A stretch of DNA of 64,000 nucleotides from Lacrimispora sphenoides (GTDB taxonomy: Bacteria; Bacillota; Clostridia; Lachnospirales; Lachnospiraceae), in assembly GCF_900105215.1 (NCBI RefSeq), contig NZ_FOIP01000001.1, forward strand, positions 2,544,501 to 2,608,500. Reading direction: 5' to 3'. Each line of letters opens with the position of its first letter. Position 1 is the first letter of the stretch. The notes below the pieces were generated by a model. It searched no databases, had not been told where the DNA came from, and was given only the letters and a program-made list of their open reading frames with translations. A program made the translations under genes and the position numbers. Of this stretch, positions 1 to 64,000 are shown one piece after another.

Positions 1-35
1 GAAGAGTCATATGAATGACTTCAATTTTATTTTAT

Positions 36-43
36 CACCTCCT
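36..43 (-). promoter_or_regulatory. Strong ribosome binding site of a gene leaving the window
   Basis: On the minus strand this reads AGGAGGTG, a near-perfect Shine-Dalgarno sequence, pointing towards position 1. A minus-strand gene may therefore begin within the first 30 bases or just outside the window. No start codon with ideal spacing is visible: a TTG near 22 meets a stop after a few codons, and the ATG near 13 is far away. The gene itself cannot be identified. Confidence 0.3.
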
Positions 44-130
44 ATTAGAAAAACAAGAGAAAATTGAAAAATAATTGAAAAACAGGTTAATTACTAATAA
101 CAAACGGAGAATACGGATAGTAATCAGTAA

Positions 131-170
131 AAAGAAACATGCCGGAGACAGTAAAAATGCCTCTGGCATG
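131..170 (-). terminator. Rho-independent terminator of the DAHP synthase gene
   Basis: Ten-base arms at 138-147 (CATGCCGGAG) and 161-170 (CTCTGGCATG) pair with one G-T wobble. On the minus strand the hairpin is followed by a T-rich run (TTTCTTTTT). It lies 20 bases past the stop codon of the minus-strand gene ending at 191. Confidence 0.75.
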
Positions 171-190
171 ACTTGAATTAAAATATTATA

Positions 191-1219
191 TTATGCATTT
201 TCAGCGATTTCATAGATCAGACGCTCGGAATCTTCCCAGCCCAGACAGGGATCGGTGATGGATTTTCCGTAAATGCCTTCTCCAACTTTCTGGCTGCCCG
301 GCTCAATGTAGCTTTCAATCATCAGGCCTTTTATCAGGGAACGGATTTCCGGGGAATGCTTTCTGCTGTGCAGGACTTCCTTGGAAATACGGAACTGCTC
401 CTTATATTTCTTGTTGGAATTGGAGTGGTTGGCGTCCACGATGCAGGCCGGGTTTTGGAGATTGCGGCGGCTGTACATCTCATGAAGAAGGAATAAATCT
501 TCAAAATGGTAGTTGGGGATGCACTGGCCGTGCTTGTTGACCGCACCTCTTAGGATGGTGTGGGCCAATGGATTGCCCTTGCTCCTCACTTCCCAACCTC
601 TGTAGGTGAAATCATGGGCCTGCTGTGCGGCCACTACGGAGTTAAGCATAACAGACATGTCTCCGCTGGTAGGATTTTTCATGCCTACGGCAACGTCACA
701 GGCACTAGAAGTCAGACGGTGCTGCTGGTTTTCCACGGAACGGGCACCAATGGCAATGTAAGACATAATATCATCAAGATATCCCAGGTTTTCCGGATAC
801 AGCATCTCATCGGCTGTGGATAAACCGGTTTCAAGGAACACATTCATGTGCATCCTGCGGATGGCAATGAGACCTTCGTGCATGTCCGGCTTTTTTTCCG
901 GATCAGGCTGGTGAAGCATTCCCTTGTATCCTTCTCCTGTGGTTCTGGGTTTATTGGTATAAATTCTTGGGATGAGGATCAGACGGTCTTTTGTCTTTTC
1001 CTGTACCTTCACAAGCCGGTTTACATAATCAGCAACAGACTCCTCATTGTCAGCGGAGCAAGGACCGATAATAACAAGGAATTTATCGCTTTTTCCTGTG
1101 AGTACATCGCTGATGGCTTGATCGCGTTCTATTTTAAGGGCTTTAAATTCTGCTGGAAGTGGAAAGCGTTCCTTAATTTCTTCCGGGCTTGGCAGATTGT
1201 TTACATATTGAAATCCCAT
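191..1219 (-). CDS. aroF: 3-deoxy-7-phosphoheptulonate (DAHP) synthase
   Basis: Condenses phosphoenolpyruvate and erythrose 4-phosphate to DAHP, the first step of the shikimate pathway, in the cytosol. The 342-residue protein has the class I (AroG/AroF/AroH-like) layout: GPCS at residues 52-55 with the metal-binding Cys, a KPRTTGEGYKG loop, the GARSVENQQHR phosphate-binding segment, NPTSGD, and the DANHSNSNK segment. Length matches the bacterial single-domain form with no chorismate mutase or ACT extension. The start at 1219 has AGGAGG about 5 bases upstream. The gene is transcribed alone and ends at a hairpin terminator. A TATAAT lies about 45 bases upstream of the start without a clear -35 box. 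The family is certain; which aromatic amino acid inhibits it cannot be read from the sequence. Confidence 0.95.
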   Translation of the reverse strand: MGFQYVNNLPSPEEIKERFPLPAEFKALKIERDQAISDVLTGKSDKFLVIIGPCSADNEESVADYVNRLVKVQEKTKDRLILIPRIYTNKPRTTGEGYKGMLHQPDPEKKPDMHEGLIAIRRMHMNVFLETGLSTADEMLYPENLGYLDDIMSYIAIGARSVENQQHRLTSSACDVAVGMKNPTSGDMSVMLNSVVAAQQAHDFTYRGWEVRSKGNPLAHTILRGAVNKHGQCIPNYHFEDLFLLHEMYSRRNLQNPACIVDANHSNSNKKYKEQFRISKEVLHSRKHSPEIRSLIKGLMIESYIEPGSQKVGEGIYGKSITDPCLGWEDSERLIYEIAENA

Positions 1220-1392
1220 GGCATCCTCCTGTGTATGTGATTAATCTGTGTTTTTTCTGTTGATTATATAACAGAACCCGTGAAAAATCCAGCATTCATT
1301 GAAAATTTAGCAATGTGCCACCCTAAAGTGTTTCTTTTTGAGGAAAAATGGTGTATGATTGCAGAGAATGATAAGAGGAAGGATGGATTTCA

Positions 1393-1680
1393 ATGGAACG
1401 ATACTGGAATTGGCAGGGAAACTATATCGGAGTAAGGCAGAGGGATTACCTGGCTGCTTGTGACGGAAGGATTCTTGGGAAATTCTATGGAAAAGAAATC
1501 TACGACCAGAATGGGAATTACATCGGAGAACTGGGCAGAGGCGGCCGGCTGATAAAAAATAAGAACAAGGAAGATTTTCGCCGCCAGGGGTTCAGCACCT
1601 ATGTGAAGGGAACCATAACCGCGGCCTTAAAGGACTGCGCCCCTTATCCCATGATTCAGGGGTATGAAGATTTTTTATAA
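1393..1680 (+). CDS. Small protein, probable 4-fold beta flower domain
   Basis: A 95-residue soluble protein with no signal peptide or membrane segment. Residues 5-55 contain repeated short strand-turn units of the form W/Y-x-x-G-x-Y-I-G (WNWQGNYIG, YDQNGNYIG, CDGRILGKFYG), resembling the repeats of proteins named 4-fold beta flower. That resemblance is from memory and is moderate. The function of the family is unknown. The start has AGGAAGGA upstream. Its stop codon overlaps the start of the RpiR regulator (TAATG), so the two are co-transcribed and probably translationally coupled. This links it to the alpha-glucoside locus, but no role follows from that. Confidence 0.6.
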   Translation: MERYWNWQGNYIGVRQRDYLAACDGRILGKFYGKEIYDQNGNYIGELGRGGRLIKNKNKEDFRRQGFSTYVKGTITAALKDCAPYPMIQGYEDFL

Positions 1681-2492
1681 TGGATGAGAGACGAGAATGG
1701 GAAGGAAGGATAGCAGGAATGGTGGATTTAAGCAAACTGACAGCGGGAAAGAACCTGACTGAGGTGGAGGACAGTGTTCTCCGTTATATCATTGAACACA
1801 TGGATTCCATGCTTAAAATGGGGGTGAGGGGAGTTGCAAAGGAAAATTACACCTCTACCTCAACCATTATGCGCCTGACAAAAAAGCTGGGCTACAGCGG
1901 GTTTGTGGACATGTATTACAAGCTGTTGCCGCTTGTAAACCGGGCCAGGGACAATGAGGATGCCGGAATGCAGTTTATCAACAGCTTTTGCTCCAACTCT
2001 CTTTTAAAGTATAATTCCTATGAAGACATCCGGGAATTTGCCAGGCGGCTGGGCCATCTGGATGTAGGTTACGTATTTTTGTACGCAACCGGTTTTTCCG
2101 CCATTCCTGTGGAATATTTAACAAAAAAACTTCTTGTCCTTGGGATAAAATGCATTTATTCCAATGGAATGGATTCCATCGGTGTTTTTGAAAACAATCT
2201 GGAGAATATGAAAATGCTTATTGTAGTTTCCAGGTCAGGAGAAACGGACTGGGTAGCAGACCGGGTGAAAACTGCCAGAGAGAACGGCATTTTTACCGTG
2301 TCCTTTACCAATGAGGCGGAAAACCGGGTCAGTTCCATAACAGATATGCAGTTTCGCATAGAGGACAGCAATAAGCTGGATGACAGAAATATGATGGCAA
2401 ACACATTTTTCCCCAATGTGTTCATGCTGATGGAGCTATTAATCTACGAATATCATAAGGTGCTTCAAAATATGGATAAAAAAGAAGAATAA
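1680..2492 (+). CDS. RpiR/MurR family transcriptional regulator of the alpha-glucoside locus
   Basis: A 270-residue regulator with an N-terminal RpiR-type helix-turn-helix (about residues 20-90; the TSTSTIMRLTKKLGYSG stretch is the recognition region) and a C-terminal SIS sugar-phosphate binding domain (about 125-250; SRSGET motif). RpiR proteins sense phosphosugars and control neighbouring sugar operons. Here the next genes are an alpha-glucoside PTS permease and a GH4 phospho-alpha-glucosidase, so the effector is probably a 6-phospho-alpha-glucoside (inference). It overlaps the small gene upstream by one base. A terminator follows, so the PTS operon uses its own promoter, where a perfect palindrome is the likely operator. 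Confidence 0.88.
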   Translation: MDERREWEGRIAGMVDLSKLTAGKNLTEVEDSVLRYIIEHMDSMLKMGVRGVAKENYTSTSTIMRLTKKLGYSGFVDMYYKLLPLVNRARDNEDAGMQFINSFCSNSLLKYNSYEDIREFARRLGHLDVGYVFLYATGFSAIPVEYLTKKLLVLGIKCIYSNGMDSIGVFENNLENMKMLIVVSRSGETDWVADRVKTARENGIFTVSFTNEAENRVSSITDMQFRIEDSNKLDDRNMMANTFFPNVFMLMELLIYEYHKVLQNMDKKEE

Positions 2493-2496
2493 AGGT

Positions 2497-2537
2497 TCCG
2501 GATGACGTTTAAAATAGCGGCATCCGGACTTTTTTTG
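2497..2537 (+). terminator. Terminator after the RpiR regulator
   Basis: Arms TCCGGATG (2497-2504) and CATCCGGA (2521-2528) form a hairpin followed by C and a run of seven T. It begins 4 bases after the regulator stop codon. Confidence 0.8.
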
Positions 2538-2538
2538 A

Positions 2539-2566
2539 AACCTGTTACCACTTGGAATAACAGGTT
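2539..2566 (+). promoter_or_regulatory. Inverted repeat upstream of the alpha-glucoside PTS promoter
   Basis: Nine-base perfect arms AACCTGTTA (2539-2547) and TAACAGGTT (2558-2566) are separated by 10 bases. The repeat lies 20 bases upstream of the proposed -35 box of the PTS operon. It could be a regulator binding site or the tail of the terminator region; no direct evidence distinguishes these. Confidence 0.4.
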
Positions 2567-2585
2567 CCTATTCTTTCCCAAAGTA

Positions 2586-2638
2586 TATACAATGGGGGAG
2601 ACGGCGGCTATAATACGGATATGAATTTCACGTGAAAT
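2586..2638 (+). promoter_or_regulatory. Promoter and palindromic operator of the alpha-glucoside PTS operon
   Basis: A TATACA -35 box (2586-2591), 17-base spacer and TATAAT -10 box (2609-2614) put transcription start near 2621. A 14-base perfect palindrome, ATTTCACGTGAAAT (2625-2638), sits immediately downstream of the start, the classic position for a repressor that blocks elongation or clearance. The adjacent RpiR-type regulator is the obvious candidate ligand (inference). Confidence 0.6.
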
Positions 2639-2680
2639 GAAAAACAGCAAACCATTCATTGATAGTTGGAGGAAAAGAGA

Positions 2681-4273
2681 ATGAAAGATAAAGTGATGGA
2701 TCAGTTGCAGCGCTTTTCAAAAGCAATGTTCATCCCGGTTTTGATCCTGCCCATCGCAGGTATTTTAATCGCTGTGGGAAATTTATTTACCAATGCAAAA
2801 TTGCTGGAGCTTCTGCCCTTTATGGATAATCCGGTGACAAAGGGCTTTGGCACCATTTTGTCCGGCTCCCTGGTTTCGATCTTAAACAACCTGGGGCTGA
2901 TCTTCTGTGTGGGACTTGCAGCTGGCCTTGCCAATAAGAAGAAATATGAGGCTGGTTTTACCGGTCTTTTGGGATTTCTAGTATTCATTAACGCCATGAA
3001 CAAGTTTATGACCCTGACGGGGATCCTATTTACAGGGGAATCTTTAAGGGGAACGGGTCAGGCCATGGTGCTTGGCGTACAGATCCTGGACATGGGCGTG
3101 TTCCTTGGAATTATTTTGGGAATCGTAACGGCCATGGTCCATAACCGGTTTTGTGAAACAGAATTCCAAAATGCGTTCCAGATTTACGGTGGTTCCAGGT
3201 TTGTATTCATCGTATTGATTCCTGTGACCGTTTTACTGGCTGTGCTCCTTACTTATGTATGGCCCTTTGTCCAGATGGGAATCACCAGCCTTGGTGGATT
3301 CATTAATCGTTCCGGAAACTTCGGGATTTTTATTTACGGTGCCCTGGAACGTCTTTTAATACCAACAGGCCTTCATCATCTGGTCTATACCCCGTTTTTA
3401 TATACCTCTCTTGGAGGCATTGAAACCATAGGGGGACAGGTGTTTGAGGGTGCAAGAAACATTTATTATGCAGAAATCGCAGACCCTTCCATTCAGGTAC
3501 TGTCCCGGTCAGTGATATGGGATGCAAGAGGAATTTCCAAGATGTTCGGTCTTATGGGTGCCTGTCTTGCCATGTATCATACGGCCAGACCGGAAAACCG
3601 CAATAAGATAAAAGCCATTCTGATTCCTGCTGCATTCACTTCTTTCATTGCAGGTGTTACAGAGCCCATTGAATTTTCCTTTATGTTCGTGGCTCCGGTC
3701 CTGTTTATTGTTCATGCCGGGTTAAGCGGACTCAGCATGGTAGTTCTTAATATATTGAATGTCCGTGCCATCGGTCCTAACGGCTTTCTGGATTTCCTGC
3801 TTTTCAACGTGCCTTTGGGAATTCATAAAACCGGATGGCCCATGTACATCATCACAGGCCTTATATTTTTTGTAGTCTATTATGCCATTTTCCGCCTTCT
3901 CATTACAAAACTGAATTTAAAGACTCTGGGACGGGAAACAGAAGGAATGGAAATGAAGCTTCACACCAAGGCGGAATATAAAGAAAAGGTTGCTTCTGAA
4001 AAAGAGGGAATAGACACCGATGATGTGGATGCCGGGCTGATTATAAAAGCCCTGGGCGGAGCAGGTAATATTGAAAAAGTGGATAACTGCTTCACCCGTC
4101 TTCGCCTGATCCTTACAGATCCGGACCTGGTACTGGAGGATGTGCTGAAAAACGGCACCGGAGCCAATGGTGTGGTGAAAAAGGGCAATAACGTTCAGGT
4201 AATTTATGGTTTAAAGGTTACTGCCGTAAGAAGGGCTGTCGATGAGGAGCTGGGAAACGGCGAGAGTAACTAA
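2681..4273 (+). CDS. PTS alpha-glucoside-type permease, EIICB subunits
   Basis: A 530-residue membrane protein that imports and phosphorylates a sugar. The EIIC domain (about residues 1-400, many hydrophobic helices beginning with the MFIPVLILPIAGILIAVGN region) is followed by a linker and an EIIB domain whose phospho-acceptor is Cys470 in DNCFTRLRL. No EIIA domain is attached, so a glucose-type EIIA elsewhere must supply phosphate. The start chosen is ATG 2681 with GGAGGA at 2668-2673; a TTG at 2666 lies inside that ribosome binding site and is unlikely. The GH4 enzyme directly downstream carries a 6-phospho-alpha-glucosidase signature, so maltose or a sucrose isomer is the likely substrate class (MalX/GlvC/AglA group). 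The exact sugar is not determinable. Confidence 0.9.
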   Translation: MKDKVMDQLQRFSKAMFIPVLILPIAGILIAVGNLFTNAKLLELLPFMDNPVTKGFGTILSGSLVSILNNLGLIFCVGLAAGLANKKKYEAGFTGLLGFLVFINAMNKFMTLTGILFTGESLRGTGQAMVLGVQILDMGVFLGIILGIVTAMVHNRFCETEFQNAFQIYGGSRFVFIVLIPVTVLLAVLLTYVWPFVQMGITSLGGFINRSGNFGIFIYGALERLLIPTGLHHLVYTPFLYTSLGGIETIGGQVFEGARNIYYAEIADPSIQVLSRSVIWDARGISKMFGLMGACLAMYHTARPENRNKIKAILIPAAFTSFIAGVTEPIEFSFMFVAPVLFIVHAGLSGLSMVVLNILNVRAIGPNGFLDFLLFNVPLGIHKTGWPMYIITGLIFFVVYYAIFRLLITKLNLKTLGRETEGMEMKLHTKAEYKEKVASEKEGIDTDDVDAGLIIKALGGAGNIEKVDNCFTRLRLILTDPDLVLEDVLKNGTGANGVVKKGNNVQVIYGLKVTAVRRAVDEELGNGESN

Positions 4274-4302
4274 GTAATAAACCAGACAAAGCAAGGAGGT
4301 AA

Positions 4303-5634
<1,332 letters not shown>

Positions 5635-5669
5635 GATTATTGCAATTAAATAAATAAAAAAGCTCTTAG

Positions 5670-5715
5670 CGAGACTTTTGCCTCGTCCTTTTGAAAGGAC
5701 GGGGCTTTTTTTGTT
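5670..5715 (+). terminator. Terminator of the alpha-glucoside operon, T-box-terminator-like
   Basis: The hairpin GCCTCGTCC (5680-5688) / GGACGGGGC (5697-5705) is followed by a T run. The segment from 5670 to 5707 is nearly identical (3 mismatches in 38) to the terminator half of the tyrS T-box at 20642-20679, although no T-box core (GGTGG) is present here. Confidence 0.85.
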
Positions 5716-5809
5716 TATATATTAACATTGCATTCCGTCAATACACTGCAATGAAATTGTATAAAGTAAAATGAAAACAAAGAAAGTAAAAATATATGAA
5801 AGTATATTA

Positions 5810-5837
5810 TTGACAAATACAAAAATTATGATAATAT
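5810..5837 (+). promoter_or_regulatory. Promoter of the deoC-PTS operon
   Basis: A perfect TTGACA -35 box (5810-5815) and a TAATAT -10 box (5832-5837) are 16 bases apart. Transcription should start near 5844. An in-frame ATG at 5849 would then be almost leaderless, which supports the ATG at 5888 as the real deoC start. Confidence 0.6.
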
Positions 5838-5887
5838 AAAATTGAGATATGAAACCAAACAAAAATGAAGAGAAAGGAAATGAAAGA

Positions 5888-6586
5888 ATGAAACTAAGTG
5901 AGTTAACGGAAGAAAAGCTGGCAAATCTGTTTGACCATACCTGCTTAAAAGCCGGTGCGGTAAAAGCTGATTTTGATCAGCTGTGCAGGGAGGCAAAAGA
6001 GAATGGTTTTAAGATGGTTGCGATCAACTCCTCACCGGTTGCCTATTGCAAATCCCTGTTAAAGGATACTCCGGTCCATGTGGGGGCTGCAATTGGATTT
6101 CCTTTGGGGCAGACAACCATCGAGACAAAGTGCTTCGAGACGCAGGATGCGATTTTGCATGGGGCGGATGAAATTGATTATGTAATCAATATCGGGGAAC
6201 TGAAAAACGGTAATTATGATTACATAGAAGAAGAGATGATACAGATCTGCGATATCTGCCGGAAAGCAGGTGTTTTAAGTAAAGTTATCTTTGAAAACTG
6301 CTATCTCGAAAAAGATGAGATCCGTAAAGCCGCGGTGATTGCCAAAAAAGTAAAGCCGGATTTTGTTAAGACCTCTACCGGGTTTGGAACAAGCGGGGCA
6401 ACTGCGGAAGATGTGAGGCTGATGAAAGAGGTCGTAGGAGAAGAGATCAAAGTGAAGGCAGCAGGAGGAATACGTGACTGGGAAACCTGCAGGCAGATGA
6501 TTGAAGCAGGAGCTGAGCGCATCGGCACCAGCAGCAGCTTTAAGATACTGGAAGGCTACCGTGAAGCTTTGAAGTCCGGCTATTAA
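5888..6586 (+). CDS. deoC: Deoxyribose-phosphate aldolase (DeoC family)
   Basis: A 232-residue class I aldolase. The known reaction is cleavage of 2-deoxyribose 5-phosphate to glyceraldehyde 3-phosphate and acetaldehyde. The Schiff-base lysine is Lys161 in VKTSTGFGTSG, the second active-site lysine is Lys190 in VKAAGGIRDW, and the conserved DEIDYVINIG segment is present. The start is ATG 5888 with AAAGGA upstream; an ATG 13 codons earlier sits almost on the transcription start. It is the first gene of an operon with a fructose-type PTS, two dehydrogenases and a DeoR regulator rather than nucleoside genes. It may therefore cleave a PTS-derived sugar acid or ketose phosphate related to deoxyribose phosphate (inference). 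Fold and catalytic residues are clear; the physiological substrate is not. Confidence 0.92.
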   Translation: MKLSELTEEKLANLFDHTCLKAGAVKADFDQLCREAKENGFKMVAINSSPVAYCKSLLKDTPVHVGAAIGFPLGQTTIETKCFETQDAILHGADEIDYVINIGELKNGNYDYIEEEMIQICDICRKAGVLSKVIFENCYLEKDEIRKAAVIAKKVKPDFVKTSTGFGTSGATAEDVRLMKEVVGEEIKVKAAGGIRDWETCRQMIEAGAERIGTSSSFKILEGYREALKSGY

Positions 6587-6608
6587 AAGATGAGGGTGGG
6601 GAACAAAC

Positions 6609-7070
6609 ATGCTAAAAATTTCAGCTTTAATCAATAAAGATTTAATGATTACAGATTTATCGGCAGGCCATAAGGAGAAATGTCTGACGGATATGATTGC
6701 CCTGCTAAAGGCAGAAGGCCGGATTGAAGACGAAGCGGTCTTTCTGGAGACAGTAATGGAGCGGGAGGCAATCGGACCTACAGGAATCGGCATGCAGGTG
6801 GCAATTCCTCATGGTAAGAGCCACACAGTGAAGAGTCCGGCCCTGGTTTTTGCGAAAAGCAAAGACGGTGTGAATTTCAATGCTCCAGATGGGAGCCTTG
6901 CCTCCCTGATCTTTCTGATTGCAGTTCCAGACACAACGGATGATCTGCATTTAAAGATATTGGCAAAGCTTGCAAGAAGCCTGATGCATGAAGAATTCAG
7001 AAGCCGTTTGCTGACATGTGAGGATAAAAGACAACTGTTCACTATTTTAGAAGAGGGGGTTTCTTTATGA
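6609..7070 (+). CDS. PTS fructose-type EIIA subunit
   Basis: A 153-residue cytosolic phosphocarrier that passes phosphate from HPr to its partner EIIB. The active-site histidine is His68 within VAIPHGKS, the PTS EIIA type 2 (fructose/mannitol/PtsN) signature. Its stop codon overlaps the EIIBC start (ATGA), so the two subunits are translationally coupled. The separate EIIA plus EIIBC arrangement is common in sugar-specific fructose-family systems. PtsN-like regulatory function is unlikely because of the coupled permease. Confidence 0.9.
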   Translation: MLKISALINKDLMITDLSAGHKEKCLTDMIALLKAEGRIEDEAVFLETVMEREAIGPTGIGMQVAIPHGKSHTVKSPALVFAKSKDGVNFNAPDGSLASLIFLIAVPDTTDDLHLKILAKLARSLMHEEFRSRLLTCEDKRQLFTILEEGVSL

Positions 7071-8431
7071 AATTAGTAGCAATTACTTCCTGCTCCACAG
7101 GAATCGCACATACTTATATGGCTGCGGAGAAACTTATGATGGAAGCTAAGGCCATGGGGCACGAGATCAAGGTTGAGACACAGGGGTCCATTGGTGCGGA
7201 AAATGTACTTACAGCGGAAGACATTGCCGCAGCAGACGCAGTGCTTATCGCAGCCAATACCGGTGTCAACAAGGAACGGTTTCATGGAAAACGTCTGTAT
7301 GAGACCAATGTGGAGGACGGCATCAACAAGGCCGGTGAGATCATTGAGAAGGCACTGGCAAGTACATATATTTACAAGAACGCTGAGGCAGGTATGGACA
7401 CGAATGCAGCGCAAAATACGAAACAAAAGGTCAGTGTCTACAAACATCTGATGGCAGGTGTTTCCTATATGATTCCCTTTGTCGTGGCAGGAGGCATCTG
7501 TATTGCTCTTTCTTTTGCATTCGGCGGCATCCATTCGGAGGGACCGATTGCACAGGCCTTCAGCATGATTGGCGGCGGAGTCTGCATGGCTCTCATGTTC
7601 CCAATTCTGGGAGGATTTATCGGACACTCCATCTCAGACCGGCCCGGCCTTCTGCCCGGTATGGTAGGCGGTATGCTTGCCAGCACATTGAATGCGGGAT
7701 TTTTAGGAGCGCTGATCGGTGGATTTTTAGGCGGATACGCGGCATTATTCTTAAAAAAGGTGATCAAAATGCCAAAGGGTCTGGAAGGCCTGATGCCTGT
7801 TTTGATCGTACCGTTTTTATCATCTGTGATTGTAGGGCTTACCATGATTTTTATCATCGGTACTCCTTTTAAGGCGCTGAATGTTTGGATCACAGAGTTT
7901 TTAAACAGCTTATCCGGTGTGAATTCCGCCCTTCTGGGATTGATTCTTGGGGCAATGATGGCGGTCGATTTAGCTGGACCCATCGGAAAGGCAGCTTATT
8001 TCTTTGGAGTTGCGTCTTTAACGACTTTGTCTCCGGGAGAGACGGCACCGGTTATGGCGGCGGTTATGGCTTCGGGTATGGTTCCTCCGTTAGCAATGGC
8101 ACTTTCCACCATCATTGCGAAGGATCGTTATACCACAGACCAAATTGAGTCGGGAAAGACGGCTTGGATCCTGGGAGCTTCTTTTATCAGCGAGGGGGCA
8201 ATCCCCTTTGCGGCAGCCGATCCGGTCCGTGTACTACCTTCTGTTACCATAGGAGCAGCGGTTACCGGAGCGTTATCCATGATCTTTAACTGCGGGCTGG
8301 CGGTTCCTCATGGCGGGGCCTTTGTATTTGTTATTCCGGGGGCAGTTTCCAATCTGCCGCTCTACCTTGTGGCAATTATCGTGGGAACGATCATATCCGG
8401 AGTTTTGGTAAGCTTTTTAAAGAAACGCTGA
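7067..8431 (+). CDS. PTS fructose-family permease, EIIBC subunits
   Basis: A 454-residue fusion of an N-terminal EIIB domain (about residues 1-100) and a membrane EIIC domain (about 125-454). The EIIB phospho-cysteine is Cys9 in SCSTGIAHTYMAA, the fructose-type loop, with Ser in place of the usual Pro after Cys. EIIC shows the expected hydrophobic helices and glycine-rich segments (for example GGFIGHSISDRPG). It imports and phosphorylates a sugar, giving a 1- or 6-phosphate. There is no 1-phosphofructokinase in the operon; deoC and two dehydrogenases follow instead, so plain fructose is improbable and a polyol, ketose or deoxy sugar is more likely (inference). Confidence 0.9.
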   Translation: MKLVAITSCSTGIAHTYMAAEKLMMEAKAMGHEIKVETQGSIGAENVLTAEDIAAADAVLIAANTGVNKERFHGKRLYETNVEDGINKAGEIIEKALASTYIYKNAEAGMDTNAAQNTKQKVSVYKHLMAGVSYMIPFVVAGGICIALSFAFGGIHSEGPIAQAFSMIGGGVCMALMFPILGGFIGHSISDRPGLLPGMVGGMLASTLNAGFLGALIGGFLGGYAALFLKKVIKMPKGLEGLMPVLIVPFLSSVIVGLTMIFIIGTPFKALNVWITEFLNSLSGVNSALLGLILGAMMAVDLAGPIGKAAYFFGVASLTTLSPGETAPVMAAVMASGMVPPLAMALSTIIAKDRYTTDQIESGKTAWILGASFISEGAIPFAAADPVRVLPSVTIGAAVTGALSMIFNCGLAVPHGGAFVFVIPGAVSNLPLYLVAIIVGTIISGVLVSFLKKR

Positions 8432-8457
8432 TTGAACAGCGGTGAGGGGAAATAAGG

Positions 8458-9474
8458 ATGAGAGACATAATAAATATTTGTTTGATAGGCGCAGGGCGTG
8501 CAGGAATGATTCATGCAAGAAATTTCGTATCCCGTGTACCGTATGCGAAAATGGCGGCAGTCTGTGATCCTTCGGAAGCTGCGTGTCAGGCGGCGGTGAA
8601 GGAACTGGAGATTTCACTGTATTACACAGATTATAAGGAAGCGCTGAAAAATGAAGAGATCGATGCCGTAGTCGTTGTCACGCCCACTGTGTTTCACCGT
8701 GAGATTGTAATCGCGGCCGCAAATGCAAAGAAACACATTCTCTGCGAAAAGCCAATGGCAATGAATGAGAAAGAGTGCGAGGAGATGATCGGTGCCGCAA
8801 AGGCAAACGGTGTCAAGCTTCAAATCGGGTTCATGCGGAGATTTGATGACAGCTTCGTCTATGGAAAGAAGCTTGTGGAGGAAGGGGAGATCGGTGATGT
8901 GGTGCTTGTTAAATCCCTCACAAGGGGCCCCAGCATACCCAAGCCATGGATGTATGATATTAAAAAGAGCAATGGCCCCCTCGCAGAAGTAAACAGCCAT
9001 GACATCGACACGCTCCGCTGGTTTACAAAGGGAGAATTTCAAACCGTATACGCTGTGGCGGGTAATTACCGGTGCATGGAGGCGAAAGAGGAGTTTCCTG
9101 ATTTCTATGATAACGTTATAATGAATGCAAAGTTTGACAATGGCATTCTGGGAAGCATTGACGGTGCCCAGGGAGTGGGCTATGGATACGATGCGCGCGT
9201 GGAAATACTGGGAACCAGAGGACTGATTACATTAGGGGAGCTAAAGGATAAGTCCACAGTCATATATACCAAAAATAACGGCGGCAGAATGGATGTTGTG
9301 AACAGCTGGACCCACCTGTTCCGGGAGGCTTATATCAATGAAGACATCAGCTTTATCCAGGCGATATTATATGACCGGGAACCGGAAGTGACAGGAAAGG
9401 ACGGCTTGATGGCTGTAAAGGTGGTCAATGCCGGAAATGAATCCATTGTCACCGGAGAGATTGTGAAACTGTAA
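8458..9474 (+). CDS. Gfo/Idh/MocA family oxidoreductase
   Basis: A 338-residue NAD(P)-dependent dehydrogenase of the inositol 2-dehydrogenase/glucose-fructose oxidoreductase superfamily. The Rossmann domain (about residues 1-125) has GAGRAGMIHARNF, and the catalytic EKP motif is CEKPMA with Lys98. The C-terminal alpha/beta domain has EVNSHDIDTLRWF, matching the usual catalytic His-x-x-Asp region. AGGGGAAATAAGG precedes the start. It sits between the PTS and a zinc alcohol dehydrogenase in one operon. It probably oxidises or epimerises the imported sugar or sugar phosphate; the substrate is unknown, and myo-inositol is not favoured because no other iol genes are present. Confidence 0.88.
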   Translation: MRDIINICLIGAGRAGMIHARNFVSRVPYAKMAAVCDPSEAACQAAVKELEISLYYTDYKEALKNEEIDAVVVVTPTVFHREIVIAAANAKKHILCEKPMAMNEKECEEMIGAAKANGVKLQIGFMRRFDDSFVYGKKLVEEGEIGDVVLVKSLTRGPSIPKPWMYDIKKSNGPLAEVNSHDIDTLRWFTKGEFQTVYAVAGNYRCMEAKEEFPDFYDNVIMNAKFDNGILGSIDGAQGVGYGYDARVEILGTRGLITLGELKDKSTVIYTKNNGGRMDVVNSWTHLFREAYINEDISFIQAILYDREPEVTGKDGLMAVKVVNAGNESIVTGEIVKL

Positions 9475-9549
9475 GGTGCATGCTGCAGGAATTGTACCCC
9501 AGGGAACGTACTGCAGAAGCAGAGAGTGTAGAAATATAAGGGAGTATTT

Positions 9550-10590
9550 ATGAAAGCGATAAGATTATATGGAAAAGAGGATCTGCGTCTGGAGGACGTA
9601 AATGTACCTGAAATATCCGGGGATGAAGTTCTGATAAAGACAAAGAGTGCAGCGCTTTGCGGAACCGATATCCGGATGTACAAAAACGGTGCATCAGGAA
9701 TCGATAAGGATCATCCGCTGATCATCGGACATGAGATCAGCGGGATCATTGAACAGGTTGGCAAGCATGTACGGGGCTATCGTCCCGGCATGAGGGTTGC
9801 TGTAGCCCCTAATATGGGCTGCGGAACCTGTGACAGATGTGTGTCCGGCAATACCCATCTGTGCGCGGATTATCAGGCGCTTGGAATCAACTTAGACGGG
9901 GGATTTGCCGAATATGTCAGGATTCCGAAGGCTGCAGTTATCCAGGGAAATATAAAAATACTGGATGACCACATGGGCTTTGACGAAGCGGCTGTGGCAG
10001 AACCGCTTTCCTGTGTGTACAACGGACAGGAGCAGGCAGGAATTCATCCAGGGGATAAAGTACTGGTTATCGGAGCAGGGCCGATCGGTCTGATGCATGG
10101 AATGCTGGCAAAGATGCAGGGCGCAGGCATGGTCATGATGAATGACCTGTCCGCAGAACGCCTGGCTTACTGCAAGTCTCTGTATCCGTATATGCATACC
10201 ATAGAGGCAGATTCCCTGCGTGAGACGGTGATGCATCTGACGAAAAACCGGGGGGCGGACGTGATCATTGTTGCATGTCCTTCGGGAGAAATGCAGTCCA
10301 TGGCCATCGAGCTGGCTGGCTTATTCGGCAGAGTTTTATTCTTCGGAGGCCTGCCAAAAGACCGGGAGATGGTTTCAATCAATTCAAACTTGATCCACTA
10401 TAAGCAGATCAGTATCCATGGAAGCACCAGAGCCAGCTTAAGCCAGTACCGCAAAGTCCTGGATTTTGCGGCAGACGGTGTCATCGACTTAAAGCAGCTG
10501 GTTACCCATGTTTATGAGATAGGAGACTATCAGAAGGCGTTTACTGAAACAATAAAATCCAGCGGACTCAAGCATGTGATACAATTTTAG
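9550..10590 (+). CDS. Zinc-dependent alcohol/polyol dehydrogenase (sorbitol dehydrogenase-like)
   Basis: A 346-residue medium-chain dehydrogenase. The catalytic zinc site is contributed by CGTDIRMY and GHEISG. The structural zinc loop has four cysteines in the GCGTCDRCVSGNTHLC segment, and the NAD-binding loop is VIGAGPIGLMH. This pattern is typical of L-iditol/sorbitol, threonine and related dehydrogenases. It is the last catabolic gene of the deoC-PTS operon, before the DeoR regulator. A role in oxidising a polyol phosphate or secondary alcohol in that pathway is likely but unproven. Confidence 0.88.
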   Translation: MKAIRLYGKEDLRLEDVNVPEISGDEVLIKTKSAALCGTDIRMYKNGASGIDKDHPLIIGHEISGIIEQVGKHVRGYRPGMRVAVAPNMGCGTCDRCVSGNTHLCADYQALGINLDGGFAEYVRIPKAAVIQGNIKILDDHMGFDEAAVAEPLSCVYNGQEQAGIHPGDKVLVIGAGPIGLMHGMLAKMQGAGMVMMNDLSAERLAYCKSLYPYMHTIEADSLRETVMHLTKNRGADVIIVACPSGEMQSMAIELAGLFGRVLFFGGLPKDREMVSINSNLIHYKQISIHGSTRASLSQYRKVLDFAADGVIDLKQLVTHVYEIGDYQKAFTETIKSSGLKHVIQF

Positions 10591-10619
10591 CGAATATCCG
10601 ATTGACAATTGGCCTTCTC

Positions 10620-10648
10620 CTGACTTTATTTTTTCGGTGATTTATAGT
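10620..10648 (+). promoter_or_regulatory. Possible promoter of the DeoR-type regulator
   Basis: CTGACT (10620-10625), a 17-base spacer and TATAGT (10643-10648) lie 35 bases before the regulator start. An upstream TTGACA at 10602 has no good -10 partner. The regulator could also be read through from the operon. Confidence 0.4.
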
Positions 10649-10682
10649 ATATTAGATATAGTAAAAACAGGGGTGAAGCCAA

Positions 10683-11462
10683 ATGAATGAAAAAGAAACC
10701 GTATTTATGGAAGAACGAAAGCAGATGATTTTGAATTTACTACAGGAGACCGAGAAGGTGACGGTAGCCTATTTAAGTGAACTGTTCAATGTATCAGGTG
10801 CAACAATCCGAAGCGACTTAAGAGATCTGGAGAACGAAAAGCTTCTGCTCAGGACCCATGGCGGGGCAATGCGGATATCCAAGTCGGCATTTGAGATAGA
10901 GCCGCAAAAGCGGGGAGAAGCCACCGAATGCAAGGAGGCGATAGCCAGGGCGGCGGTAACGTTCATTGACGACGGGGATACGATTGCAGTGGATACGGGC
11001 AGTACCTGTTATGCATTTGCAAAGCATCTGGGTACGAAAAAAGATCTTCGTGTCGTGACCAACGACTTAAGCATTGCCGCTCTGCTTGACCAGTTTGAGG
11101 ATGTTACGGTTTATTTCATCGGAGGTGTCATCCGCAAACATTATAATTGTACCATAGGCAGCTTTGGTACCGCACCGTTTCAGGATCTGGTTGTGGATAA
11201 GGCAATAATGGGTACAAACAGTTTTACTCTGGCAAAAGGAGCGACAACCCCGGACGTGGGACAGGCGGAGATGAAAAAGCTGCTTGTGTCTATATCGGAT
11301 AAGGTTTTCATCCTGGGAAGCAGTGATAAAATCGGCCGGAATTCGTTTGTGACCTTTGCGGAAAGCAATCAGATTGATGTGATCATTACGGATGGGGCGA
11401 TCAGTAAGGCATACAAAGAAAGCATAGAAGATAGTGGTATTGAATTGGTGATTGCTGAATAA
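10683..11462 (+). CDS. DeoR/GlpR family transcriptional regulator
   Basis: A 259-residue repressor-type protein. The N-terminal DeoR helix-turn-helix (about residues 10-65, with VAYLSELFNVSGATIRSDLRDL) is followed by a DeoRC sensor domain with DTGSTCYAFAKHL and GGVIRKHYNCTIG, related to phosphosugar isomerases. DeoR regulators bind phosphorylated sugars made by the enzymes they control, so this one probably senses an intermediate of the adjacent deoC-PTS pathway. The start at 10683 has AGGGGTG upstream; an in-frame ATG at 10707 is an alternative. Confidence 0.9.
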   Translation: MNEKETVFMEERKQMILNLLQETEKVTVAYLSELFNVSGATIRSDLRDLENEKLLLRTHGGAMRISKSAFEIEPQKRGEATECKEAIARAAVTFIDDGDTIAVDTGSTCYAFAKHLGTKKDLRVVTNDLSIAALLDQFEDVTVYFIGGVIRKHYNCTIGSFGTAPFQDLVVDKAIMGTNSFTLAKGATTPDVGQAEMKKLLVSISDKVFILGSSDKIGRNSFVTFAESNQIDVIITDGAISKAYKESIEDSGIELVIAE

Positions 11463-12005
11463 AAGGGATTGTGGCAAAGGAAATTTACACTTTTATCACA
11501 ACCATTTATTTCTAAAAAAGCTAGGCTACAGTGATGATATATAATAAAAACTGTAGCCCAGCAAAGCTATTTATGCATGTCTTTTTCGCACGATATTGTA
11601 AGTGCAGAAAATATCTATGCTCCCGTATTAACACCCAAATTTAATTATCTCAAAATTTCACATCAAAACCATTTTGGTTTCGGATAGCACATAACAGCTT
11701 TTTTTGTGTATTTGACGAAGTTTATTTGGGGAATAACTGCCCCTTCCTTCATTTATATCTTCTATCATATCTTGTCCCCTTTCTCCATTCTTCTTTCTTT
11801 TCGAATCCCACATAGCCACTTAAACAATAAGCCGCAGACATGTATTAAAGTTAACATGAATTGTCCTTCATATTGGCGTTCTGAGAAAGTTTACTTTCAT
11901 TTTACTGCAGTTTGATAGATAAATTTACATAGTGCAATTATACTGGAAGTGACACAATAAGGCTGCATGATTAAGAAGTATCTGCAGTGCAAAGGAGGTG
12001 GCTTT
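11463..12005 (+). other. Intergenic region without a convincing gene
   Basis: No coding region is supported here. A hairpin with nine-base perfect arms, GGCTACAGT (11524-11532) and ACTGTAGCC (11550-11558), lies 60 bases after the DeoR gene. Its minus strand ends in CTAGCTTTTTT, so it resembles a minus-strand terminator although nothing is seen to terminate there. The rest is AT-rich with nothing recognisable. Confidence 0.5.
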
Positions 12006-12827
12006 ATGCAGCTGCATTTTCCGGTTTTGCCGGAAGAACTGACCAGCGCAGACCAAAAAATTATAGAATATATCAGCAGCCATACCGACGTATTTTTGTT
12101 TATGACCATCGGGCAGCTGTCAGCCTCTTTAGGACTGTCGGATGCAACGGTTTCCCGTTTTGCACGGCATGTGGGCTGCAAGGATTTTAAGGAGCTTAAG
12201 CATGTAGTAATACAGCAGAGTACGGAACATAGGCCGGTACAAAAAATAGCTGCACCGCTTTTGCAGGAGACGGAATTTACACTGCAAAATTGGCTCCTGC
12301 GGCAGCAGCATTGCTTACAAAAGACCCTGGAGCAGCTGGATACATCGGAGTTTGAGTGTGCTATTAGGTCGATTCAGGAGGCAAAGTGCATCTTTATTTA
12401 TGCTAAAAATGCCTCATTCTCTCTGGGACAGCTTTTGTTTTTCCGCCTGCGCCGCCTTGGGCTTTCCGTGGTGCTTCTCCCATCCGGTGGAGCAGAGGTG
12501 CTTGAAGGTCTGGCACAGGCAGGAGCAGGAGACCTTGTCATCATGTTTAATATTTCCAGAGTTTCCCGGGAGGGGAATATGATTCTTAAGTATCAGAAAA
12601 TAGCTGCTTACCATACGCTGGCCTTTACCAGCAGGCTATATGTACCGGATAAGCAAAAAGCTGATATACAGCTGTATGTTTACCAGGGTGAGGAAAAGGA
12701 ATACCATTCCATGTCTGCCCCCATTGCTGTAGTAGATGGGCTGGTTGTGGCATTGTCGAATAGAATGGGATATGAATCTGCCCAATGGTTCGATAGACTC
12801 AGAAATAGGTACGCTGATATCAACTGA
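12006..12827 (+). CDS. RpiR/MurR family transcriptional regulator, orphan
   Basis: A 273-residue regulator with an N-terminal RpiR helix-turn-helix (about residues 15-75; LSASLGLSDATVSRFARHVG) and a C-terminal SIS-like domain (about 110-250; IFIYAKNASFSLGQLLFFRL). The start chosen is ATG 12006, preceded by AAAGGAGGTG at 11991-12000; an upstream in-frame ATG at 11967 lacks a ribosome binding site. No sugar operon follows. Only a short gene remnant lies downstream before pdxS, so its target operon has apparently been lost or lies elsewhere in the genome. Confidence 0.85.
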   Translation: MQLHFPVLPEELTSADQKIIEYISSHTDVFLFMTIGQLSASLGLSDATVSRFARHVGCKDFKELKHVVIQQSTEHRPVQKIAAPLLQETEFTLQNWLLRQQHCLQKTLEQLDTSEFECAIRSIQEAKCIFIYAKNASFSLGQLLFFRLRRLGLSVVLLPSGGAEVLEGLAQAGAGDLVIMFNISRVSREGNMILKYQKIAAYHTLAFTSRLYVPDKQKADIQLYVYQGEEKEYHSMSAPIAVVDGLVVALSNRMGYESAQWFDRLRNRYADIN

Positions 12828-12906
12828 TTCCTGTAATACAGTGATTATTGTATATAGCCTGTCACTCAAAGTGATAAATAAAACATATGTAGAAATAGGA
12901 GTATAA

Positions 12907-13014
12907 TGCCAAAAAATTATTGTAGCCCGGATCAAGGCACAGATGATGGGAATTCCTGCGGAGCACTTTACTACCGATCAGGTTCCTAACCATGGGCCCC
13001 ATGAATCCCGCTAA
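12907..13014 (+). pseudogene. C-terminal remnant of an unidentified gene
   Basis: A 35-codon stop-to-stop reading frame with protein-like composition (its core reads KAQMMGIPAEHFTTDQ and ends in HGPHESR before TAA). It lacks a start codon and ribosome binding site. It looks like the last codons of a gene whose body was deleted, in the same direction as the orphan RpiR regulator 80 bases upstream. I do not recognise the family. Confidence 0.3.
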
Positions 13015-13053
13015 AGGATGTAATACGGATAAGAAACTGCTCATAAAATTCCT

Positions 13054-13104
13054 GACTGGTATTTCTGAATAAACATAAACTGGTACTTTCAATAGGTCCA
13101 GTTT
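13054..13104 (+). promoter_or_regulatory. Candidate PdxR-type operator upstream of pdxS
   Basis: Two direct copies of ACTGGTA followed by a pyrimidine-TT (near 13054 and 13079) are 25 bases apart. The second is also half of an inverted repeat, AAACTGG (13077-13083) / CCAGTTT (13098-13104). Mixed direct and inverted repeats are typical of sites bound by MocR-type PdxR activators of pdxST. No pdxR gene is in the window. A second inverted repeat, TTTTGGGG (13102-13109) / CCCCAAAA (13133-13140), lies in the leader. Confidence 0.35.
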
Positions 13105-13157
13105 TGGGGCATAATAGCTATATTAACTTAGACCCCAAAATACAAGGAGGAATTATC

Positions 13158-13979
13158 ATGACAGAGCAATATGAACTCAATAAAAATCTGGCTCAAATGC
13201 TTAAGGGCGGCGTAATCATGGACGTCAGCACCCCGGAACAGGCGCAAATAGCTGAAAAAGCGGGGGCATGTGCGGTGATGGCATTGGAGCGGATTCCCGC
13301 CGACATCCGGGCGGCAGGCGGCGTTTCCAGAATGAGCGACCCTAAAATGATTAGAGGGATTCAAGCGGCGGTATCCATTCCTGTAATGGCAAAAGTGCGC
13401 ATTGGGCATTTTGTGGAAGCGCAAATTCTGGAGGCCATCGAAATCGACTACATAGACGAAAGCGAAGTGCTTTCTCCGGCGGATGACATCTATCACATTG
13501 ACAAAACCAAATTCCGCGCACCCTTTGTCTGCGGTGCGAAGGACCTTGGAGAAGCATTGCGCCGCATTGCCGAGGGCGCGTCGATGATTCGCACCAAGGG
13601 CGAGCCAGGGACTGGCGATGTGGTTCAGGCCGTGCGGCATATGCGGAAAATTCAAAGCGAAATCCGGCTGCTCACTGCATTGCGGTCGGATGAATTATTT
13701 GAAGCCGCTAAGCAACTGGCTTCCCCATTGGATCTGGTGAAATGGGTGGCACAAAACGGCAAACTTCCTGTTGTGAACTTTGCCGCCGGAGGCGTGGCGA
13801 CTCCTGCTGATGCCGCACTGATGATGCAGTTGGGAGCGGAAGGTGTGTTTGTGGGTTCTGGTATCTTTAAGTCGGGCAATCCGGAAAAACGTGCCGCCGC
13901 CATTGTAAAAGCGGTTACCAATCTTAATGATGCAAAGCTGATCGCAGAACTTAGCGAAGACTTGGGCGAGCGATGGTAG
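13158..13979 (+). CDS. pdxS: Pyridoxal 5'-phosphate synthase, PdxS subunit, C-terminal frameshift
   Basis: Synthase subunit that builds pyridoxal phosphate from ribose 5-phosphate, glyceraldehyde 3-phosphate and PdxT-derived ammonia. Catalytic lysines Lys79 (VMAKVRIGH) and Lys147 ([10 protein letters not shown]) are present. The start is ATG 13158 after AAGGAGG. The frame stops after 273 residues with LGERW. The adjacent frame from 13970 to 14029 encodes [19 protein letters not shown], which fits the normal PdxS C terminus exactly after LGE. One base is therefore missing around 13968-13970; the intact protein would have about 290 residues. The C-terminal tail of this family helps close the active site and assemble the dodecamer, so function may be impaired unless this is a sequencing error. 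pdxT follows at once. Confidence 0.9.
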
Positions 13980-14039
13980 GTATCAATGAGCAGGAAATCG
14001 CCCTCTTGATGGCGGAACGCGGAAAGTAGAGTGAGCACC

Positions 14040-14600
14040 ATGAGAATTGGTATACTTGCCTTGCAGGGCGCGTTTATAGAGCATGAAAAGATGCTGGCCA
14101 AATTGGGGGCAGACAGCTTTGAAATCCGGCAACGGGCAGATTTTACGGAAGAGATGGACGGCTTAATTTTGCCCGGCGGCGAAAGTACGGTGATGGAAAA
14201 GTTGATGCGGGAATCAGAATTAAAGGAGCCAATCCTTCAAGTGATTCAAAGAGGACTTCCTGTGATGGGTACTTGCGCCGGTATGATCCTGCTTGCGAAA
14301 ACAGTTATCGGAGGAGAAAGCCATCTTGCCTGTATGGATATTACCGTGGAGCGCAACGCATACGGGAGGCAATTGGCCAGCTTCAAAACTGAATCGGAAT
14401 TTGGCGGCATTGGAATCATTCCGATGGTGTTTATCCGTGCGCCATATGTTGCTAATGTTGGTCAGGGTGTGGAGGTTTTGGCAAAGGTTGACGGGAAAAT
14501 CGTAGCTGTCCGGGAAAAGAATATGCTGGCTTGTGCTTTCCATCCAGAGTTGACGGAAGATACGACCGTTCATTCTCACTTTTTGCACTTGTGTAGATAA
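14040..14600 (+). CDS. pdxT: Pyridoxal 5'-phosphate synthase glutaminase subunit PdxT
   Basis: Class I glutamine amidotransferase that feeds ammonia to PdxS. The 186-residue protein begins MRIGILALQGAFIEH. It has the catalytic Cys79 in GTCAGMILLA and the His168/Glu170 pair in FHPELTED, with the GGESTVMEKL oxyanion segment. The ATG at 14040 is chosen because family members begin immediately before this strand; a GTG at 14031 would add three residues. It begins 11 bases after the frame-restored end of pdxS, the normal pdxST operon. Confidence 0.95.
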   Translation: MRIGILALQGAFIEHEKMLAKLGADSFEIRQRADFTEEMDGLILPGGESTVMEKLMRESELKEPILQVIQRGLPVMGTCAGMILLAKTVIGGESHLACMDITVERNAYGRQLASFKTESEFGGIGIIPMVFIRAPYVANVGQGVEVLAKVDGKIVAVREKNMLACAFHPELTEDTTVHSHFLHLCR

Positions 14601-14805
14601 ATGAATTGTTGAGAGAAGATTTTGTTGAGTAACAACAAAAAGAACTAAATAAAGTATGCCACATGATATGGGCCTGCATTGAGGGAGCGCGCAAAAGGGA
14701 CAGGGCAAGCAGGGTAAGAAAAAATGGATATAATGTTTTATATTCACTTGTTATCTCGTATAATAAAATATAATATTTGAATCTTTATAATGGAGACCAT
14801 TACTT

Positions 14806-16578
14806 ATGTATCAAAAATACGAACTTGAAATACGACAAAGAGAATCAGAACACGAAGAATACGATAAATTAGCTAATATAGTAGGAAGATTCAAATTGAT
14901 TTGGATCGTTATGTTAGGGTATACCATTTATAATGCATGGACAAACCATTTCCCATTAAAATTTATTGTATTGTTGTTAGTAGAAGCGGTCATTTTTATT
15001 ATTGCTTGCATCTATCATAGAAAACTATTTCAACGTATCGCATATGAGGCGGGTCTTATTGCTATTGCAAAAAAGAACTTGTGCCGCATGTCAGGAGAAT
15101 GGAGAACGTTCGATGACATTGGGGAAGAGTTTATTGATTACAACCATAGCTATGCAATGGATTTAGATATTGTTGGCAGGTATTCCTTGTTTCAGCTTTT
15201 GAACAGTACAAATACTTATTATGGAAGATTAAGGTTTGCTCAAGACTTGTTGGATCCTAATTATTCACAAAAAGATATACAAATGAGGCAAGAGTCTATT
15301 TCAGAATTGAGCAATGATTATCCTTGGAGTAGTCACTTAGAATATTACTTTTCAAAAATCGGTATAGATAGGTCATTTCCCACGCTTATTTCAGAATTGC
15401 AGTGTAAAAACACTTTCATCAAAAGTAAGCTTTTACAACGCTTGTTGGATATTTTCCGTGTACTCACTTGTGGGTCAATCATTTTTTCTATATTAACAAA
15501 GAACAGATACGGTATACTTGTTGCAAGCTCTCTGATTTTGTTTCAACTTATACTTTGGGGTATTGGCTTTCTTAAAGCTAATAGATATGTAGGAATAATG
15601 AGGAAAATCCCTTATAAAATATTAAAATATGATGATGTTATTCAGGAAATTGTGGAAAAGGAATTTTGTTCTTCTCGGTTAAATAAGATCAAATCAATTT
15701 TGCACTCGGCCAAAGAGGCAATACAAGATTTATCAAAGATATCAAGTAACATCAGTCAACGACAAAATGGAATTGCTTGTTTCTTTTTGAATGCTGTATG
15801 GCTATGGGATTATAAAAATGCCGTGGATTTAGATATCTGGAAACGTAAGCATGGTGATTCAGTGGCTATGTGGTTTTCCGCTATGGGAGAATTGGAAAGC
15901 TTGTTGAGTTTGGCAAATCTACCCCGTAACTGCACGGTTACTGGCCTTCCTATAATTTCCACACAGCCCAATACCATTAGAGCTAAAAATTTAGGACACC
16001 CCCTTTTAAACAATAATAATAGGGTTAGTAACGATTTGGAACTAGACAATAATATTCTAATTATTTCCGGCTCCAATATGTCTGGAAAAACCACATTTAT
16101 GAGAACTGTGGGAATTAATATGATTTTAGCGAGTACAGGAAGTTATGTATGTGCAGATCATATGACATTTTCCATGATGAAAGTAATGACTTCTATGCGT
16201 ATAGCGGATGCGTTAACAGAAGAAATTTCCACATTCTATGCGGAACTAAAGCGAATTAAAGAAATTATAGATGCAGCGCAGGTGAATGAGAATCTACTAT
16301 TCCTGATTGATGAAATATTTCGAGGCACAAACTCTGTTGACAGGTTGAAAGGAGCCGAAGGTGTTCTACAAAAACTTCATATACTTGGAATATGCGGTAT
16401 CATTACGACACATGATTTAGAGGTTTGTAAATTAGAAAGTGCATACCGGCGTATTAAAAATTATTGTTTTAATGAACAATATTCTAATAACGATATTATC
16501 TTTGATTATAAAATGAAAAAAGGAGTGTCGAAAACAACCAACGCACAATATCTTCTTAAAAAAGTTGGTATTATTTAA
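14806..16578 (+). CDS. Membrane-anchored MutS-like ATPase
   Basis: A 590-residue protein whose C-terminal third is a MutS-type ATPase. The Walker A loop is GSNMSGKTT at residues 422-430. Walker B is LLFLIDEIFRGTN with Asp502-Glu503, followed by a THD switch segment. Unlike MutS or MutS2, the N terminus carries two hydrophobic helices (about residues 30-70), and another hydrophobic pair lies near 215-260, so the protein is probably bound to the inner membrane. There is no mismatch-recognition or Smr domain. The gene is visibly more AT-rich than its neighbours and may have been acquired. Such membrane MutS homologues occur in Firmicutes and Bacteroidetes without known function; a role in classical mismatch repair should not be assumed. 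Confidence 0.85.
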   Translation: MYQKYELEIRQRESEHEEYDKLANIVGRFKLIWIVMLGYTIYNAWTNHFPLKFIVLLLVEAVIFIIACIYHRKLFQRIAYEAGLIAIAKKNLCRMSGEWRTFDDIGEEFIDYNHSYAMDLDIVGRYSLFQLLNSTNTYYGRLRFAQDLLDPNYSQKDIQMRQESISELSNDYPWSSHLEYYFSKIGIDRSFPTLISELQCKNTFIKSKLLQRLLDIFRVLTCGSIIFSILTKNRYGILVASSLILFQLILWGIGFLKANRYVGIMRKIPYKILKYDDVIQEIVEKEFCSSRLNKIKSILHSAKEAIQDLSKISSNISQRQNGIACFFLNAVWLWDYKNAVDLDIWKRKHGDSVAMWFSAMGELESLLSLANLPRNCTVTGLPIISTQPNTIRAKNLGHPLLNNNNRVSNDLELDNNILIISGSNMSGKTTFMRTVGINMILASTGSYVCADHMTFSMMKVMTSMRIADALTEEISTFYAELKRIKEIIDAAQVNENLLFLIDEIFRGTNSVDRLKGAEGVLQKLHILGICGIITTHDLEVCKLESAYRRIKNYCFNEQYSNNDIIFDYKMKKGVSKTTNAQYLLKKVGII

Positions 16579-16760
16579 ACAAACAATATTAATCAGATTG
16601 GGAATCAGTAATAGTTCAAAATAGATATGCCGGAAGATCAGACTGCCTATCCAACCTGTCAAAGGCTGAGTAGTATTTTGTTCACGCAAAATCTTAGTGA
16701 CGATACAATCAGGGGATTGGAGCTATAATCGGTTATTTTATTTTAGACTTTTCCCATTAA

Positions 16761-16796
16761 AAAACTATCAATAATCATATTGGTAGTTTTTTTATA
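16761..16796 (+). terminator. Terminator downstream of the MutS-like gene
   Basis: Twelve-base arms AAAACTATCAAT (16761-16772) and ATTGGTAGTTTT (16779-16790) enclose a six-base loop and run into more T residues. The structure works on both strands. Confidence 0.7.
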
Positions 16797-16935
16797 TTAG
16801 ACATTTAAGCAGATAAAGATTCAAGTGAGTATTTCAAGTGATCTGCTGGATCTGTTTGATTATATAAAATTCGGCAGATTGCTATACATATGTGATAGAA
16901 ATTAAGCAATAACGTAGAAGGGAAATATTAGTGGG

Positions 16936-16975
16936 GGAAAAAGCCCGAGTAACGAAAAGGAAAGTTACTCAGGCT
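16936..16975 (-). terminator. Minus-strand terminator downstream of the YcaQ-type gene
   Basis: Thirteen-base arms with one mismatch (16941-16953 and 16963-16975). On the minus strand the hairpin ends in GGGCTTTTT. It probably terminates the minus-strand operon ending at 17104. Confidence 0.7.
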
Positions 16976-16995
16976 TGTACGCGAGATGTGAATTC

Positions 16996-17091
16996 TTAAT
17001 TAACAGTCATAGCCATGTCGCTAATGATGTCGCTGAGTGTAGCATTACCGAAGTATGTACATGAAATGTCTGTTCTTAAATAGGATATCAT
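16996..17091 (-). CDS. Possible 31-residue peptide
   Basis: An ATG-initiated minus-strand frame begins 12 bases after the YcaQ-type stop codon and ends just before that operon's terminator. The peptide begins MISYLRTDISCTYFGNATL and is acidic towards its end, with no membrane segment. There is no clear ribosome binding site, so it may be chance. It is listed because it lies on the transcript. Confidence 0.2.
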   Translation of the reverse strand: MISYLRTDISCTYFGNATLSDIISDMAMTVN

Positions 17092-17103
17092 GCTTTGCTG
17101 CTG

Positions 17104-18312
17104 TCATACATCCAGATACGCAAAATCAATCACATCACACTCATTAAATTTAGCGAACCGTTTCATACAGCCATTAACGGCTGCCTGAAGCTTTTTTGTT
17201 TGCCTGATTCCATCCTCATACCAGATATTTTTGACAACCAGGGTACTCTTCTTTATGTCAGCGACTGCTTCCACACGTCCGATAAAACTGTTGCCATAAA
17301 GCATCGGTAAAACATAAAAGCCATATTTACGTTTGTCAGCCGGAGTATAGATTTCCCAGGTGTATTCAAAGCCAAACAATGCACGGATCAGCTTTCTGTC
17401 CCACATCATACAGTCAAGCGGTGCAATCAGTTCACAGCGGGGTTTATAAGTATCGGTTTGTAATACAGTTTCTATAAGAGATAAATCCTCTGCCTGGCAG
17501 AAAAGTATATCCTTTATACCGTCTACACTGACTTGCAGAATTTTCCCTTCGTCAAGCAATTCTTTGAACATTTCAGTTCTTTGAGGAGTTTTAAGCCCCC
17601 AAATATTTAACCAAGCATCGGAAGGACGATTCCATAGAAGCCCTACTGCGCCTATCCGCCGAAGAATACGCCATTTTTGATGCTCAAATTCATCCGGCAG
17701 AGGGTCAGGAATGTCGAGGAGTTCGGCAGGCAAATACTTATGGGTGAGGTCGTAATACTTTCTTGAGCCTTTCTTATGATGAATGATCAGCTCACCGGTA
17801 GAATATAACTGCTCCAGCACCGCCCGTGACGCATTGGTATCGCCGCTCCAATTACCGCTCCAATGAATGGAAGAGTGCCAGAGTATGCTGCCCTTTATGG
17901 GCAAGCTGTCAGAGCCGACCGCTCCGTTTGCCTGGATGTAATCCTTCGTGTTTGCTTCCAGTTCCCCCAGTTCTTTGAAACGCCGTCCTCCTTCTCGTGC
18001 AGCATTCCGATAACGTTCAAAATACGGCCAGTCTTCTGTGGGAATGATGGAAAGATTTTTATCAGGATAATCCACAAGCATTCGGTCGTTATACAACAGC
18101 TCGTAAAGCGTTTGCTTTGTAAAGCCTTTGACACGGGACTGCAGGGTAAGCTCCGCATTCTTTCCACAGGAATCAACCGGATCAAATTGAATACAGCCTG
18201 TCTGGCGCACAAAATCAAAGGCGCCCTGCTTACCGTTAAATTTGTGATCGCCCAGCAGCCCGTGTTTGAGAAGCATAAAATGCCTTGCCTGTTTGTTAGT
18301 TAAAGTGATCAT
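17104..18312 (-). CDS. Winged-helix DNA glycosylase family protein (YcaQ/AlkX-type)
   Basis: A 402-residue member of the HTH_42 family, which includes E. coli YcaQ (AlkX) and Streptomyces AlkZ, DNA glycosylases that unhook interstrand crosslinks and remove bulky alkyl adducts. The family's catalytic Q-hydrophobic-D/Q motif is visible as QFD at residues 42-44, followed by LTLQSRVKGF, the conserved arginine region. QFD is the variant associated with AlkX rather than AlkZ. Several winged-helix segments follow (for example SRAVLEQLYSTGELIIHHKKGSR, shortened here to its role as a wing). The HEAT-repeat gene is 90 bases upstream on the same strand and may share the transcript. The start at 18312 has GAGGGAAACC upstream. 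Confidence 0.8.
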   Translation of the reverse strand: MITLTNKQARHFMLLKHGLLGDHKFNGKQGAFDFVRQTGCIQFDPVDSCGKNAELTLQSRVKGFTKQTLYELLYNDRMLVDYPDKNLSIIPTEDWPYFERYRNAAREGGRRFKELGELEANTKDYIQANGAVGSDSLPIKGSILWHSSIHWSGNWSGDTNASRAVLEQLYSTGELIIHHKKGSRKYYDLTHKYLPAELLDIPDPLPDEFEHQKWRILRRIGAVGLLWNRPSDAWLNIWGLKTPQRTEMFKELLDEGKILQVSVDGIKDILFCQAEDLSLIETVLQTDTYKPRCELIAPLDCMMWDRKLIRALFGFEYTWEIYTPADKRKYGFYVLPMLYGNSFIGRVEAVADIKKSTLVVKNIWYEDGIRQTKKLQAAVNGCMKRFAKFNECDVIDFAYLDV

Positions 18313-18402
18313 AGGTTTCCCTCCAGTAAATTACCAGTTTCATAATGATACTCTTTTTTGATATAGTAATGTTCAAACTTCCTTTTTTTACGGAGCAGTG
18401 TG

Positions 18403-19062
18403 TTATTGCTGCAGGGCATGAAGTTTTTTCAGCAATTTATTGATACGAGTTTGCTGAGGCGGTGTTAAGCCGGATTTCCGTTCTTCTAAAACTTTAATAA
18501 AATCACTTGCATTTTCACTATTAAAGCAGATTGCCGCTCTTTCAGCATGTTGGGGTACTTCTCTGGGTTTGCATTTTTGAAAATGGTTTATGATTATTGG
18601 GAAGACTGTTTCCGCATAGCTGCCGTTAGCTTTGCACAATTTTGCAAATACGCTTATGCTGTTGTCAACTGTGATAACGCTTCCTTCTTCATAATACGAT
18701 TTTATCTCTGACAATTTTTCAAAAATAGGTTGAGAAGCATATACCGTTATCTTAGCTAATGCCATCATACTTCCCCATACCAATCTATTGTTTTTTGAGC
18801 ACAGACAGGAAATAAATTCATTTGCGTAATCAGAAATCAATTTTGGGTTTCTTTCACCTATTTCATACAATACCTTAATACAGTCATTTGCAACTGCTCT
18901 ATCTGTACCTTTCAATCCGTCAACTATTTCCCTAATTCCGGCAGAATCATTGTGTTGACACAGATATTCAGCCAATTCAATATTTGGTATTTCATCATTG
19001 CTTCCCAGCTTGCAGGCCAATTTTTCTATCATATAAAGACCTTCGAAAACAATATTATCCAT
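18403..19062 (-). CDS. HEAT-repeat-like protein
   Basis: A 219-residue all-alpha protein with consecutive helical pairs of HEAT/armadillo type (for example ANDCIKVLYEIGERNPKLI and VWGSMMALAKI). There is no signal peptide or membrane segment. The size resembles AlkD-type HEAT glycosylases, but the AlkD catalytic Trp-Asp signature is absent, so no enzymatic role is assigned. The start at 19062 lacks a strong ribosome binding site; an in-frame ATG at 19032 has GAAGG 7 bases upstream and may be the true start. It lies upstream of the YcaQ-type gene on the same strand. The function is unknown. Confidence 0.7.
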   Translation of the reverse strand: MDNIVFEGLYMIEKLACKLGSNDEIPNIELAEYLCQHNDSAGIREIVDGLKGTDRAVANDCIKVLYEIGERNPKLISDYANEFISCLCSKNNRLVWGSMMALAKITVYASQPIFEKLSEIKSYYEEGSVITVDNSISVFAKLCKANGSYAETVFPIIINHFQKCKPREVPQHAERAAICFNSENASDFIKVLEERKSGLTPPQQTRINKLLKKLHALQQ

Positions 19063-19122
19063 ATCTTGATATTATTCATACCTCATAAAATGATTATACC
19101 ATAATTGTGAAGGTAATGAGAA

Positions 19123-19178
19123 GCCTCGTCTTTTAGTCTTTTTTATATATTTGACATCGTGGTGGATTTAGACGAGGC
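19123..19178. repeat. Short inverted repeat at the edge of the truncated lyase gene
   Basis: GCCTCGTCT (19123-19131) and AGACGAGGC (19170-19178) are perfect nine-base arms 38 bases apart. They lie between the HEAT gene and the point where lyase homology begins (about 19233). This could be a decayed mobile element end or a terminator-like relic. Confidence 0.35.
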
Positions 19179-19232
19179 GGTCGCAGAAAATCGGAACGGT
19201 CATCCTTAAAATAAAAAAATGTCGAATATACC

Positions 19233-20321
19233 TTGTCAGACGGCCCCAACGGAAGGACCATTATTGAAAATTGTGTGGCATACAATAATGGGAACAATGG
19301 ATTCAAGCTTGGAGGAGAAGGCCGGGAGGTCAGTAACATCTTAAGAAACAGTGTGGCATACCACAATAATCTGGATGGAATTACAGATAATTTTAATCCG
19401 GGAGAACTGACAATCGAAAATAATACCTCCTTTGATAACCGGCGTTTTAACATCATTATGCGCCCCAGTCCTTATAAGACAGATTCAGACGGAAATCTGA
19501 TAGCCGACGGCACTGTGGTAAATAATGTATCATATCGTACTGCATCCTACAGTGCCTCCCTTGATAAAGTATACGATGATAAAATTGCGGCCAAAGAAAT
19601 AAGCAATAATTATTTTTATAAAAACGGAATGAATGCCATAACATCCGATAACTTCTTTTCCCTGAATCCGGGGGAGTGCTTTAGCAGAGTTAATGGAAGA
19701 ATCGTATTCGGCGATTTCCTGCGTCTGGCAAAGGACAGTGTCATAAGGAGTGCAGGTGCAGGTGCGGATCTGCCGGGAATCAACGATCCTGAACCGGAAC
19801 CTAAGCCGGAACCAGAGCCAAAACCGGAGCCAAAACCGGAGCCTGAGCCAAAACCAGAGCCAGAGCCTGAGCCAAAACCAGAGCCGGGAAAGAATACCGG
19901 CGGCGGTTCTAATTCAGACAGAGATTATGGCATAAAAAACCAGTCCGACGAAACAAAGGGAAGCTGGAAAAAGGATGGAGTAGGCTGGCGCTACCAAAGG
20001 CAGGATGGATCGTATCTGAAGGAAGAGTGGGTAAAGGTAAACGGAACATGGTACTATTTTGGACTGGCCTGCTACATGGTCACCGGCTGGAATGAAGTCG
20101 GCGGAATCTGGTATTTTATGGACCAGAACGGTGCAATGAAAACAGACTGGGTGATGTGGAACGGAACATGGTATTATATGAACCTTGACGGATCTATGGC
20201 GGTGGGCTGGATCAAAGTCCATGACAAATGGTATTATCTGAATCAGTCAGGAGAATGCCTGATGAATACGATTACGCTAGACGGATACCGGGTTGATGAG
20301 AATGGAGCCTGGGTAAAATAA
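19233..20321 (+). pseudogene. 5'-truncated pectate-lyase-like protein with cell-wall-binding repeats
   Basis: The first 175 residues are parallel beta-helix coils of the family 9 pectate lyase/PelX type (IIENCVAYNNGNNGFKLGG, NSVAYHNNLDG, NNTSFDNRR). This is the C-terminal part of the catalytic domain. A Pro-Glu/Lys linker (about residues 186-218) and five to six aromatic glycan-binding repeats (about 243-362; W-x-x-x-x-G-x-W-Y-Y pattern) follow, as in choline/cell-wall-binding proteins. There is no signal peptide or N-terminal half. The frame opens with a TTG that has no ribosome binding site, with a stop shortly upstream. Secreted lyases of this type need an export signal, so this is a decapitated pseudogene rather than a working enzyme. 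It originally anchored a pectin-degrading enzyme to the cell surface. Confidence 0.8.
19788..19887 (+). repeat. Tandem Pro-Glu/Pro-Lys coding repeat
   Basis: About 100 bases of CCG/CCA/CCT-GAG/GAA/AAA codon pairs encode an alternating PEP/KP linker between the beta-helix and wall-binding domains. Such repeats vary in length by slippage. Confidence 0.8.
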
Positions 20322-20399
20322 GATCATGTCCGGACAGATAAAAAATAAAAAAACCACTCTTGACAAATAAAACAAAACAACATATACTAGTCAATAACT

Positions 20400-20690
20400 T
20401 CATAAACAAGTAAAAGCGTTGATAAGAACAAGTAGCAGTACGATGGACCACACAGAAAGCAGCCGGCAGATGAGAGGCGCGTGGAATACGGATTGCGAAT
20501 ACATCTTTGAGCTTCGCACCAAACGGCTAAGATGCCAAGTAGGCTGCGACGGATTCCCGCACCCGTTATTGTGCTAGAGTATCGCATCAGGTACTCAAAG
20601 AGGTAAACAGCGTGAGCTGTTTATAAACTTAAGGTGGTACACGAGACTTCAGCCTCGTCCTTTTGATAGGACGGGGCTTATTTTTATGAA
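20400..20690 (+). promoter_or_regulatory. T-box leader of tyrS
   Basis: The conserved T-box core AAGGTGGTACACGAG (20631-20645) precedes a terminator hairpin GCCTCGTCC (20652-20660) / GGACGGGGC (20669-20677) and T run. Uncharged tRNA-Tyr would stabilise the competing antiterminator. UAC tyrosine codons occur twice in a GAATAC context (20487-20489 and 20500-20502); one of these should be the specifier. The exact 5' end is not determined. Confidence 0.9.
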
Positions 20691-20701
20691 AAAGGAGAAT
20701 A

Positions 20702-21928
20702 ATGATGAAAATTTATGACGAATTGAAAGCCCGCGGCCTGATCGCCCAGGTGACGAATGAAGAAGAAATCAGCAAAATGGTAAATGAAGGAAAAGCCGTA
20801 TTCTACATCGGATTTGATCCCACGGCCGACAGCCTTCACGTAGGTCATTTTATGGCCCTGTGCTTAATGAAGCGCCTTCAGGAGGCAGGCAATAAACCCA
20901 TCGCCCTGATCGGAGGTGGAACCGGTATGGTTGGAGATCCTTCCGGAAGAAGCGACCTTCGGCAGGTGATGACAGTGGAAACGATCCAGCATAACTGTGA
21001 CTGCTTTAAAAAGCAGATGAGCCGTTTTATCGACTTTTCCGAAGGAAAGGCTCTTATGGTTAATAATGCAGACTGGCTTCTTAACTTAAATTACATTGAT
21101 TTCCTCAGAGAGGTTGGCCCTCATTTTTCCGTCAACCGTATGCTGACCGCGGAATGCTATAAGCAGCGTATGGAAAAAGGCTTAAGCTTCCTGGAATTCA
21201 ACTACATGATCATGCAGAGCTTTGACTTCTATGAGCTGTTCAACCGTTACGGCTGCAACATGCAGTTTGGAGGAGATGACCAGTGGAGCAATATGCTTGG
21301 CGGCACAGAGCTGATCCGCCGGAAGCTGGGAAAAGATGCTCATGCAATGACCATCACCCTGCTACTAAATTCCGAGGGAAATAAGATGGGTAAAACCCAG
21401 TCCGGTGCTGTATGGCTTGATCCGGAAAAGACGACTCCTTTTGACTTTTTCCAGTACTGGAGAAACATTGCCGATGCAGATGTGTTAAAATGCCTGCGTA
21501 TGCTTACCTTCCTTCCCATTGAGCAGATTAACGAGATGGACAGCTGGGAAGGCAGCCAGTTAAATGAAGCAAAAGAAATCCTTGCCTATGAGCTGACGAA
21601 TCTGGTTCATGGGGAAGAGGAAGCGGAAAGAGCAAGAGAGAGTGCCAGAGCGCTGTTTACCGGCGGCAATGCGGCAGATATGCCGACCTGTGAGCTGGAA
21701 GAGGCAGATTTTACGGACGGAAGCATTGACATCCTGGCCATTCTTCAGAAATCCGGTCTGGCTCCTACCCGTTCCGAAGCAAGGCGCAATGTGGAACAGG
21801 GAGGAGTAACCGTAGAAGGCGAAACTGTTTCCGATGTGAAAGCCGTTTTTGCAAAAGAACAGTTTTCCGGAGATGGGATGATCGTAAAACGCGGTAAGAA
21901 AAAGTTTGTAAGAATAGTTGTAAAGTAA
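20702..21928 (+). CDS. tyrS: Tyrosyl-tRNA synthetase
   Basis: Charges tRNA-Tyr with tyrosine in the cytosol. The 408-residue class I enzyme has the HIGH-type motif HVGHF within [12 protein letters not shown] (about residues 35-47), the KMSKS-type motif KMGKT (about 228), the tyrosine-recognition segment GGDDQWSN, and a C-terminal S4 RNA-binding domain (about 340-408). AAGGAG precedes two consecutive ATG codons; the second (20705) has the better spacing, so the first Met is uncertain. The upstream T-box makes expression depend on uncharged tRNA-Tyr. Confidence 0.97.
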
Positions 21929-21994
21929 TAAAAAAGTGGCTGTTGAAATATCAATGTCATTCAGTTAAGACTTCAATACCTTTTCTAGATGGAA

Positions 21995-22028
21995 CAGGGC
22001 ATGCACAAATGCATGCCCTGCTTTTTTG
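21995..22028 (+). terminator. Terminator of tyrS
   Basis: Eleven-base perfect arms CAGGGCATGCA (21995-22005) and TGCATGCCCTG (22010-22020) with a CAAA loop are followed by CTTTTTT. Confidence 0.9.
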
Positions 22029-22153
22029 TGCTGAAAAATTGCAAGAATTGCAAAAGTTTTGCGACAACTTGACAAACATTGCGTAGTCACCCGCCAATGA
22101 ATTAACGTATAATGAGGAAAAATGATTGAACTATAAAAGGGAGGGATAGGTAG

Positions 22154-25100
22154 ATGGTGCTTGCAGCAGAACGAAATGGACGGATAAATATATGGATTGA
22201 GGAATTGAAAAACCACTTGTTTCATAAGCTTGATGATGTGACATTTACCGGCTTTACGACGAAACAGCATTTTACTTATGAGGAAGCAATAAAGCAGGAG
22301 TTTTATCCTATGCCACAGGGCACTTCCTGGGGAGCCAAATGGGAATACGGCTGGTTTCGGACAGAGATTGTATTGCCCAGAGAGGCGGAGGGAAAACGGA
22401 TTTTTCTTCATCCTGAAGTAGGTGGGGAGATGTTGATCTGGGTGAATGGAAAAACAGCAGGTTCAAAAGATTTAAAACATGATGGAATTACACTGACCCG
22501 CTGTGGGAATGCAGGTGAGCGTTTTTTTGTGGTAGTAGAAAGCTATGCAGGGCATGGGCCAAGACTGGAAAAAGGCGGACCATGCCCTCCTTGGCGTATA
22601 GCAGTTCCTGAACCTCCGCCGTATCAGGTAATGATAGGCGTTTCGGATTTCGGTATCTGGAATGAAGATGCATTTCAGCTTCTTATGGATGTACATACCC
22701 TTTACAAGCTTTCCAAAGGACTTGATCCCAAGTCTTTAAGAGCGATGAAAGTAAACCAGGGACTTTTGGAATTTACCTTTCTGGCAGATTTTGAGCTGGA
22801 ACGGGAAGCACGGGATGAATCCTTTCGTAATGCAAGAAAGGAACTGGCGCCGCTGCTTTCCTGTGTCAATGGGTCAACTGCACCGGAGTTTACCATATTT
22901 GGACAATCCCATCTGGATCTTGCCTGGCTCTGGCCCTGGGAGGAAACGAAGCGAAAATGTGCCAGAACCCTGTCTACACAAATTGCTTTGTCTGATGAAT
23001 ATGAAGATTACAAATTTCTTTTATGTGAACCCCCCATTATGGAAAATGTAAAAGAAAATTATCCGGAGCTGTACGGACGTCTTCTCCAGAAGGTTGAGGA
23101 TGGATCCTTTATACCGGAAGGCGGGATGTATGTGGAGTCGGATACCAATCTGGTATCTGGAGAGAGCCTGATCCGTCAGTGCCTATACGGAAGAAAGTGG
23201 TTTTTGGAAGAGCTGGGAAAAGAAAGTGTCATGGTTTGGCTTCCGGACTGCTTTGGTTTTAACGGACAGCTGCCTCAGATCATGAAAGGATGTGGAATCC
23301 GCTACTTTACTACTCAGAAGATAGCCAGGGCATTAAAAGGCTGTGATGTATTTCCTTATAATAATTTCTGGTGGGAAGGAATTGACGGTTCCAGAATTCT
23401 GACTCATTTTTATAAAGAGAATAATTCCAGGCTGGATCCTCTTGATTTAATCACGAGATGGAGGGAGGATCGTATTCAGCAGGAGAATATTGATTCTTTT
23501 CTCTATCCTTTCGGATTCGGTGACGGCGGGGGTGGTGCCACCAGAGAAATGATAGAAGCAGCAGGGCGTGTAAAGGATTTAGAAGGAGCACCCCGCACCC
23601 ACATGGAAAGCCCTGTTAAATTTTTTCAAAGGCTGGAGGAGGAAGGCTCGGTAACGGAGGTTTACAGAGGGGAACTCTACCTGCCCTGGCATAGGGGAAC
23701 CTACACATCCCAGGCGTGGATCAAGAAAGAAAACCGGCTGACAGAACGAAGGCTACGAGAAGCAGAACTTTTAAATTCCATCGCATGCTTTGCAGAAAAC
23801 GGAGAAAACCGGAGGGAAGAGCTGGAATCTTTATGGAAAGTACTGCTCTTTCATCAGTTCCATGACATCATTCCCGGAACCTCCATAACCAGGGTATATG
23901 AGGATGCCAGGGAAGCGCTAAAATCTATCGGAGAAAAAGCCCTTGATTTTTATGGAGAAGCAAGAAAGCAGATTACAGGATCAGAGGATGACGGTGTCTT
24001 ACTATTCAATTCTTTATCCTGGGAGCGGGAGGAATTGGCGGAGATTCCGGCAAAAGATGGAGAGCGTCTGGTTCTGAGCGGAAGATTCCCTGTGACCCAG
24101 AAAATCGGAGATAGGATGCTGATCCCTGTGAAGGTTCCTTCCTGTGGCTATACCGATCTTGGCGGACAGAACCAAAACCAAATTGCCTGTGGCTATACCG
24201 GAATTTCAGAAGAAGAGGTATGCCGGATCTATGAAAAAGATGGTTCGTTTGTTCTGGAAAACGGTCTGGTCAAGGCTATTGTCGACGGTCTTGGTCAGGT
24301 GAGGAGTGTTTTCGATCAGGAAACAAAAACCGACTATGTCGATGGGATTGCAAACCAGTTTTTCCTGTATCAGGATATTAATGTGGATTATGATGCTTGG
24401 GAAATAAGTTCCTTCTATAAGAATGTTCCGGTAGAGTTGGGGAATACGGCAGAGCTTACCATTGTGGAGAGAGGACCGCTTAAGGTGGTGCTTCTGGTAA
24501 AGCGTATGATTCACCAATCCTCTCTGACGCAGAGAATTACATTATCCTATAACAGCAGGCGGATTGATTTTGTTACGGTCATTGACTGGCAGGAAACTCA
24601 TAAGCTGCTGAAGGCAGCTTTCCCGGTTAATATCCGAACGGAAGAAGCCCTGGAAGAAATCCAGTTTGGGTATGTTAAACGCCCAACCCATCAAAACCGT
24701 CGTTATGATGCAGACCGTTATGAGGTGTGCAATCACCGGTATACTGCTATGACGGAACCGGGAAGGACCGCAGCAGTACTCAATGATTCCAAATATGGAG
24801 TCAGCACCAATGGCAATTCCATAGAACTGACTCTGTTAAAATCTCCGGTATGGCCGGATGTGCATGCAGATAAGGGAATACAGGAATTTACTTATTCTTT
24901 CTATATAGAAAGCAGGAATTTTACAGAAAGCGGAGTTGTACGGGAAGGGATGCAGTTAAATTGCCCCCTGGCATTTTGGGGGAAGGGTACCGGAGAAAAA
25001 GAATTTTTCCGGATCTCAGCAGGAAATGTGATTTTGGAGACGGTGAAGATGGCAGAAGACGGCCAAAATCATATGGTTATAAGATGTTATGAAGCCTTCG

Positions 25101-25279
25101 GAAAACATACCTCCTGTTTGGTGACAGCTGGCTTTAAAGTCAGCAAAGCGTGGGGAACTACCATGGAGGAGAATCTGGAAGGCGGAAAAGCGGTTCCGGT
25201 TCATCTGTTTGAAAATAGCAGTGAGATGCTCTTACATTTTGCTCCTTTTGAGATTAAAACCCTTCGGCTGATTCCATAA
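22154..25279 (+). CDS. Alpha-mannosidase, glycoside hydrolase family 38
   Basis: A 1041-residue retaining alpha-mannosidase without a signal peptide, so it works in the cytosol on imported mannosides or N-glycan fragments. Family 38 hallmarks are the metal site GQSHLDLAWLWPWEET (about residues 253-268), the nucleophile Asp365 in WLPDCFGFNGQ, and the HQFHDIIPGTSI metal-binding segment. The N-terminal 230 residues are the beta-rich domain common to bacterial members, and the C-terminal 400 residues are the beta-sandwich region. GGAGGGAT precedes the start. It heads a cluster with HAD, ABC permease and binding-protein genes, so the imported ligand is probably a mannose-containing oligosaccharide (inference). 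Confidence 0.93.
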   Translation: MVLAAERNGRINIWIEELKNHLFHKLDDVTFTGFTTKQHFTYEEAIKQEFYPMPQGTSWGAKWEYGWFRTEIVLPREAEGKRIFLHPEVGGEMLIWVNGKTAGSKDLKHDGITLTRCGNAGERFFVVVESYAGHGPRLEKGGPCPPWRIAVPEPPPYQVMIGVSDFGIWNEDAFQLLMDVHTLYKLSKGLDPKSLRAMKVNQGLLEFTFLADFELEREARDESFRNARKELAPLLSCVNGSTAPEFTIFGQSHLDLAWLWPWEETKRKCARTLSTQIALSDEYEDYKFLLCEPPIMENVKENYPELYGRLLQKVEDGSFIPEGGMYVESDTNLVSGESLIRQCLYGRKWFLEELGKESVMVWLPDCFGFNGQLPQIMKGCGIRYFTTQKIARALKGCDVFPYNNFWWEGIDGSRILTHFYKENNSRLDPLDLITRWREDRIQQENIDSFLYPFGFGDGGGGATREMIEAAGRVKDLEGAPRTHMESPVKFFQRLEEEGSVTEVYRGELYLPWHRGTYTSQAWIKKENRLTERRLREAELLNSIACFAENGENRREELESLWKVLLFHQFHDIIPGTSITRVYEDAREALKSIGEKALDFYGEARKQITGSEDDGVLLFNSLSWEREELAEIPAKDGERLVLSGRFPVTQKIGDRMLIPVKVPSCGYTDLGGQNQNQIACGYTGISEEEVCRIYEKDGSFVLENGLVKAIVDGLGQVRSVFDQETKTDYVDGIANQFFLYQDINVDYDAWEISSFYKNVPVELGNTAELTIVERGPLKVVLLVKRMIHQSSLTQRITLSYNSRRIDFVTVIDWQETHKLLKAAFPVNIRTEEALEEIQFGYVKRPTHQNRRYDADRYEVCNHRYTAMTEPGRTAAVLNDSKYGVSTNGNSIELTLLKSPVWPDVHADKGIQEFTYSFYIESRNFTESGVVREGMQLNCPLAFWGKGTGEKEFFRISAGNVILETVKMAEDGQNHMVIRCYEAFGKHTSCLVTAGFKVSKAWGTTMEENLEGGKAVPVHLFENSSEMLLHFAPFEIKTLRLIP

Positions 25280-25410
25280 ACGCAAAAAATGCGAATAAGG
25301 CAGTTTCGATAAAAACAAATTACGCATAGCAACAATGTGACCAAAATATTATAATAATTTCATCAACTTCAATAAGAAAATACCAAAACATGATACGGAG
25401 TTAACAAAAA

Positions 25411-25953
25411 ATGCCCAAAAAACTAATCATTTTTACAGACAGTGGAGATACAATTATTGACGAAAGCACCGAAATTCACAATGAAGATGGTATTGTAGTT
25501 CATGCAGAACTAATACCCGGTGCAGGGGAGACTCTAAAAGCCCTTTACGAAGCAGGTTATGTCATTGCAATGGTGGCAGATGGAGAAGAACAGTCCTTTA
25601 CCAATGTTTATGAAAAAAACGGCCTTGGTTATTGTTTCCATACCAGGACAATTTCCGAGATAGTCGGGATCCAGAAGCCATCTGGGCGGATGTTTCAGGA
25701 TGCCATGGAGAAGAATCACCTGACAGAAGAGGACAAAAAGAGGGTGGTTATGATCGGAAACAATGTAAAAAAGGATGTTGCAGGAGCCAACCGCTTTGGA
25801 ATTACTTCTATTCTCATTGACTGGTCTCCCCGCTATGATATGATTCCGGCTGATGAATGGGAAACGCCGGACTATACCGTCCATGAACCAAAAGAACTTC
25901 TGGCTCTGATAGAAAGACTGGAGGCAGAAATTAATAAAGACGGGAACGAATAG
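25411..25953 (+). CDS. HAD superfamily hydrolase
   Basis: A 180-residue cytosolic phosphatase-like protein. The four HAD motifs are visible: motif I FTDSGDT with the nucleophile Asp, motif II at VADG, motif III Lys in QKPSGRMF, and motif IV MIGNNVKKDVAGAN. The order and spacing fit a beta-phosphoglucomutase/phosphatase-type member with a small cap. Motif I departs from the usual DxDxT by having Gly before the second Asp. It lies between the GH38 enzyme and the ABC permeases, so it may dephosphorylate a sugar phosphate in that pathway. The substrate is unknown. Confidence 0.85.
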   Translation: MPKKLIIFTDSGDTIIDESTEIHNEDGIVVHAELIPGAGETLKALYEAGYVIAMVADGEEQSFTNVYEKNGLGYCFHTRTISEIVGIQKPSGRMFQDAMEKNHLTEEDKKRVVMIGNNVKKDVAGANRFGITSILIDWSPRYDMIPADEWETPDYTVHEPKELLALIERLEAEINKDGNE

Positions 25954-25971
25954 AAAGAGGGTGTGGATATT

Positions 25972-26907
25972 ATGAAAGAAAAAGCAGCAAAGGGAAAAGA
26001 GCGCAAGATCCCGTTTAAAGTATATCTGCGCAACACCTGGCAGCTTTACTTAATGCTTCTGATCCCGGTAATTTATATGCTTCTGTTCCGTTATAAGCCA
26101 ATGATCGGAGGCATCATTGCATTTAAGAAATTCAATGTATTTGCCGGCATCTGGAACAGTCCGTGGGTTGGACTTGCGAACTTTAGGGAGGCCTTCGGTT
26201 CAAAGGATTTCTGGAATGCATTGAAAAATACCCTGATATTAAACGCAGGTGATTTAATAATTGGATTTCCGATTCCGGTATTTATTGCTGTATTCCTGTT
26301 TGAAATCAGAAACACGCATATCAGGAAAGCTACGCAGACAATTTTGTATCTTCCCAACTTTCTTTCCTGGGTTATTATTTCAGGTATTATTACACAGCTC
26401 TTTTCCGTAAGTGGTCTTGTCAATGATCTGATCCGTAGAACAGGATTTGCAGAAGTGAACTTCTTAAGTTCTCCGTTTGTCTGGCGATTTGTGTATTGGT
26501 TTTCAGGTGTCTGGCAGTCAGCGGGTTATTCCTTGATCATTTATCTGGCAGCACTGACAGCGACGGATCCGTCTTTGGGTGAAGCAGCGTATATAGACGG
26601 CGCAACAAGGCTTCAGAGAATTGCCCATGTTACGATACCTCAGATCAGGCCAACGATTTCTATCATGCTCATCATGCAGCTTGGAAAAATTGTATCAATT
26701 GATTTCGACCGTCCATATATGATGGGAAATACTTTAGTAAAGAGTGCTTCAGATGTTATTAGTACCTATGTTTATAACGTTGGCCTTCAGTCAGGACGTT
26801 TTGATTTTGCCACTGCAGTTGGATTGTTCCAGTCAGTGGTGGGAATTATCCTGATTCTATCGGTGAATAAAGTTTCCAAAAAAATGGGAGAGGAGGGAAT
26901 TATGTAA
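25972..26907 (+). CDS. Carbohydrate ABC transporter permease, LplB type
   Basis: A 311-residue inner-membrane permease with about six hydrophobic helices. The EAA loop that contacts the ATPase is LGEAAYIDGATRLQRI (about residue 200). It belongs to the LplB/YtcP group of polysaccharide-type ABC systems. ATG 25972 is preferred, with AGAGGG at 25956-25961; a GTG at 25963 abuts that site. Its stop overlaps the start of the second permease (TAATG). No ATPase gene is nearby; these systems commonly share an MsmX-like ATPase encoded elsewhere. Confidence 0.92.
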   Translation: MKEKAAKGKERKIPFKVYLRNTWQLYLMLLIPVIYMLLFRYKPMIGGIIAFKKFNVFAGIWNSPWVGLANFREAFGSKDFWNALKNTLILNAGDLIIGFPIPVFIAVFLFEIRNTHIRKATQTILYLPNFLSWVIISGIITQLFSVSGLVNDLIRRTGFAEVNFLSSPFVWRFVYWFSGVWQSAGYSLIIYLAALTATDPSLGEAAYIDGATRLQRIAHVTIPQIRPTISIMLIMQLGKIVSIDFDRPYMMGNTLVKSASDVISTYVYNVGLQSGRFDFATAVGLFQSVVGIILILSVNKVSKKMGEEGIM

Positions 26908-27773
26908 TGGGGGAATTAAAGAGCAAGACAGAACGCAGGTTTCAGGTTTTCTGGAATACTTTTTTTGTAGTAATCAGTATTATTGCGATGATACCGATCC
27001 TCCGTGTGATATCCATGTCCCTCAGTTCCAAGGATGCGATTCTGAGTGGAAAGGTTTTTTTGTATCCGGTACAGTTTACAACGGAAGCTTACATCAGGGC
27101 ATTTCGAAGCGGGAGCTTCGTCTCATCCTTTATTTATTCCGTTTTTCTGATGCTGGGATCTACGGCTGTGTGCATCATCATGACAATCATGGCGGCATAC
27201 CCGCTTTCGAAGAAGAATTTAAAAGGCGGAACAATCATTATGACCCTGTTTGTATTGACGATGTATCTGGATCCGGGAATCATCCCCAAATATTTGAATG
27301 TGAAGGATTTTAAGTTGATTGATACCGTATGGGCTCTGATCATCCCGGAGGCACTCAGCGCGTATAATATGATTATTATGTGTACCGCTTTCAAAGGATT
27401 AGACTCCTCACTTTATGAAGCGGCAAAGATTGATGGCTGCAATGAGATTCAGACCTTATTCAGAGTTGCGATTCCTTTGGTTTACCCCACATTGGCTACA
27501 CTCGCTCTGTTTTATGCAGTAGGCAGATGGAACCGGTTGAGTGACGTTCTTTACTATGTAAACACTTCTAAGCTTTACACAGTTCAGATGGTATTAAAAC
27601 AGCTGATTGAATCGGTTAAGATATCCCAGGAAGAAGGAATTGCATCACAGCTGGTTGCTGATAACATTAAATCGGCAAGCATCGTGATTTCTATGACACC
27701 AATGATTATTGCATATCCGTTTATACAGAAATATTTTACAAAGGGCATTATGCTTGGTGCAGTAAAAGGCTGA
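26907..27773 (+). CDS. Carbohydrate ABC transporter permease, LplC/YtcP type
   Basis: A 288-residue second permease subunit with six predicted membrane helices. The EAA loop reads LYEAAKIDGCNEIQTL (about residue 190). It pairs with the upstream permease, to which it is translationally coupled by a one-base overlap. The C terminus ends with the GIMLGAVKG sequence typical of this family. It is followed 90 bases later by the lipoprotein gene. Confidence 0.92.
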   Translation: MGELKSKTERRFQVFWNTFFVVISIIAMIPILRVISMSLSSKDAILSGKVFLYPVQFTTEAYIRAFRSGSFVSSFIYSVFLMLGSTAVCIIMTIMAAYPLSKKNLKGGTIIMTLFVLTMYLDPGIIPKYLNVKDFKLIDTVWALIIPEALSAYNMIIMCTAFKGLDSSLYEAAKIDGCNEIQTLFRVAIPLVYPTLATLALFYAVGRWNRLSDVLYYVNTSKLYTVQMVLKQLIESVKISQEEGIASQLVADNIKSASIVISMTPMIIAYPFIQKYFTKGIMLGAVKG

Positions 27774-27862
27774 TTATTATTTAACCTCATCAAGCAGGGT
27801 CGCGGATTACGAATATCCGATTGACTAATAAATATGGGTATAGAAGAAAGGGAGGTTTTTTC

Positions 27863-29470
27863 ATGAGAAAAGTAAGATTATTGAAAATCTGTATGGCAGT
27901 TTTTGCAGCAGCAGCTCTGGCAACCGGATGCGGTTCCAATTCTGGCAAGGACGCAGCGAAAGCAGCAGGTGCTGCAGAAACAAAGGCTGGGGCAACGGCA
28001 GCGGGAGAGAATGGAGAGGAAGTAACCATCAAAGTTATGGTTTGGGACAGAGGTGATGCAGCTCCTGGTACGACTGTAGAAAACAACACCCAGACGGAAT
28101 GGATCAAACAGCAGATGAAGGAAAAGTATAACATCAATGTGGAATATGTTTCCGTTCCAAGATCATCTTCTGATGATAAGCTGAACATCATGATGTCAGG
28201 CGGAAGCGCTCCTGATATCGTATTTACATACAATCAGAGCATTTACTATAACTTTGCACAGAATGGCGGTCTGGCTGACTTGACACAGGCGTATGAAACT
28301 TATGGCTCAGATATTAAGAAGTTTGTTTCTGATGCTCAGAATATGGGACAGATTGACGGAAAACAGTTTGCAATTATGAAGCAAAGAGGTGTGGAAGCTC
28401 CCCGCCATACTGCGTATATCCGTCAGGACTGGCTGGATAAGCTGGGAATGGAAATGCCGAAGACAAAAGAGGAATTGACTGCTTACTTACAGTCAGTAAA
28501 GGATAAGAATCCAGGCGGTGTTGATAATGTAGTTCCGTGGGCAATGAGCGGTCGCAATGATACGGAGAAGGGTTATTTAAATTTCATAGGCTCTTATGCA
28601 AACCTTGAAAGCGACAAGGATGCTTATGTTTACAGCGAGTCTTATATGACAGTTGCTCCAGGCGCTATAACAGGCCTAAAGAAATTAAATGAACTGTACA
28701 ACAAGGGACTTATCGCAAAGGATTTTGCTACTGATACGGCTGAAGATATCTACAAAGCCCAGGTAACTGCAGGCAATGCAGGATTCTTCTTAGATGACAC
28801 AGAGCGTCCATGGGATTACATCACGATCTTAAACCAGAGTACAGGTGGAAGAACGTTTGTACCGGTACAGTGTTTTGAATTGGCCGACGGTTCCTACCGA
28901 ACTCCGTTTGAACCGAGATACGGTATGTTTGTAATGGTTCCAAAGTCAAGTGAGAAAAAGGTTGATGCCTGCATGAAGTATCTAAACTGGCAGGCAGATC
29001 CGGAAGTTGCCGAGAATATTGTATACACGATAGAGCATAAGAGAGACGAAAACGGAGTACCGATTAAATTATCCAGCGAAGAACTTTCCAGTAAAAGATA
29101 TCCGGGAACCTGTGATGACTTAAATATTGTAAATCTTGCTATGGAATGGACGAAGAGTAAAGATGCTATCGTATCCAAATGGGCAAAAGATCAGTCCGTT
29201 GATTGGGAAACTGCGGATTGGTTCTCCAATTTCTACGATGTACGCTCTGAAGGCAAATTCCGCTTCCCGGTATACTCTAATATTTCACAGGCAGAGGCGG
29301 ATTACGGACAGAATGTAGTAAACATGATGATTGAATATGTTTACAAACTGATAAGCTGCTCACCGGATCAGTTCGACAGTATGCAGCAGACAGAATACAA
29401 CAACCTTGTAAATGCAGGGCTGCAGAAGATTCTTGACGCAAGAGCAGAATATTATGACAGCATAAAGTAA
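27863..29470 (+). CDS. Carbohydrate ABC transporter substrate-binding lipoprotein
   Basis: A 535-residue extracellular solute-binding protein of the LplA-like long type. A 22-residue signal peptide ends in the lipobox LATGC with Cys23 as lipid anchor, followed by an Ala/Gly/Lys-rich linker, so the protein is tethered outside the membrane. ATG 27863 follows AAAGGGAGG; an upstream TTG is not supported. Together with the two permeases it forms the import system of the GH38/GH105 glycan cluster. A terminator follows. The large size suggests an oligosaccharide ligand. Confidence 0.92.
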   Translation: MRKVRLLKICMAVFAAAALATGCGSNSGKDAAKAAGAAETKAGATAAGENGEEVTIKVMVWDRGDAAPGTTVENNTQTEWIKQQMKEKYNINVEYVSVPRSSSDDKLNIMMSGGSAPDIVFTYNQSIYYNFAQNGGLADLTQAYETYGSDIKKFVSDAQNMGQIDGKQFAIMKQRGVEAPRHTAYIRQDWLDKLGMEMPKTKEELTAYLQSVKDKNPGGVDNVVPWAMSGRNDTEKGYLNFIGSYANLESDKDAYVYSESYMTVAPGAITGLKKLNELYNKGLIAKDFATDTAEDIYKAQVTAGNAGFFLDDTERPWDYITILNQSTGGRTFVPVQCFELADGSYRTPFEPRYGMFVMVPKSSEKKVDACMKYLNWQADPEVAENIVYTIEHKRDENGVPIKLSSEELSSKRYPGTCDDLNIVNLAMEWTKSKDAIVSKWAKDQSVDWETADWFSNFYDVRSEGKFRFPVYSNISQAEADYGQNVVNMMIEYVYKLISCSPDQFDSMQQTEYNNLVNAGLQKILDARAEYYDSIK

Positions 29471-29501
29471 TTCCTTTTACGGGGCGGAAGGCTATAAGAA
29501 G

Positions 29502-29560
29502 CTCGTTACAGCTCTTTTTCATCGGAATAATGATGATGCCGGGAAGCTGTAACGGGTTTT
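29502..29560 (+). terminator. Terminator of the ABC transporter operon
   Basis: Twelve-base arms CTCGTTACAGCT (29502-29513) and AGCTGTAACGGG (29545-29556), with one wobble, are followed by TTTTTT. The loop is long (31 bases). Confidence 0.75.
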
Positions 29561-29578
29561 TTCTGTCCATATGGTATT

Positions 29579-30493
29579 TTAAAGAATGGTTGGAAGGCTG
29601 TTTCCGCCCCCAGCTTTTCGAAATTCAGATGGAGACTGGCTGCAATATTTTTGAAAGATACGGTTAAATTGAGAGAAGCTTGTAAAACCGCACTCTTCCG
29701 CCAGTTCAGAAATCTTCTTTTTGGTGTTTAACAGCAGGTATTGTACATTACGGATCCGTGTCATCTGTATGTACTGGGTGAGGGTGTACCCTGTCACATC
29801 TTTAAACTGATGGGACAAATAGTAAGGACTGATATAAAACTCCCTGGAAAGTGAATCCAGAGTCAATTCTTCCGAATAATGATTATGAATGTAGTTGGCA
29901 ATGGTATATATTTTTTTTGAGGCTTCATTCATCAATGGTTCATTGATGTAGATGTTAGAAGGTGCCAGCTGCCTGATCGTATAGAGAAACTCTATAAACA
30001 TTCCGTGTAGAATTAGGGATTTTAATTCCGGTTCCTCATCCTGAAAGGAGTAGCGGTAAATTCGGTTTAGTTTTTTGTTGATCAGCTGCTGTTGTTTGGA
30101 AGGGAAGCGGTATATGGGAAGAGGAGAATAAAATGGTTCGAAAAGCTTTTGATAAGTTTCCGGCATACCCCAGAGCTCGGGAGGGTACAAAAATCCGATG
30201 ATAAGCCGTTTGCTGGGAGCTCCTTTCAGATATTCCGTCTGGTGAAGAACCGATGGGCGCAGAAGAACCAGGTCACCTGCACGGATAGAATAAGGGAGAC
30301 CCTCTACCAGATGGCATGCCTGAGGACTGATTAATATCATGATTTCATAAAAGGAATGAAAATGTTGGAATGGCATGTTGATATCGAAGGAACGTTCATC
30401 ATAATCAAAGTAATAATAAAGGGAATGCTGGATATCGTTGATGGTAATATTATGTTTTTTCTTATAAAGCAGTGTATCACCTTGATTTGTCAT
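29579..30493 (-). CDS. AraC family transcriptional regulator
   Basis: A 304-residue regulator. The N-terminal cupin-like sensor (about residues 30-130) includes HFHSFYEIMILI and RAGDLVLLRPSVLH. The C-terminal AraC double helix-turn-helix (about 205-300) includes LDSLSREFYISPYYLSHQFK and ISELAEECGFTSFSQFNRIF. AraC regulators of this form usually activate adjacent sugar genes when ligand is bound. It is convergent with the ABC operon and divergent from the GH105 gene, so it probably controls one or both. AAAGGCGG precedes the start. Confidence 0.9.
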   Translation of the reverse strand: MTNQGDTLLYKKKHNITINDIQHSLYYYFDYDERSFDINMPFQHFHSFYEIMILISPQACHLVEGLPYSIRAGDLVLLRPSVLHQTEYLKGAPSKRLIIGFLYPPELWGMPETYQKLFEPFYSPLPIYRFPSKQQQLINKKLNRIYRYSFQDEEPELKSLILHGMFIEFLYTIRQLAPSNIYINEPLMNEASKKIYTIANYIHNHYSEELTLDSLSREFYISPYYLSHQFKDVTGYTLTQYIQMTRIRNVQYLLLNTKKKISELAEECGFTSFSQFNRIFQKYCSQSPSEFRKAGGGNSLPTIL

Positions 30494-30663
30494 AGGAACC
30501 GCCTTTATTCTTTCTAGGAAGTGGTCATGTTTCGGATATGTATTATAACAGAGAGGTCACAAGATATGCAATACATTAGCTAAAAAAAAGGAAAAATATT
30601 GTAGAGATTGCAAAGTGCACCGACCGATAAGTTGGCTGGCAGCAGAAAGGGATTGACAAAGGA

Positions 30664-31740
30664 ATGGAAAAATTAACAGAAAAAATAGATTTACTGGTTT
30701 CAAGCTTTGAAAAGATTCTTTATGATGAAGATGATATCTTCTTAAAAAATATGGAAAAAAATAACTTATCCGGAGATAATACAGAGCTCTACCGATATTG
30801 GGAATGGACGCAGGGAGTAGGACTGTATGGTTTATGGAAAATATATGAAGAAACCGGTGAGAAAGAGCTTTTAGAGAAACTGGAAAAGTATTATAAAAGA
30901 CAGCTTTCCATTGGTTTACCTTCACGCAACATTAATACAACAGCTCCTCTTCTGGCCTTATCCTATCTGGCAGAAAAAAGTGGAAATGAGACCTATATGG
31001 AAATTTGCAGGGACTGGGCGCAGTGGCTTGTGGAAGAGCTGCCCATGACAGAGGAAGGCGGATTCCAACATCTGACCTCCGATACTTTAAACGAGCAGGA
31101 GCTGTGGGATGACACGTTGTTTATGGCTGTTTTATTTCTGGCCCGTATGGGAGTTCTGCTTGATAATAAAAAATGGATTAATGAAGCGGAATACCAGTTC
31201 CTCCTTCATGCGAAATATCTGGCTGACAGAAAAAGTGGTCTCTGGTATCATGGCTGGACATTTCATGGCCGCCATAATTTCTCAAGTGCATTCTGGGGAA
31301 GAGGAAACAGCTGGATCACTATGGCTATTCCGGAGCTATTCGGCATCATTCCATGCAGCGGAGCTGTGAAGCATTATTTGACAGAAGCGCTGAAAAATCA
31401 GATTGAGGCGCTGGTTTCCTACCAGAATGAAAGCGGTATGTGGCATACGGTAATCAATGACAGTACCTCTTACGTGGAGGCAAGTGCAACTTGCGGGTTT
31501 GCTTATGGAATATTGAAAGCGGTCCATCTGGGACTTATTGATCCGTCATATGAAGCAAATGCCAGAAAGGCTCTTTTGCCGGTTCTTCAATGCATTGATG
31601 CAGAAGGCGTTGTGCATCAGGTATCTTATGGAACGCCCATGGGTAGAGAAAGTGTACAGTTTTATAAGGATGTTGAACTTCGCCCAATGCCATATGGACA
31701 GGCAATGGCAATCCTATTCCTGTTAGAAGCGTCAAAATAA
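30664..31740 (+). CDS. Unsaturated rhamnogalacturonyl hydrolase, GH105 family
   Basis: A 358-residue (alpha/alpha)6-barrel enzyme without a signal peptide. GH105 enzymes hydrate the unsaturated uronic acid left by polysaccharide lyases and release it from the oligosaccharide in the cytosol. Family features include the ELWDDTLFM segment with the catalytic Asp region and SSAFWGRGNSW. The only ATG lies very close to AAAGGA; an AAAGGG 12 bases upstream is the other candidate ribosome binding site. It pairs with the lyase-like gene downstream, pointing to pectin or another uronate-containing glycan. YteR/YesR-type naming is by similarity only. Confidence 0.88.
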   Translation: MEKLTEKIDLLVSSFEKILYDEDDIFLKNMEKNNLSGDNTELYRYWEWTQGVGLYGLWKIYEETGEKELLEKLEKYYKRQLSIGLPSRNINTTAPLLALSYLAEKSGNETYMEICRDWAQWLVEELPMTEEGGFQHLTSDTLNEQELWDDTLFMAVLFLARMGVLLDNKKWINEAEYQFLLHAKYLADRKSGLWYHGWTFHGRHNFSSAFWGRGNSWITMAIPELFGIIPCSGAVKHYLTEALKNQIEALVSYQNESGMWHTVINDSTSYVEASATCGFAYGILKAVHLGLIDPSYEANARKALLPVLQCIDAEGVVHQVSYGTPMGRESVQFYKDVELRPMPYGQAMAILFLLEASK

Positions 31741-31782
31741 CAACAAGTAAATCAGTAAAGCAAAATATGACGGAGGAAGACT

Positions 31783-33429
31783 ATGAAGCGATATATAGCA
31801 CATCTGCTAAAGGGTGCAGAATATAGGACGAGGCAGTTTATAAACGGGCAGGTAAAAGATCCGGAAAACCTGCAGTACGGAGGAATCCGGGGAGATATCT
31901 GGGAGGCGAAGCCATCAATTTATGCGTTGACAACGGCAGTGGCTGTATATCTAAACGAAAATAGCAGCTTTTACTGTCATGAGGCTCTTTATGATTCCAT
32001 TGATTTGGCACTGGATTTTACGGAAAGAACCCAGAGAGAGGATGGGAGCTTTGACTATCCATCCTGTAATTTCAAATCCGCTACAGATACCTCTTTCTGT
32101 TTCAAGCGGCTGATCGCAGCCTACCGGCTGCTGGTAAAATATGATATGGAGAGGGATTTGAAGCTCCTAAGCCTTCGGATAAAGTATCTGACCATCATGC
32201 GCCGTGCACTGGAGGCGATCCTGACAGGAGGCTTCCATACCCCAAACCACCGCTGGGCCATAGTGGCAGCCTTGCTTCAGGGAGCCAATCTGTTTGCTGA
32301 AGAGAAGGAATTCTCCGGGAAGCTTAAGGCCCGGGCCCAGCAGTATCTGTCTGAGGGGATTGATGGGGATGAAGACGGTGAATATGCAGAACGTTCCACT
32401 GGTAATTACAATGCGGTGGTGAATAGCGCAATGATGGCTATGTATGAGGAGAGCAAAGATGAGAACTTCTTAGGCTATATGGAGCGGAATCTGGCCATGA
32501 TGTTGACTTATATAGATCCGGACGATACCATATTTACCCAGAATTCCACCAGACAGGACAAGGGAAAGCTTGAATATTTGGATAAATATTTTTACCAGTA
32601 CTTGTTTCTGTGTAGTTATGCCGAGAATCCTGTGTTTGACGGAGCGGCCCATAAAATCATCCGAGACAATATGGAGCGGGGAAACCTGGCTCCGGACTGT
32701 CTGCATGTTGTCATGAACCATGATGAAATGCTTGAGCATTGCTTTAAAGGATTCGGCTTTTTAGAGGAGTACAGGAAGTTTTTCCGTCATGCCGGAGTAC
32801 TTCGCGTAAAGAAAAAGGCCTACACCTATACGGTGCTGAACGGAAAGAGTGCATTTTTGTATTTTAAATGCGGAAGTACTATGGTTTATGTAAAGATTGG
32901 AGAGAGCTATTGCGACATTCGTAACTTTATTCCTCAGAAAATAGAGGAGCGGGAGAACGGATGTAAGGTAGAGGCCGTGGCAAATGGCTGGTATTACCTG
33001 CCGTTTAAAGAAAAGCAGGACACCTCCGACTGGTGGAAAATGGATCATACAAAAAGGGAAAAACAGATAAGCAGCCAGCTGAAAACTACGGTTGAGATCC
33101 GTGAGTTGGAACAGGGCCTGGAGCTTTCCGTTAAGACGGATGGGCTGGACCGTCTTCCTATGCGGCTGGAGGTTTGCATCCCCGCAGGAACTACCCTGGA
33201 GCATCCGGCCTTCAGTCTTAAGGCGGGAGTGGGCGAAGGTCTGATTTTGAGAGATGGCTTTCTGACGGTACGTGATGAACAAAAGGAACTGGTACTTGGT
33301 CCGGGTTTTGGTGAGCATGAATTCCAGGGGCATTATTCAGGCGAGGAGATAAACTGTGATGGGTATACGGTCTATGCCAATGGGTATACGCCGTTGGAAA
33401 GAACTTTTCAGATTACAGTAAATGGTTGA
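31783..33429 (+). CDS. Uncharacterised lyase-like alpha-toroid/beta-sandwich protein
   Basis: A 548-residue cytosolic protein. Residues 1-330 are helical with repeated toroid-like pairs and conserved aromatic and charged stretches (TPNHRWAIVAALLQGANLF, STGNYNAVVNSAMMAMY). Residues 335-548 are beta-rich. The architecture resembles heparinase II/III and other alginate-type lyases. A His-Arg pair after TPN and the Asn-Tyr in TGNYNAV could be catalytic, but I do not recognise a named family. There is no signal peptide, so it would act on imported oligosaccharides. Located 42 bases after GH105, with a strong GGAGG ribosome binding site and a terminator behind it, it probably produces or consumes the unsaturated uronide GH105 needs. 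Confidence 0.6.
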   Translation: MKRYIAHLLKGAEYRTRQFINGQVKDPENLQYGGIRGDIWEAKPSIYALTTAVAVYLNENSSFYCHEALYDSIDLALDFTERTQREDGSFDYPSCNFKSATDTSFCFKRLIAAYRLLVKYDMERDLKLLSLRIKYLTIMRRALEAILTGGFHTPNHRWAIVAALLQGANLFAEEKEFSGKLKARAQQYLSEGIDGDEDGEYAERSTGNYNAVVNSAMMAMYEESKDENFLGYMERNLAMMLTYIDPDDTIFTQNSTRQDKGKLEYLDKYFYQYLFLCSYAENPVFDGAAHKIIRDNMERGNLAPDCLHVVMNHDEMLEHCFKGFGFLEEYRKFFRHAGVLRVKKKAYTYTVLNGKSAFLYFKCGSTMVYVKIGESYCDIRNFIPQKIEERENGCKVEAVANGWYYLPFKEKQDTSDWWKMDHTKREKQISSQLKTTVEIRELEQGLELSVKTDGLDRLPMRLEVCIPAGTTLEHPAFSLKAGVGEGLILRDGFLTVRDEQKELVLGPGFGEHEFQGHYSGEEINCDGYTVYANGYTPLERTFQITVNG

Positions 33430-33498
33430 AAGAGAAGAAAAAGACTATGTATCAAATAGAAACCGGCCCAGTGGAAGGATAAAGATTGCAGAAGAAGT

Positions 33499-33539
33499 TA
33501 GCTTCAAGCTTAAAATATTATGCTTGAAGCTATTTTTTA
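33499..33539 (+). terminator. Terminator of the GH105 operon
   Basis: Arms TAGCTTCAAGC (33499-33509) and GCTTGAAGCTA (33522-33532) are perfect and are followed by TTTTTT. Confidence 0.9.
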
Positions 33540-33594
33540 TCCTCCCCCTGGATTTGTCTATAATTTTAATCCGTCTGGAACCAGCCGATATGCT

Positions 33595-34926
33595 TCAAGG
33601 CCAGGACGGCATAAGCTCCGGATCTCTTAAGGTAAGAGCAAAGTGAAGCTTTTCATCGTAAGATTCAAGTTGAGGCAGAGTTTCATATTCTTTTCTCAGC
33701 TTTTCATAAATGCTTAATATGGGCTGACACCGGATGGAGGTGGTATCAAGGATATCATAAAGATGTTCCGCTGCCAGATCAACAATGGATTCATCCAGGA
33801 GGCCGTCATTTTTCATCCGGGTGAGGATGGACAGGATGTCGTCTGTTGGAAAAGAAGCCTTATAGCTTCTGGCACCGGTTAAGGCGCTGATGATATCGGC
33901 AATGGCCACCAGGCGTTCTTCCGTAGTTAAATCCTCGGCTTTCAGCTTTTTCGGATAACCGGTTCCATTCAGTTTTTCATGATGACGCAGTGCGATGCGC
34001 TCAATGGTTTTATCAATGCTGCCGCCGAATATTTTCTCCGTGAAGTTTACATGGGTCCGCATGATTCCCATGGCCTTTTGGCTTAATTTTCCTGGATACT
34101 CAAGAATTTCAACAGGAATAGCGATTTTACCCAGATCGTGCAGCAGCGATCCGCAGAGTACCAGGTTTAATTGATTCTCATTTAAGGACAGGAGTTTTCC
34201 AAGCTCATAGCTGATGCTGGTGGTGGTTATGGTATGAGTTACGGTGTAATGGCTTCTGAAATCAATGATAAAGACCAGCATTTTCAAATATTCCGTAGTC
34301 TCTTCTTCGGAAAGTGGAATGCTGGTTAAAAAATCGAAGTATTCTGAATCTTTTCTCCATTCATTTTCAATGGAATCTTTAAAGTTAAGCTTGGCAGCAA
34401 GACCTACGATGTGAGGAGCAAATACGTTATTCGTTCCCTGGGTGATCAGCTGAAGGGTTTCCTCCCAGGAACGCTTTTCCAGTGACATGGAGACATCAAT
34501 GCGGTCTGCAACGTGAAGGATTTGTGATAGATCTTTTAATTTCGTGCTGGGTTCATCTCCCTGCTCCAGGAAATTCCAGGTGATGTGGTGTAAGAGTACT
34601 GCAGGAGCTAATTCCTTAAGGGGAGAAAAATATCGTATGAAAAGATATCCGTAGAAAGAGTGATCCCAAATATCGTCGGTTTCAAATTGAAGCATCCTGG
34701 AGATTTCTTCTGTCTTGTATGCTCCGATATCATGAAGCTGGGCCAGAAAGCAGATATCCCGAAGCTCCTGCTTGGAATACTGCCCGGTATCCTGCAGCAT
34801 ACGGGAAATGATGTACGCCACGTGGGAACCGTGTTCCGTCAGCCGTGGATCAATATAATTACAGAAGCGCCGGATAATGCCTAAGACGCCTTTGTTATTT
34901 AATTTTTTTGTATATTGTATTTGCAT
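33595..34926 (-). CDS. HD-GYP domain protein, probable cyclic-di-GMP phosphodiesterase
   Basis: A 443-residue soluble protein with two HD-type halves. The N-terminal half has an HDIG motif (AQLHDIGAY). The C-terminal half has the full HD-GYP signature: LLHDLGKIAIP and the RHHEKLNGTGYP motif. HD-GYP enzymes hydrolyse cyclic di-GMP. There is no membrane segment or recognisable receiver or PAS domain. The start chosen is ATG 34926, with AGGAGG 8 bases upstream; an in-frame ATG at 34959 has no such site. It is a single gene, and its target process cannot be inferred from its neighbours. Confidence 0.9.
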   Translation of the reverse strand: MQIQYTKKLNNKGVLGIIRRFCNYIDPRLTEHGSHVAYIISRMLQDTGQYSKQELRDICFLAQLHDIGAYKTEEISRMLQFETDDIWDHSFYGYLFIRYFSPLKELAPAVLLHHITWNFLEQGDEPSTKLKDLSQILHVADRIDVSMSLEKRSWEETLQLITQGTNNVFAPHIVGLAAKLNFKDSIENEWRKDSEYFDFLTSIPLSEEETTEYLKMLVFIIDFRSHYTVTHTITTTSISYELGKLLSLNENQLNLVLCGSLLHDLGKIAIPVEILEYPGKLSQKAMGIMRTHVNFTEKIFGGSIDKTIERIALRHHEKLNGTGYPKKLKAEDLTTEERLVAIADIISALTGARSYKASFPTDDILSILTRMKNDGLLDESIVDLAAEHLYDILDTTSIRCQPILSIYEKLRKEYETLPQLESYDEKLHFALTLRDPELMPSWP

Positions 34927-35099
34927 ACTTGAGTCCTCCTGTGTAGTCGTTGCTCTCAAATCAGTTTACCATATCAATCCATATATGGAAAGAAAAGAAA
35001 GAGGGCTATTACATAATTAATTCTACTTAATATAGGAAAAGGTGTATGTGAAAAAAATAAATTGATGTATGCTCATTATTTTGTATGAATTCGAAATAT

Positions 35100-35128
35100 T
35101 TGACTAAGGTATACGTATATGTTAAAAT
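35100..35128 (+). promoter_or_regulatory. treR promoter with TreR-type operator in the spacer
   Basis: TTGACT (35100-35105), a 17-base spacer and TAAAAT (35123-35128). The spacer contains the palindrome TATACGTATA (35110-35119). The same arrangement occurs at the treB promoter, so treR is probably autoregulated. Confidence 0.7.
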
Positions 35129-35182
35129 AAAGACTGATATGTAAATCAATGGAAAAGACAGGTAAAGTGAGGATATTGGCCT

Positions 35183-35896
35183 ATGGAAAGTAAATACAGG
35201 CGTCTTTATAAGGAGCTGCTAGAAAAAATAGAAAAGCGGGAATACCGTCCGGGAGACAAGCTTCCGGCGGAAGGAGAGCTGATGGAGATATACGGTGCAT
35301 CCCGTGATACTGTCCGCAAAGCCCTGGGGCTTTTGGAGGAAGATGGCTGCATCCGCAAAGCCAGGGGAAAGGCCGCTGAGGTGTTGGATAAGAGCAAGTT
35401 TAATTTCCCGGTATCGGAGATAGCAAGCTTTAAGGAAATCTACCGTTATTCAGATTCCAGGCCCAAAACCTTTGTGGAGAATTTAGAAATTGTAAAGAAT
35501 GATAAAAAGCTGATGGAAGCCCTTCAGATCGGCCCGGAGGATGAGGCCTTTGTATTGGAACGGGTCCGGGAAATCGATGGGGAAAAGATCATTATTGATA
35601 AGGATTATTTTTCGAGGAAAGTCGTGGAAAATCTGCCTTTGCGCGCTGCTCAGGATTCTGTTTATGAATATCTGGAGAATGAACAGGGGCTTAAAATCGG
35701 CTTTGCAATGAAGGAGATCACGGTCCATACGGCAACGGATGAGGATTACCGGCTCCTTGATATGGGACGTTATGATATGGTGGTGGTGGTGAAGAGTTAT
35801 ACGTATCTGGAGGACTCAACTTTGTTCCAGTACACGGAATCGCGCCACAGGCCGGACAAGTTTAAGTTCGTGGATTTTGCCCGCCGGAAGTTGTAA
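35183..35896 (+). CDS. treR: GntR family trehalose operon repressor
   Basis: A 237-residue regulator. The N-terminal GntR winged helix (about residues 1-70; RPGDKLPAEGELMEIYGASRDTVRKAL) is followed by a UTRA effector domain (about 90-232), the architecture of TreR. In characterised relatives trehalose 6-phosphate releases the repressor from DNA. The assignment rests on the adjacent treB and treA genes and on a shared palindrome in both promoters. There is a 230-base gap to treB with its own promoter. Confidence 0.92.
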   Translation: MESKYRRLYKELLEKIEKREYRPGDKLPAEGELMEIYGASRDTVRKALGLLEEDGCIRKARGKAAEVLDKSKFNFPVSEIASFKEIYRYSDSRPKTFVENLEIVKNDKKLMEALQIGPEDEAFVLERVREIDGEKIIIDKDYFSRKVVENLPLRAAQDSVYEYLENEQGLKIGFAMKEITVHTATDEDYRLLDMGRYDMVVVVKSYTYLEDSTLFQYTESRHRPDKFKFVDFARRKL

Positions 35897-36031
35897 TAAT
35901 AAGAAGAGAAGAACGCGCTTCTCACATACTCCAGACGTAACGGTTTAACTCTATCTTATCAGGTCCGTACAAATACCGCATGCGGCGTCGCTTATCTGCA
36001 GACGAACAAGTTAAATTATCTTTTCTGCATA

Positions 36032-36060
36032 TTGACAAAGATATACGTATATGTTATAGT
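36032..36060 (+). promoter_or_regulatory. treBA promoter with TreR-type operator in the spacer
   Basis: TTGACA (36032-36037), a 17-base spacer and TATAGT (36055-36060). The spacer holds the perfect 12-base palindrome ATATACGTATAT (36041-36052). A repressor bound here would block RNA polymerase directly. Confidence 0.8.
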
Positions 36061-36123
36061 GTAATCACAAAATAAACGTATAAGTTTGGGAGCGCCAAAA
36101 ACATGTATGAAGGGAGTATGAAT

Positions 36124-37533
36124 ATGGGTAAGTATGAGAGCGATGCCAGGAAACTATTAGAGTATGTGGGGGGAAAGGGAAATATAGGGGCAGTGACCCA
36201 CTGTATGACGAGAATGCGTTTTGCCCTGGTTGATCCGGCAAAAGCGGATACCAAGCAGATTGAAGCGCTTTCAAGTGTCAAAGGTACCTTTACACAGGCC
36301 GGACAGTTTCAGGTAATCATTGGAAATGATGTACAGTCCTTTTACAATGACTTTGTATCCGTATCCGGTGTGGAAGGAGTATCCAAGGACGAAGTCAAGA
36401 AAGAGGCTAAAGGGAATTTAAACCTTTTGCAGCGTGCGGTGGCAGATATCGCGGAGATTTTTGCTCCATTGATTCCGGCGATCATCGTAGGCGGTCTGAT
36501 TCTTGGATTCCGTAACATAATAGGAGAGATCAACCTCATGAATGGGGGAACCCAGACTCTCATTTCTGTGTCACAGTTCTGGGCAGGTGTTCATAGCTTT
36601 CTTTGGCTCCTCGGCGAGGCGATCTTCCATTTCCTGCCGGTAGGAATCACCTGGTCTGTTACAAGAAAAATGGGAACCACCCAGATCCTTGGAATTGTTC
36701 TGGGGCTTACCCTTGTATCTCCCCAGCTTTTAAATGCCTATGCCATGGCATCAGGCGCTGAGGTACCGGTCTGGGACTTTGGTTTTGTAAAAATGGAGAT
36801 GATCGGATACCAGGCTCAGGTCATTCCGGCCATTTTAGCTGGCTTTGTATTAGTCTATCTGGAGAGGTTCTTTAAGAAAATTACGCCTCAGACAATCTCT
36901 ATGATCGTGGTTCCATTCTGTTCCCTGCTTCTGGCGGTAATCGCTGCTCACGCAGTGGTAGGCCCGATTGGCTGGGCGATTGGATCCTGGATTTCAAAAG
37001 TCGTTTATGCCGGGCTCACTTCCAGCTTCCGCTGGCTGTTTGCAACCTTATTTGGCTTTATATATGCTCCGCTTGTTATTACCGGCCTTCATCATATGAC
37101 CAATGCCATTGACTTACAGCTTATGGCAGAGTTTGGAGGAACGATGCTGTGGCCTATGATTGCTTTATCCAATATTGCCCAGGGTTCAGCAGTTCTTGGC
37201 ATGATGTACCTCCAGAAAAAGGATGAGGAAGCAAAGCAGATCTCCATTCCTGCCTGTATTTCCTGCTATCTGGGAGTTACGGAGCCGGCAATGTTTGGTG
37301 TGAATTTAAAGAGGGGCTTTCCGTTCCTTTCTGCCATGATCGGTTCCGCCATAGCCGCTACGGTTTCTGTGGGAATGAATGTTATGGCAAATTCCATCGG
37401 CGTGGGCGGTATTCCAGGTATCCTGTCTATCCAGCCTCAGTATATGGGAATCTTTGGCTTGTGCATGCTCATTGCCATTGCAGTACCCTTTGCACTGACA
37501 GTTATGGTTGGAAAAAAGAAAGGAATTGTATAA
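36124..37533 (+). CDS. treB: PTS trehalose-specific permease, EIIBC subunits
   Basis: Imports trehalose and releases trehalose 6-phosphate. The 469-residue protein starts with an EIIB domain (residues 1-85; phospho-Cys27 in VTHCMTRMRF), followed by an EIIC membrane domain (about 110-469). There is no EIIA, as in other trehalose permeases that borrow the glucose EIIA. The start chosen is ATG 36124, 7 bases after AGGGAG; ATG codons at 36103 and 36118 are poorly spaced from it. The stop codon is immediately followed by the phosphotrehalase start. Confidence 0.94.
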   Translation: MGKYESDARKLLEYVGGKGNIGAVTHCMTRMRFALVDPAKADTKQIEALSSVKGTFTQAGQFQVIIGNDVQSFYNDFVSVSGVEGVSKDEVKKEAKGNLNLLQRAVADIAEIFAPLIPAIIVGGLILGFRNIIGEINLMNGGTQTLISVSQFWAGVHSFLWLLGEAIFHFLPVGITWSVTRKMGTTQILGIVLGLTLVSPQLLNAYAMASGAEVPVWDFGFVKMEMIGYQAQVIPAILAGFVLVYLERFFKKITPQTISMIVVPFCSLLLAVIAAHAVVGPIGWAIGSWISKVVYAGLTSSFRWLFATLFGFIYAPLVITGLHHMTNAIDLQLMAEFGGTMLWPMIALSNIAQGSAVLGMMYLQKKDEEAKQISIPACISCYLGVTEPAMFGVNLKRGFPFLSAMIGSAIAATVSVGMNVMANSIGVGGIPGILSIQPQYMGIFGLCMLIAIAVPFALTVMVGKKKGIV

Positions 37534-39192
37534 ATGGAGAGCTTTAAGAAATCATGTGTTTATCAGATCTATCCCAAATCCTTCCGGGACAGCAATGGTG
37601 ACGGGATCGGAGATTTAAAGGGAGTGATGGAAAAACTGGATTACTTAAAAACGCTGGGAGTGGATTACCTCTGGCTGACCCCGTTTTTCCTGTCTCCTCA
37701 GAATGACAATGGGTATGATATCCAGGATTACTGCCGGATCGATCCTCTGTTTGGGACCATGGAGGATTTGGATCGGCTGACCGCAAAGGCCGGAGAGCTG
37801 GGTATGGGGCTGATGTTTGATATGGTTTTTAACCATACCTCCACAAGTCATGAATGGTTTCAAAAGGCTCTTAACGGCGATAAGAAATTTCAGAACTACT
37901 ATTTCTTTAAGGAAGGAACTCCGGGTAATCCGCCGACTAACTGGCAGTCAAAGTTTGGCGGCAGTGCATGGGAATACTCGGAGGAAGTGGGGAAATATTA
38001 CCTTCATTTATTTGACAAGACCCAGGCAGACCTAAACTGGGAAAATCCCATGGTGCGGGAAGAGATAAAAAAGGTAATCCGGTTCTGGAAGGAAAAAGGG
38101 ATCAAGGGATTCCGGTTTGATGTGATTAATCTGGTTTCAAAGCCTTCCGCCTGGGAGGATGATGAGGAGGGAGACGGCCGCCGGTTTTACACGGACGGCC
38201 CCCGGATTCATGAGTATCTGAGGGAAATTGTGGTAGATACGGGGTTAGATGCCGATGATATCATTACGGTGGGAGAGATGTCCTCAACCACCATTGATCA
38301 CTGCATCCGATATACCAATCCCGATGAAAAGCAGTTTAAGATGTGTTTTAATTTTCATCATTTAAAGGTGGATTATAAGGACGGAGATAAATGGTCTTTA
38401 ATGCCCTTTGATTTTAAAAAACTGAAAAAGATTTTCCACACATGGCAGACTTCCATGGCAGAAGAGAACGGTTGGAATGCGGTGTTCTGGTGCAATCATG
38501 ACCAGCCAAGGGCCGTGTCCAGGTTTGGCGATGATGGAATATACAGAAAGCGTACCGCAAAGATGCTGGCTACTGTCATACACGGGATGCGGGGCACGCC
38601 CTACATTTACCAGGGAGAGGAAATCGGCATGACCAATGCGAATTTCACCCATATTTCCCAGTACCGTGATGTAGAAAGCCTTCATTACTTTGAAATTTTG
38701 AAAGAACAGGGAAGAAAAGAAGAAGAAATTTACCGGGTATTAAGAGAGCGGTCCAGAGATAACAGCAGGACTCCCATGCAGTGGGAAGCAGGAGAGCAGG
38801 CCGGATTTACCACAGGCACCCCGTGGATCGGTGTCAATGAAAATTGTGAGGAGATCAATGTGAGGGAAAGTCTTGCTGATCCTGATTCGGTCTTTAGTTA
38901 CTATCAGAAGCTGATTGAACTGAGGAAACGCTGCAACGTGATCAGTGAAGGAAGCTATGAGCCTGTTCCACTTAAGCAGGAAGGAATTTTTGCCTATCAG
39001 AGAAGCTGGCAGAAAGAAAAGCTGCTGGTCTTTGCAAATTTTACCGGAAAGCACCAGGAGATAGAAGGAAGGGAGGCCTTGGACAACTGGGAGATCCTGT
39101 TATCCAATGACAGCGCTCCAAAGATCAATGGGAAAAAGTTAGTACTGGCCCCCTTTGGCGCAGTCATGCTGCATTCCTGTGAGAAGGCTTAA
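37534..39192 (+). CDS. treA: Alpha,alpha-phosphotrehalase, GH13 family
   Basis: Hydrolyses trehalose 6-phosphate to glucose and glucose 6-phosphate in the cytosol (also called treC). The 552-residue GH13 enzyme shows the conserved regions [18 protein letters not shown] with the nucleophile Asp196, TVGEMSS with the acid/base Glu248, and NHDQPRA. It starts on the base after the treB stop codon (TAAATG), so translation is coupled. It converges with mntP, the ends overlapping by about 4 bases. Oligo-1,6-glucosidase is a close family alternative, but context favours phosphotrehalase. Confidence 0.94.
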
Positions 39193-39752
39193 ACCTCCAT
39201 CAGATGCTGCACCAGAATTTTGAATCCCATCAGGATCAGGATCAGTCCGCCGGCAAATTCTGCTTTTGATTTATAGCGGGTTCCAAAGACATTTCCTACT
39301 TTAACTCCCAGGACAGACAGGGTAAAGGTGGTAGCTCCGATAAAGGAAACAGCCGGAACGATCTGTACCTGCAGGAATGCAAAGGTAACCCCCACTGCCA
39401 GAGCATCTATGCTGGTTGCTATCGCCAGAGGGATCATGTTTTGGGGAGACATGGGGGAAACCTCACATTCTTCCATTTCATTGCTAAAGGATTCCTTTAT
39501 CATGCTGATGCCAATGGCTCCAAGCAAAATAAAAGCGATCCAGTGGTCAATGGAAGTGATGGCTTCCTTAAACTGCGATCCCAGAAGGTAGCCCAAAAGC
39601 GGCATCCCGGATTGGAATCCACCGAAATACAGGCCTGCGATGACTGCATTGTTCCAGTTCATCTTTGGCATGCATAATCCTTTGCAGATGGAGACGGCAA
39701 AGGCATCCATGGATAAGGCTACCGCGATGATGAACAATTCTAGTAATGACAT
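39189..39752 (-). CDS. mntP: Manganese efflux pump MntP
   Basis: A 187-residue inner-membrane protein with six hydrophobic helices in two similar halves. The conserved acidic residues lie in [10 protein letters not shown] (helix 1) and [13 protein letters not shown] (helix 4), the MntP signature. It exports excess Mn(II). AGGAGGAATATC precedes the start. No yybP-ykoY manganese riboswitch can be seen in the 60-base gap upstream. A DtxR/MntR-type regulator occurs 16 kb away. Confidence 0.92.
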
Positions 39753-39811
39753 GTGATATTCCTCCTAAGTATAGGCTTAATAAATATATGCCCCGGAAAA
39801 AAAGGATAGAA

Positions 39812-40333
39812 TTAATCCTTTTTATTCAACCGTATTTTTTCCAGATATTCAAACAGCTCAGGGTCTACGTTATCGAAGAGGCGGTTTTTCTTTGAGGGAA
39901 TTCTCTCCAGATGTTCCTTTTTAATCTCAGTATTTGTCTCTTCGATTTCTTTTTTTAAATCCCTGGCGGAGAGGCGTGTGCTGCCTGTTCCTAGGATGAT
40001 GATCTGCTCTAACTTGTCCGAGGTGGCTACCCGCACCTGATACTGCCTGCCGATCTGTTGGGAGACCTTTTCGATGTACTGGTCTGCGGTTTCCGCTTCC
40101 TTAGTAAAGATCACATGAATGTTGTGGTATTTTATGACTGTGCCTGGGTTTCCCTTGACCTTGTAGCCGTCAAAAACCAGAATGACATTGCATTTTTTAT
40201 AACCCTGGTAATTGCATAGAATATCCTGAAGTTTCGTTCTGGCGGAGTCCATATTGGTCTCCGCCAGTTCCTTTAGATCAGGCCAGGCAAATATGATGTT
40301 GTAGCCGTCTATTAAAAGATATTCGGAGCTCAT
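39812..40333 (-). CDS. NYN domain protein, YacP/Rae1-type ribonuclease
   Basis: A 173-residue protein of the PIN-like NYN fold. Acidic residues expected at the metal site are in LLIDGYNIIFAW, VFDGYK and EAETADQYIE, with a later ATSDKLEQ segment. The relative in B. subtilis (Rae1/YacP) cleaves mRNA in the ribosome A site. Here it is near mntP and a MATE exporter rather than in the usual cysS-rlmB setting. The family is clear; the target is unknown. Confidence 0.85.
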   Translation of the reverse strand: MSSEYLLIDGYNIIFAWPDLKELAETNMDSARTKLQDILCNYQGYKKCNVILVFDGYKVKGNPGTVIKYHNIHVIFTKEAETADQYIEKVSQQIGRQYQVRVATSDKLEQIIILGTGSTRLSARDLKKEIEETNTEIKKEHLERIPSKKNRLFDNVDPELFEYLEKIRLNKKD

Positions 40334-40389
40334 TGTTTGCCTCCTAATGGAGCAAGCGGAATGCTTGCATATTCAGTTGCGTGGGAACC

Positions 40390-41760
40390 CTATAGTTTCT
40401 TGATGCAGTTTTCATAAATTCGTTTAAACAGTATGGTGGTTAAAACCAGAGACATGATTTCAGCCAGAGGGAAGGCAAACCAGATTGCATGAAGTCCAAA
40501 GACTTTCGCGAATATATATGCAATTGGCAAAATACAAACAAGCTGCCTGGCGACGGATACGATCAGGCTGTAGATGCCGTTTCCAAGAGCCTGGAAAACA
40601 GAACCGATAATGATGCTGTAGCCGGCAAAGAGGAACCCTAAGCTGATGATGCGAAGAGCGGGTACCCCAATGGAAATCATGTACTCGGAGGCATCAAACA
40701 GGAGTAAAAGCTGCTTCGGGAACACCTGGAAGATGATAACTCCCAGGAACATAATGGAGACAGATCCTATGACGCTGGAGCGTATGGTTTTCATGATACG
40801 GTCCCTGTTTTTTGCACCCCAGTTATAAGCGACAATGGGCACCATACCGTTATTAAGTCCGAACACTGGCATAAAGATGAAGCTTTGCAGCTTAAAGAAA
40901 ATGCCGAATACGGAGACTGCGGTTTCGGAGAACAAAAGGAGGATCTTATTGACACCAAAGGTCATGACAGAACCGATGGACTGCATGATAATGGAGGGAA
41001 GTCCTACCTTATAAATATCAATGATCGTTTCTTTATGCGGGCGAAAACTCCGCATGTTTAAATTTACATCAGGATTCCTGGTTAAATTAAAATACAGCAG
41101 GAGCATCATGGCAATGATCTGGCCGATAATAGTTGCAATAGCGGCTCCGGCAATGCCAAGGCGTGGAAATCCAAAGAGCCCGAATATGAGGATTGGGTCC
41201 AGAATGATATTGATGATGGCTCCCAGTCCCTGGGTGATCATATTATAGATGGTGCGGCCGGTGGACTGCATGATCCGTTCAAAAGCAATTTGCAGATAAA
41301 CGCCAAAGGAAAAGATGGTGCAGATGGAAAGATAGATGGTTCCCTGGTTGATGATTTCTTCATTGCCTGTCTGCACCGTAAAATAAAACCGGGAAAAGAA
41401 GATTCCAAACAGGGCGGAGACAAGATAGCTGAGAATAAAAACAAATATTCCATTGACTGCGGCCAGATTTGCCTTTTCCGGATTCTTTTCCCCTAAGGAG
41501 CGGGAAAGGAGAGCATTGACTCCCACACCGGTTCCTACGGCGATGGCGATGATTAAATTTTGAATGGGAAATGCCAGGGAGACAGCAGTAAGAGCTGTTT
41601 CGCTGATCTGTGCCACGAAAATACTGTCGACTACGTTATAAAGTGCCTGTATCAACATGGAAATAACCATGGGAAGAGACATGGTCAGTAAAAGCTTGTT
41701 CACCGGCATGGTTCCCATCTTATTCTCTTCAGGTCTTATAGCATCCAATGTTTTAGACAT
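40390..41760 (-). CDS. MATE family multidrug efflux transporter
   Basis: A 456-residue inner-membrane protein with about twelve hydrophobic helices in two homologous halves. Typical MATE segments are present (MSLPMVISMLIQALYNVVDS, AFPIQNLIIAIAVGTGVGVN). MATE transporters expel cationic drugs or metabolites with Na+ or H+. The start chosen is ATG 41760, with AGGAGGG 10 bases upstream; an ATG at 41829 would add an unsupported leader. No regulator is adjacent, and the substrate is unknown. Confidence 0.92.
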   Translation of the reverse strand: MSKTLDAIRPEENKMGTMPVNKLLLTMSLPMVISMLIQALYNVVDSIFVAQISETALTAVSLAFPIQNLIIAIAVGTGVGVNALLSRSLGEKNPEKANLAAVNGIFVFILSYLVSALFGIFFSRFYFTVQTGNEEIINQGTIYLSICTIFSFGVYLQIAFERIMQSTGRTIYNMITQGLGAIINIILDPILIFGLFGFPRLGIAGAAIATIIGQIIAMMLLLYFNLTRNPDVNLNMRSFRPHKETIIDIYKVGLPSIIMQSIGSVMTFGVNKILLLFSETAVSVFGIFFKLQSFIFMPVFGLNNGMVPIVAYNWGAKNRDRIMKTIRSSVIGSVSIMFLGVIIFQVFPKQLLLLFDASEYMISIGVPALRIISLGFLFAGYSIIIGSVFQALGNGIYSLIVSVARQLVCILPIAYIFAKVFGLHAIWFAFPLAEIMSLVLTTILFKRIYENCIKKL

Positions 41761-41890
41761 AAAAAAAGGCCCTCCTGATTCTTTAGTAAGCGTGTTCATA
41801 ATTGTAACTGTTACGACTGGAAAAGTCAATATTGTATGATTTATTAGGTTCTATTTCCCAATGTTGGTGATAATTTGTGAAAAATAAGTA

Positions 41891-41919
41891 TTGCAGGTTA
41901 AAATGGATTATGATATTAT
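41891..41919 (+). promoter_or_regulatory. Promoter of the aspS2-gatCAB operon
   Basis: TTGCAG (41891-41896), a 17-base spacer and TATTAT (41914-41919) place the transcript start near 41926, giving a leader of about 530 bases that contains the T-box. Confidence 0.45.
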
Positions 41920-41925
41920 AAGTGA

Positions 41926-42385
41926 AATTCATTGTAGTTAAGTGATGAACTGTTATAAAACAGGCCTGTGCAGGGAATCATGAATCAACAGGAGTTTAAA
42001 TACATTCGGTGAGCCAAAGGCGAACCGGACTTCCGTTATATCGAAAAAGGCAGAGAAGGAGACTCTGGCCTATGGACCTCAACAGGAAGAGGGCGTCACC
42101 GACTGAGAGCGCCGTCACGTGGGACTTGGCTAAGGGAACACTCCGGAGCCGATATGCCGAAGCGGCAGTCAATTCTTAAAAGTGATTGACTGTGACATGA
42201 GTAGGCGTATCCGTACACATGCGTTAAATGTTTGAGTGGGGACATTTGCTTATCCGGCTGTCATATCTGCGGCCGGAGGAAGAAGCAGCTGTCTCAATGC
42301 GGGTGGTACCGCGGGAACTTATAGCCATATAAATCCCGTCCCGGAATATGTAACTGTATTCCGGGGCGGGATATTTTTATGCTTA
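41926..42385 (+). promoter_or_regulatory. T-box leader of the aspS2-gatCAB operon
   Basis: The T-box core GGGTGGTACCGCGGG starts at 42301. The terminator arms are 42333-42348 and 42357-42372 (one mismatch), followed by a T run. The likely specifier is in AAGGGAACACTCC: AAC (Asn) at 42137-42139, overlapped by GAA (Glu) at 42136-42138. Sensing of uncharged tRNA-Asn fits the downstream transamidation genes. Confidence 0.9.
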
Positions 42386-42455
42386 GCACGGCTAAACGAT
42401 CAAATACCCTTTACCGGAATCAAAACAATTACATTCAGGTAAGGAGAATGCAGAT

Positions 42456-43787
42456 ATGGAATTTATCAGTGGTGTTAAAGAAAAGGAGACGGTCCCTGTG
42501 GACCGCATCAAATCCGGCGGTTATGAAGGCCGGACCGTAAAAATGGAAGGAAGCGTCCATACCATAAGGGATATGGGAGAGGTTGCTTTTGTGATCCTTC
42601 GGAAAGCAGAAGGACTGGTACAGTGTGTGTACGAGGAAGGGAAAACGGATTTTGACTTAAGTCTTTTAAAAGAAGAGTCGGCGGTCCGGGTCACTGGAAT
42701 CGTATCAAAGGAAGAGAGGGCTCCCCATGGGTTTGAAATCCGCCTTTTGGAGATTGAACGTTTATCCCAGCCGGCAGAGGCCCTTCCTGTGGCAATCAGC
42801 AAGTGGAAATTAAACACTTCCCTTGAGACAAAGCTGACGCTGCGCCCCATTACCCTTCGCAATCCCATGGAGAGGGCAAAGTTCCGTATTCAGGAAGGCA
42901 TTGTAAGAGGCTTCAGGGACTTCCTTCACAGCCAGGGTTTTACGGAGATCCGTACACCAAAGATCGTAGCCCGCGGAGCAGAAGGCGGCTCCAACGTATT
43001 TAAACTGGATTATTTTAATAAAAAAGCAGAACTGGGTCAAAGTCCCCAGTTTTATAAGCAGACCATGGTAGGCGTATACGACCGGGTATTTGAGGTCGCT
43101 CCCGTCTTCCGTGCAGAAAAGCATAATACAACAAGACATTTAAATGAATATACCAGTATGGACTTTGAAATGGGATACATTGACAGCTTTGAGGAGATCA
43201 TGGAAATGGAGACAGCCATGCTCCAGTATACCTTTGGACTTCTATGCGAGGAATATGAAACAGAGCTTAAAATGCTTAAGGTCACACTCCCCGATGTAAC
43301 TAGTATCCCAACAGTCCGTTTCGCAGAAGCAAAGGAACTGGTTTCGGGGAAATACAACCGCAAGATCAGAAACCCCTATGATCTGGAACCGGAGGAGGAA
43401 GTGCTTATCGGCCGGTACTTTAAGGAAGAGTATGGCAGTGATTTTGTATTTGTTACCCATTATCCGTCAAAGAAGCGTCCTTTCTATGCCATGGACGATC
43501 CGGCAGACCCTAAGTTTACCTTAAGCTTTGATTTATTGTTCAAGGGGCTGGAAGTGACTACCGGAGGCCAGAGGATTCATGATTATGCAGCGATCCTCAA
43601 GAAAATGGAGGCCAGAGGCATGAATCCGGAGGATATTTCTTCCTATTTAATGATATTCCAATATGGTATGCCGCCTCACGGAGGCCTTGGAATCGGTCTG
43701 GAGCGCCTTACCATGCGTCTTCTTGATGAAGGAAATATTAGGGAGACCACCCTTTTTCCAAGAGATGTAACGAGACTGGAACCATAA
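42456..43787 (+). CDS. aspS2: Archaeal-type (non-discriminating) aspartyl-tRNA synthetase
   Basis: A 443-residue class II synthetase. It has an N-terminal OB anticodon-binding fold (about residues 15-105), motif 2 around [17 protein letters not shown], and motif 3 [15 protein letters not shown]. It lacks the GAD insertion of bacterial AspRS, and its length matches the archaeal type. Such enzymes, called non-discriminating, put aspartate on both tRNA-Asp and tRNA-Asn; the GatCAB complex encoded next then converts Asp-tRNA-Asn to Asn-tRNA-Asn. AsnRS is the nearest alternative, but the gatCAB linkage favours AspS2. Expression is under an apparent Asn-sensing T-box. Confidence 0.88.
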
Positions 43788-43887
43788 TAAAGAGGAACCA
43801 CCCTGCGGGTATACCTTTACGCCCGGTAAAATGGGTGGGTCCTGCCCAGAAAACGTGGGCTGGAAATATGAAAGGAGGAAGAAAAAG

Positions 43888-44181
43888 ATGGCACACATGA
43901 TCGATGATGCTACAATCGAATATGTAGGAATCCTGGCACAGCTTGAACTTGACCAGACAGAAAGGGAAGCGGCAAAGAATGATATGGGCCGTATGCTGGA
44001 TTATATTGATAAATTAAACGAACTGAATACCGACGGCGTGGAACCCATGTCCCATGTATTCCCGGTACACAACGTTTTCCGTGAGGATGTGGTGGAAAAC
44101 GGTGACGACAGAGAGAACATCTTAAAAAATGCTCCGGAAAGTAAGGATGGAGCCTTTAAGGTGCCAAAAACAGTGGAATAG
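43888..44181 (+). CDS. gatC: Asp-tRNA(Asn)/Glu-tRNA(Gln) amidotransferase subunit C
   Basis: A 97-residue helical protein that wraps around and stabilises GatA-GatB. Typical family features are the [15 protein letters not shown] start, the [15 protein letters not shown] segment and the VFREDVV segment. ATG 43888 follows AAAGGAGGAAG; an upstream in-frame start is not needed. It is the second gene of the transamidation operon. Confidence 0.95.
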
Positions 44182-44194
44182 GGGGGAGACTCGT

Positions 44195-45700
44195 ATGACA
44201 GCGAAAGAAATATTATCCCTTACGGCGGTACAGTTGGGGAAAAAAATAAAAGACGGAGAGGTTACTTCCGTAGAAGCAGTAAAAGCAGTCCTGGGTCAGA
44301 TAAAGGCCATGGAGCCGGTGCTTAACAGCTTTGTGACCATAGAAGAAGAAAAAGCACTGAAACAGGCGGAGGAGGTGCAGAGGCAGATCGCAGCCGGTGA
44401 ACTGACCGGTCCTCTGGCAGGTGTACCGGTAGCGGTAAAGGATAACATCTGCATCGATGGAATGAAGACCACCTGCAGCTCCAAAATCCTTTGGGACTTC
44501 GTTCCTGCTTATACGGCCACAGCAGTGGAGAATTTAAAAAAAGCCGGAGCAGTGATTCTTGGAAAAACCAATATGGATGAGTTTGCTATGGGAAGCACCA
44601 CGGAAACTTCGGCATACGGAGTTACAAGAAACCCATGGAACCCGGACCACGTTCCCGGCGGTTCCTCCGGCGGTTCCTGTGCGGCGGTAGCGGCGGCGGA
44701 ATGCTTTTATGCCTTGGGGTCGGATACAGGAGGTTCCATAAGACAGCCAGCCTCTTTCTGCGGAGTTACCGGATTAAAGCCTACTTACGGAACCATTTCC
44801 AGGTACGGGCTGATTGCCTACGGGTCTTCCTTAGATCAGATCGGGCCTGTTGCAAAGGACGTGTCGGACTGCGCCGCGGTTCTTGAGGTTCTGGCTTCCC
44901 ATGATGAGAAGGACAGCACATCCGTAGAGCGGAAAGACTGTGACTTTACTGAGGCTTTAAGAGATGATGTGAAGGGAATGCGGATCGGCATACCGGCGGA
45001 TTATCTGGGGGAAGGCCTTGATCCAGAGGTAAAGGAGGCGGTTTTAAAAGCCGCAAGGGTTCTGGAGGAAAAGGGAGCTATTCTGGAGACTTTTGATCTG
45101 GGTATGGTGGAATATGCGATTCCGGCATATTATGTGATCGCTTCCGCAGAGGCCAGCTCCAACTTATCCAGGTTTGACGGTGTGAAATATGGCTATCGTG
45201 CAAAAGAATACAACGGACTTCACGGCATGTATAAAATGAGCCGTTCTCAGGGATTTGGCCCGGAGGTAAAACGACGCATCATGCTTGGTTCCTTTGTATT
45301 AAGCTCCGGTTATTATGACGCCTATTATCTGAAGGCATTAAAGACAAAGGCTTTGATCAAGAAAGCATTTGACGAGGCATTTTCAAAATACGATGTGATT
45401 TTAGGGCCTGCTTCCCCGTCTACAGCACCAAAGCTTGGAGAGAGCTTAAGCGACCCCTTAAAGATGTACCTGGGCGATATCTATACCATTTCCGTAAACC
45501 TAGCCGGTCTTCCAGGTCTTACGGTTCCCTGTGGCAAGGATTCTAAAGGACTGCCCATTGGAGTTCAGTTTATTGGGGATTGTTTTAAGGAGAAGAACAT
45601 CATCCGGGCAGGCTTTGCTTTTGAGCAGAGCAGAAGCTATGAGATGGCTCCTATGGCAGCAGATGCTGTTTTAAGACCCGCGGGAAGGGAGGAGAGGTAA
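44195..45700 (+). CDS. gatA: Asp-tRNA(Asn)/Glu-tRNA(Gln) amidotransferase subunit A
   Basis: Glutaminase subunit of GatCAB, from the amidase signature family, which releases ammonia for tRNA-bound Asp or Glu. The 501-residue protein has the Ser-cisSer-Lys triad: Lys82 in VAVKDNICIDG, a Ser in GGSSGGSCAA, and the nucleophile Ser181 in SDTGGSIRQP. ATG 44195 follows a GGGGGGAG site. Its stop codon is directly followed by the gatB start. Confidence 0.97.
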   Translation: MTAKEILSLTAVQLGKKIKDGEVTSVEAVKAVLGQIKAMEPVLNSFVTIEEEKALKQAEEVQRQIAAGELTGPLAGVPVAVKDNICIDGMKTTCSSKILWDFVPAYTATAVENLKKAGAVILGKTNMDEFAMGSTTETSAYGVTRNPWNPDHVPGGSSGGSCAAVAAAECFYALGSDTGGSIRQPASFCGVTGLKPTYGTISRYGLIAYGSSLDQIGPVAKDVSDCAAVLEVLASHDEKDSTSVERKDCDFTEALRDDVKGMRIGIPADYLGEGLDPEVKEAVLKAARVLEEKGAILETFDLGMVEYAIPAYYVIASAEASSNLSRFDGVKYGYRAKEYNGLHGMYKMSRSQGFGPEVKRRIMLGSFVLSSGYYDAYYLKALKTKALIKKAFDEAFSKYDVILGPASPSTAPKLGESLSDPLKMYLGDIYTISVNLAGLPGLTVPCGKDSKGLPIGVQFIGDCFKEKNIIRAGFAFEQSRSYEMAPMAADAVLRPAGREER

Positions 45701-47134
45701 ATGAGCAAACAGTATGAGACAGTTATAGGACTGGAAGTCCATGTGGAACTTGCCACAAACACGAAAATCTTCTGCGCCTGCTCTACGGAATTCGGCGGAG
45801 CACCCAATACCCACACCTGCCCGGTATGCACTGGTATGCCCGGTTCCCTTCCGGTCCTTAATAAGCAGGTAGTGGAATATGCCCTTGCAGTAGGCCTTGC
45901 GGTAAACTGTCAGATCAACCAGTACTGCAAGTTTGACCGGAAGAATTACTTTTATCCCGATAATCCGCAGAACTATCAGATATCCCAGCTTTATCTCCCC
46001 ATCTGCCACGATGGCTGCGTAGAGATTGATACACCGGCAGGAAAGAAAAAAATCGGGATCCATGAGATCCATATGGAAGAAGATGCGGGAAAGCTTATCC
46101 ATGACGAATGGGAGGATTGTTCCCTGGTGGACTTTAACCGGAGCGGGGTTCCCCTCATTGAAATCGTTTCAGAACCTGATATGAGAAGCGGGGATGAGGT
46201 GATCACCTACCTGGAAAAGCTGAGACTCATCATTCAGTATCTGGGTGCTTCTGACTGTAAGCTTCAGGAAGGCTCCATGAGAGCCGATGTGAATTTATCT
46301 GTCCGTGAGGCCGGTTCCTCAGAACTTGGAACCAGAACGGAGATGAAAAATTTAAACTCCTTTAAGGCCATTGCCCGTGCCATTGAAGGAGAACGGAAGC
46401 GCCAGATCGAATTGCTTGAAGAAGGGAAGCCGGTGGTTCAGGAAACAAGGCGGTGGGATGACAACAAGGAATCCTCCTATGCCATGCGCTCCAAAGAGGA
46501 TGCCAGGGATTACCGTTATTTCCCGGACCCGGATCTGCCTCCAGTGGTCATAAGTGATGAATGGATCAGGAGCATAAGGGCCAGACAGCCGGAGCTTCGG
46601 ACGGAGAAGATGGCCCGCTATCAGGAGGAGTTTAAGCTATCTGAATATGATGCGGATATCATCACCGGCTCTAAGCATATGGCAGATATTTTTGAAGCGG
46701 TCACCACAATCTGCGGTAAGCCGAAAGAGGCTGCAAACTGGCTGATGGTAGAGGCCATGCGGCTTTTAAAAGAGCGTGACACGGATCCTGAAAAAATGAC
46801 ATTTTCCGCGGAAAACCTTGCAAAATTAATTCTTTTAGTAGATAATGGTACCATTAACCGTACCGTGGGCAAGGAAGTCTTTGAAAAGATCTTCGCAGAA
46901 AACATTGATCCGGAACAGTATGTGGAAGAAAAAGGATTAAGGGTAGTAAATGACGAAGAGGAGCTGCACAGGGTAATTGAGGGAATCGTTTCCGCTAATC
47001 CACAGTCCGTGGAGGATTATCATAGTGGAAAAGAGAAAGCTTTTGGATTTTTGGTAGGCCAGACCATGCGGTCCATGAAGGGAAAAGCCGATCCGGGAGC
47101 GGTCAACAGGATTCTTAAGGAACTATTAGGTTAA
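45701..47134 (+). CDS. gatB: Asp-tRNA(Asn)/Glu-tRNA(Gln) amidotransferase subunit B
   Basis: Kinase/transamidase subunit that activates the carboxylate of misacylated tRNA. The 477-residue protein begins with YETVIGLEVHVEL, has the cysteines of the zinc site in FCACSTEF and HTCPVCTGMPG, the HMEEDAGK segment and a YqeY-like C-terminal tRNA-binding domain (about 330-477). It starts on the base after the gatA stop codon. Confidence 0.97.
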   Translation: MSKQYETVIGLEVHVELATNTKIFCACSTEFGGAPNTHTCPVCTGMPGSLPVLNKQVVEYALAVGLAVNCQINQYCKFDRKNYFYPDNPQNYQISQLYLPICHDGCVEIDTPAGKKKIGIHEIHMEEDAGKLIHDEWEDCSLVDFNRSGVPLIEIVSEPDMRSGDEVITYLEKLRLIIQYLGASDCKLQEGSMRADVNLSVREAGSSELGTRTEMKNLNSFKAIARAIEGERKRQIELLEEGKPVVQETRRWDDNKESSYAMRSKEDARDYRYFPDPDLPPVVISDEWIRSIRARQPELRTEKMARYQEEFKLSEYDADIITGSKHMADIFEAVTTICGKPKEAANWLMVEAMRLLKERDTDPEKMTFSAENLAKLILLVDNGTINRTVGKEVFEKIFAENIDPEQYVEEKGLRVVNDEEELHRVIEGIVSANPQSVEDYHSGKEKAFGFLVGQTMRSMKGKADPGAVNRILKELLG

Positions 47135-47144
47135 AGGAGTCTAT

Positions 47145-48452
47145 ATGAGGAGGAAAAAGAAATCTATGAAGCCATATGTTGAGATGACAAAGGAAGAGTT
47201 ACAGGAACTGAGAAAACAGCTTCACGTGCAGTATAAGGAGTTTCAGGGCAAGGACTTAAGGCTTGATATGTCGAGAGGAAAGCCCAGCACAGAACAGCTG
47301 GATATATCCATGGGAATGATGGATGTATTGAGCAGCAACGACGATTTGACCTGTGATGACGGTACCGACTGCCGTAACTATGGGGTGCTTGACGGAATCA
47401 AGGAGGCAAAGGAGCTTCTTGCCGATATGATGGAGGTTGCGCCTGACCATATCATTATTTACGGAAATTCCAGTTTAAATGTCATGTATGATACGGTTTC
47501 ACGCTCCATGACTCACGGCGTTATGGGAAGTACTCCCTGGAGCAAGCTGGATAAAGTGAAATTCTTATGCCCTGTTCCTGGATACGACAGACATTTCTCC
47601 ATAACCGAATACTTTGGGATCGAGATGGTAAATGTTCCCATGACCCCAACCGGTCCGGACATGGATATGGTGGAAGAGCTGGTGGCAAACGATGATTCCA
47701 TTAAAGGAATCTGGTGCGTTCCGAAGTACTCCAATCCTCAGGGAATTTCCTATTCCGATGATACAGTACGCCGCTTTGCCCGGTTAAAACCGGCTGCAAA
47801 AGACTTCCGTATCTACTGGGACAATGCGTATACCATTCATCATTTATACGACAGGGACCAGGATCATCTCATTGAAATCCTTGCAGAGTGCAAGAGAGCC
47901 GGTAATCCGGATATGGTTTATAAATTCGCCTCCACTTCAAAAGTCAGCTTCCCAGGTTCCGGTATCGCAACCATCGCGGCCAGCCAAAACAACTTAGTTG
48001 ACATAATGAAGCAGTTAAAGATTCAGACCATCGGCCATGATAAGGTAAACCAACTGCGCCATGTACGCTTCTTTGGAGATATTCACGGCATGGTAGAGCA
48101 TATGAGAAAGCATGCAGATATCATGAGACCGAAATTCGAAGCAGTGAACCAGATCCTGGAAAGAGAGCTTGGCGGACTTGGAATCGGAGAATGGACCAGT
48201 CCCAAAGGCGGCTATTTCATTTCCTTTGATTCTCTTGACGGATGTGCAAAAGCCATTGTGGCAAGGTGCAAGAAATCCGGTCTCGTCATGACCGGAGCAG
48301 GAGCCACTTACCCATATGGAAAGGATCCAAGGGATAATAATATCCGCATTGCGCCTTCTTATCCTCCTTTATCTGATCTGATCCTTGCGATGGAATTATT
48401 CGCTCTTTGTGTGAAGATCGTAAGCATTGACAAGATTTTAAAAGAATCATAA
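47145..48452 (+). CDS. Aspartate aminotransferase, class I subgroup 1c-like
   Basis: A 435-residue PLP-dependent aminotransferase. The PLP lysine lies in ASTSKVSFPGSG; the cofactor-binding segments YGNSSLN and WDNAYTIHHL are present. It belongs to the large-type aspartate aminotransferases (1c, also described as the MocR-like C-terminal family). AAAGGAG is 5 bases before ATG 47145; a second ATG at 47166 starts nearer the conserved MKPYVEMTKEEL and may be the true start. It is the last gene of the T-box operon, which suggests coordinated aspartate supply for Asn-tRNA formation. Confidence 0.88.
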   Translation: MRRKKKSMKPYVEMTKEELQELRKQLHVQYKEFQGKDLRLDMSRGKPSTEQLDISMGMMDVLSSNDDLTCDDGTDCRNYGVLDGIKEAKELLADMMEVAPDHIIIYGNSSLNVMYDTVSRSMTHGVMGSTPWSKLDKVKFLCPVPGYDRHFSITEYFGIEMVNVPMTPTGPDMDMVEELVANDDSIKGIWCVPKYSNPQGISYSDDTVRRFARLKPAAKDFRIYWDNAYTIHHLYDRDQDHLIEILAECKRAGNPDMVYKFASTSKVSFPGSGIATIAASQNNLVDIMKQLKIQTIGHDKVNQLRHVRFFGDIHGMVEHMRKHADIMRPKFEAVNQILERELGGLGIGEWTSPKGGYFISFDSLDGCAKAIVARCKKSGLVMTGAGATYPYGKDPRDNNIRIAPSYPPLSDLILAMELFALCVKIVSIDKILKES

Positions 48453-48457
48453 AACTA

Positions 48458-48508
48458 AAAGCGCCGGAAAATGACAGCAGTTTCATCATTTTCCGGCGCT
48501 TTCTTTTT
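48458..48508 (+). terminator. Terminator of the T-box operon, active on both strands
   Basis: Seventeen-base perfect arms at 48458-48474 and 48486-48502, starting AAAGCGCCGGAAAATGA, with an 11-base loop and T-rich flanks. It separates the convergent aminotransferase and ApgM-like genes. Confidence 0.9.
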
Positions 48509-48519
48509 ATTTTTCTGGA

Positions 48520-49773
48520 TCAGGCTCCTCTCTTTTTGGTAAAGCCCATCAGGTCCATTTGCATGGTAAATATATCCCTTGCCTTAAGGCTTTGTAAGGC
48601 TCCTTCCATAAAAAAGGTTTCTCCCGCCTTTTCTGTCTTATCCCGTCTTACATCCCAACCCCAGATAATGGTGGGGACGCCGTCTCCTGTATGGTCTCTT
48701 GCTTCACAGGGGGTGGAATGGTCTGCTGTGAAAGCGATGTAACATTGTTCTCCGTTAATGTGATCCATGATATAGCCTGCCATGCTGTCGATCTCTTCTA
48801 TGATCCGGACCTTTTCCAGAGGCTGGTTGTCATGACCTGCCAGATCGGTGCCCTTTATATGGACGATGACCCAGTCGTAGCCTTCCTTTATCGATTCCAC
48901 AGCCTTCCTGGCTTTTCCCATGATGTCTGTGTTAAATCCGCCGGTAAAGGAATCCTGTACGTAATAATCGAAACCAACCAGCCGGGCGATCCCTCCTACG
49001 GTGATATCGCCTGCAATGCAGAGGGCGCGGATGCCCAGCTGCCGGGCCGTACTCGGTATGGTGCTTAGCTGCCCCGGTCCCCTGGTTATGATTACGTTAG
49101 CCGGCAGCAGGCCCTTCCTGATCCGTTCCTGGTTGACCGGATGGTTTTTTAGGATCTCCATAGCATTCCTGGTGAATTCCCACAGGTTTTCAGCAGTTTT
49201 CGCAGCCTCTTTACAGGCCGGATCCTCTGGACAGGGGATTACCAGCTTTGCTCCTTCGTTTGCAGTCCCTACATCTGTGGGTACAATAGCCGCAGACAGT
49301 CCCTTCCCTCGAAGTACCACTGCGACCCTGTGCTGGGTCAGCTCCTTTACAAGAACGGTGGTGCCGTCTTTAAGCTTCATTCCGGATAAGGCTTCGGCAA
49401 GTTCCCTGGTCCCATCCTGAATCCGTCCGGCTCTCCGGTCGATCACGGTATATTCCTCGTCAATGGTTCCGAAATTCCCTCGAAAGGCAACATCTCCTTC
49501 CATGATTTCGATTCCTCCGCTTAAAGCTTCCAGAGGGCCCCTGCCGGGGTAGTACTTATCGGAATCGCAGCCAAAGATCTCCATATGGCCCACATCGGTG
49601 CCAACGGGTATCCCTGGGGCGATGGGATAAACGTTCCCTGTGCAGCCTTCCCTTGCCAGGCGGTCCAGGTTTGGCGTGTTTGCATATTCTAACGGGGTTA
49701 AACCGCCCAGCGCTTTTATTGGCCGGTCTCCCAGCCCATCAGAAATAATCAGTATTCCCTGTCTTTTCCTCAT
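48520..49773 (-). CDS. apgM: Archaeal-type cofactor-independent phosphoglycerate mutase family protein
   Basis: A 417-residue alkaline-phosphatase-superfamily enzyme of the ApgM type. Metal ligands and catalytic region are visible: SDGLGDRP, GTDVGHMEIFG, GTDLAGHD and TADHSTP. ApgM interconverts 2- and 3-phosphoglycerate, but members in clostridia often lie in accessory operons. Here it follows a DASS transporter and a small membrane protein, so it may act on an imported phosphorylated or carboxylic compound rather than in glycolysis (inference). ATG 49773 is preferred; the ATG at 49785 abuts its AAGG site. Confidence 0.85.
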   Translation of the reverse strand: MRKRQGILIISDGLGDRPIKALGGLTPLEYANTPNLDRLAREGCTGNVYPIAPGIPVGTDVGHMEIFGCDSDKYYPGRGPLEALSGGIEIMEGDVAFRGNFGTIDEEYTVIDRRAGRIQDGTRELAEALSGMKLKDGTTVLVKELTQHRVAVVLRGKGLSAAIVPTDVGTANEGAKLVIPCPEDPACKEAAKTAENLWEFTRNAMEILKNHPVNQERIRKGLLPANVIITRGPGQLSTIPSTARQLGIRALCIAGDITVGGIARLVGFDYYVQDSFTGGFNTDIMGKARKAVESIKEGYDWVIVHIKGTDLAGHDNQPLEKVRIIEEIDSMAGYIMDHINGEQCYIAFTADHSTPCEARDHTGDGVPTIIWGWDVRRDKTEKAGETFFMEGALQSLKARDIFTMQMDLMGFTKKRGA

Positions 49774-49797
49774 ATGATCACTCATCCTTTTTTCGAT

Positions 49798-50535
49798 TTA
49801 TTCATTGACCGGCTTTTTAAGCAGGTCTAAGTTGCGGTACATGAATCCGGCTGACAGCAGGATAATGATGATCCATAGGAAAACAGAGGAACCGCTCTTC
49901 TTGTCAAACACGTTAATGGCAAGCTTTGATTCTTTTCCCGGGGAAACCTTTCCGAAATCAAATCCTCCGAACGTATATCCGTCTTCGCTGGTGATGGTGA
50001 AAGGTTTTTTATCGGAATAATCCACGATATTAAGAAGTTCTTTTCCCTTTGGGACGGCAATTTTCATCTGGTAAGAACCGATGGATGTTGGGGTGGTGTT
50101 TTTGGCCTTAAATGAGAGTTCCTTTGCATTGCCGGGATAGGTATCACCCAAATCCGCAGCTTCTCCTTCGTAAAATCCTTTCCCCCGTAAAACCACCTGA
50201 AAGGAAACCTCTTTTTCTTTTTCAGCAAACACTGCCAGATAATAAGACTGGTCTCCATCTATTTTTTCTGTGACTTCATCTGCTGTCAGAGTACCGGAGA
50301 TAGCTTTCATGGATTCTATGGCAGCATCCTTCCAAATGGGAAAGATGACTTCCCCGGATTCATTGGTTTTGGCATTTATGGTCTGGGTAATGATTCCATC
50401 TTGCCCATCAGGCGTTATCCGGTCTTCCATGGATACTACTTTACCGGCATCGTCTGCGTAGGAGGTCTGTACCGCCGCCAATGAGACAAACAGGCAGAGA
50501 CATGAGATATATGATATTTTTTTTAATCTGTTCAT
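49798..50535 (-). CDS. Exported, C-terminally anchored protein of unknown function
   Basis: A 245-residue protein with a signal peptide (residues 1-27, ending near SYADD), a beta-rich extracellular region (30-205) and a single C-terminal membrane helix (SSVFLWIIIILLSAGFMY). No enzymatic motif is visible. It sits 18 bases after the DASS transporter and just before the ApgM-like gene in the same transcript. It may assist the transporter or sense a ligand, but nothing in the sequence shows this. Confidence 0.7.
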   Translation of the reverse strand: MNRLKKISYISCLCLFVSLAAVQTSYADDAGKVVSMEDRITPDGQDGIITQTINAKTNESGEVIFPIWKDAAIESMKAISGTLTADEVTEKIDGDQSYYLAVFAEKEKEVSFQVVLRGKGFYEGEAADLGDTYPGNAKELSFKAKNTTPTSIGSYQMKIAVPKGKELLNIVDYSDKKPFTITSEDGYTFGGFDFGKVSPGKESKLAINVFDKKSGSSVFLWIIIILLSAGFMYRNLDLLKKPVNE

Positions 50536-50553
50536 ATAATTTTTTCCTTTCTG

Positions 50554-52041
50554 TTATACCAGTCCAATGAATCGGAACCAGGTCAGGGAGGCGATGATCA
50601 TTAAGCCCCATTTGGCAAGCAGCACCAGTGTGCCGTAAAGCATTTGTTCAAGGACATTGAAAAAGCCGGTATTGTAATAGATTAAATTGACTTTGCTGTG
50701 AGGCGGCAAAGTAATGGTATCGGAAATACAAAATGCAGCCGGAAGGGCCAGGGCAACAGGATTGATCCCGGTTGCATTGGCGATGCCGATGATTGTGGGA
50801 ATAAGAATAATGGTCCGCACTGTCTTGGAGGTGAAGATAAAGTGACTGAAGCTGGCAATCAGCATGATGACAGCAAATATTACAGTAAAGCTCATATTCT
50901 CAATACCTAAATGGGCAAACAGAGCGTTAAGCCCCCATGCGGCCACACCGGTTTCATCCAAAGCCACTCCTGCGGCATAAGCCCCGCAGGCGAAAATCAG
51001 AAGATTCCAGGAAATTTTGGCCTCTTTCCATTTCAGTATGCCGAGATAGGGCATGAAGAATAATGCCGCTGATAAAATAGCTACCATTACAAGGCTGAGC
51101 TGGAATCCGAATAAATGTATCTGCCTGGTATCAATGGCCCATAAGGCTATGGTGATGCCAAAGATGACCAATGCTTTCTTTTCTACCAGACTCATTTTAC
51201 CAAGATTTTTGCGTTCCTCTTCCAGAAGGCTTAAGTTAATCTTTGCATTTGAAGCAGGAATTTTAAACAACAGTTTTCCTATGAAAAATGATGCCAGCAA
51301 TGTGAGGATGGTGACCGGGGCGGATGCAATGAACCAGTAGGTCCATGAAATGTTCTGCCCGGTTAAATCCTTAATAAAGCCAATGGCCATGATCTGGGCG
51401 CTGGTTGCGGTTACGATGGCTCCTGTGGACAGGTTATTGGACTGAATTCCCTGTAAGGCCAGAAGTTTTCCCAGGTTATTCTTAGGGTCATTCATAGTAG
51501 TTCCGAATGCTTCGATTACCAGCAGGACAATGGGGAACATCATTGCCGCCCGGGCCGTGGTGGAGGGTACGACAAAAGCAATCAGGAAGTTGGTTGCCAT
51601 CAAAAGAAGCAGAATGCTGTTTGCGCTTTTTCCGAACCTGGTTATGAGATTTAAGGCAAGACGTTTTGCAAGACCGCTTTTTTCCATGCCTGAGGCGATG
51701 ATAAAGGCTGCAAAGGTCAGCCAGATAACCTCATAGCCCAACACGCCCATGGCTTTTTCTTCTTCCCAGACGCCAAGGATGGGAAGAGCCACAATGACAA
51801 GAAGGGAGACCGTGTAATTAGGAATGCTTTCCGAGACCCATAAAATAAGGGCAGTTAAGAATACCCCCAGAGCCATCTTTCCTGCATAGGACAGTCCTAC
51901 AGGGACCGGGGTGGAATAGAATAGGCCGAATACGATCAGTGCGGCCGGAAGCCCGAAGAATTGCATTTTCAGTTCAAAAGGGCTTTTGACTTTTTTTACT
52001 TTGATTTCTGGTGCTGACAATGTTGCTTTTGCTTCATTCAT
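50554..52041 (-). CDS. DASS family (SLC13) anion/Na+ symporter
   Basis: A 495-residue inner-membrane protein with about eleven helices. The divalent anion:Na+ symporter family signatures are visible: the SNNLSTGAIVTATS loop and the C-terminal AFCISDTITLPP. Substrates are di- or tricarboxylates or sulfate-like anions, as in CitT/SdcS. AAGGAG precedes the start. A 17-base palindrome (52059-52075) sits between the promoter region and the gene, and a LysR regulator is divergent, so ligand-induced expression is likely. The exact substrate is unknown. Confidence 0.88.
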   Translation of the reverse strand: MNEAKATLSAPEIKVKKVKSPFELKMQFFGLPAALIVFGLFYSTPVPVGLSYAGKMALGVFLTALILWVSESIPNYTVSLLVIVALPILGVWEEEKAMGVLGYEVIWLTFAAFIIASGMEKSGLAKRLALNLITRFGKSANSILLLLMATNFLIAFVVPSTTARAAMMFPIVLLVIEAFGTTMNDPKNNLGKLLALQGIQSNNLSTGAIVTATSAQIMAIGFIKDLTGQNISWTYWFIASAPVTILTLLASFFIGKLLFKIPASNAKINLSLLEEERKNLGKMSLVEKKALVIFGITIALWAIDTRQIHLFGFQLSLVMVAILSAALFFMPYLGILKWKEAKISWNLLIFACGAYAAGVALDETGVAAWGLNALFAHLGIENMSFTVIFAVIMLIASFSHFIFTSKTVRTIILIPTIIGIANATGINPVALALPAAFCISDTITLPPHSKVNLIYYNTGFFNVLEQMLYGTLVLLAKWGLMIIASLTWFRFIGLV

Positions 52042-52058
52042 GGCAGCATCTCCTTTCT

Positions 52059-52075
52059 TACAATATCTTATTGTA
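52059..52075. promoter_or_regulatory. Palindromic site in front of the DASS transporter gene
   Basis: TACAATA-TCT-TATTGTA is a perfect palindrome 18-34 bases upstream of the transporter start. It may be a LysR binding site or an mRNA hairpin next to the ribosome binding site. Confidence 0.5.
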
Positions 52076-52210
52076 GCCTAAGTGTAAAATTTTTGTTGAG
52101 AAAAGTACAACGATAGATTTTTATATTTATTTCATTCTTAGGGGAGGATTCCATGACTTTATAAATTAATCTTATAGGGTTGGGAAAAATGTTTATTAAG
52201 AATAGAATAT

Positions 52211-52239
52211 TTGACATGATTTTGTGAATTTGCTATAAT
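52211..52239 (+). promoter_or_regulatory. Consensus promoter of the LysR gene
   Basis: TTGACA (52211-52216), a 17-base spacer and TATAAT (52234-52239) match the sigma-A consensus exactly, giving a 38-base leader. Confidence 0.85.
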
Positions 52240-52283
52240 CTCCATAAATATATTTTATGCAAAAGACTTTAAGGAGAACGATC

Positions 52284-53171
52284 ATGAATCTGGAAACCTT
52301 GGAAACCTTTATAAAAGTTGCCGGGAACCATAGTTTTACCCAGACTGCTTCAGAGATGTTCTGCTCCCAGGCGGCAGTTTCCATACGCATGAAAAGCCTG
52401 GAAAAACATTTTGAGACTATATTATTTGAAAGGGATAATAACAGGATAGGATTGACAAAGGAAGGGAAGCTGCTTCTGCCTTATGTGGAAACGGTCATGG
52501 AAACCATGAGAGGGGCGGAAAAGGAGATATACGCCTCCCAGAATCTGAAAAACAGGGAAATACGCTTCGCATGTTCCGGTACGCCCGGAACTTATATCTT
52601 TCCGCCGATCATTCATGCCTTTTCCGCCAAATATCCGTCTGTGACCGTGGTAAACCACGTAGAGTACACTCAGAATGTTTTTGAAGATATTGAAGCCAAG
52701 GTTTTTCCTCTGGGTTTTGTGAGCCAGCCTTTCCCACCGCAAAGAGAGTCACTGCTGTATGAGGAGCTGATGGACGATCCACTGGTCTTTTTTGCATCCG
52801 TAGAAAATCCATTAAGCCGGAAAGATGAGGTTACGCTGGAAGATCTGGTAGGAGAAACCCTCATGACCACCAATCACCGCTCATCCATTGTGAAATACTT
52901 AGAGTCGGTTGGAAGCCTTAACTTCCCGAAGAGGAACATCCAGGCCATTGGAAACATCGAAGCGGTGAAAAAATGCGTGGTAGATAATAAGGGAATCGGC
53001 ATATTATCGGTCCTTGCTATTGAGACAGAACGTAAATACGGAGTAATAAAAGAGTTAAAGCTTAAGGATCCCATAAATCTTACCAGAAAAATATATGCGC
53101 TGTATCATAAGGATCAGCCATTATCACTTCCTGATGAAGTGTTTCTGGATTTTGTGAAGAATTATATATGA
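52284..53171 (+). CDS. LysR family transcriptional regulator, divergent from the DASS operon
   Basis: A 295-residue regulator. It has an N-terminal LysR winged helix (residues 1-60; NHSFTQTASEMFCSQAAVSIRMKSLE) and a C-terminal periplasmic-binding-like effector domain (about 90-290). ATG 52284 follows AAGGAG; an upstream frame is not supported. It is divergently transcribed from the DASS-membrane protein-ApgM operon, the usual layout for a LysR activator of a transporter operon, so its coinducer is probably the transported anion. Confidence 0.9.
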   Translation: MNLETLETFIKVAGNHSFTQTASEMFCSQAAVSIRMKSLEKHFETILFERDNNRIGLTKEGKLLLPYVETVMETMRGAEKEIYASQNLKNREIRFACSGTPGTYIFPPIIHAFSAKYPSVTVVNHVEYTQNVFEDIEAKVFPLGFVSQPFPPQRESLLYEELMDDPLVFFASVENPLSRKDEVTLEDLVGETLMTTNHRSSIVKYLESVGSLNFPKRNIQAIGNIEAVKKCVVDNKGIGILSVLAIETERKYGVIKELKLKDPINLTRKIYALYHKDQPLSLPDEVFLDFVKNYI

Positions 53172-53207
53172 CGCTCCATAGAGGGATAAAATCCCCCCAT
53201 GGAGCGC
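53171..53207. terminator. Hairpin between the two convergent LysR genes
   Basis: CGCTCCAT and ATGGAGCG arms with an inner GGGAT/ATCCC pair form a stable stem over the end of the first LysR gene. T runs are weak on both sides, so terminator function is only probable. Confidence 0.5.
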
Positions 53208-53210
53208 CTT

Positions 53211-54089
53211 CTATTCGAACAGCACCAGGTTGATAAATGCCTGGAATGCTTCTGTCTGAAATTTGTCTTTATGAAACACCACATGATTCATACAGCTGAT
53301 ATCCAAGTTTTTCACTTCTATTTCAGTGACTTCCCCTCTTTTTATAGACTCGTCGGCTAAAATCCTGGGAACAATGCCGATTCCGATATTTTCTTTCACC
53401 GCCTGCAGGATCACATCCGAGTTGGTGCTTACCCATTGCGGCTCGGCCGATAAATTGTTTAATGCCAGGGCACAGTCAAAGGTGTCCCGGATGGTACAGC
53501 CCTGTTCTCTCAAAAGCAGGGGCTCTTCAATAAGCCGGTCCAGAGCCACCGGCTGTGCAAGGCGTTCTGCAAAAGGATGGCCGGGAGCGCAGATAACTGC
53601 CATAGGATAGGAAGAAAAAGGAATCTTCTCCAACTGTTCGTCCGCTATGACACCCTCGATCAGGCCGATATCCAATTCATTTTTTAAAAGCTTATTTGTG
53701 ACTTCAATAGAATTGTTAACGGTGACCTTTAGCTGGGTATCTGGGTTTGTCAGGGTAAAGCGGGATACCACTTTGGGAAGTAAGTATCTGGCAAGGGTTA
53801 CACAGGAGCCGATCCGTAAAGGCGCCTGCAGATGCAGGGAGCCGGAGTAGTTTTCCAGATCCTGATACAATTCCAGGAGAGGAATGACCTTAGACAAATA
53901 AAATTTTCCGTTTTCATTGATGACCACTCTTCGGGACACACGGTTAAACAGAGAAGAGCCGACGGATTCTTCCAGTTCGTTGATGGCGTGGGAGATGGCT
54001 GGCTGGGTCATGGACAGCGCTTTGGCCGCTCCGGTGATGCTGCCTTCTTCACACACCGTTTTAAAGATAGTAAGATGTCTTAAGTTCAT
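53211..54089 (-). CDS. LysR family transcriptional regulator
   Basis: A 292-residue LysR protein. The winged helix is at residues 1-60 (EEGSITGAAKALSMTQPAISHAINELE) and the effector domain at 90-290 (LRIGSCVTLARYLLPKVV). AAGGA precedes ATG 54089. It is convergent with the other LysR regulator and is followed upstream by a GNAT gene on the same strand. No target operon is obvious; an autoregulated or distant target is possible. Confidence 0.88.
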   Translation of the reverse strand: MNLRHLTIFKTVCEEGSITGAAKALSMTQPAISHAINELEESVGSSLFNRVSRRVVINENGKFYLSKVIPLLELYQDLENYSGSLHLQAPLRIGSCVTLARYLLPKVVSRFTLTNPDTQLKVTVNNSIEVTNKLLKNELDIGLIEGVIADEQLEKIPFSSYPMAVICAPGHPFAERLAQPVALDRLIEEPLLLREQGCTIRDTFDCALALNNLSAEPQWVSTNSDVILQAVKENIGIGIVPRILADESIKRGEVTEIEVKNLDISCMNHVVFHKDKFQTEAFQAFINLVLFE

Positions 54090-54189
54090 ATCAGGGATCC
54101 TTCCATTACCAAGATGTTATATAACAATCTTCATTATATCATTTTGATAATGGTATGAACAGAGATTTAGAAAAAAATGTCAAAAATAT

Positions 54190-54738
54190 TTAAAGCCTCA
54201 CCATCATCAGATGGGCGGCCGCATAACTTCCATCCCGGTATTTAAAGCAGTACTCCTTGGTGCCGTAAATCTCAAAACCGTACTTTTTATAAAGAGCCAG
54301 ACCCCGTTCATTTTCACTTACCACTTCCAGCTCCAACTGCTCATAGCCCATTTCCCGGGCTCCCCTTATGATGGCTCCAAGGAGATGGGAACCGATCCCA
54401 AGCCCCCAGTATGGCTTGCATATGGAGATGCCAAAGGTGGCCCGGTGGGCATAACGATCAAATAATGCAATGGGGTTGATTCCGGCATTTGCAATAATCT
54501 TCCCGTTAACTACGGCGCAGATCATCAAATCCTTCTGGCTTTTAAGGAGGGAAGATAGAAAATCCTGTTCGTGGTGGAGAGAGATGTTGATCTCATCTGC
54601 GTATCGGGACATATACCTGGTTTCCTCTGAAGTCTGGCTCATGAGTCTTAAGATAGCGGCTGCGTCACCAGGGCCGGGACTTTTTAAGAGGCATGGGGTC
54701 CCGTTTTTTAACAGGACTTCTTTTGGCTTGTATTCCAT
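54190..54738 (-). CDS. GNAT family N-acetyltransferase
   Basis: A 182-residue acetyl-CoA-dependent transferase. The acetyl-CoA loop is visible in GLGIGSHLLGAIIRGARE (motif A, Q/RxxGxG/A type), followed by LELEVVSENERGLALYKKYGFEIYG, the typical motif B. The acceptor cannot be predicted. It starts with an AGGAGG site shortly after the icd terminator, so it is transcribed separately. Confidence 0.88.
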   Translation of the reverse strand: MEYKPKEVLLKNGTPCLLKSPGPGDAAAILRLMSQTSEETRYMSRYADEINISLHHEQDFLSSLLKSQKDLMICAVVNGKIIANAGINPIALFDRYAHRATFGISICKPYWGLGIGSHLLGAIIRGAREMGYEQLELEVVSENERGLALYKKYGFEIYGTKEYCFKYRDGSYAAAHLMMVRL

Positions 54739-54760
54739 AATTGAATTACCTCCTGAAATG

Positions 54761-54795
54761 AAAAAGAAAGCAGCTGATTTTGCGGCTTTCTTTTT
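54761..54795 (-). terminator. Terminator of icd
   Basis: Fourteen-base arms (54761-54774 and 54782-54795) with one mismatch and A/T-rich outer ends lie just past the icd stop codon and before the GNAT gene. Confidence 0.75.
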
Positions 54796-54825
54796 CTGTC
54801 ATAGTTTATTTGAAACCAGGTATCT

Positions 54826-56022
54826 TTACAGCCGTTTTGCAATGGCCTTTATAAATTCCTCACTGTTTAAAGCTGTTGGATTAGGTATGGTAGTAATGAG
54901 TGCCAGATCTTTTGTCATTTCACCGGCTTCGATGGTATCGATGGTCGCCTGTTCCAGTTTATCTGCAAATGCGGCCAGTTCTGCGTTTCCATCCAGTTCT
55001 CCCCGTTTTCGCAGTGCACCGGTCCATGCAAAGATGGTGGCAACGGAGTTTGTGGAGGTTTCCTCCCCCTTTAAGTGCTTGTAGTAATGGCGCTGTACGG
55101 TTCCGTGGGCGGCCTCGTATTCATAATCCCCATCCGGAGATACCAGGACAGAGGTCATCATGGCCAGAGATCCGAAAGCAGATGATATCATATCGCTCAT
55201 TACATCGCCGTCATAGTTTTTGCAGGCCCAGATGTAGCCGCCTTCTGATTTCATGACGCGGGCGACTGCATCATCGATCAGGGTGTAGAAATAGGTGATG
55301 CCTGCCTCTTTAAATTTGTCCTCGTAATCAGCCTCAAAGATGTCCTGGAAAATATCCTTGAAGGTATGGTCGTATTTCTTTGAAATGGTATCCTTAGTGG
55401 CAAACCATACATCCTGACGGGTGTCAAGAGCGTAATTAAAACAGCTTCTTGCAAAGCTTTCAATGGAATCGTTTAAGTTATGCATTCCCTGTACGATTCC
55501 TGGACCGTTAAAGGAATGGACCAGCTCCCGTGTTTCGCTTCCATCCTCTGCGGTATAGACAAGTTCTACTTTACCGGTTCCGGGGATCTTCATTTCAGAT
55601 CCTTTATAAACATCACCGTAAGCATGCCTTGCTATGGTAATAGGTTTTTTCCAGTTCATCACACATGGTTCGATTCCCTTTACAACAATGGGAGCGCGGA
55701 ACACGGTTCCGTCTAAGATTGCCCGGATGGTGCCGTTGGGACTTTTCCACATCTCTTTTAGGCTATATTCCTTTACACGGTCTGCGTTGGGAGTAATGGT
55801 GGCACACTTGACAGCGACCTTATATTTTTTGGTGGCATTGGCGGAGTCAATGGTCACCTGGTCGTTTGTCTTGTCACGGTATTCCAGGCCCAGGTCGTAG
55901 TATTCTGTATTTAAATCAATATATGGCAGCAGAAGGTGGTCTTTGATCATCTGCCAGAGAATCCTGGTCATTTCATCGCCATCCATTTCGACGATAGGGG
56001 TTGTCATCTTAATCTTATCCAT
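54826..56022 (-). CDS. icd: NADP-dependent isocitrate dehydrogenase, eukaryotic-type
   Basis: Oxidatively decarboxylates isocitrate to 2-oxoglutarate with NADP in the cytosol. The 398-residue protein has the type II features: [12 protein letters not shown] near the start, [36 protein letters not shown], and [12 protein letters not shown] near the cofactor site. The residues that follow that segment (HGTVQRHY) fit NADP preference. AGGAGG precedes the start. It is a single gene with its own terminator. No aconitase or citrate synthase is adjacent. Confidence 0.96.
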
Positions 56023-56094
56023 GTGTTTGTCCTCCTTAGAAATGTTCGTGTTATGCTATAGTATACGATGAATTATAAAATCACACAAGCGTTT

Positions 56095-56514
56095 CTATGT
56101 AAACTTATCCAGCCATTTTTCAATATTATACACAGTTTTCGGCTCAATGAAATGTTCCACCTTTTCCACCTGCTCTAACTCATCAGAATTTTGATTGATG
56201 TAGCAGAAAAAACGGTGGAGGACTTCATGGCGGAATAATAAATATTCTCCCAGCTCTAAGCCGTCCTCTGTCAGGGATACGGTGCCGTATTTCTCAAAGC
56301 ATACCAGTCCCTGTTTCCTTAAGTTTCCCACCATTTTTGATGCGGAAGAAGGCTTTACATGCAGGCATTCCGCCAGCTCCTTGATGCGGACAGGCTGGCC
56401 GTCACGATGGATCCTGCATATCATTTCCAGATAATCTTCCATGGAGGAAGTGATTTGCGTATGCTCCAAGAGGGAGTAACCCTTCAGGGTATAGAAATTA
56501 TCGGTTTGGGCCAT
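56095..56514 (-). CDS. DtxR/MntR family metal-dependent regulator
   Basis: A 139-residue protein with an N-terminal winged helix (about residues 20-80; IKELAECLHVKPSSASKMVGNL) and a dimerisation/metal-binding domain (about 80-139; LLFRHEVLHRFF and VEHFIE). It lacks the SH3-like third domain, like MntR. Members repress metal uptake genes in response to Mn(II) or Fe(II). An MntP exporter gene occurs 16 kb away, but no direct linkage is visible. Confidence 0.88.
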   Translation of the reverse strand: MAQTDNFYTLKGYSLLEHTQITSSMEDYLEMICRIHRDGQPVRIKELAECLHVKPSSASKMVGNLRKQGLVCFEKYGTVSLTEDGLELGEYLLFRHEVLHRFFCYINQNSDELEQVEKVEHFIEPKTVYNIEKWLDKFT

Positions 56515-56754
56515 GGTTCGATCCTTTCTTTTAACCTTTGAATATTACTTATATTTATTCTCATATAGGGAGATCTATGAGTGGGGAGGGTAAAAGGAGG
56601 GATGATTCGTTTAGCGCTAGCTTAATAGCACTTTGAACAGGGAGTTCTGCCCAGGGCATCTGCATCTGCTTGTGTCATGTGGGCAGGGGATTTCATATTG
56701 CGAACCTTAAGATGCTTTCTGATAAATTATCAGATGTGATTTTATAAAAAAAAG

Positions 56755-56804
56755 TTTACATCAGAACCAAATCCGTGTATAATGAAATCTTACAAGTGTA
56801 AGAT
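56755..56804 (+). promoter_or_regulatory. Promoter and BlaI/MecI-like operator of the PBP operon
   Basis: TTTACA (56755-56760), a 17-base spacer and TATAAT (56778-56783) place transcription start near 56790. ATCTTACA-AG-TGTAAGAT (56787-56804) is a perfect dyad containing the TACA/TGTA core recognised by BlaI and MecI repressors, and overlaps the start site. No blaI or blaR gene is in the window. Confidence 0.7.
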
Positions 56805-56819
56805 TAAAGGAGAACCATT

Positions 56820-59684
56820 TTGCGCAATCATAAATTATGGAAAAAAGAGAATCTTTCCGGACTTCAATTACTGGACCGGATTCCAAGACTGGCAATCCTG
56901 GGTGCTTTATTCGGATTTCTGTTTCTGGCGCTTATTTTACGGTTATACCGTTTACAGATCCTGGAAGGGGCAGCAAATCAGGAGGAGTTTATGAGTTCCA
57001 TTATGAAGACTCAGAGACTTGCCGGAAGCCGGGGAAACATCTATGACAGGAATGGGAATTTACTGGCTTCAAACCGGCTTTCCTATGATATAACCCTGGA
57101 GGATTCCCAGAATTACAGATCCAACAAAGAACGTCAGCGGTCCTTGAACGGAATTGCCTATCAGCTGATCCGCCTGGTTCAGGATGAGAACAAGCTGAAT
57201 ACAGTTTTGCCTATATCTGTGGACGAACAGGGAAACTATGGATTTACAGAAGAAGGGTGGAAGCTCAGCCGTTTCAAAGCCGATTTTTATGGAAAAAGCA
57301 CGATAGATGAGCTGACGGAAGAACAAAAGAATGTAACAGCAGAAGAACTCATGAAAAAATTATGCGGCAAGGAAAAGTTCCTGATTGAGGATACTTACAC
57401 AGAAGAAGAACAGGATCAATACGGACTGCCTCAAAACCTTACTGCAAAGGATATTTTGCAGATAGCAAACATCCGCTACGGCCTTTCCTTAAATTCATAC
57501 CGCAAGTACCTTCCATATCTGGTCGCATCAGATGTGTCTGAGGAATCGATGGTGGCGGTGTTGGAAATGAAACGCAGCCTGCCGGGGGCGGATATCCAGG
57601 AAGGCAGCATCCGTGTTTACGACGGAGGAGAAAGCCTTTCTTCCATATTGGGGTATACCGGGCCGATTTCCGCCGATGAACTGGAAGCAGGGAATCGGGA
57701 AGGTGCCGTTTACACGAACCAGTCCACGATAGGAAAAGGCGGAATTGAGAAATCTATGGAAGACCGGCTTCGTGGCCAGGATGGCATGGAACAGTTTTAT
57801 ACGGACGTCGTGGGAAACCGGAAATCGGACCCGGAAATCACCAGGGTGCCCCAGACTGGAAACGATATTTACTTAACCATTGACAAGGATTTACAGAACG
57901 CGGTTTATCAGATGCTGGAACAGCAGATTGCCGGAATCCTCCTTGCCAACATGTCAGAGAGCAAAAGGGCGGACATGCCAAAAGCAGCCGATGCCTCCCA
58001 GATCCGGATTTCATCGGATGAAGTGTATTTTGCATTAATAAAGAATCATGTCATTGATACCGGACGGCTGCAGGAAGCGGATGCAACGGATCTTGAGAAG
58101 GCTGTCTATGAAAGGTTTACGAATAAGAAAGAGCAGGTTTTTAGGGAGTTTTCTGATTCCTTTGATGTTTCAGACTCCGGATATGACTCTTTAAGCAGTG
58201 AGGTGAAAGGTTATTATGATTATCTTCTGGATGTAGTAAAGAAGAAAAAAATACTTTCGGATAAAAGCGGGGATTGGGACCGGAAGGAAAAAAGCTTCCG
58301 CCAATATCTTTCCGATTGTATTGCAAATGGCTGGATTGATTTAGGCCAGGTGGAATCCTCTGAAAAATATATGACACTTGAAAACAGCAGACACCTGACG
58401 GAAGAAATGATCCTGGACAGTTTAAAGAAAGATTCCGGTTTTGATTTACTGATATTTCAGGCAATGTTAACAGAAGGTACTTTAACTGGGGAGGATGTGG
58501 AAAAACTTCTTTATGAACAGGGAATCCTATCAAAAGAGGATCCGGATTATGCCCTTCTTACCAATGAGCAGCTGAATGCCTGGCAGTTTATACGTAAGAA
58601 AATAAAAAATCTGGAGATCACCCCCGCCCAGCTGGCGTTAAACCCCTGTTCCGGATCGGCTGTAGTGGTTAGCCCCAAGGACGGACAGGTGCTCGCCTGC
58701 GTAAGCTACCCGGGCTATGATAACAACCGGCTGGCAAATCAGATGGACACGGAATACTATCAGAGGCTTGCAGCAGATTTATCCCTGCCCCTGTTTAACC
58801 GGGCTACCAGCCAGCTGACGGCTCCTGGTTCCACCTTTAAACCGATAACGGTAATTGCAGGATTGAATGAAGGGGCCATCAGTACAGATACCAGTATCGT
58901 ATGCACCGGCGTATTTGATAAGATAGAGCCTCCTCTGCGCTGCTGGAAACGGTCAGGACACGGTCCGATTCTCTCCAGTGCCGATGCCCTTAAAAATTCC
59001 TGTAATGTTTATCTGTCCGAAATCACATACCGGCTGGGGACCGGAGAGGACGGGTTGTTTTCGGAAGAGAAAGGACTCAATAAGCTTCGTGAATATGCCG
59101 GCTTGCTTGACCTGGATAAAAAGACAGGCATTGAAATCGGGGAAGCGGAACCTCATGTTACGGATCGGTTTGCCATACCTTCATCCATCGGACAGGGAAC
59201 CCATAACTATACGACGACGCAGATTGCGCGTTATACCTCAACACTTGCTAACCATGGGAATAGCTATGACCTTTCCCTGATTTATAAAGTGACAGATTCA
59301 GATGGCAATACGATCCAGTCCTTTACGCCAGTGCTTCAGTCCAATGTTTCAATTCCAGACTACATATGGAATGACGTGGCAAAGGGCATGAATGAACTGG
59401 TAAAAACCAATGCAACCTTAAAAGACTTAAAAGTGAATGCAGCCGGAAAGACCGGAACGGCAGAGGAATCCAAAAGCCGGCCAAACCACGGACTTTTCAT
59501 AGGATATGCCCCGTTTGAGGACCCGCAGATAGCCGTAACTGTGCGGGTCGCCAACGGCTACAGTTCCGGCAATGTGGTCGGGGTAGGAAAAGAGATTTTC
59601 AATTATTACTTTCATCTGGAAGATCCCGCTGATATCCTTACCGGGACTGCTTCCGGCGTTTCCAATAATCTGCGGACGGATTAA
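56820..59684 (+). CDS. Class B penicillin-binding protein (PBP2-like transpeptidase) with large insertion
   Basis: A 954-residue cell-wall D,D-transpeptidase. It has a short cytoplasmic N terminus, one membrane helix (about residues 25-48), a PBP dimerisation domain (about 60-340), and a transpeptidase domain with Ser671 in GSTFKP, SCN at 727-729 and KTG beginning at Lys877. About 240 residues (roughly 365-605) between the start of the transpeptidase fold and its VVVSPKDGQVLA strand have no counterpart in ordinary PBP2. The start codon is TTG 56820, 7 bases after AAAGGAG. It shares a transcript with the next PBP and lies behind a BlaI/MecI-like operator, so beta-lactam-responsive expression is likely. 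Confidence 0.92.
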   Translation: MRNHKLWKKENLSGLQLLDRIPRLAILGALFGFLFLALILRLYRLQILEGAANQEEFMSSIMKTQRLAGSRGNIYDRNGNLLASNRLSYDITLEDSQNYRSNKERQRSLNGIAYQLIRLVQDENKLNTVLPISVDEQGNYGFTEEGWKLSRFKADFYGKSTIDELTEEQKNVTAEELMKKLCGKEKFLIEDTYTEEEQDQYGLPQNLTAKDILQIANIRYGLSLNSYRKYLPYLVASDVSEESMVAVLEMKRSLPGADIQEGSIRVYDGGESLSSILGYTGPISADELEAGNREGAVYTNQSTIGKGGIEKSMEDRLRGQDGMEQFYTDVVGNRKSDPEITRVPQTGNDIYLTIDKDLQNAVYQMLEQQIAGILLANMSESKRADMPKAADASQIRISSDEVYFALIKNHVIDTGRLQEADATDLEKAVYERFTNKKEQVFREFSDSFDVSDSGYDSLSSEVKGYYDYLLDVVKKKKILSDKSGDWDRKEKSFRQYLSDCIANGWIDLGQVESSEKYMTLENSRHLTEEMILDSLKKDSGFDLLIFQAMLTEGTLTGEDVEKLLYEQGILSKEDPDYALLTNEQLNAWQFIRKKIKNLEITPAQLALNPCSGSAVVVSPKDGQVLACVSYPGYDNNRLANQMDTEYYQRLAADLSLPLFNRATSQLTAPGSTFKPITVIAGLNEGAISTDTSIVCTGVFDKIEPPLRCWKRSGHGPILSSADALKNSCNVYLSEITYRLGTGEDGLFSEEKGLNKLREYAGLLDLDKKTGIEIGEAEPHVTDRFAIPSSIGQGTHNYTTTQIARYTSTLANHGNSYDLSLIYKVTDSDGNTIQSFTPVLQSNVSIPDYIWNDVAKGMNELVKTNATLKDLKVNAAGKTGTAEESKSRPNHGLFIGYAPFEDPQIAVTVRVANGYSSGNVVGVGKEIFNYYFHLEDPADILTGTASGVSNNLRTD

Positions 59685-59697
59685 CAGGAGGTATGCG

Positions 59698-61815
59698 ATG
59701 AGGCATAGAAAAAGGAGATTTTTATTCAGCACTGTTTGCACACTTGGTATATTGCTGACCGGTTTGGCAGGGGCGGCTCTGTTCTTTTGGATTCAGGAGA
59801 AAATCGAAGCGTCAAGGAAAAAGCCTGATGAGTTGTTTCTGGAATATGTGGAATGCCTTTCTAAGGCAGACTATACGGATATGTATGGGATGTTAGATGA
59901 TCAGAGTCATCTTAATATCAGTGAAGAGGATTTTATTACCAGGCATAAAAATATCTACGAGGGGATTGAGTCTTCCGGAATAATCGCCCAGATCGGGCAG
60001 GTAGTGGAAAAAGACGGGGTAGCGGCGGTCAGCTACAATATGAGCCTTGACAGTATAGCAGGAGAAATAAACTTCAGCAATCAGGTAAAGTTCCGGAAGG
60101 AAAAGAAAAAAGGCTATCAGATGGTGTGGGACGACAGTGTGATCTTTCCGGAGCTGAGTCGTTCCGATAAGGTGAGAGTATCAACAGACAAGGCAAAGAG
60201 AGGAAGTGTTTTTGACAGGAACGGACTGCTTCTGGCAGGAAAAGGCACCGCTTCCTCCGTAGGTTTGGTACCCGGAAAAATGAGTGAGGATTCTGCCGGA
60301 GATCTGGAGACCCTTGGGAACCTTCTTGGGATATCTGCGGATGCAATCGGGAAGAAACTGTCGGCCAAGTGGGTGAAAGAAGATTCTTTTGTACCTTTAA
60401 AAACTATTAAAAAAGTGGATGAGTTAAATTTGAATTCCATGGAGCCCCGGGAGGACAATGTTAAAAATAAGGAATTCCAGGATGAACTTCTTGCAGTTCC
60501 GGGAGTCCTGATCACAGACACGGAAGTACGCTATTACCCATTGGGAGAGAGTGGAGCCCATCTGGTGGGATATGTTCAGAATGTGACGGCAGAGGATCTT
60601 GAAAAACATCCGGGTGAGGATTATCTATCGGACAGCGTGATCGGAAGAAACGGAATGGAGGCCTTGTTTGAGAAGGAACTGAAAGGGACCAATGGACGGA
60701 CAATTACTATTGCTGATTCCGGCGGGACCGTTAAGAAAACCCTGGCTGCAAAGCCGAGAGTAGATGGAAAGGATATCACCCTGACCATTGACAGTAAACT
60801 TCAGGATGAGATTTATCAAGCATTCAAAGAGGATAAGAGCTGTACGGTCGCCATGAATCCTTTTACCGGCGAAGTGCTGGCCCTTGTCAGCACGCCATCC
60901 TACGATGACAATGATTTTATCCTTGGAATGTCCGAAGAAAAATGGGCTTCTTTAAATGGTGACGAAAGAAAGCCCATGTTCAACCGGTTCCGTCAGAGAT
61001 TTGCTCCGGGATCTTCCTTTAAACCCATAACCGGTGCCATCGGGCTTACCACCGGAGCGATTGATCCTGACGAGGATTTTGGTAGAGAAGGGTTAAGCTG
61101 GAGAAAGGATGAAAGCTGGGGGAATTACTATGTCACCACCCTTCATGATTACAGCCCAGCGATACTGGAGAATGCATTTATTTATTCGGATAACATTTAT
61201 TTTGCAAAGGCTGCATTAAAAATCGGCTATGATGATTTCATGTCCGGTTTGGATAAGCTGGGTTTTAATCAAGAGATTCCTTTTGATATTTCTGTAACAA
61301 AGTCTCAATACTCCAATACGGAACGGATCGAAACTGAGGTTCAGCTGGCTGACAGTGGATACGGACAGGGCCAGATGTTAGTGAATCCCATACACTTGGC
61401 GACGCTTTATACCATGTTTGCCAATCATGGAAACATCATAAAACCTTATCTTCAGTACAAAGCGGAGCCAAAGCCGGAAGTCTGGCTGCCGGGGGCATGT
61501 TCCCCGGAGATTGCAGACAGGATTCAGACTGCTCTCGGCAAGGTGATCAGTTCCGAACACGGGACCGGGCACGCGGCTTACCGAAATGATATTGAGCTTG
61601 CGGGAAAGACGGGAACGGCTGAGATCAAGGCATCAAAAGACGATAGAACGGGTACGGAGCTTGGCTGGTTTGCTGTCTATACTACAGATCCAAATCTTGA
61701 GACTCCTATTCTTCTTGTCAGTATGACGGAAGATGTGAAGGACCGGGGAGGGAGTGGATATGTGGTGAGAAAGGATAAAGCTATTTTAAATTCTTATATT
61801 CCAGGGGGGCAGTAA
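59698..61815 (+). CDS. MecA-like class B penicillin-binding protein
   Basis: A 705-residue transpeptidase. A membrane helix (about residues 10-32) is followed by an NTF2-like MecA_N domain (about 40-150; KADYTDMYGMLDDQ, shared with S. aureus PBP2a), a PBP dimerisation domain (about 160-340) and the transpeptidase domain with Ser439 in GSSFKP, SDN at 497-499 and KTG at Lys637. The order and the MecA_N domain are those of PBP2a/PBP3-type proteins, some of which have low beta-lactam affinity. It follows the PBP2-like gene after 13 bases (AGGAGG ribosome binding site) and ends at a terminator. Resistance cannot be inferred from sequence alone. Confidence 0.92.
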   Translation: MRHRKRRFLFSTVCTLGILLTGLAGAALFFWIQEKIEASRKKPDELFLEYVECLSKADYTDMYGMLDDQSHLNISEEDFITRHKNIYEGIESSGIIAQIGQVVEKDGVAAVSYNMSLDSIAGEINFSNQVKFRKEKKKGYQMVWDDSVIFPELSRSDKVRVSTDKAKRGSVFDRNGLLLAGKGTASSVGLVPGKMSEDSAGDLETLGNLLGISADAIGKKLSAKWVKEDSFVPLKTIKKVDELNLNSMEPREDNVKNKEFQDELLAVPGVLITDTEVRYYPLGESGAHLVGYVQNVTAEDLEKHPGEDYLSDSVIGRNGMEALFEKELKGTNGRTITIADSGGTVKKTLAAKPRVDGKDITLTIDSKLQDEIYQAFKEDKSCTVAMNPFTGEVLALVSTPSYDDNDFILGMSEEKWASLNGDERKPMFNRFRQRFAPGSSFKPITGAIGLTTGAIDPDEDFGREGLSWRKDESWGNYYVTTLHDYSPAILENAFIYSDNIYFAKAALKIGYDDFMSGLDKLGFNQEIPFDISVTKSQYSNTERIETEVQLADSGYGQGQMLVNPIHLATLYTMFANHGNIIKPYLQYKAEPKPEVWLPGACSPEIADRIQTALGKVISSEHGTGHAAYRNDIELAGKTGTAEIKASKDDRTGTELGWFAVYTTDPNLETPILLVSMTEDVKDRGGSGYVVRKDKAILNSYIPGGQ

Positions 61816-61926
61816 ATAGAGGGCTGCCGATATGGTTTGAATTTAATATGCTAATTCTTTTCTTTAATTAAAAAACGTTTTTATTGTAAATATGATATCA
61901 AGAAATTATGCATAGATATACACGAG

Positions 61927-61959
61927 AAATCCCTAAGAACAAAATTAGGGATTTTTTTG
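61927..61959 (+). terminator. Terminator of the PBP operon
   Basis: Perfect ten-base arms AAATCCCTAA (61927-61936) and TTAGGGATTT (61945-61954) run into TTTTT. Confidence 0.9.
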
Positions 61960-62020
61960 TGTATGTTTATGCGTTTTTCTGTCTGGTTGGTGAGGGGATG
62001 TAATCTTGAATTTATAAAAA

Positions 62021-62035
62021 AGAACATATGTTCGA
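62021..62035. promoter_or_regulatory. LexA (SOS) box 1
   Basis: AGAACATATGTTCGA contains the perfect palindrome GAACATATGTTC (62022-62033), matching the Gram-positive LexA site (GAAC-N4-GTTC). It ends 7 bases before the -35 box of the following promoter. Confidence 0.85.
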
Positions 62036-62042
62036 AAAAGTA

Positions 62043-62071
62043 TTGACAACTGGATTCGATAGTATTATAAT
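62043..62071 (+). promoter_or_regulatory. Consensus promoter between two LexA boxes
   Basis: TTGACA (62043-62048), a 17-base spacer and TATAAT (62066-62071) match the sigma-A consensus exactly. LexA boxes lie on both sides, so it should be silent until DNA damage. The transcript would start near 62078, with a leader of about 170 bases to the ORF at 62247. Confidence 0.85.
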
Positions 62072-62080
62072 CCAGTTGTC
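62045..62080. repeat. Perfect 12-bp inverted repeat over the SOS promoter
   Basis: GACAACTGGATT (62045-62056) and AATCCAGTTGTC (62069-62080) are exact complements separated by 12 bases. They overlap the -35 and -10 boxes. The element may be a second operator or a recombinase binding site. Confidence 0.7.
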
Positions 62081-62088
62081 GACAGAAC

Positions 62089-62103
62089 AGAACATGTGTT
62101 CGA
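62089..62103. promoter_or_regulatory. LexA (SOS) box 2
   Basis: AGAACATGTGTTCGA contains the dyad GAACA-TG-TGTTC (62090-62101). It lies at about +12 to +25 relative to the expected start, where LexA would block transcription. Confidence 0.85.
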
Positions 62104-62246
62104 AAATGTAAGAAGAATAACGTAGGATCAGAGATTGTTTCGTGGCAATGTTTGTAACAGTTTAATGATCAGAGTTAACGTGTTTAGCGGTAAAATAACT
62201 AAAGAAATCAAAGAAGAAAAATTCAAATTAAAAGAGGAGAAATAAT

Positions 62247-62396
62247 ATGTCAAGTACAAATAAAACATCATTAGGATTAAATATGTGGGAAGCATCAAAT
62301 AAGCCTGTAAGACAGGATTTTGTCAATGATAATGTTATTATTGATGAGAAAATTACTAAGTTAAATAGTGATTTAAATAATAAATGCTTAATTTAA
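62247..62396 (+). CDS. Truncated phage tail-fibre-like N-terminal peptide
   Basis: A 49-residue ORF behind a good AGAGGAG site, the first gene after the SOS promoter. It starts MSSTNKTSLGLNMWEASNKP and continues with VRQDFVNDNVIIDEKI, the pattern (TNKT-x-LGLN-x-W, then DFN-x-x-x-x-IDxK) that opens many Firmicutes phage tail-fibre or collar proteins. It then stops with LNSDLNNKCLI where such proteins should continue for hundreds of residues. The segment LNSDL is matched on the opposite strand about 600 bases later. The gene is either truncated or one orientation of a switchable cassette. Confidence 0.6.
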   Translation: MSSTNKTSLGLNMWEASNKPVRQDFVNDNVIIDEKITKLNSDLNNKCLI

Positions 62397-62986
62397 TCAA
62401 CTGTAAGTATGCTACAGAACAAATATAAATTTATGCTATACGGAGCATATGCTGGATCTAGTTATTACAGGTAAAATAGGATTTTAAAAGTCTTATCTAA
62501 TGGCATAGCAAAGTTGGACTACTCTGTGGATTAAATGATTATTTAAGTTATTTGAGTTCACGGAATACGTTATACTAGTTTGGTCTCACTGATGCTTAAA
62601 ATGATCATTTACATCTAATAAGCACTAAAATTATATATATTCAGCACTTCCGGGATTCCACCGTCAACAGGCCGCAAAAACAGTATCACCAATCTCATTT
62701 ACAAACGAATAGATATAACCAGCCTTATAAGTGCTTAATAGTACTGGAGCTACAACAGGTTTTAGTTTTTTGTTAATGTAAAAAAATGTAGTTTCATTTG
62801 CTAACCACTGACGGTGCAGTTATAGAAAGAAATATTAATCTGATCTCCTGATATACCTGAGCATTACGTTTATGGTCCTAAAAAACGCCTAATGTGTTAA
62901 TGAAATTGGCCTTATACCATTTATATTATCGCTTACCGTTACTAAATTGCTATTTGTTGTAGCAATCTGATTCTGTAAATCACTAT
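62365..62986. repeat. Candidate invertible segment bounded by inverted repeats
   Basis: ATAGTGATTTA (62365-62375) reappears inverted as TAAATCACTAT (62976-62986). Both copies lie in tail-fibre-like coding sequence for SDL, on opposite strands. Inversion would join the N-terminal ORF in frame to the antisense SDLQNQ sequence. The repeat is short, so chance is possible. Confidence 0.4.
62664..62986 (-). pseudogene. Decayed tail-fibre fragments on the opposite strand
   Basis: Read on the minus strand, three pieces are protein-like: SDLQNQIATTNSNLVTVSD (from about 62985 to a stop at 62889), a short GDQINISFYNCTVSG (about 62860-62805), and a 48-codon piece in the next frame (62810-62664) that contains KPVVAPVLLSTYKAGYIYSF and ends FAAC before a stop. 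The first resembles the helical spacer of tail fibres and the last a fibre C terminus. One frameshift near 62805 and stop codons separate them, so this is a decayed variable region of a fibre gene. Part of 62397-62663 looks decayed too, but nothing there is recognisable. Confidence 0.45.
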
Positions 62987-63051
62987 ATTATTGAGTAGTG
63001 GACCAAAACGGCTCTATCTTTTACAATAATGTGGAAGGAGGGCTTTAACAA

Positions 63052-64000
63052 ATGATAGAGCAGATTTTGGAAAAAGTAATCAATACTATGCTGCCGCACC
63101 TGGATAGTGGACAAATGGAGCAGTTGCATAATGCACTGTATATTAATTTTCACGGCGTGGAAGTAAGGGAAGAATGTTACGAGGTAGCAGAAACGGGCAT
63201 TGACGGCGACACCTTAAAGGTCAAGATGTTCGTGGCAAGCAAAAAGGCAGTTAACCGACAGGAAAATACCTTAAAGCAATATACAACGGAGATCTGCAAG
63301 ATGCTGGATTTCCTGGGGAAACGGATTGAGGACATTACCGCCATGGATCTCCGATATTATTATGGGGTCATGAGGGAGCAGCACGGCATTAAAATGACCA
63401 CCATGCAGACAAGGCTGCATTATTTATCCAGCTTCTGGGATTTCCTCACTACAGAGGAGCTTGTGACCAGTAACCCGGTTAAGCGGGTAGGGATCCTGAA
63501 GCTGGCCAAGACCATCAAAAAGCCGTTTTCCCAGGAAGAAATGGAAGCACTTAGGGTTAATTGTACGGTACTGAGGGACCGTGCCTTAATGGAGTTTTTG
63601 TACAGTACAGGTGTCAGGGTGTCAGAGTTGGCGTTACTGAATGTTTGTGATATAGAAATGGGGCGGCAGGAGTTGATTGTATTTGGTAAGGGAAGTAAGG
63701 AAAGAAAGGTGTATTTGACGGATAATGCTAGGTTTTACTTAAAGAGATACCTTAAGGAGCGTATGAAGGAGGAGGGGATAACCGAGGAAGAATTGGTAAA
63801 TAAGCCTTTATTTGCAACACTAGATCAGCCTCATGCTCGCCTAACTGTTGCCGGAATCCAATATATGTTTAGGCAGCTTGGGCGGCGTGCAGGTGTGAAG
63901 AAGGTCCATCCGCATCGTTTCCGAAGGACTATAGCTACTGATCTATTGAATAGAGGGATGCCGGTGGAGCAGGTGTCAAAACTTCTGGGACATGAAAAAT
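63052..64000 (+). CDS. Tyrosine recombinase/integrase, partial at window end
   Basis: At least 316 residues of a phage-integrase-family site-specific recombinase, cut by the window end. An N-terminal SAM-like core-binding domain (about residues 75-150) is followed by the catalytic domain. Visible catalytic elements are Arg in STGVRVSELALL, Lys in GKGSKERKVYL, HPHRFRR (the H-x-x-R box) and LLGHEK; the nucleophilic Tyr lies beyond the end. AAGGAGG precedes ATG 63052. XerC/XerD or transposon-type integrases are relatives. Its position directly after the inverted tail-fibre fragments suggests it may act on that segment; it could equally be an integrase of a mobile element to the right. Confidence 0.85.
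   Translation, partial: MIEQILEKVINTMLPHLDSGQMEQLHNALYINFHGVEVREECYEVAETGIDGDTLKVKMFVASKKAVNRQENTLKQYTTEICKMLDFLGKRIEDITAMDLRYYYGVMREQHGIKMTTMQTRLHYLSSFWDFLTTEELVTSNPVKRVGILKLAKTIKKPFSQEEMEALRVNCTVLRDRALMEFLYSTGVRVSELALLNVCDIEMGRQELIVFGKGSKERKVYLTDNARFYLKRYLKERMKEEGITEEELVNKPLFATLDQPHARLTVAGIQYMFRQLGRRAGVKKVHPHRFRRTIATDLLNRGMPVEQVSKLLGHEK

What the first reader, a model, noticed from the sequence alone, without database searches (positions are those of the whole stretch)
62247..62986. Candidate SOS-induced, invertible tail-fibre cassette
The first SOS gene is a tail-fibre-like N terminus that stops abruptly at LNSDLNNK. On the other strand, 600 bases on, SDLQNQIATTNSNLVTVSD continues exactly the expected fibre sequence. 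An inverted ATAGTGATTTA lies at both junctions, so inversion would restore a longer fibre. This suggests recombinase-driven receptor-specificity switching tied to DNA damage, perhaps for a tailocin or prophage. Frameshifts and stops show it has decayed at least partly.
Basis: partly seen in the sequence, partly recalled or inferred. Interest (0 to 1): 0.75.

Follow-up and report, generated by a model that had tools for sequence, protein, structure and literature searches.

The report
SOS-controlled toxin operon with shuffling tips
A DNA-damage-type promoter heads a bacterial toxin operon whose first gene, a phage-fibre-like protein, sits beside a recombinase and a set of flippable alternative ends, which suggests that members of one clone can aim the same toxin at different targets.

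Summary
The 740 bp are the first cassette of a four-site shufflon: fibre-like N-terminus, site S1, cassette, S2, tyrosine recombinase, S3, second cassette, S4. Then follow a 351-aa W-repeat protein and a 1737-aa Rhs protein with a polymorphic C-terminus. Fibre-like and W-repeat genes occur in the same 17 of 25 genus genomes. A perfect sigma-70 promoter lies between two LexA boxes. In one relative all four sites read in frame into open C-termini of 73-109 aa.

In another relative a tailocin-like locus with a 94% identical recombinase is present twice, at the two overlapping ends of one contig. One cassette is inverted between the versions, exchanged at the site core: direct evidence of inversion for this recombinase family, though not for this genome.

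'Decay' is doubtful: the window's two cassettes differ by 64 gaps but only 14 substitutions, as expected of a consensus from a mixed, shuffling culture. No tail gene was recognised nearby; the operon encodes an Rhs toxin. That the fibre aims the toxin is inferred. The switch works like Rin of Bifidobacterium prophages; its use in an Rhs operon is a new variant.

The parts
62022..62033 (.). LexA-type box 1, GAACATATGTTC
   Evidence: one of the two LexA-family genes of the genome has GAACATAGGTTC upstream
62043..62071 (+). Consensus sigma-70 promoter TTGACA-N17-TATAAT
62090..62101 (.). LexA-type box 2, GAACATGTGTTC
62247..62396 (+). Constant N-terminus of the fibre-like protein; about 43 aa conserved in relatives, then the core
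62364..62375 (+). Site S1, core AATAGTGATTTA, codes NSDL
62376..62975 (.). Cassette 1: two convergent C-terminal modules, broken in this assembly
   Evidence: midpoint palindrome TGATCA at 62602-62607
62976..62987 (-). Site S2, core TATAGTGATTTA, inverted to S1
63052..64000 (+). Tyrosine recombinase of XerD/XerA type, 339 aa, runs on past the window's end. Beyond the window, in L004 coordinates (window = L004 + 61500): recombinase 1552-2571, S3 at 2690 (+), cassette 2, S4 at 3379 (-), W-repeat protein 3603-4712, Rhs protein 4730-9943

Best explanation
The locus is a four-site tyrosine-recombinase shufflon built into the first gene of a LexA-type-controlled Rhs toxin operon of Lacrimispora or near kin. 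Shown by sequence: (1) a constant N-terminus of about 43 aa ends at a short core coding NSDL (NSNL in some relatives); (2) cassettes with two convergent C-terminal modules are bounded by inverted cores; (3) the recombinase lies between two such cassettes; (4) in relatives the modules are open in the N-terminal frame from the core, and most show no similarity to each other; (5) a homologous recombinase locus exists in two orientations in one assembly, exchanged at the core. Inferred: here the recombinase inverts S1-S2, S3-S4 or S1-S4, so that one module at a time is fused to the N-terminus; the fibre-like protein is the receptor-binding part of a particle or complex with the W-repeat and Rhs proteins; DNA damage de-represses the operon, perhaps with the recombinase; the product is released by lysis, since no signal peptide is evident by eye. 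A clone then carries one toxin with several target specificities. The broken reading frames in the window are mostly a consensus artefact of that mixture.
For: Fibre N-terminus and W-repeat gene in the same 17 of 25 genus genomes (G020's N-terminal hit and G017's W-repeat hits are partial). Exact LexA boxes upstream in 16 of 17 loci examined, paired in 12; promoter at 11 or 12 of 12 positions in 14 of 18. Recombinase module of the same extent, core to core, in 4 operon loci and in both copies of a tailocin-like locus. G007: all four sites open in frame for 86, 109, 73 and 81 aa. Of 7 recombinase-free loci read, L039, L043, L044 and L046 have reverse modules of 114, 130, 93 and 94 aa that end 9-19 nt from the forward stop; the others are 13, 75 and 53 aa. 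Exact inverted core pair of 14-17 nt in 5 of 13 recombinase-free loci, 0 of 100 shuffles each. A C-terminus forward at S1 in G008 is 58% identical over 90 aa to one on the reverse strand at S2 in G081; one forward in G011 resembles the reverse module at S4 of this genome. Tailocin-like locus in two orientations, right halves exchanged at ATGCTGAT. Rhs identity falls from 0.73-0.85 to 0.18-0.23 past the core.
Against: No reads were at hand, so inversion in this genome is not shown. The tailocin-like locus has another core (GCTGAT, not AGTGAT). 6 of 13 recombinase-free loci show no site pair, so switching is not needed for the operon. G008 has no exact LexA box. The single-contig genomes G011 and G008 have mostly open cassettes, so a shuffling locus need not corrupt an assembly. 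The Rhs gene shows 15-73 gap events in blastn alignments to three relatives, most not multiples of 3, although its ORF is open. Nothing shows contact between fibre-like and Rhs proteins. Two fibre proteins found no match in 50,697 phage records; family matches are weak (a tail-fibre family at E=0.015).
Confidence: 0.66

Rival explanations
1. The cassettes of this genome are truly decayed: the switch works or worked in relatives but is dead here, leaving an Rhs operon with a truncated 49-aa first gene.
For: All four in-frame readings are short: 9, 31, 34, 11 aa. 6 of 13 recombinase-free relatives have no site pair. G011 and G008, also single contigs, are mostly clean.
Against: The recombinase, W-repeat and Rhs ORFs are open; the recombinase has 0 gaps in 1,020 nt against three relatives. 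The two cassettes differ by 64 gap events to 14 mismatches, the reverse of ordinary drift. In G013 one cassette copy differs from its clean twin by 23 gaps and 0 mismatches in 686 nt, 33.5 gaps per kb, against 1.5 and 0.66 in the flanks; but 20 of the flank gaps cluster in one 2.4-kb stretch outside the cassettes, so indel errors there are not confined to cassettes.
Confidence: 0.22
2. The fibre-like protein is switched but does not aim the Rhs toxin: it is a separate adhesin, lectin-like bacteriocin or decoy that shares only the promoter.
For: No physical link was tested. Several hundred bases with antisense modules, and in some genomes the recombinase, lie between it and the W-repeat gene.
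Against: Fibre N-terminus and W-repeat gene occur in the same 17 of 25 genomes, in the same order, although upstream neighbours differ.
Confidence: 0.25
3. The recombinase with its two flanking cores is a small mobile element that inserted at the core; inversion is a side effect.
For: The module has the same extent, core to core, in toxin operons and in the tailocin-like locus; operons without it exist.
Against: Four open in-frame modules in G007 and the back-to-back modules of recombinase-free loci point to selection for alternative C-termini.
Confidence: 0.12

Closest known systems
Rin shufflon of Bifidobacterium prophages (PMC6109161; passages, section 8 read)
   Same: Constant receptor-binding N-terminus, dissimilar C-termini of about 100 residues, short asymmetric crossover sites, adjacent XerD-like tyrosine invertase; the paper also describes an inverted locus without a linked recombinase.
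   Different: Here the switched gene heads an Rhs toxin operon, outside any recognised tail cluster and behind LexA boxes; the recombinase lies between two convergent pairs of modules; the core differs and codes NSDL/NSNL.
Rhs/YD-repeat polymorphic toxins (PMC3482391, passages)
   Same: RHS repeats, RHS core, variable C-terminus, Ntox37 match.
   Different: A switchable fibre-like gene and a W-repeat gene precede it; no type VI gene was recognised nearby.
Tailocin-like locus of G013 (L052/L053)
   Same: Recombinase 94% identical, same order of fibre, inverted module, recombinase, second cassette.
   Different: True tail, holin and amidase genes; core GCTGAT; other fibre N-terminus.
R64 shufflon (Rci/PilV; recalled, seen here only as a reference title)
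   Same: Tyrosine recombinase swapping C-termini of an adhesin.
   Different: Pilus tip of a plasmid, not a toxin operon.

Membership tests
Rin-like tyrosine shufflon | Tyrosine recombinase of XerD type beside the variable segment | tested here: met
   Phage_integrase E=5.5e-37; XerD 1a0p E=3e-26; best NCBIfam model, archaeal XerA, is just under its cut-off
Rin-like tyrosine shufflon | Constant N-terminus, dissimilar C-termini, inverted short sites | tested here: met
   In relatives; in this genome the modules are broken
Rin-like tyrosine shufflon | Inversion at the sites observed | tested here: inconclusive
   Shown for the homologous tailocin-like locus; not for this genome, no reads
Rin-like tyrosine shufflon | Common descent with the Rin recombinase | not tested
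   No Rin sequence was compared
Rhs polymorphic toxin | RHS repeats and core, then a variable C-terminus | tested here: met
Rhs polymorphic toxin | Cognate immunity gene and toxic activity | not tested
   The next ORF is a TPR protein; its role is unknown
LexA (SOS) regulon | LexA box at the promoter, same motif at a lexA gene | tested here: met
   only one of the two LexA-family genes has the box in the stretch fetched
LexA (SOS) regulon | Induction by DNA damage | not testable with these tools
   Needs expression data
Prophage or tailocin at the window locus | Tail structural genes in the cluster | tested here: not met
   None recognised by eye; not every ORF was scanned with profiles. The W-repeat protein has one weak phage match, a Hoc-like head decoration family at E=6.2e-4 over 40 residues

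The most novel reading that the evidence does not exclude
An SOS-induced, lysis-released Rhs bacteriocin whose aiming subunit is re-sorted by a shufflon shared with tailocins: DNA damage both arms the toxin and, because the recombinase lies downstream of the same promoter, re-aims it, so a clone releases a mixture of target specificities. Recombinase and cassettes may move between toxin operons and tailocins as one module.
Probability: 0.4. Interest if true: 0.86.

Novelty: new variant of a known kind. Interest (0 to 1): 0.73.

Why it matters
Fibre switching by inversion is known for phages and, through Rin, for tyrosine recombinases. Here it appears to serve a polymorphic toxin operon that has no recognised tail. 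It offers a candidate answer to how Rhs toxins of Gram-positive bacteria choose targets, and a testable link between DNA damage, toxin release and variation of specificity. It also suggests that a seemingly decayed stretch of a genome can be the footprint of an active shufflon in the sequenced culture.

Tried and rejected
Prophage or tailocin at the locus: rejected, no tail gene recognised by eye. Phage relatives: the two fibre proteins searched (L047, L040) found nothing in 50,697 phage records; recombinase and N-terminus gave no confirmed relative in viral contigs. Pfam and PHROGs on ten fibre proteins or modules gave only weak hits; the window's N-terminus matches the start of phrog_33092, unknown function, at E=0.0029. 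PADLOC was not searched. Its profile resembles a cohesin only weakly (E=0.07). G122's N-terminal hit (E=3.1e-4) lies in or beside an unrelated 425-aa ORF and was set aside; G331's W-repeat hit (E=1.4e-4) was not followed. G020, with a partial N-terminal hit, is left out of the tables of boxes and sites; G017 gives two loci. L043 and L046 were left out of the Rhs comparison because their stretches end before the gene. In one search extra core matches inside modules and one beside the recombinase's stop were not counted as sites.

Papers: at least 4 of Rhs, SOS, invertible, tail fiber, Lachnospiraceae: 0. Lacrimispora with invertible: 0. Tailocin, invertible, tail fiber, recombinase: 0. Rhs, DNA inversion, receptor-binding, toxin: 1, on PinQ, listing only. 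Searches were further listings. PMC6109161: passages and section 8 read. PMC5903667 and PMC3482391: passages. That the arrangement is unreported rests on these searches alone.

Full report
The observation. The 49-aa ORF 62247-62396 ends just past LNSDLNNK. The minus strand reads SDLQNQIATTNSNLVTVSD from the second core. The cores at 62364 (+) and 62976 (-) are the only two matches in the window, against 0.05 expected. Upstream, two GAACNNNNGTTC boxes flank a perfect TTGACA-N17-TATAAT promoter. Of two LexA-family genes in the genome, one has such a box upstream in the stretch fetched.

What lies beyond. The window ends inside the next gene. The genome goes on with S2, a 339-aa tyrosine recombinase, S3 (+), a second cassette, S4 (-), a W-repeat protein (351 aa by homology; 369-aa ORF) and a 1737-aa Rhs protein. 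The recombinase is XerD/XerA-like. The Rhs protein has RHS repeats and core and an Ntox37 match over its cut-off. Among 15 Rhs proteins compared, mean pairwise identity is 0.73-0.85 over residues 501-1500 and 0.18-0.23 after residue 1600; 2 of 10 tails scanned match a Pfam family (Ribonuclease, DUF4474). The context is thus a polymorphic toxin operon, not a recognised tail cluster.

Distribution. Record titles of the 13 loci found in genome contigs name Lacrimispora species, 'Clostridium' and several MAGs, among them Hungatella sp.; the genus of the window is inferred from these. The fibre N-terminus and the W-repeat protein occur in the same 17 of 25 genus genomes. Outside the genus, among 397 family genomes sampled, 1 (G081) has both; one further weak hit each (G331, G122) is not counted. 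The full recombinase module lies in the operon of 4 of 25 genus genomes (G000, G011, G013, G007), the protein 98.8-99.4% identical in the other three, and in G081 at 74%. Exact LexA boxes lie upstream in 16 of 17 loci examined, paired in 12 at 66-69 nt. Upstream neighbours differ between genomes.

The switch. The conserved N-terminus ends at the core; beyond it most of the 33 C-terminal readings show no similarity to each other. In G007 the four sites, two on each strand, read in the N-terminal frame for 86, 109, 73 and 81 aa; in G011 for 68, 95, 103 and 95; in G081 three cores read 107, 69 and 89 aa. Of 13 loci without a linked recombinase, 5 have an exact inverted core pair of 14-17 nt, each longer than in any of 100 shuffles; L041 and L042 have imperfect pairs that shuffles can match; 6 have none. 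Of 7 such loci read, the reverse module is 114, 130, 93 and 94 aa in L039, L043, L044 and L046, ending 9-19 nt from the forward stop, and 13, 75 and 53 aa in L041, L042 and L051. The left arm of each of the four sites is nearly constant between genomes while what follows the core differs, as exchange at the core predicts.

Evidence of inversion. (a) A module forward at S1 in G008 is 58% identical over 90 aa to one on the reverse strand at S2 in G081. (b) The reverse module at S4 of this genome resembles the module forward at S1 and S3 in G011. (c) G013 also carries the recombinase (94%) in a locus with tape measure, baseplate, holin and amidase genes and a fibre gene named by position. An XRE-type and an ImmA-type gene and no head gene were recognised by eye upstream, which suggests a tailocin. 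The 5,300,135-bp contig overlaps itself: bases 1-18,901 match its last 19.2 kb, from the first base to the last, at 99.84% and 99.93% outside the cassettes. So one locus was assembled twice, or, less likely, two real copies exist. The recombinase block is 100% identical in the same orientation; cassette 1 is inverted, 695 nt at 99.1%; the right halves of S1 and S2 are exchanged at ATGCTGAT. Cassette 2 differs between the versions.

Decay or artefact. In this genome the two cassettes are imperfect copies in opposite orientation: 590 matches, 14 mismatches, 64 gap events. Controls: the recombinase has 0 gaps in 1,020 nt against each of three relatives; two penicillin-binding-protein-like genes have 0-2 and the W-repeat gene 0-1. 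The Rhs gene is an exception, with 15-73 gap events, but against 504-693 or 492 mismatches and with an open frame, so gaps do not dominate there. In G013 one cassette copy has 23 gaps and 0 mismatches in 686 nt, 33.5 gaps per kb; the flanks have 1.5 and 0.66 per kb, but the 20 gaps of the long flank all fall in one 2.4-kb stretch outside the cassettes. In-frame readings are 97, 124, 169 and 143 aa in the clean version and 134, 24, 8 and 12 aa in the other; the toxin operon of G013 reads 7, 4, 8 and 11 aa. I read the stops in the window as a corrupted consensus of a mixed culture and keep true decay at 0.22. The near-identical cassettes of G011 (611 of 613 columns) may be real duplicates or the same effect.

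Tail-fibre similarity. Against the tailocin-like fibre or its modules, L047's part matches at 59% over 34 aa, L036's at 39% over 44 aa and L039's at 28% over 82 aa. L040's protein hits phrog_3971 (unknown function, E=2.1e-5), phrog_33092 at its N-terminus (E=2.8e-4) and weakly a tail-fibre family (E=0.015).

How it works. Most likely the recombinase inverts segments between inverted cores so that one of up to four C-termini is fused to the constant N-terminus, and LexA controls the operon. That the fibre-like protein aims the Rhs toxin, that release is by lysis and that the recombinase is co-induced are inferences from gene order, promoter and the lack of evident signal peptides. Recombinase-free operons with intact pairs would need an enzyme in trans; homologues of about 30-40% identity exist in some genus genomes, none tested.

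Comparison. The closest known switch is Rin (PMC6109161); the host operon is an Rhs polymorphic toxin (PMC3482391, passages). No report of the combination turned up in the searches named. Hence: new variant of a known kind.

Noticed in passing
G013 (L052, L053, L096, L097): The G013 contig has an untrimmed 19-kb overlap of its ends in which one tailocin-like fibre locus stands in two orientations; such overlaps may be a general source of inversion evidence.
   Followed up: yes
window 62602-62607; L036, L037, L038, L039, L041, L044, L048, L057, L052, L053: A palindrome around TGATCA, mostly AAATGATCATTT, lies at or near the meeting point of the convergent C-termini in 9 of 18 operon loci and in both versions of the tailocin-like locus. 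It gives stops on both strands; a role in cassette assembly is possible.
   Followed up: partly
G000:C1:1580089-1581513 (L117, L118): Two strict LexA-type boxes bracket a small gene group, one of which looks by eye like a phage tail-collar protein.
   Followed up: no
G000:C2:1184078 (L121): A LexA-type box lies just before a 442-aa ORF that by eye resembles a radical-SAM protein.
   Followed up: no
L045, L049, L050, between the fibre-like and W-repeat genes: A 77-aa minus-strand ORF with hydrophobic stretches is conserved in three operons that lack the site pair.
   Followed up: no
L039 (G008): The operon with an intact two-way cassette lacks exact LexA boxes and a consensus promoter, so its control may differ.
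   Followed up: no
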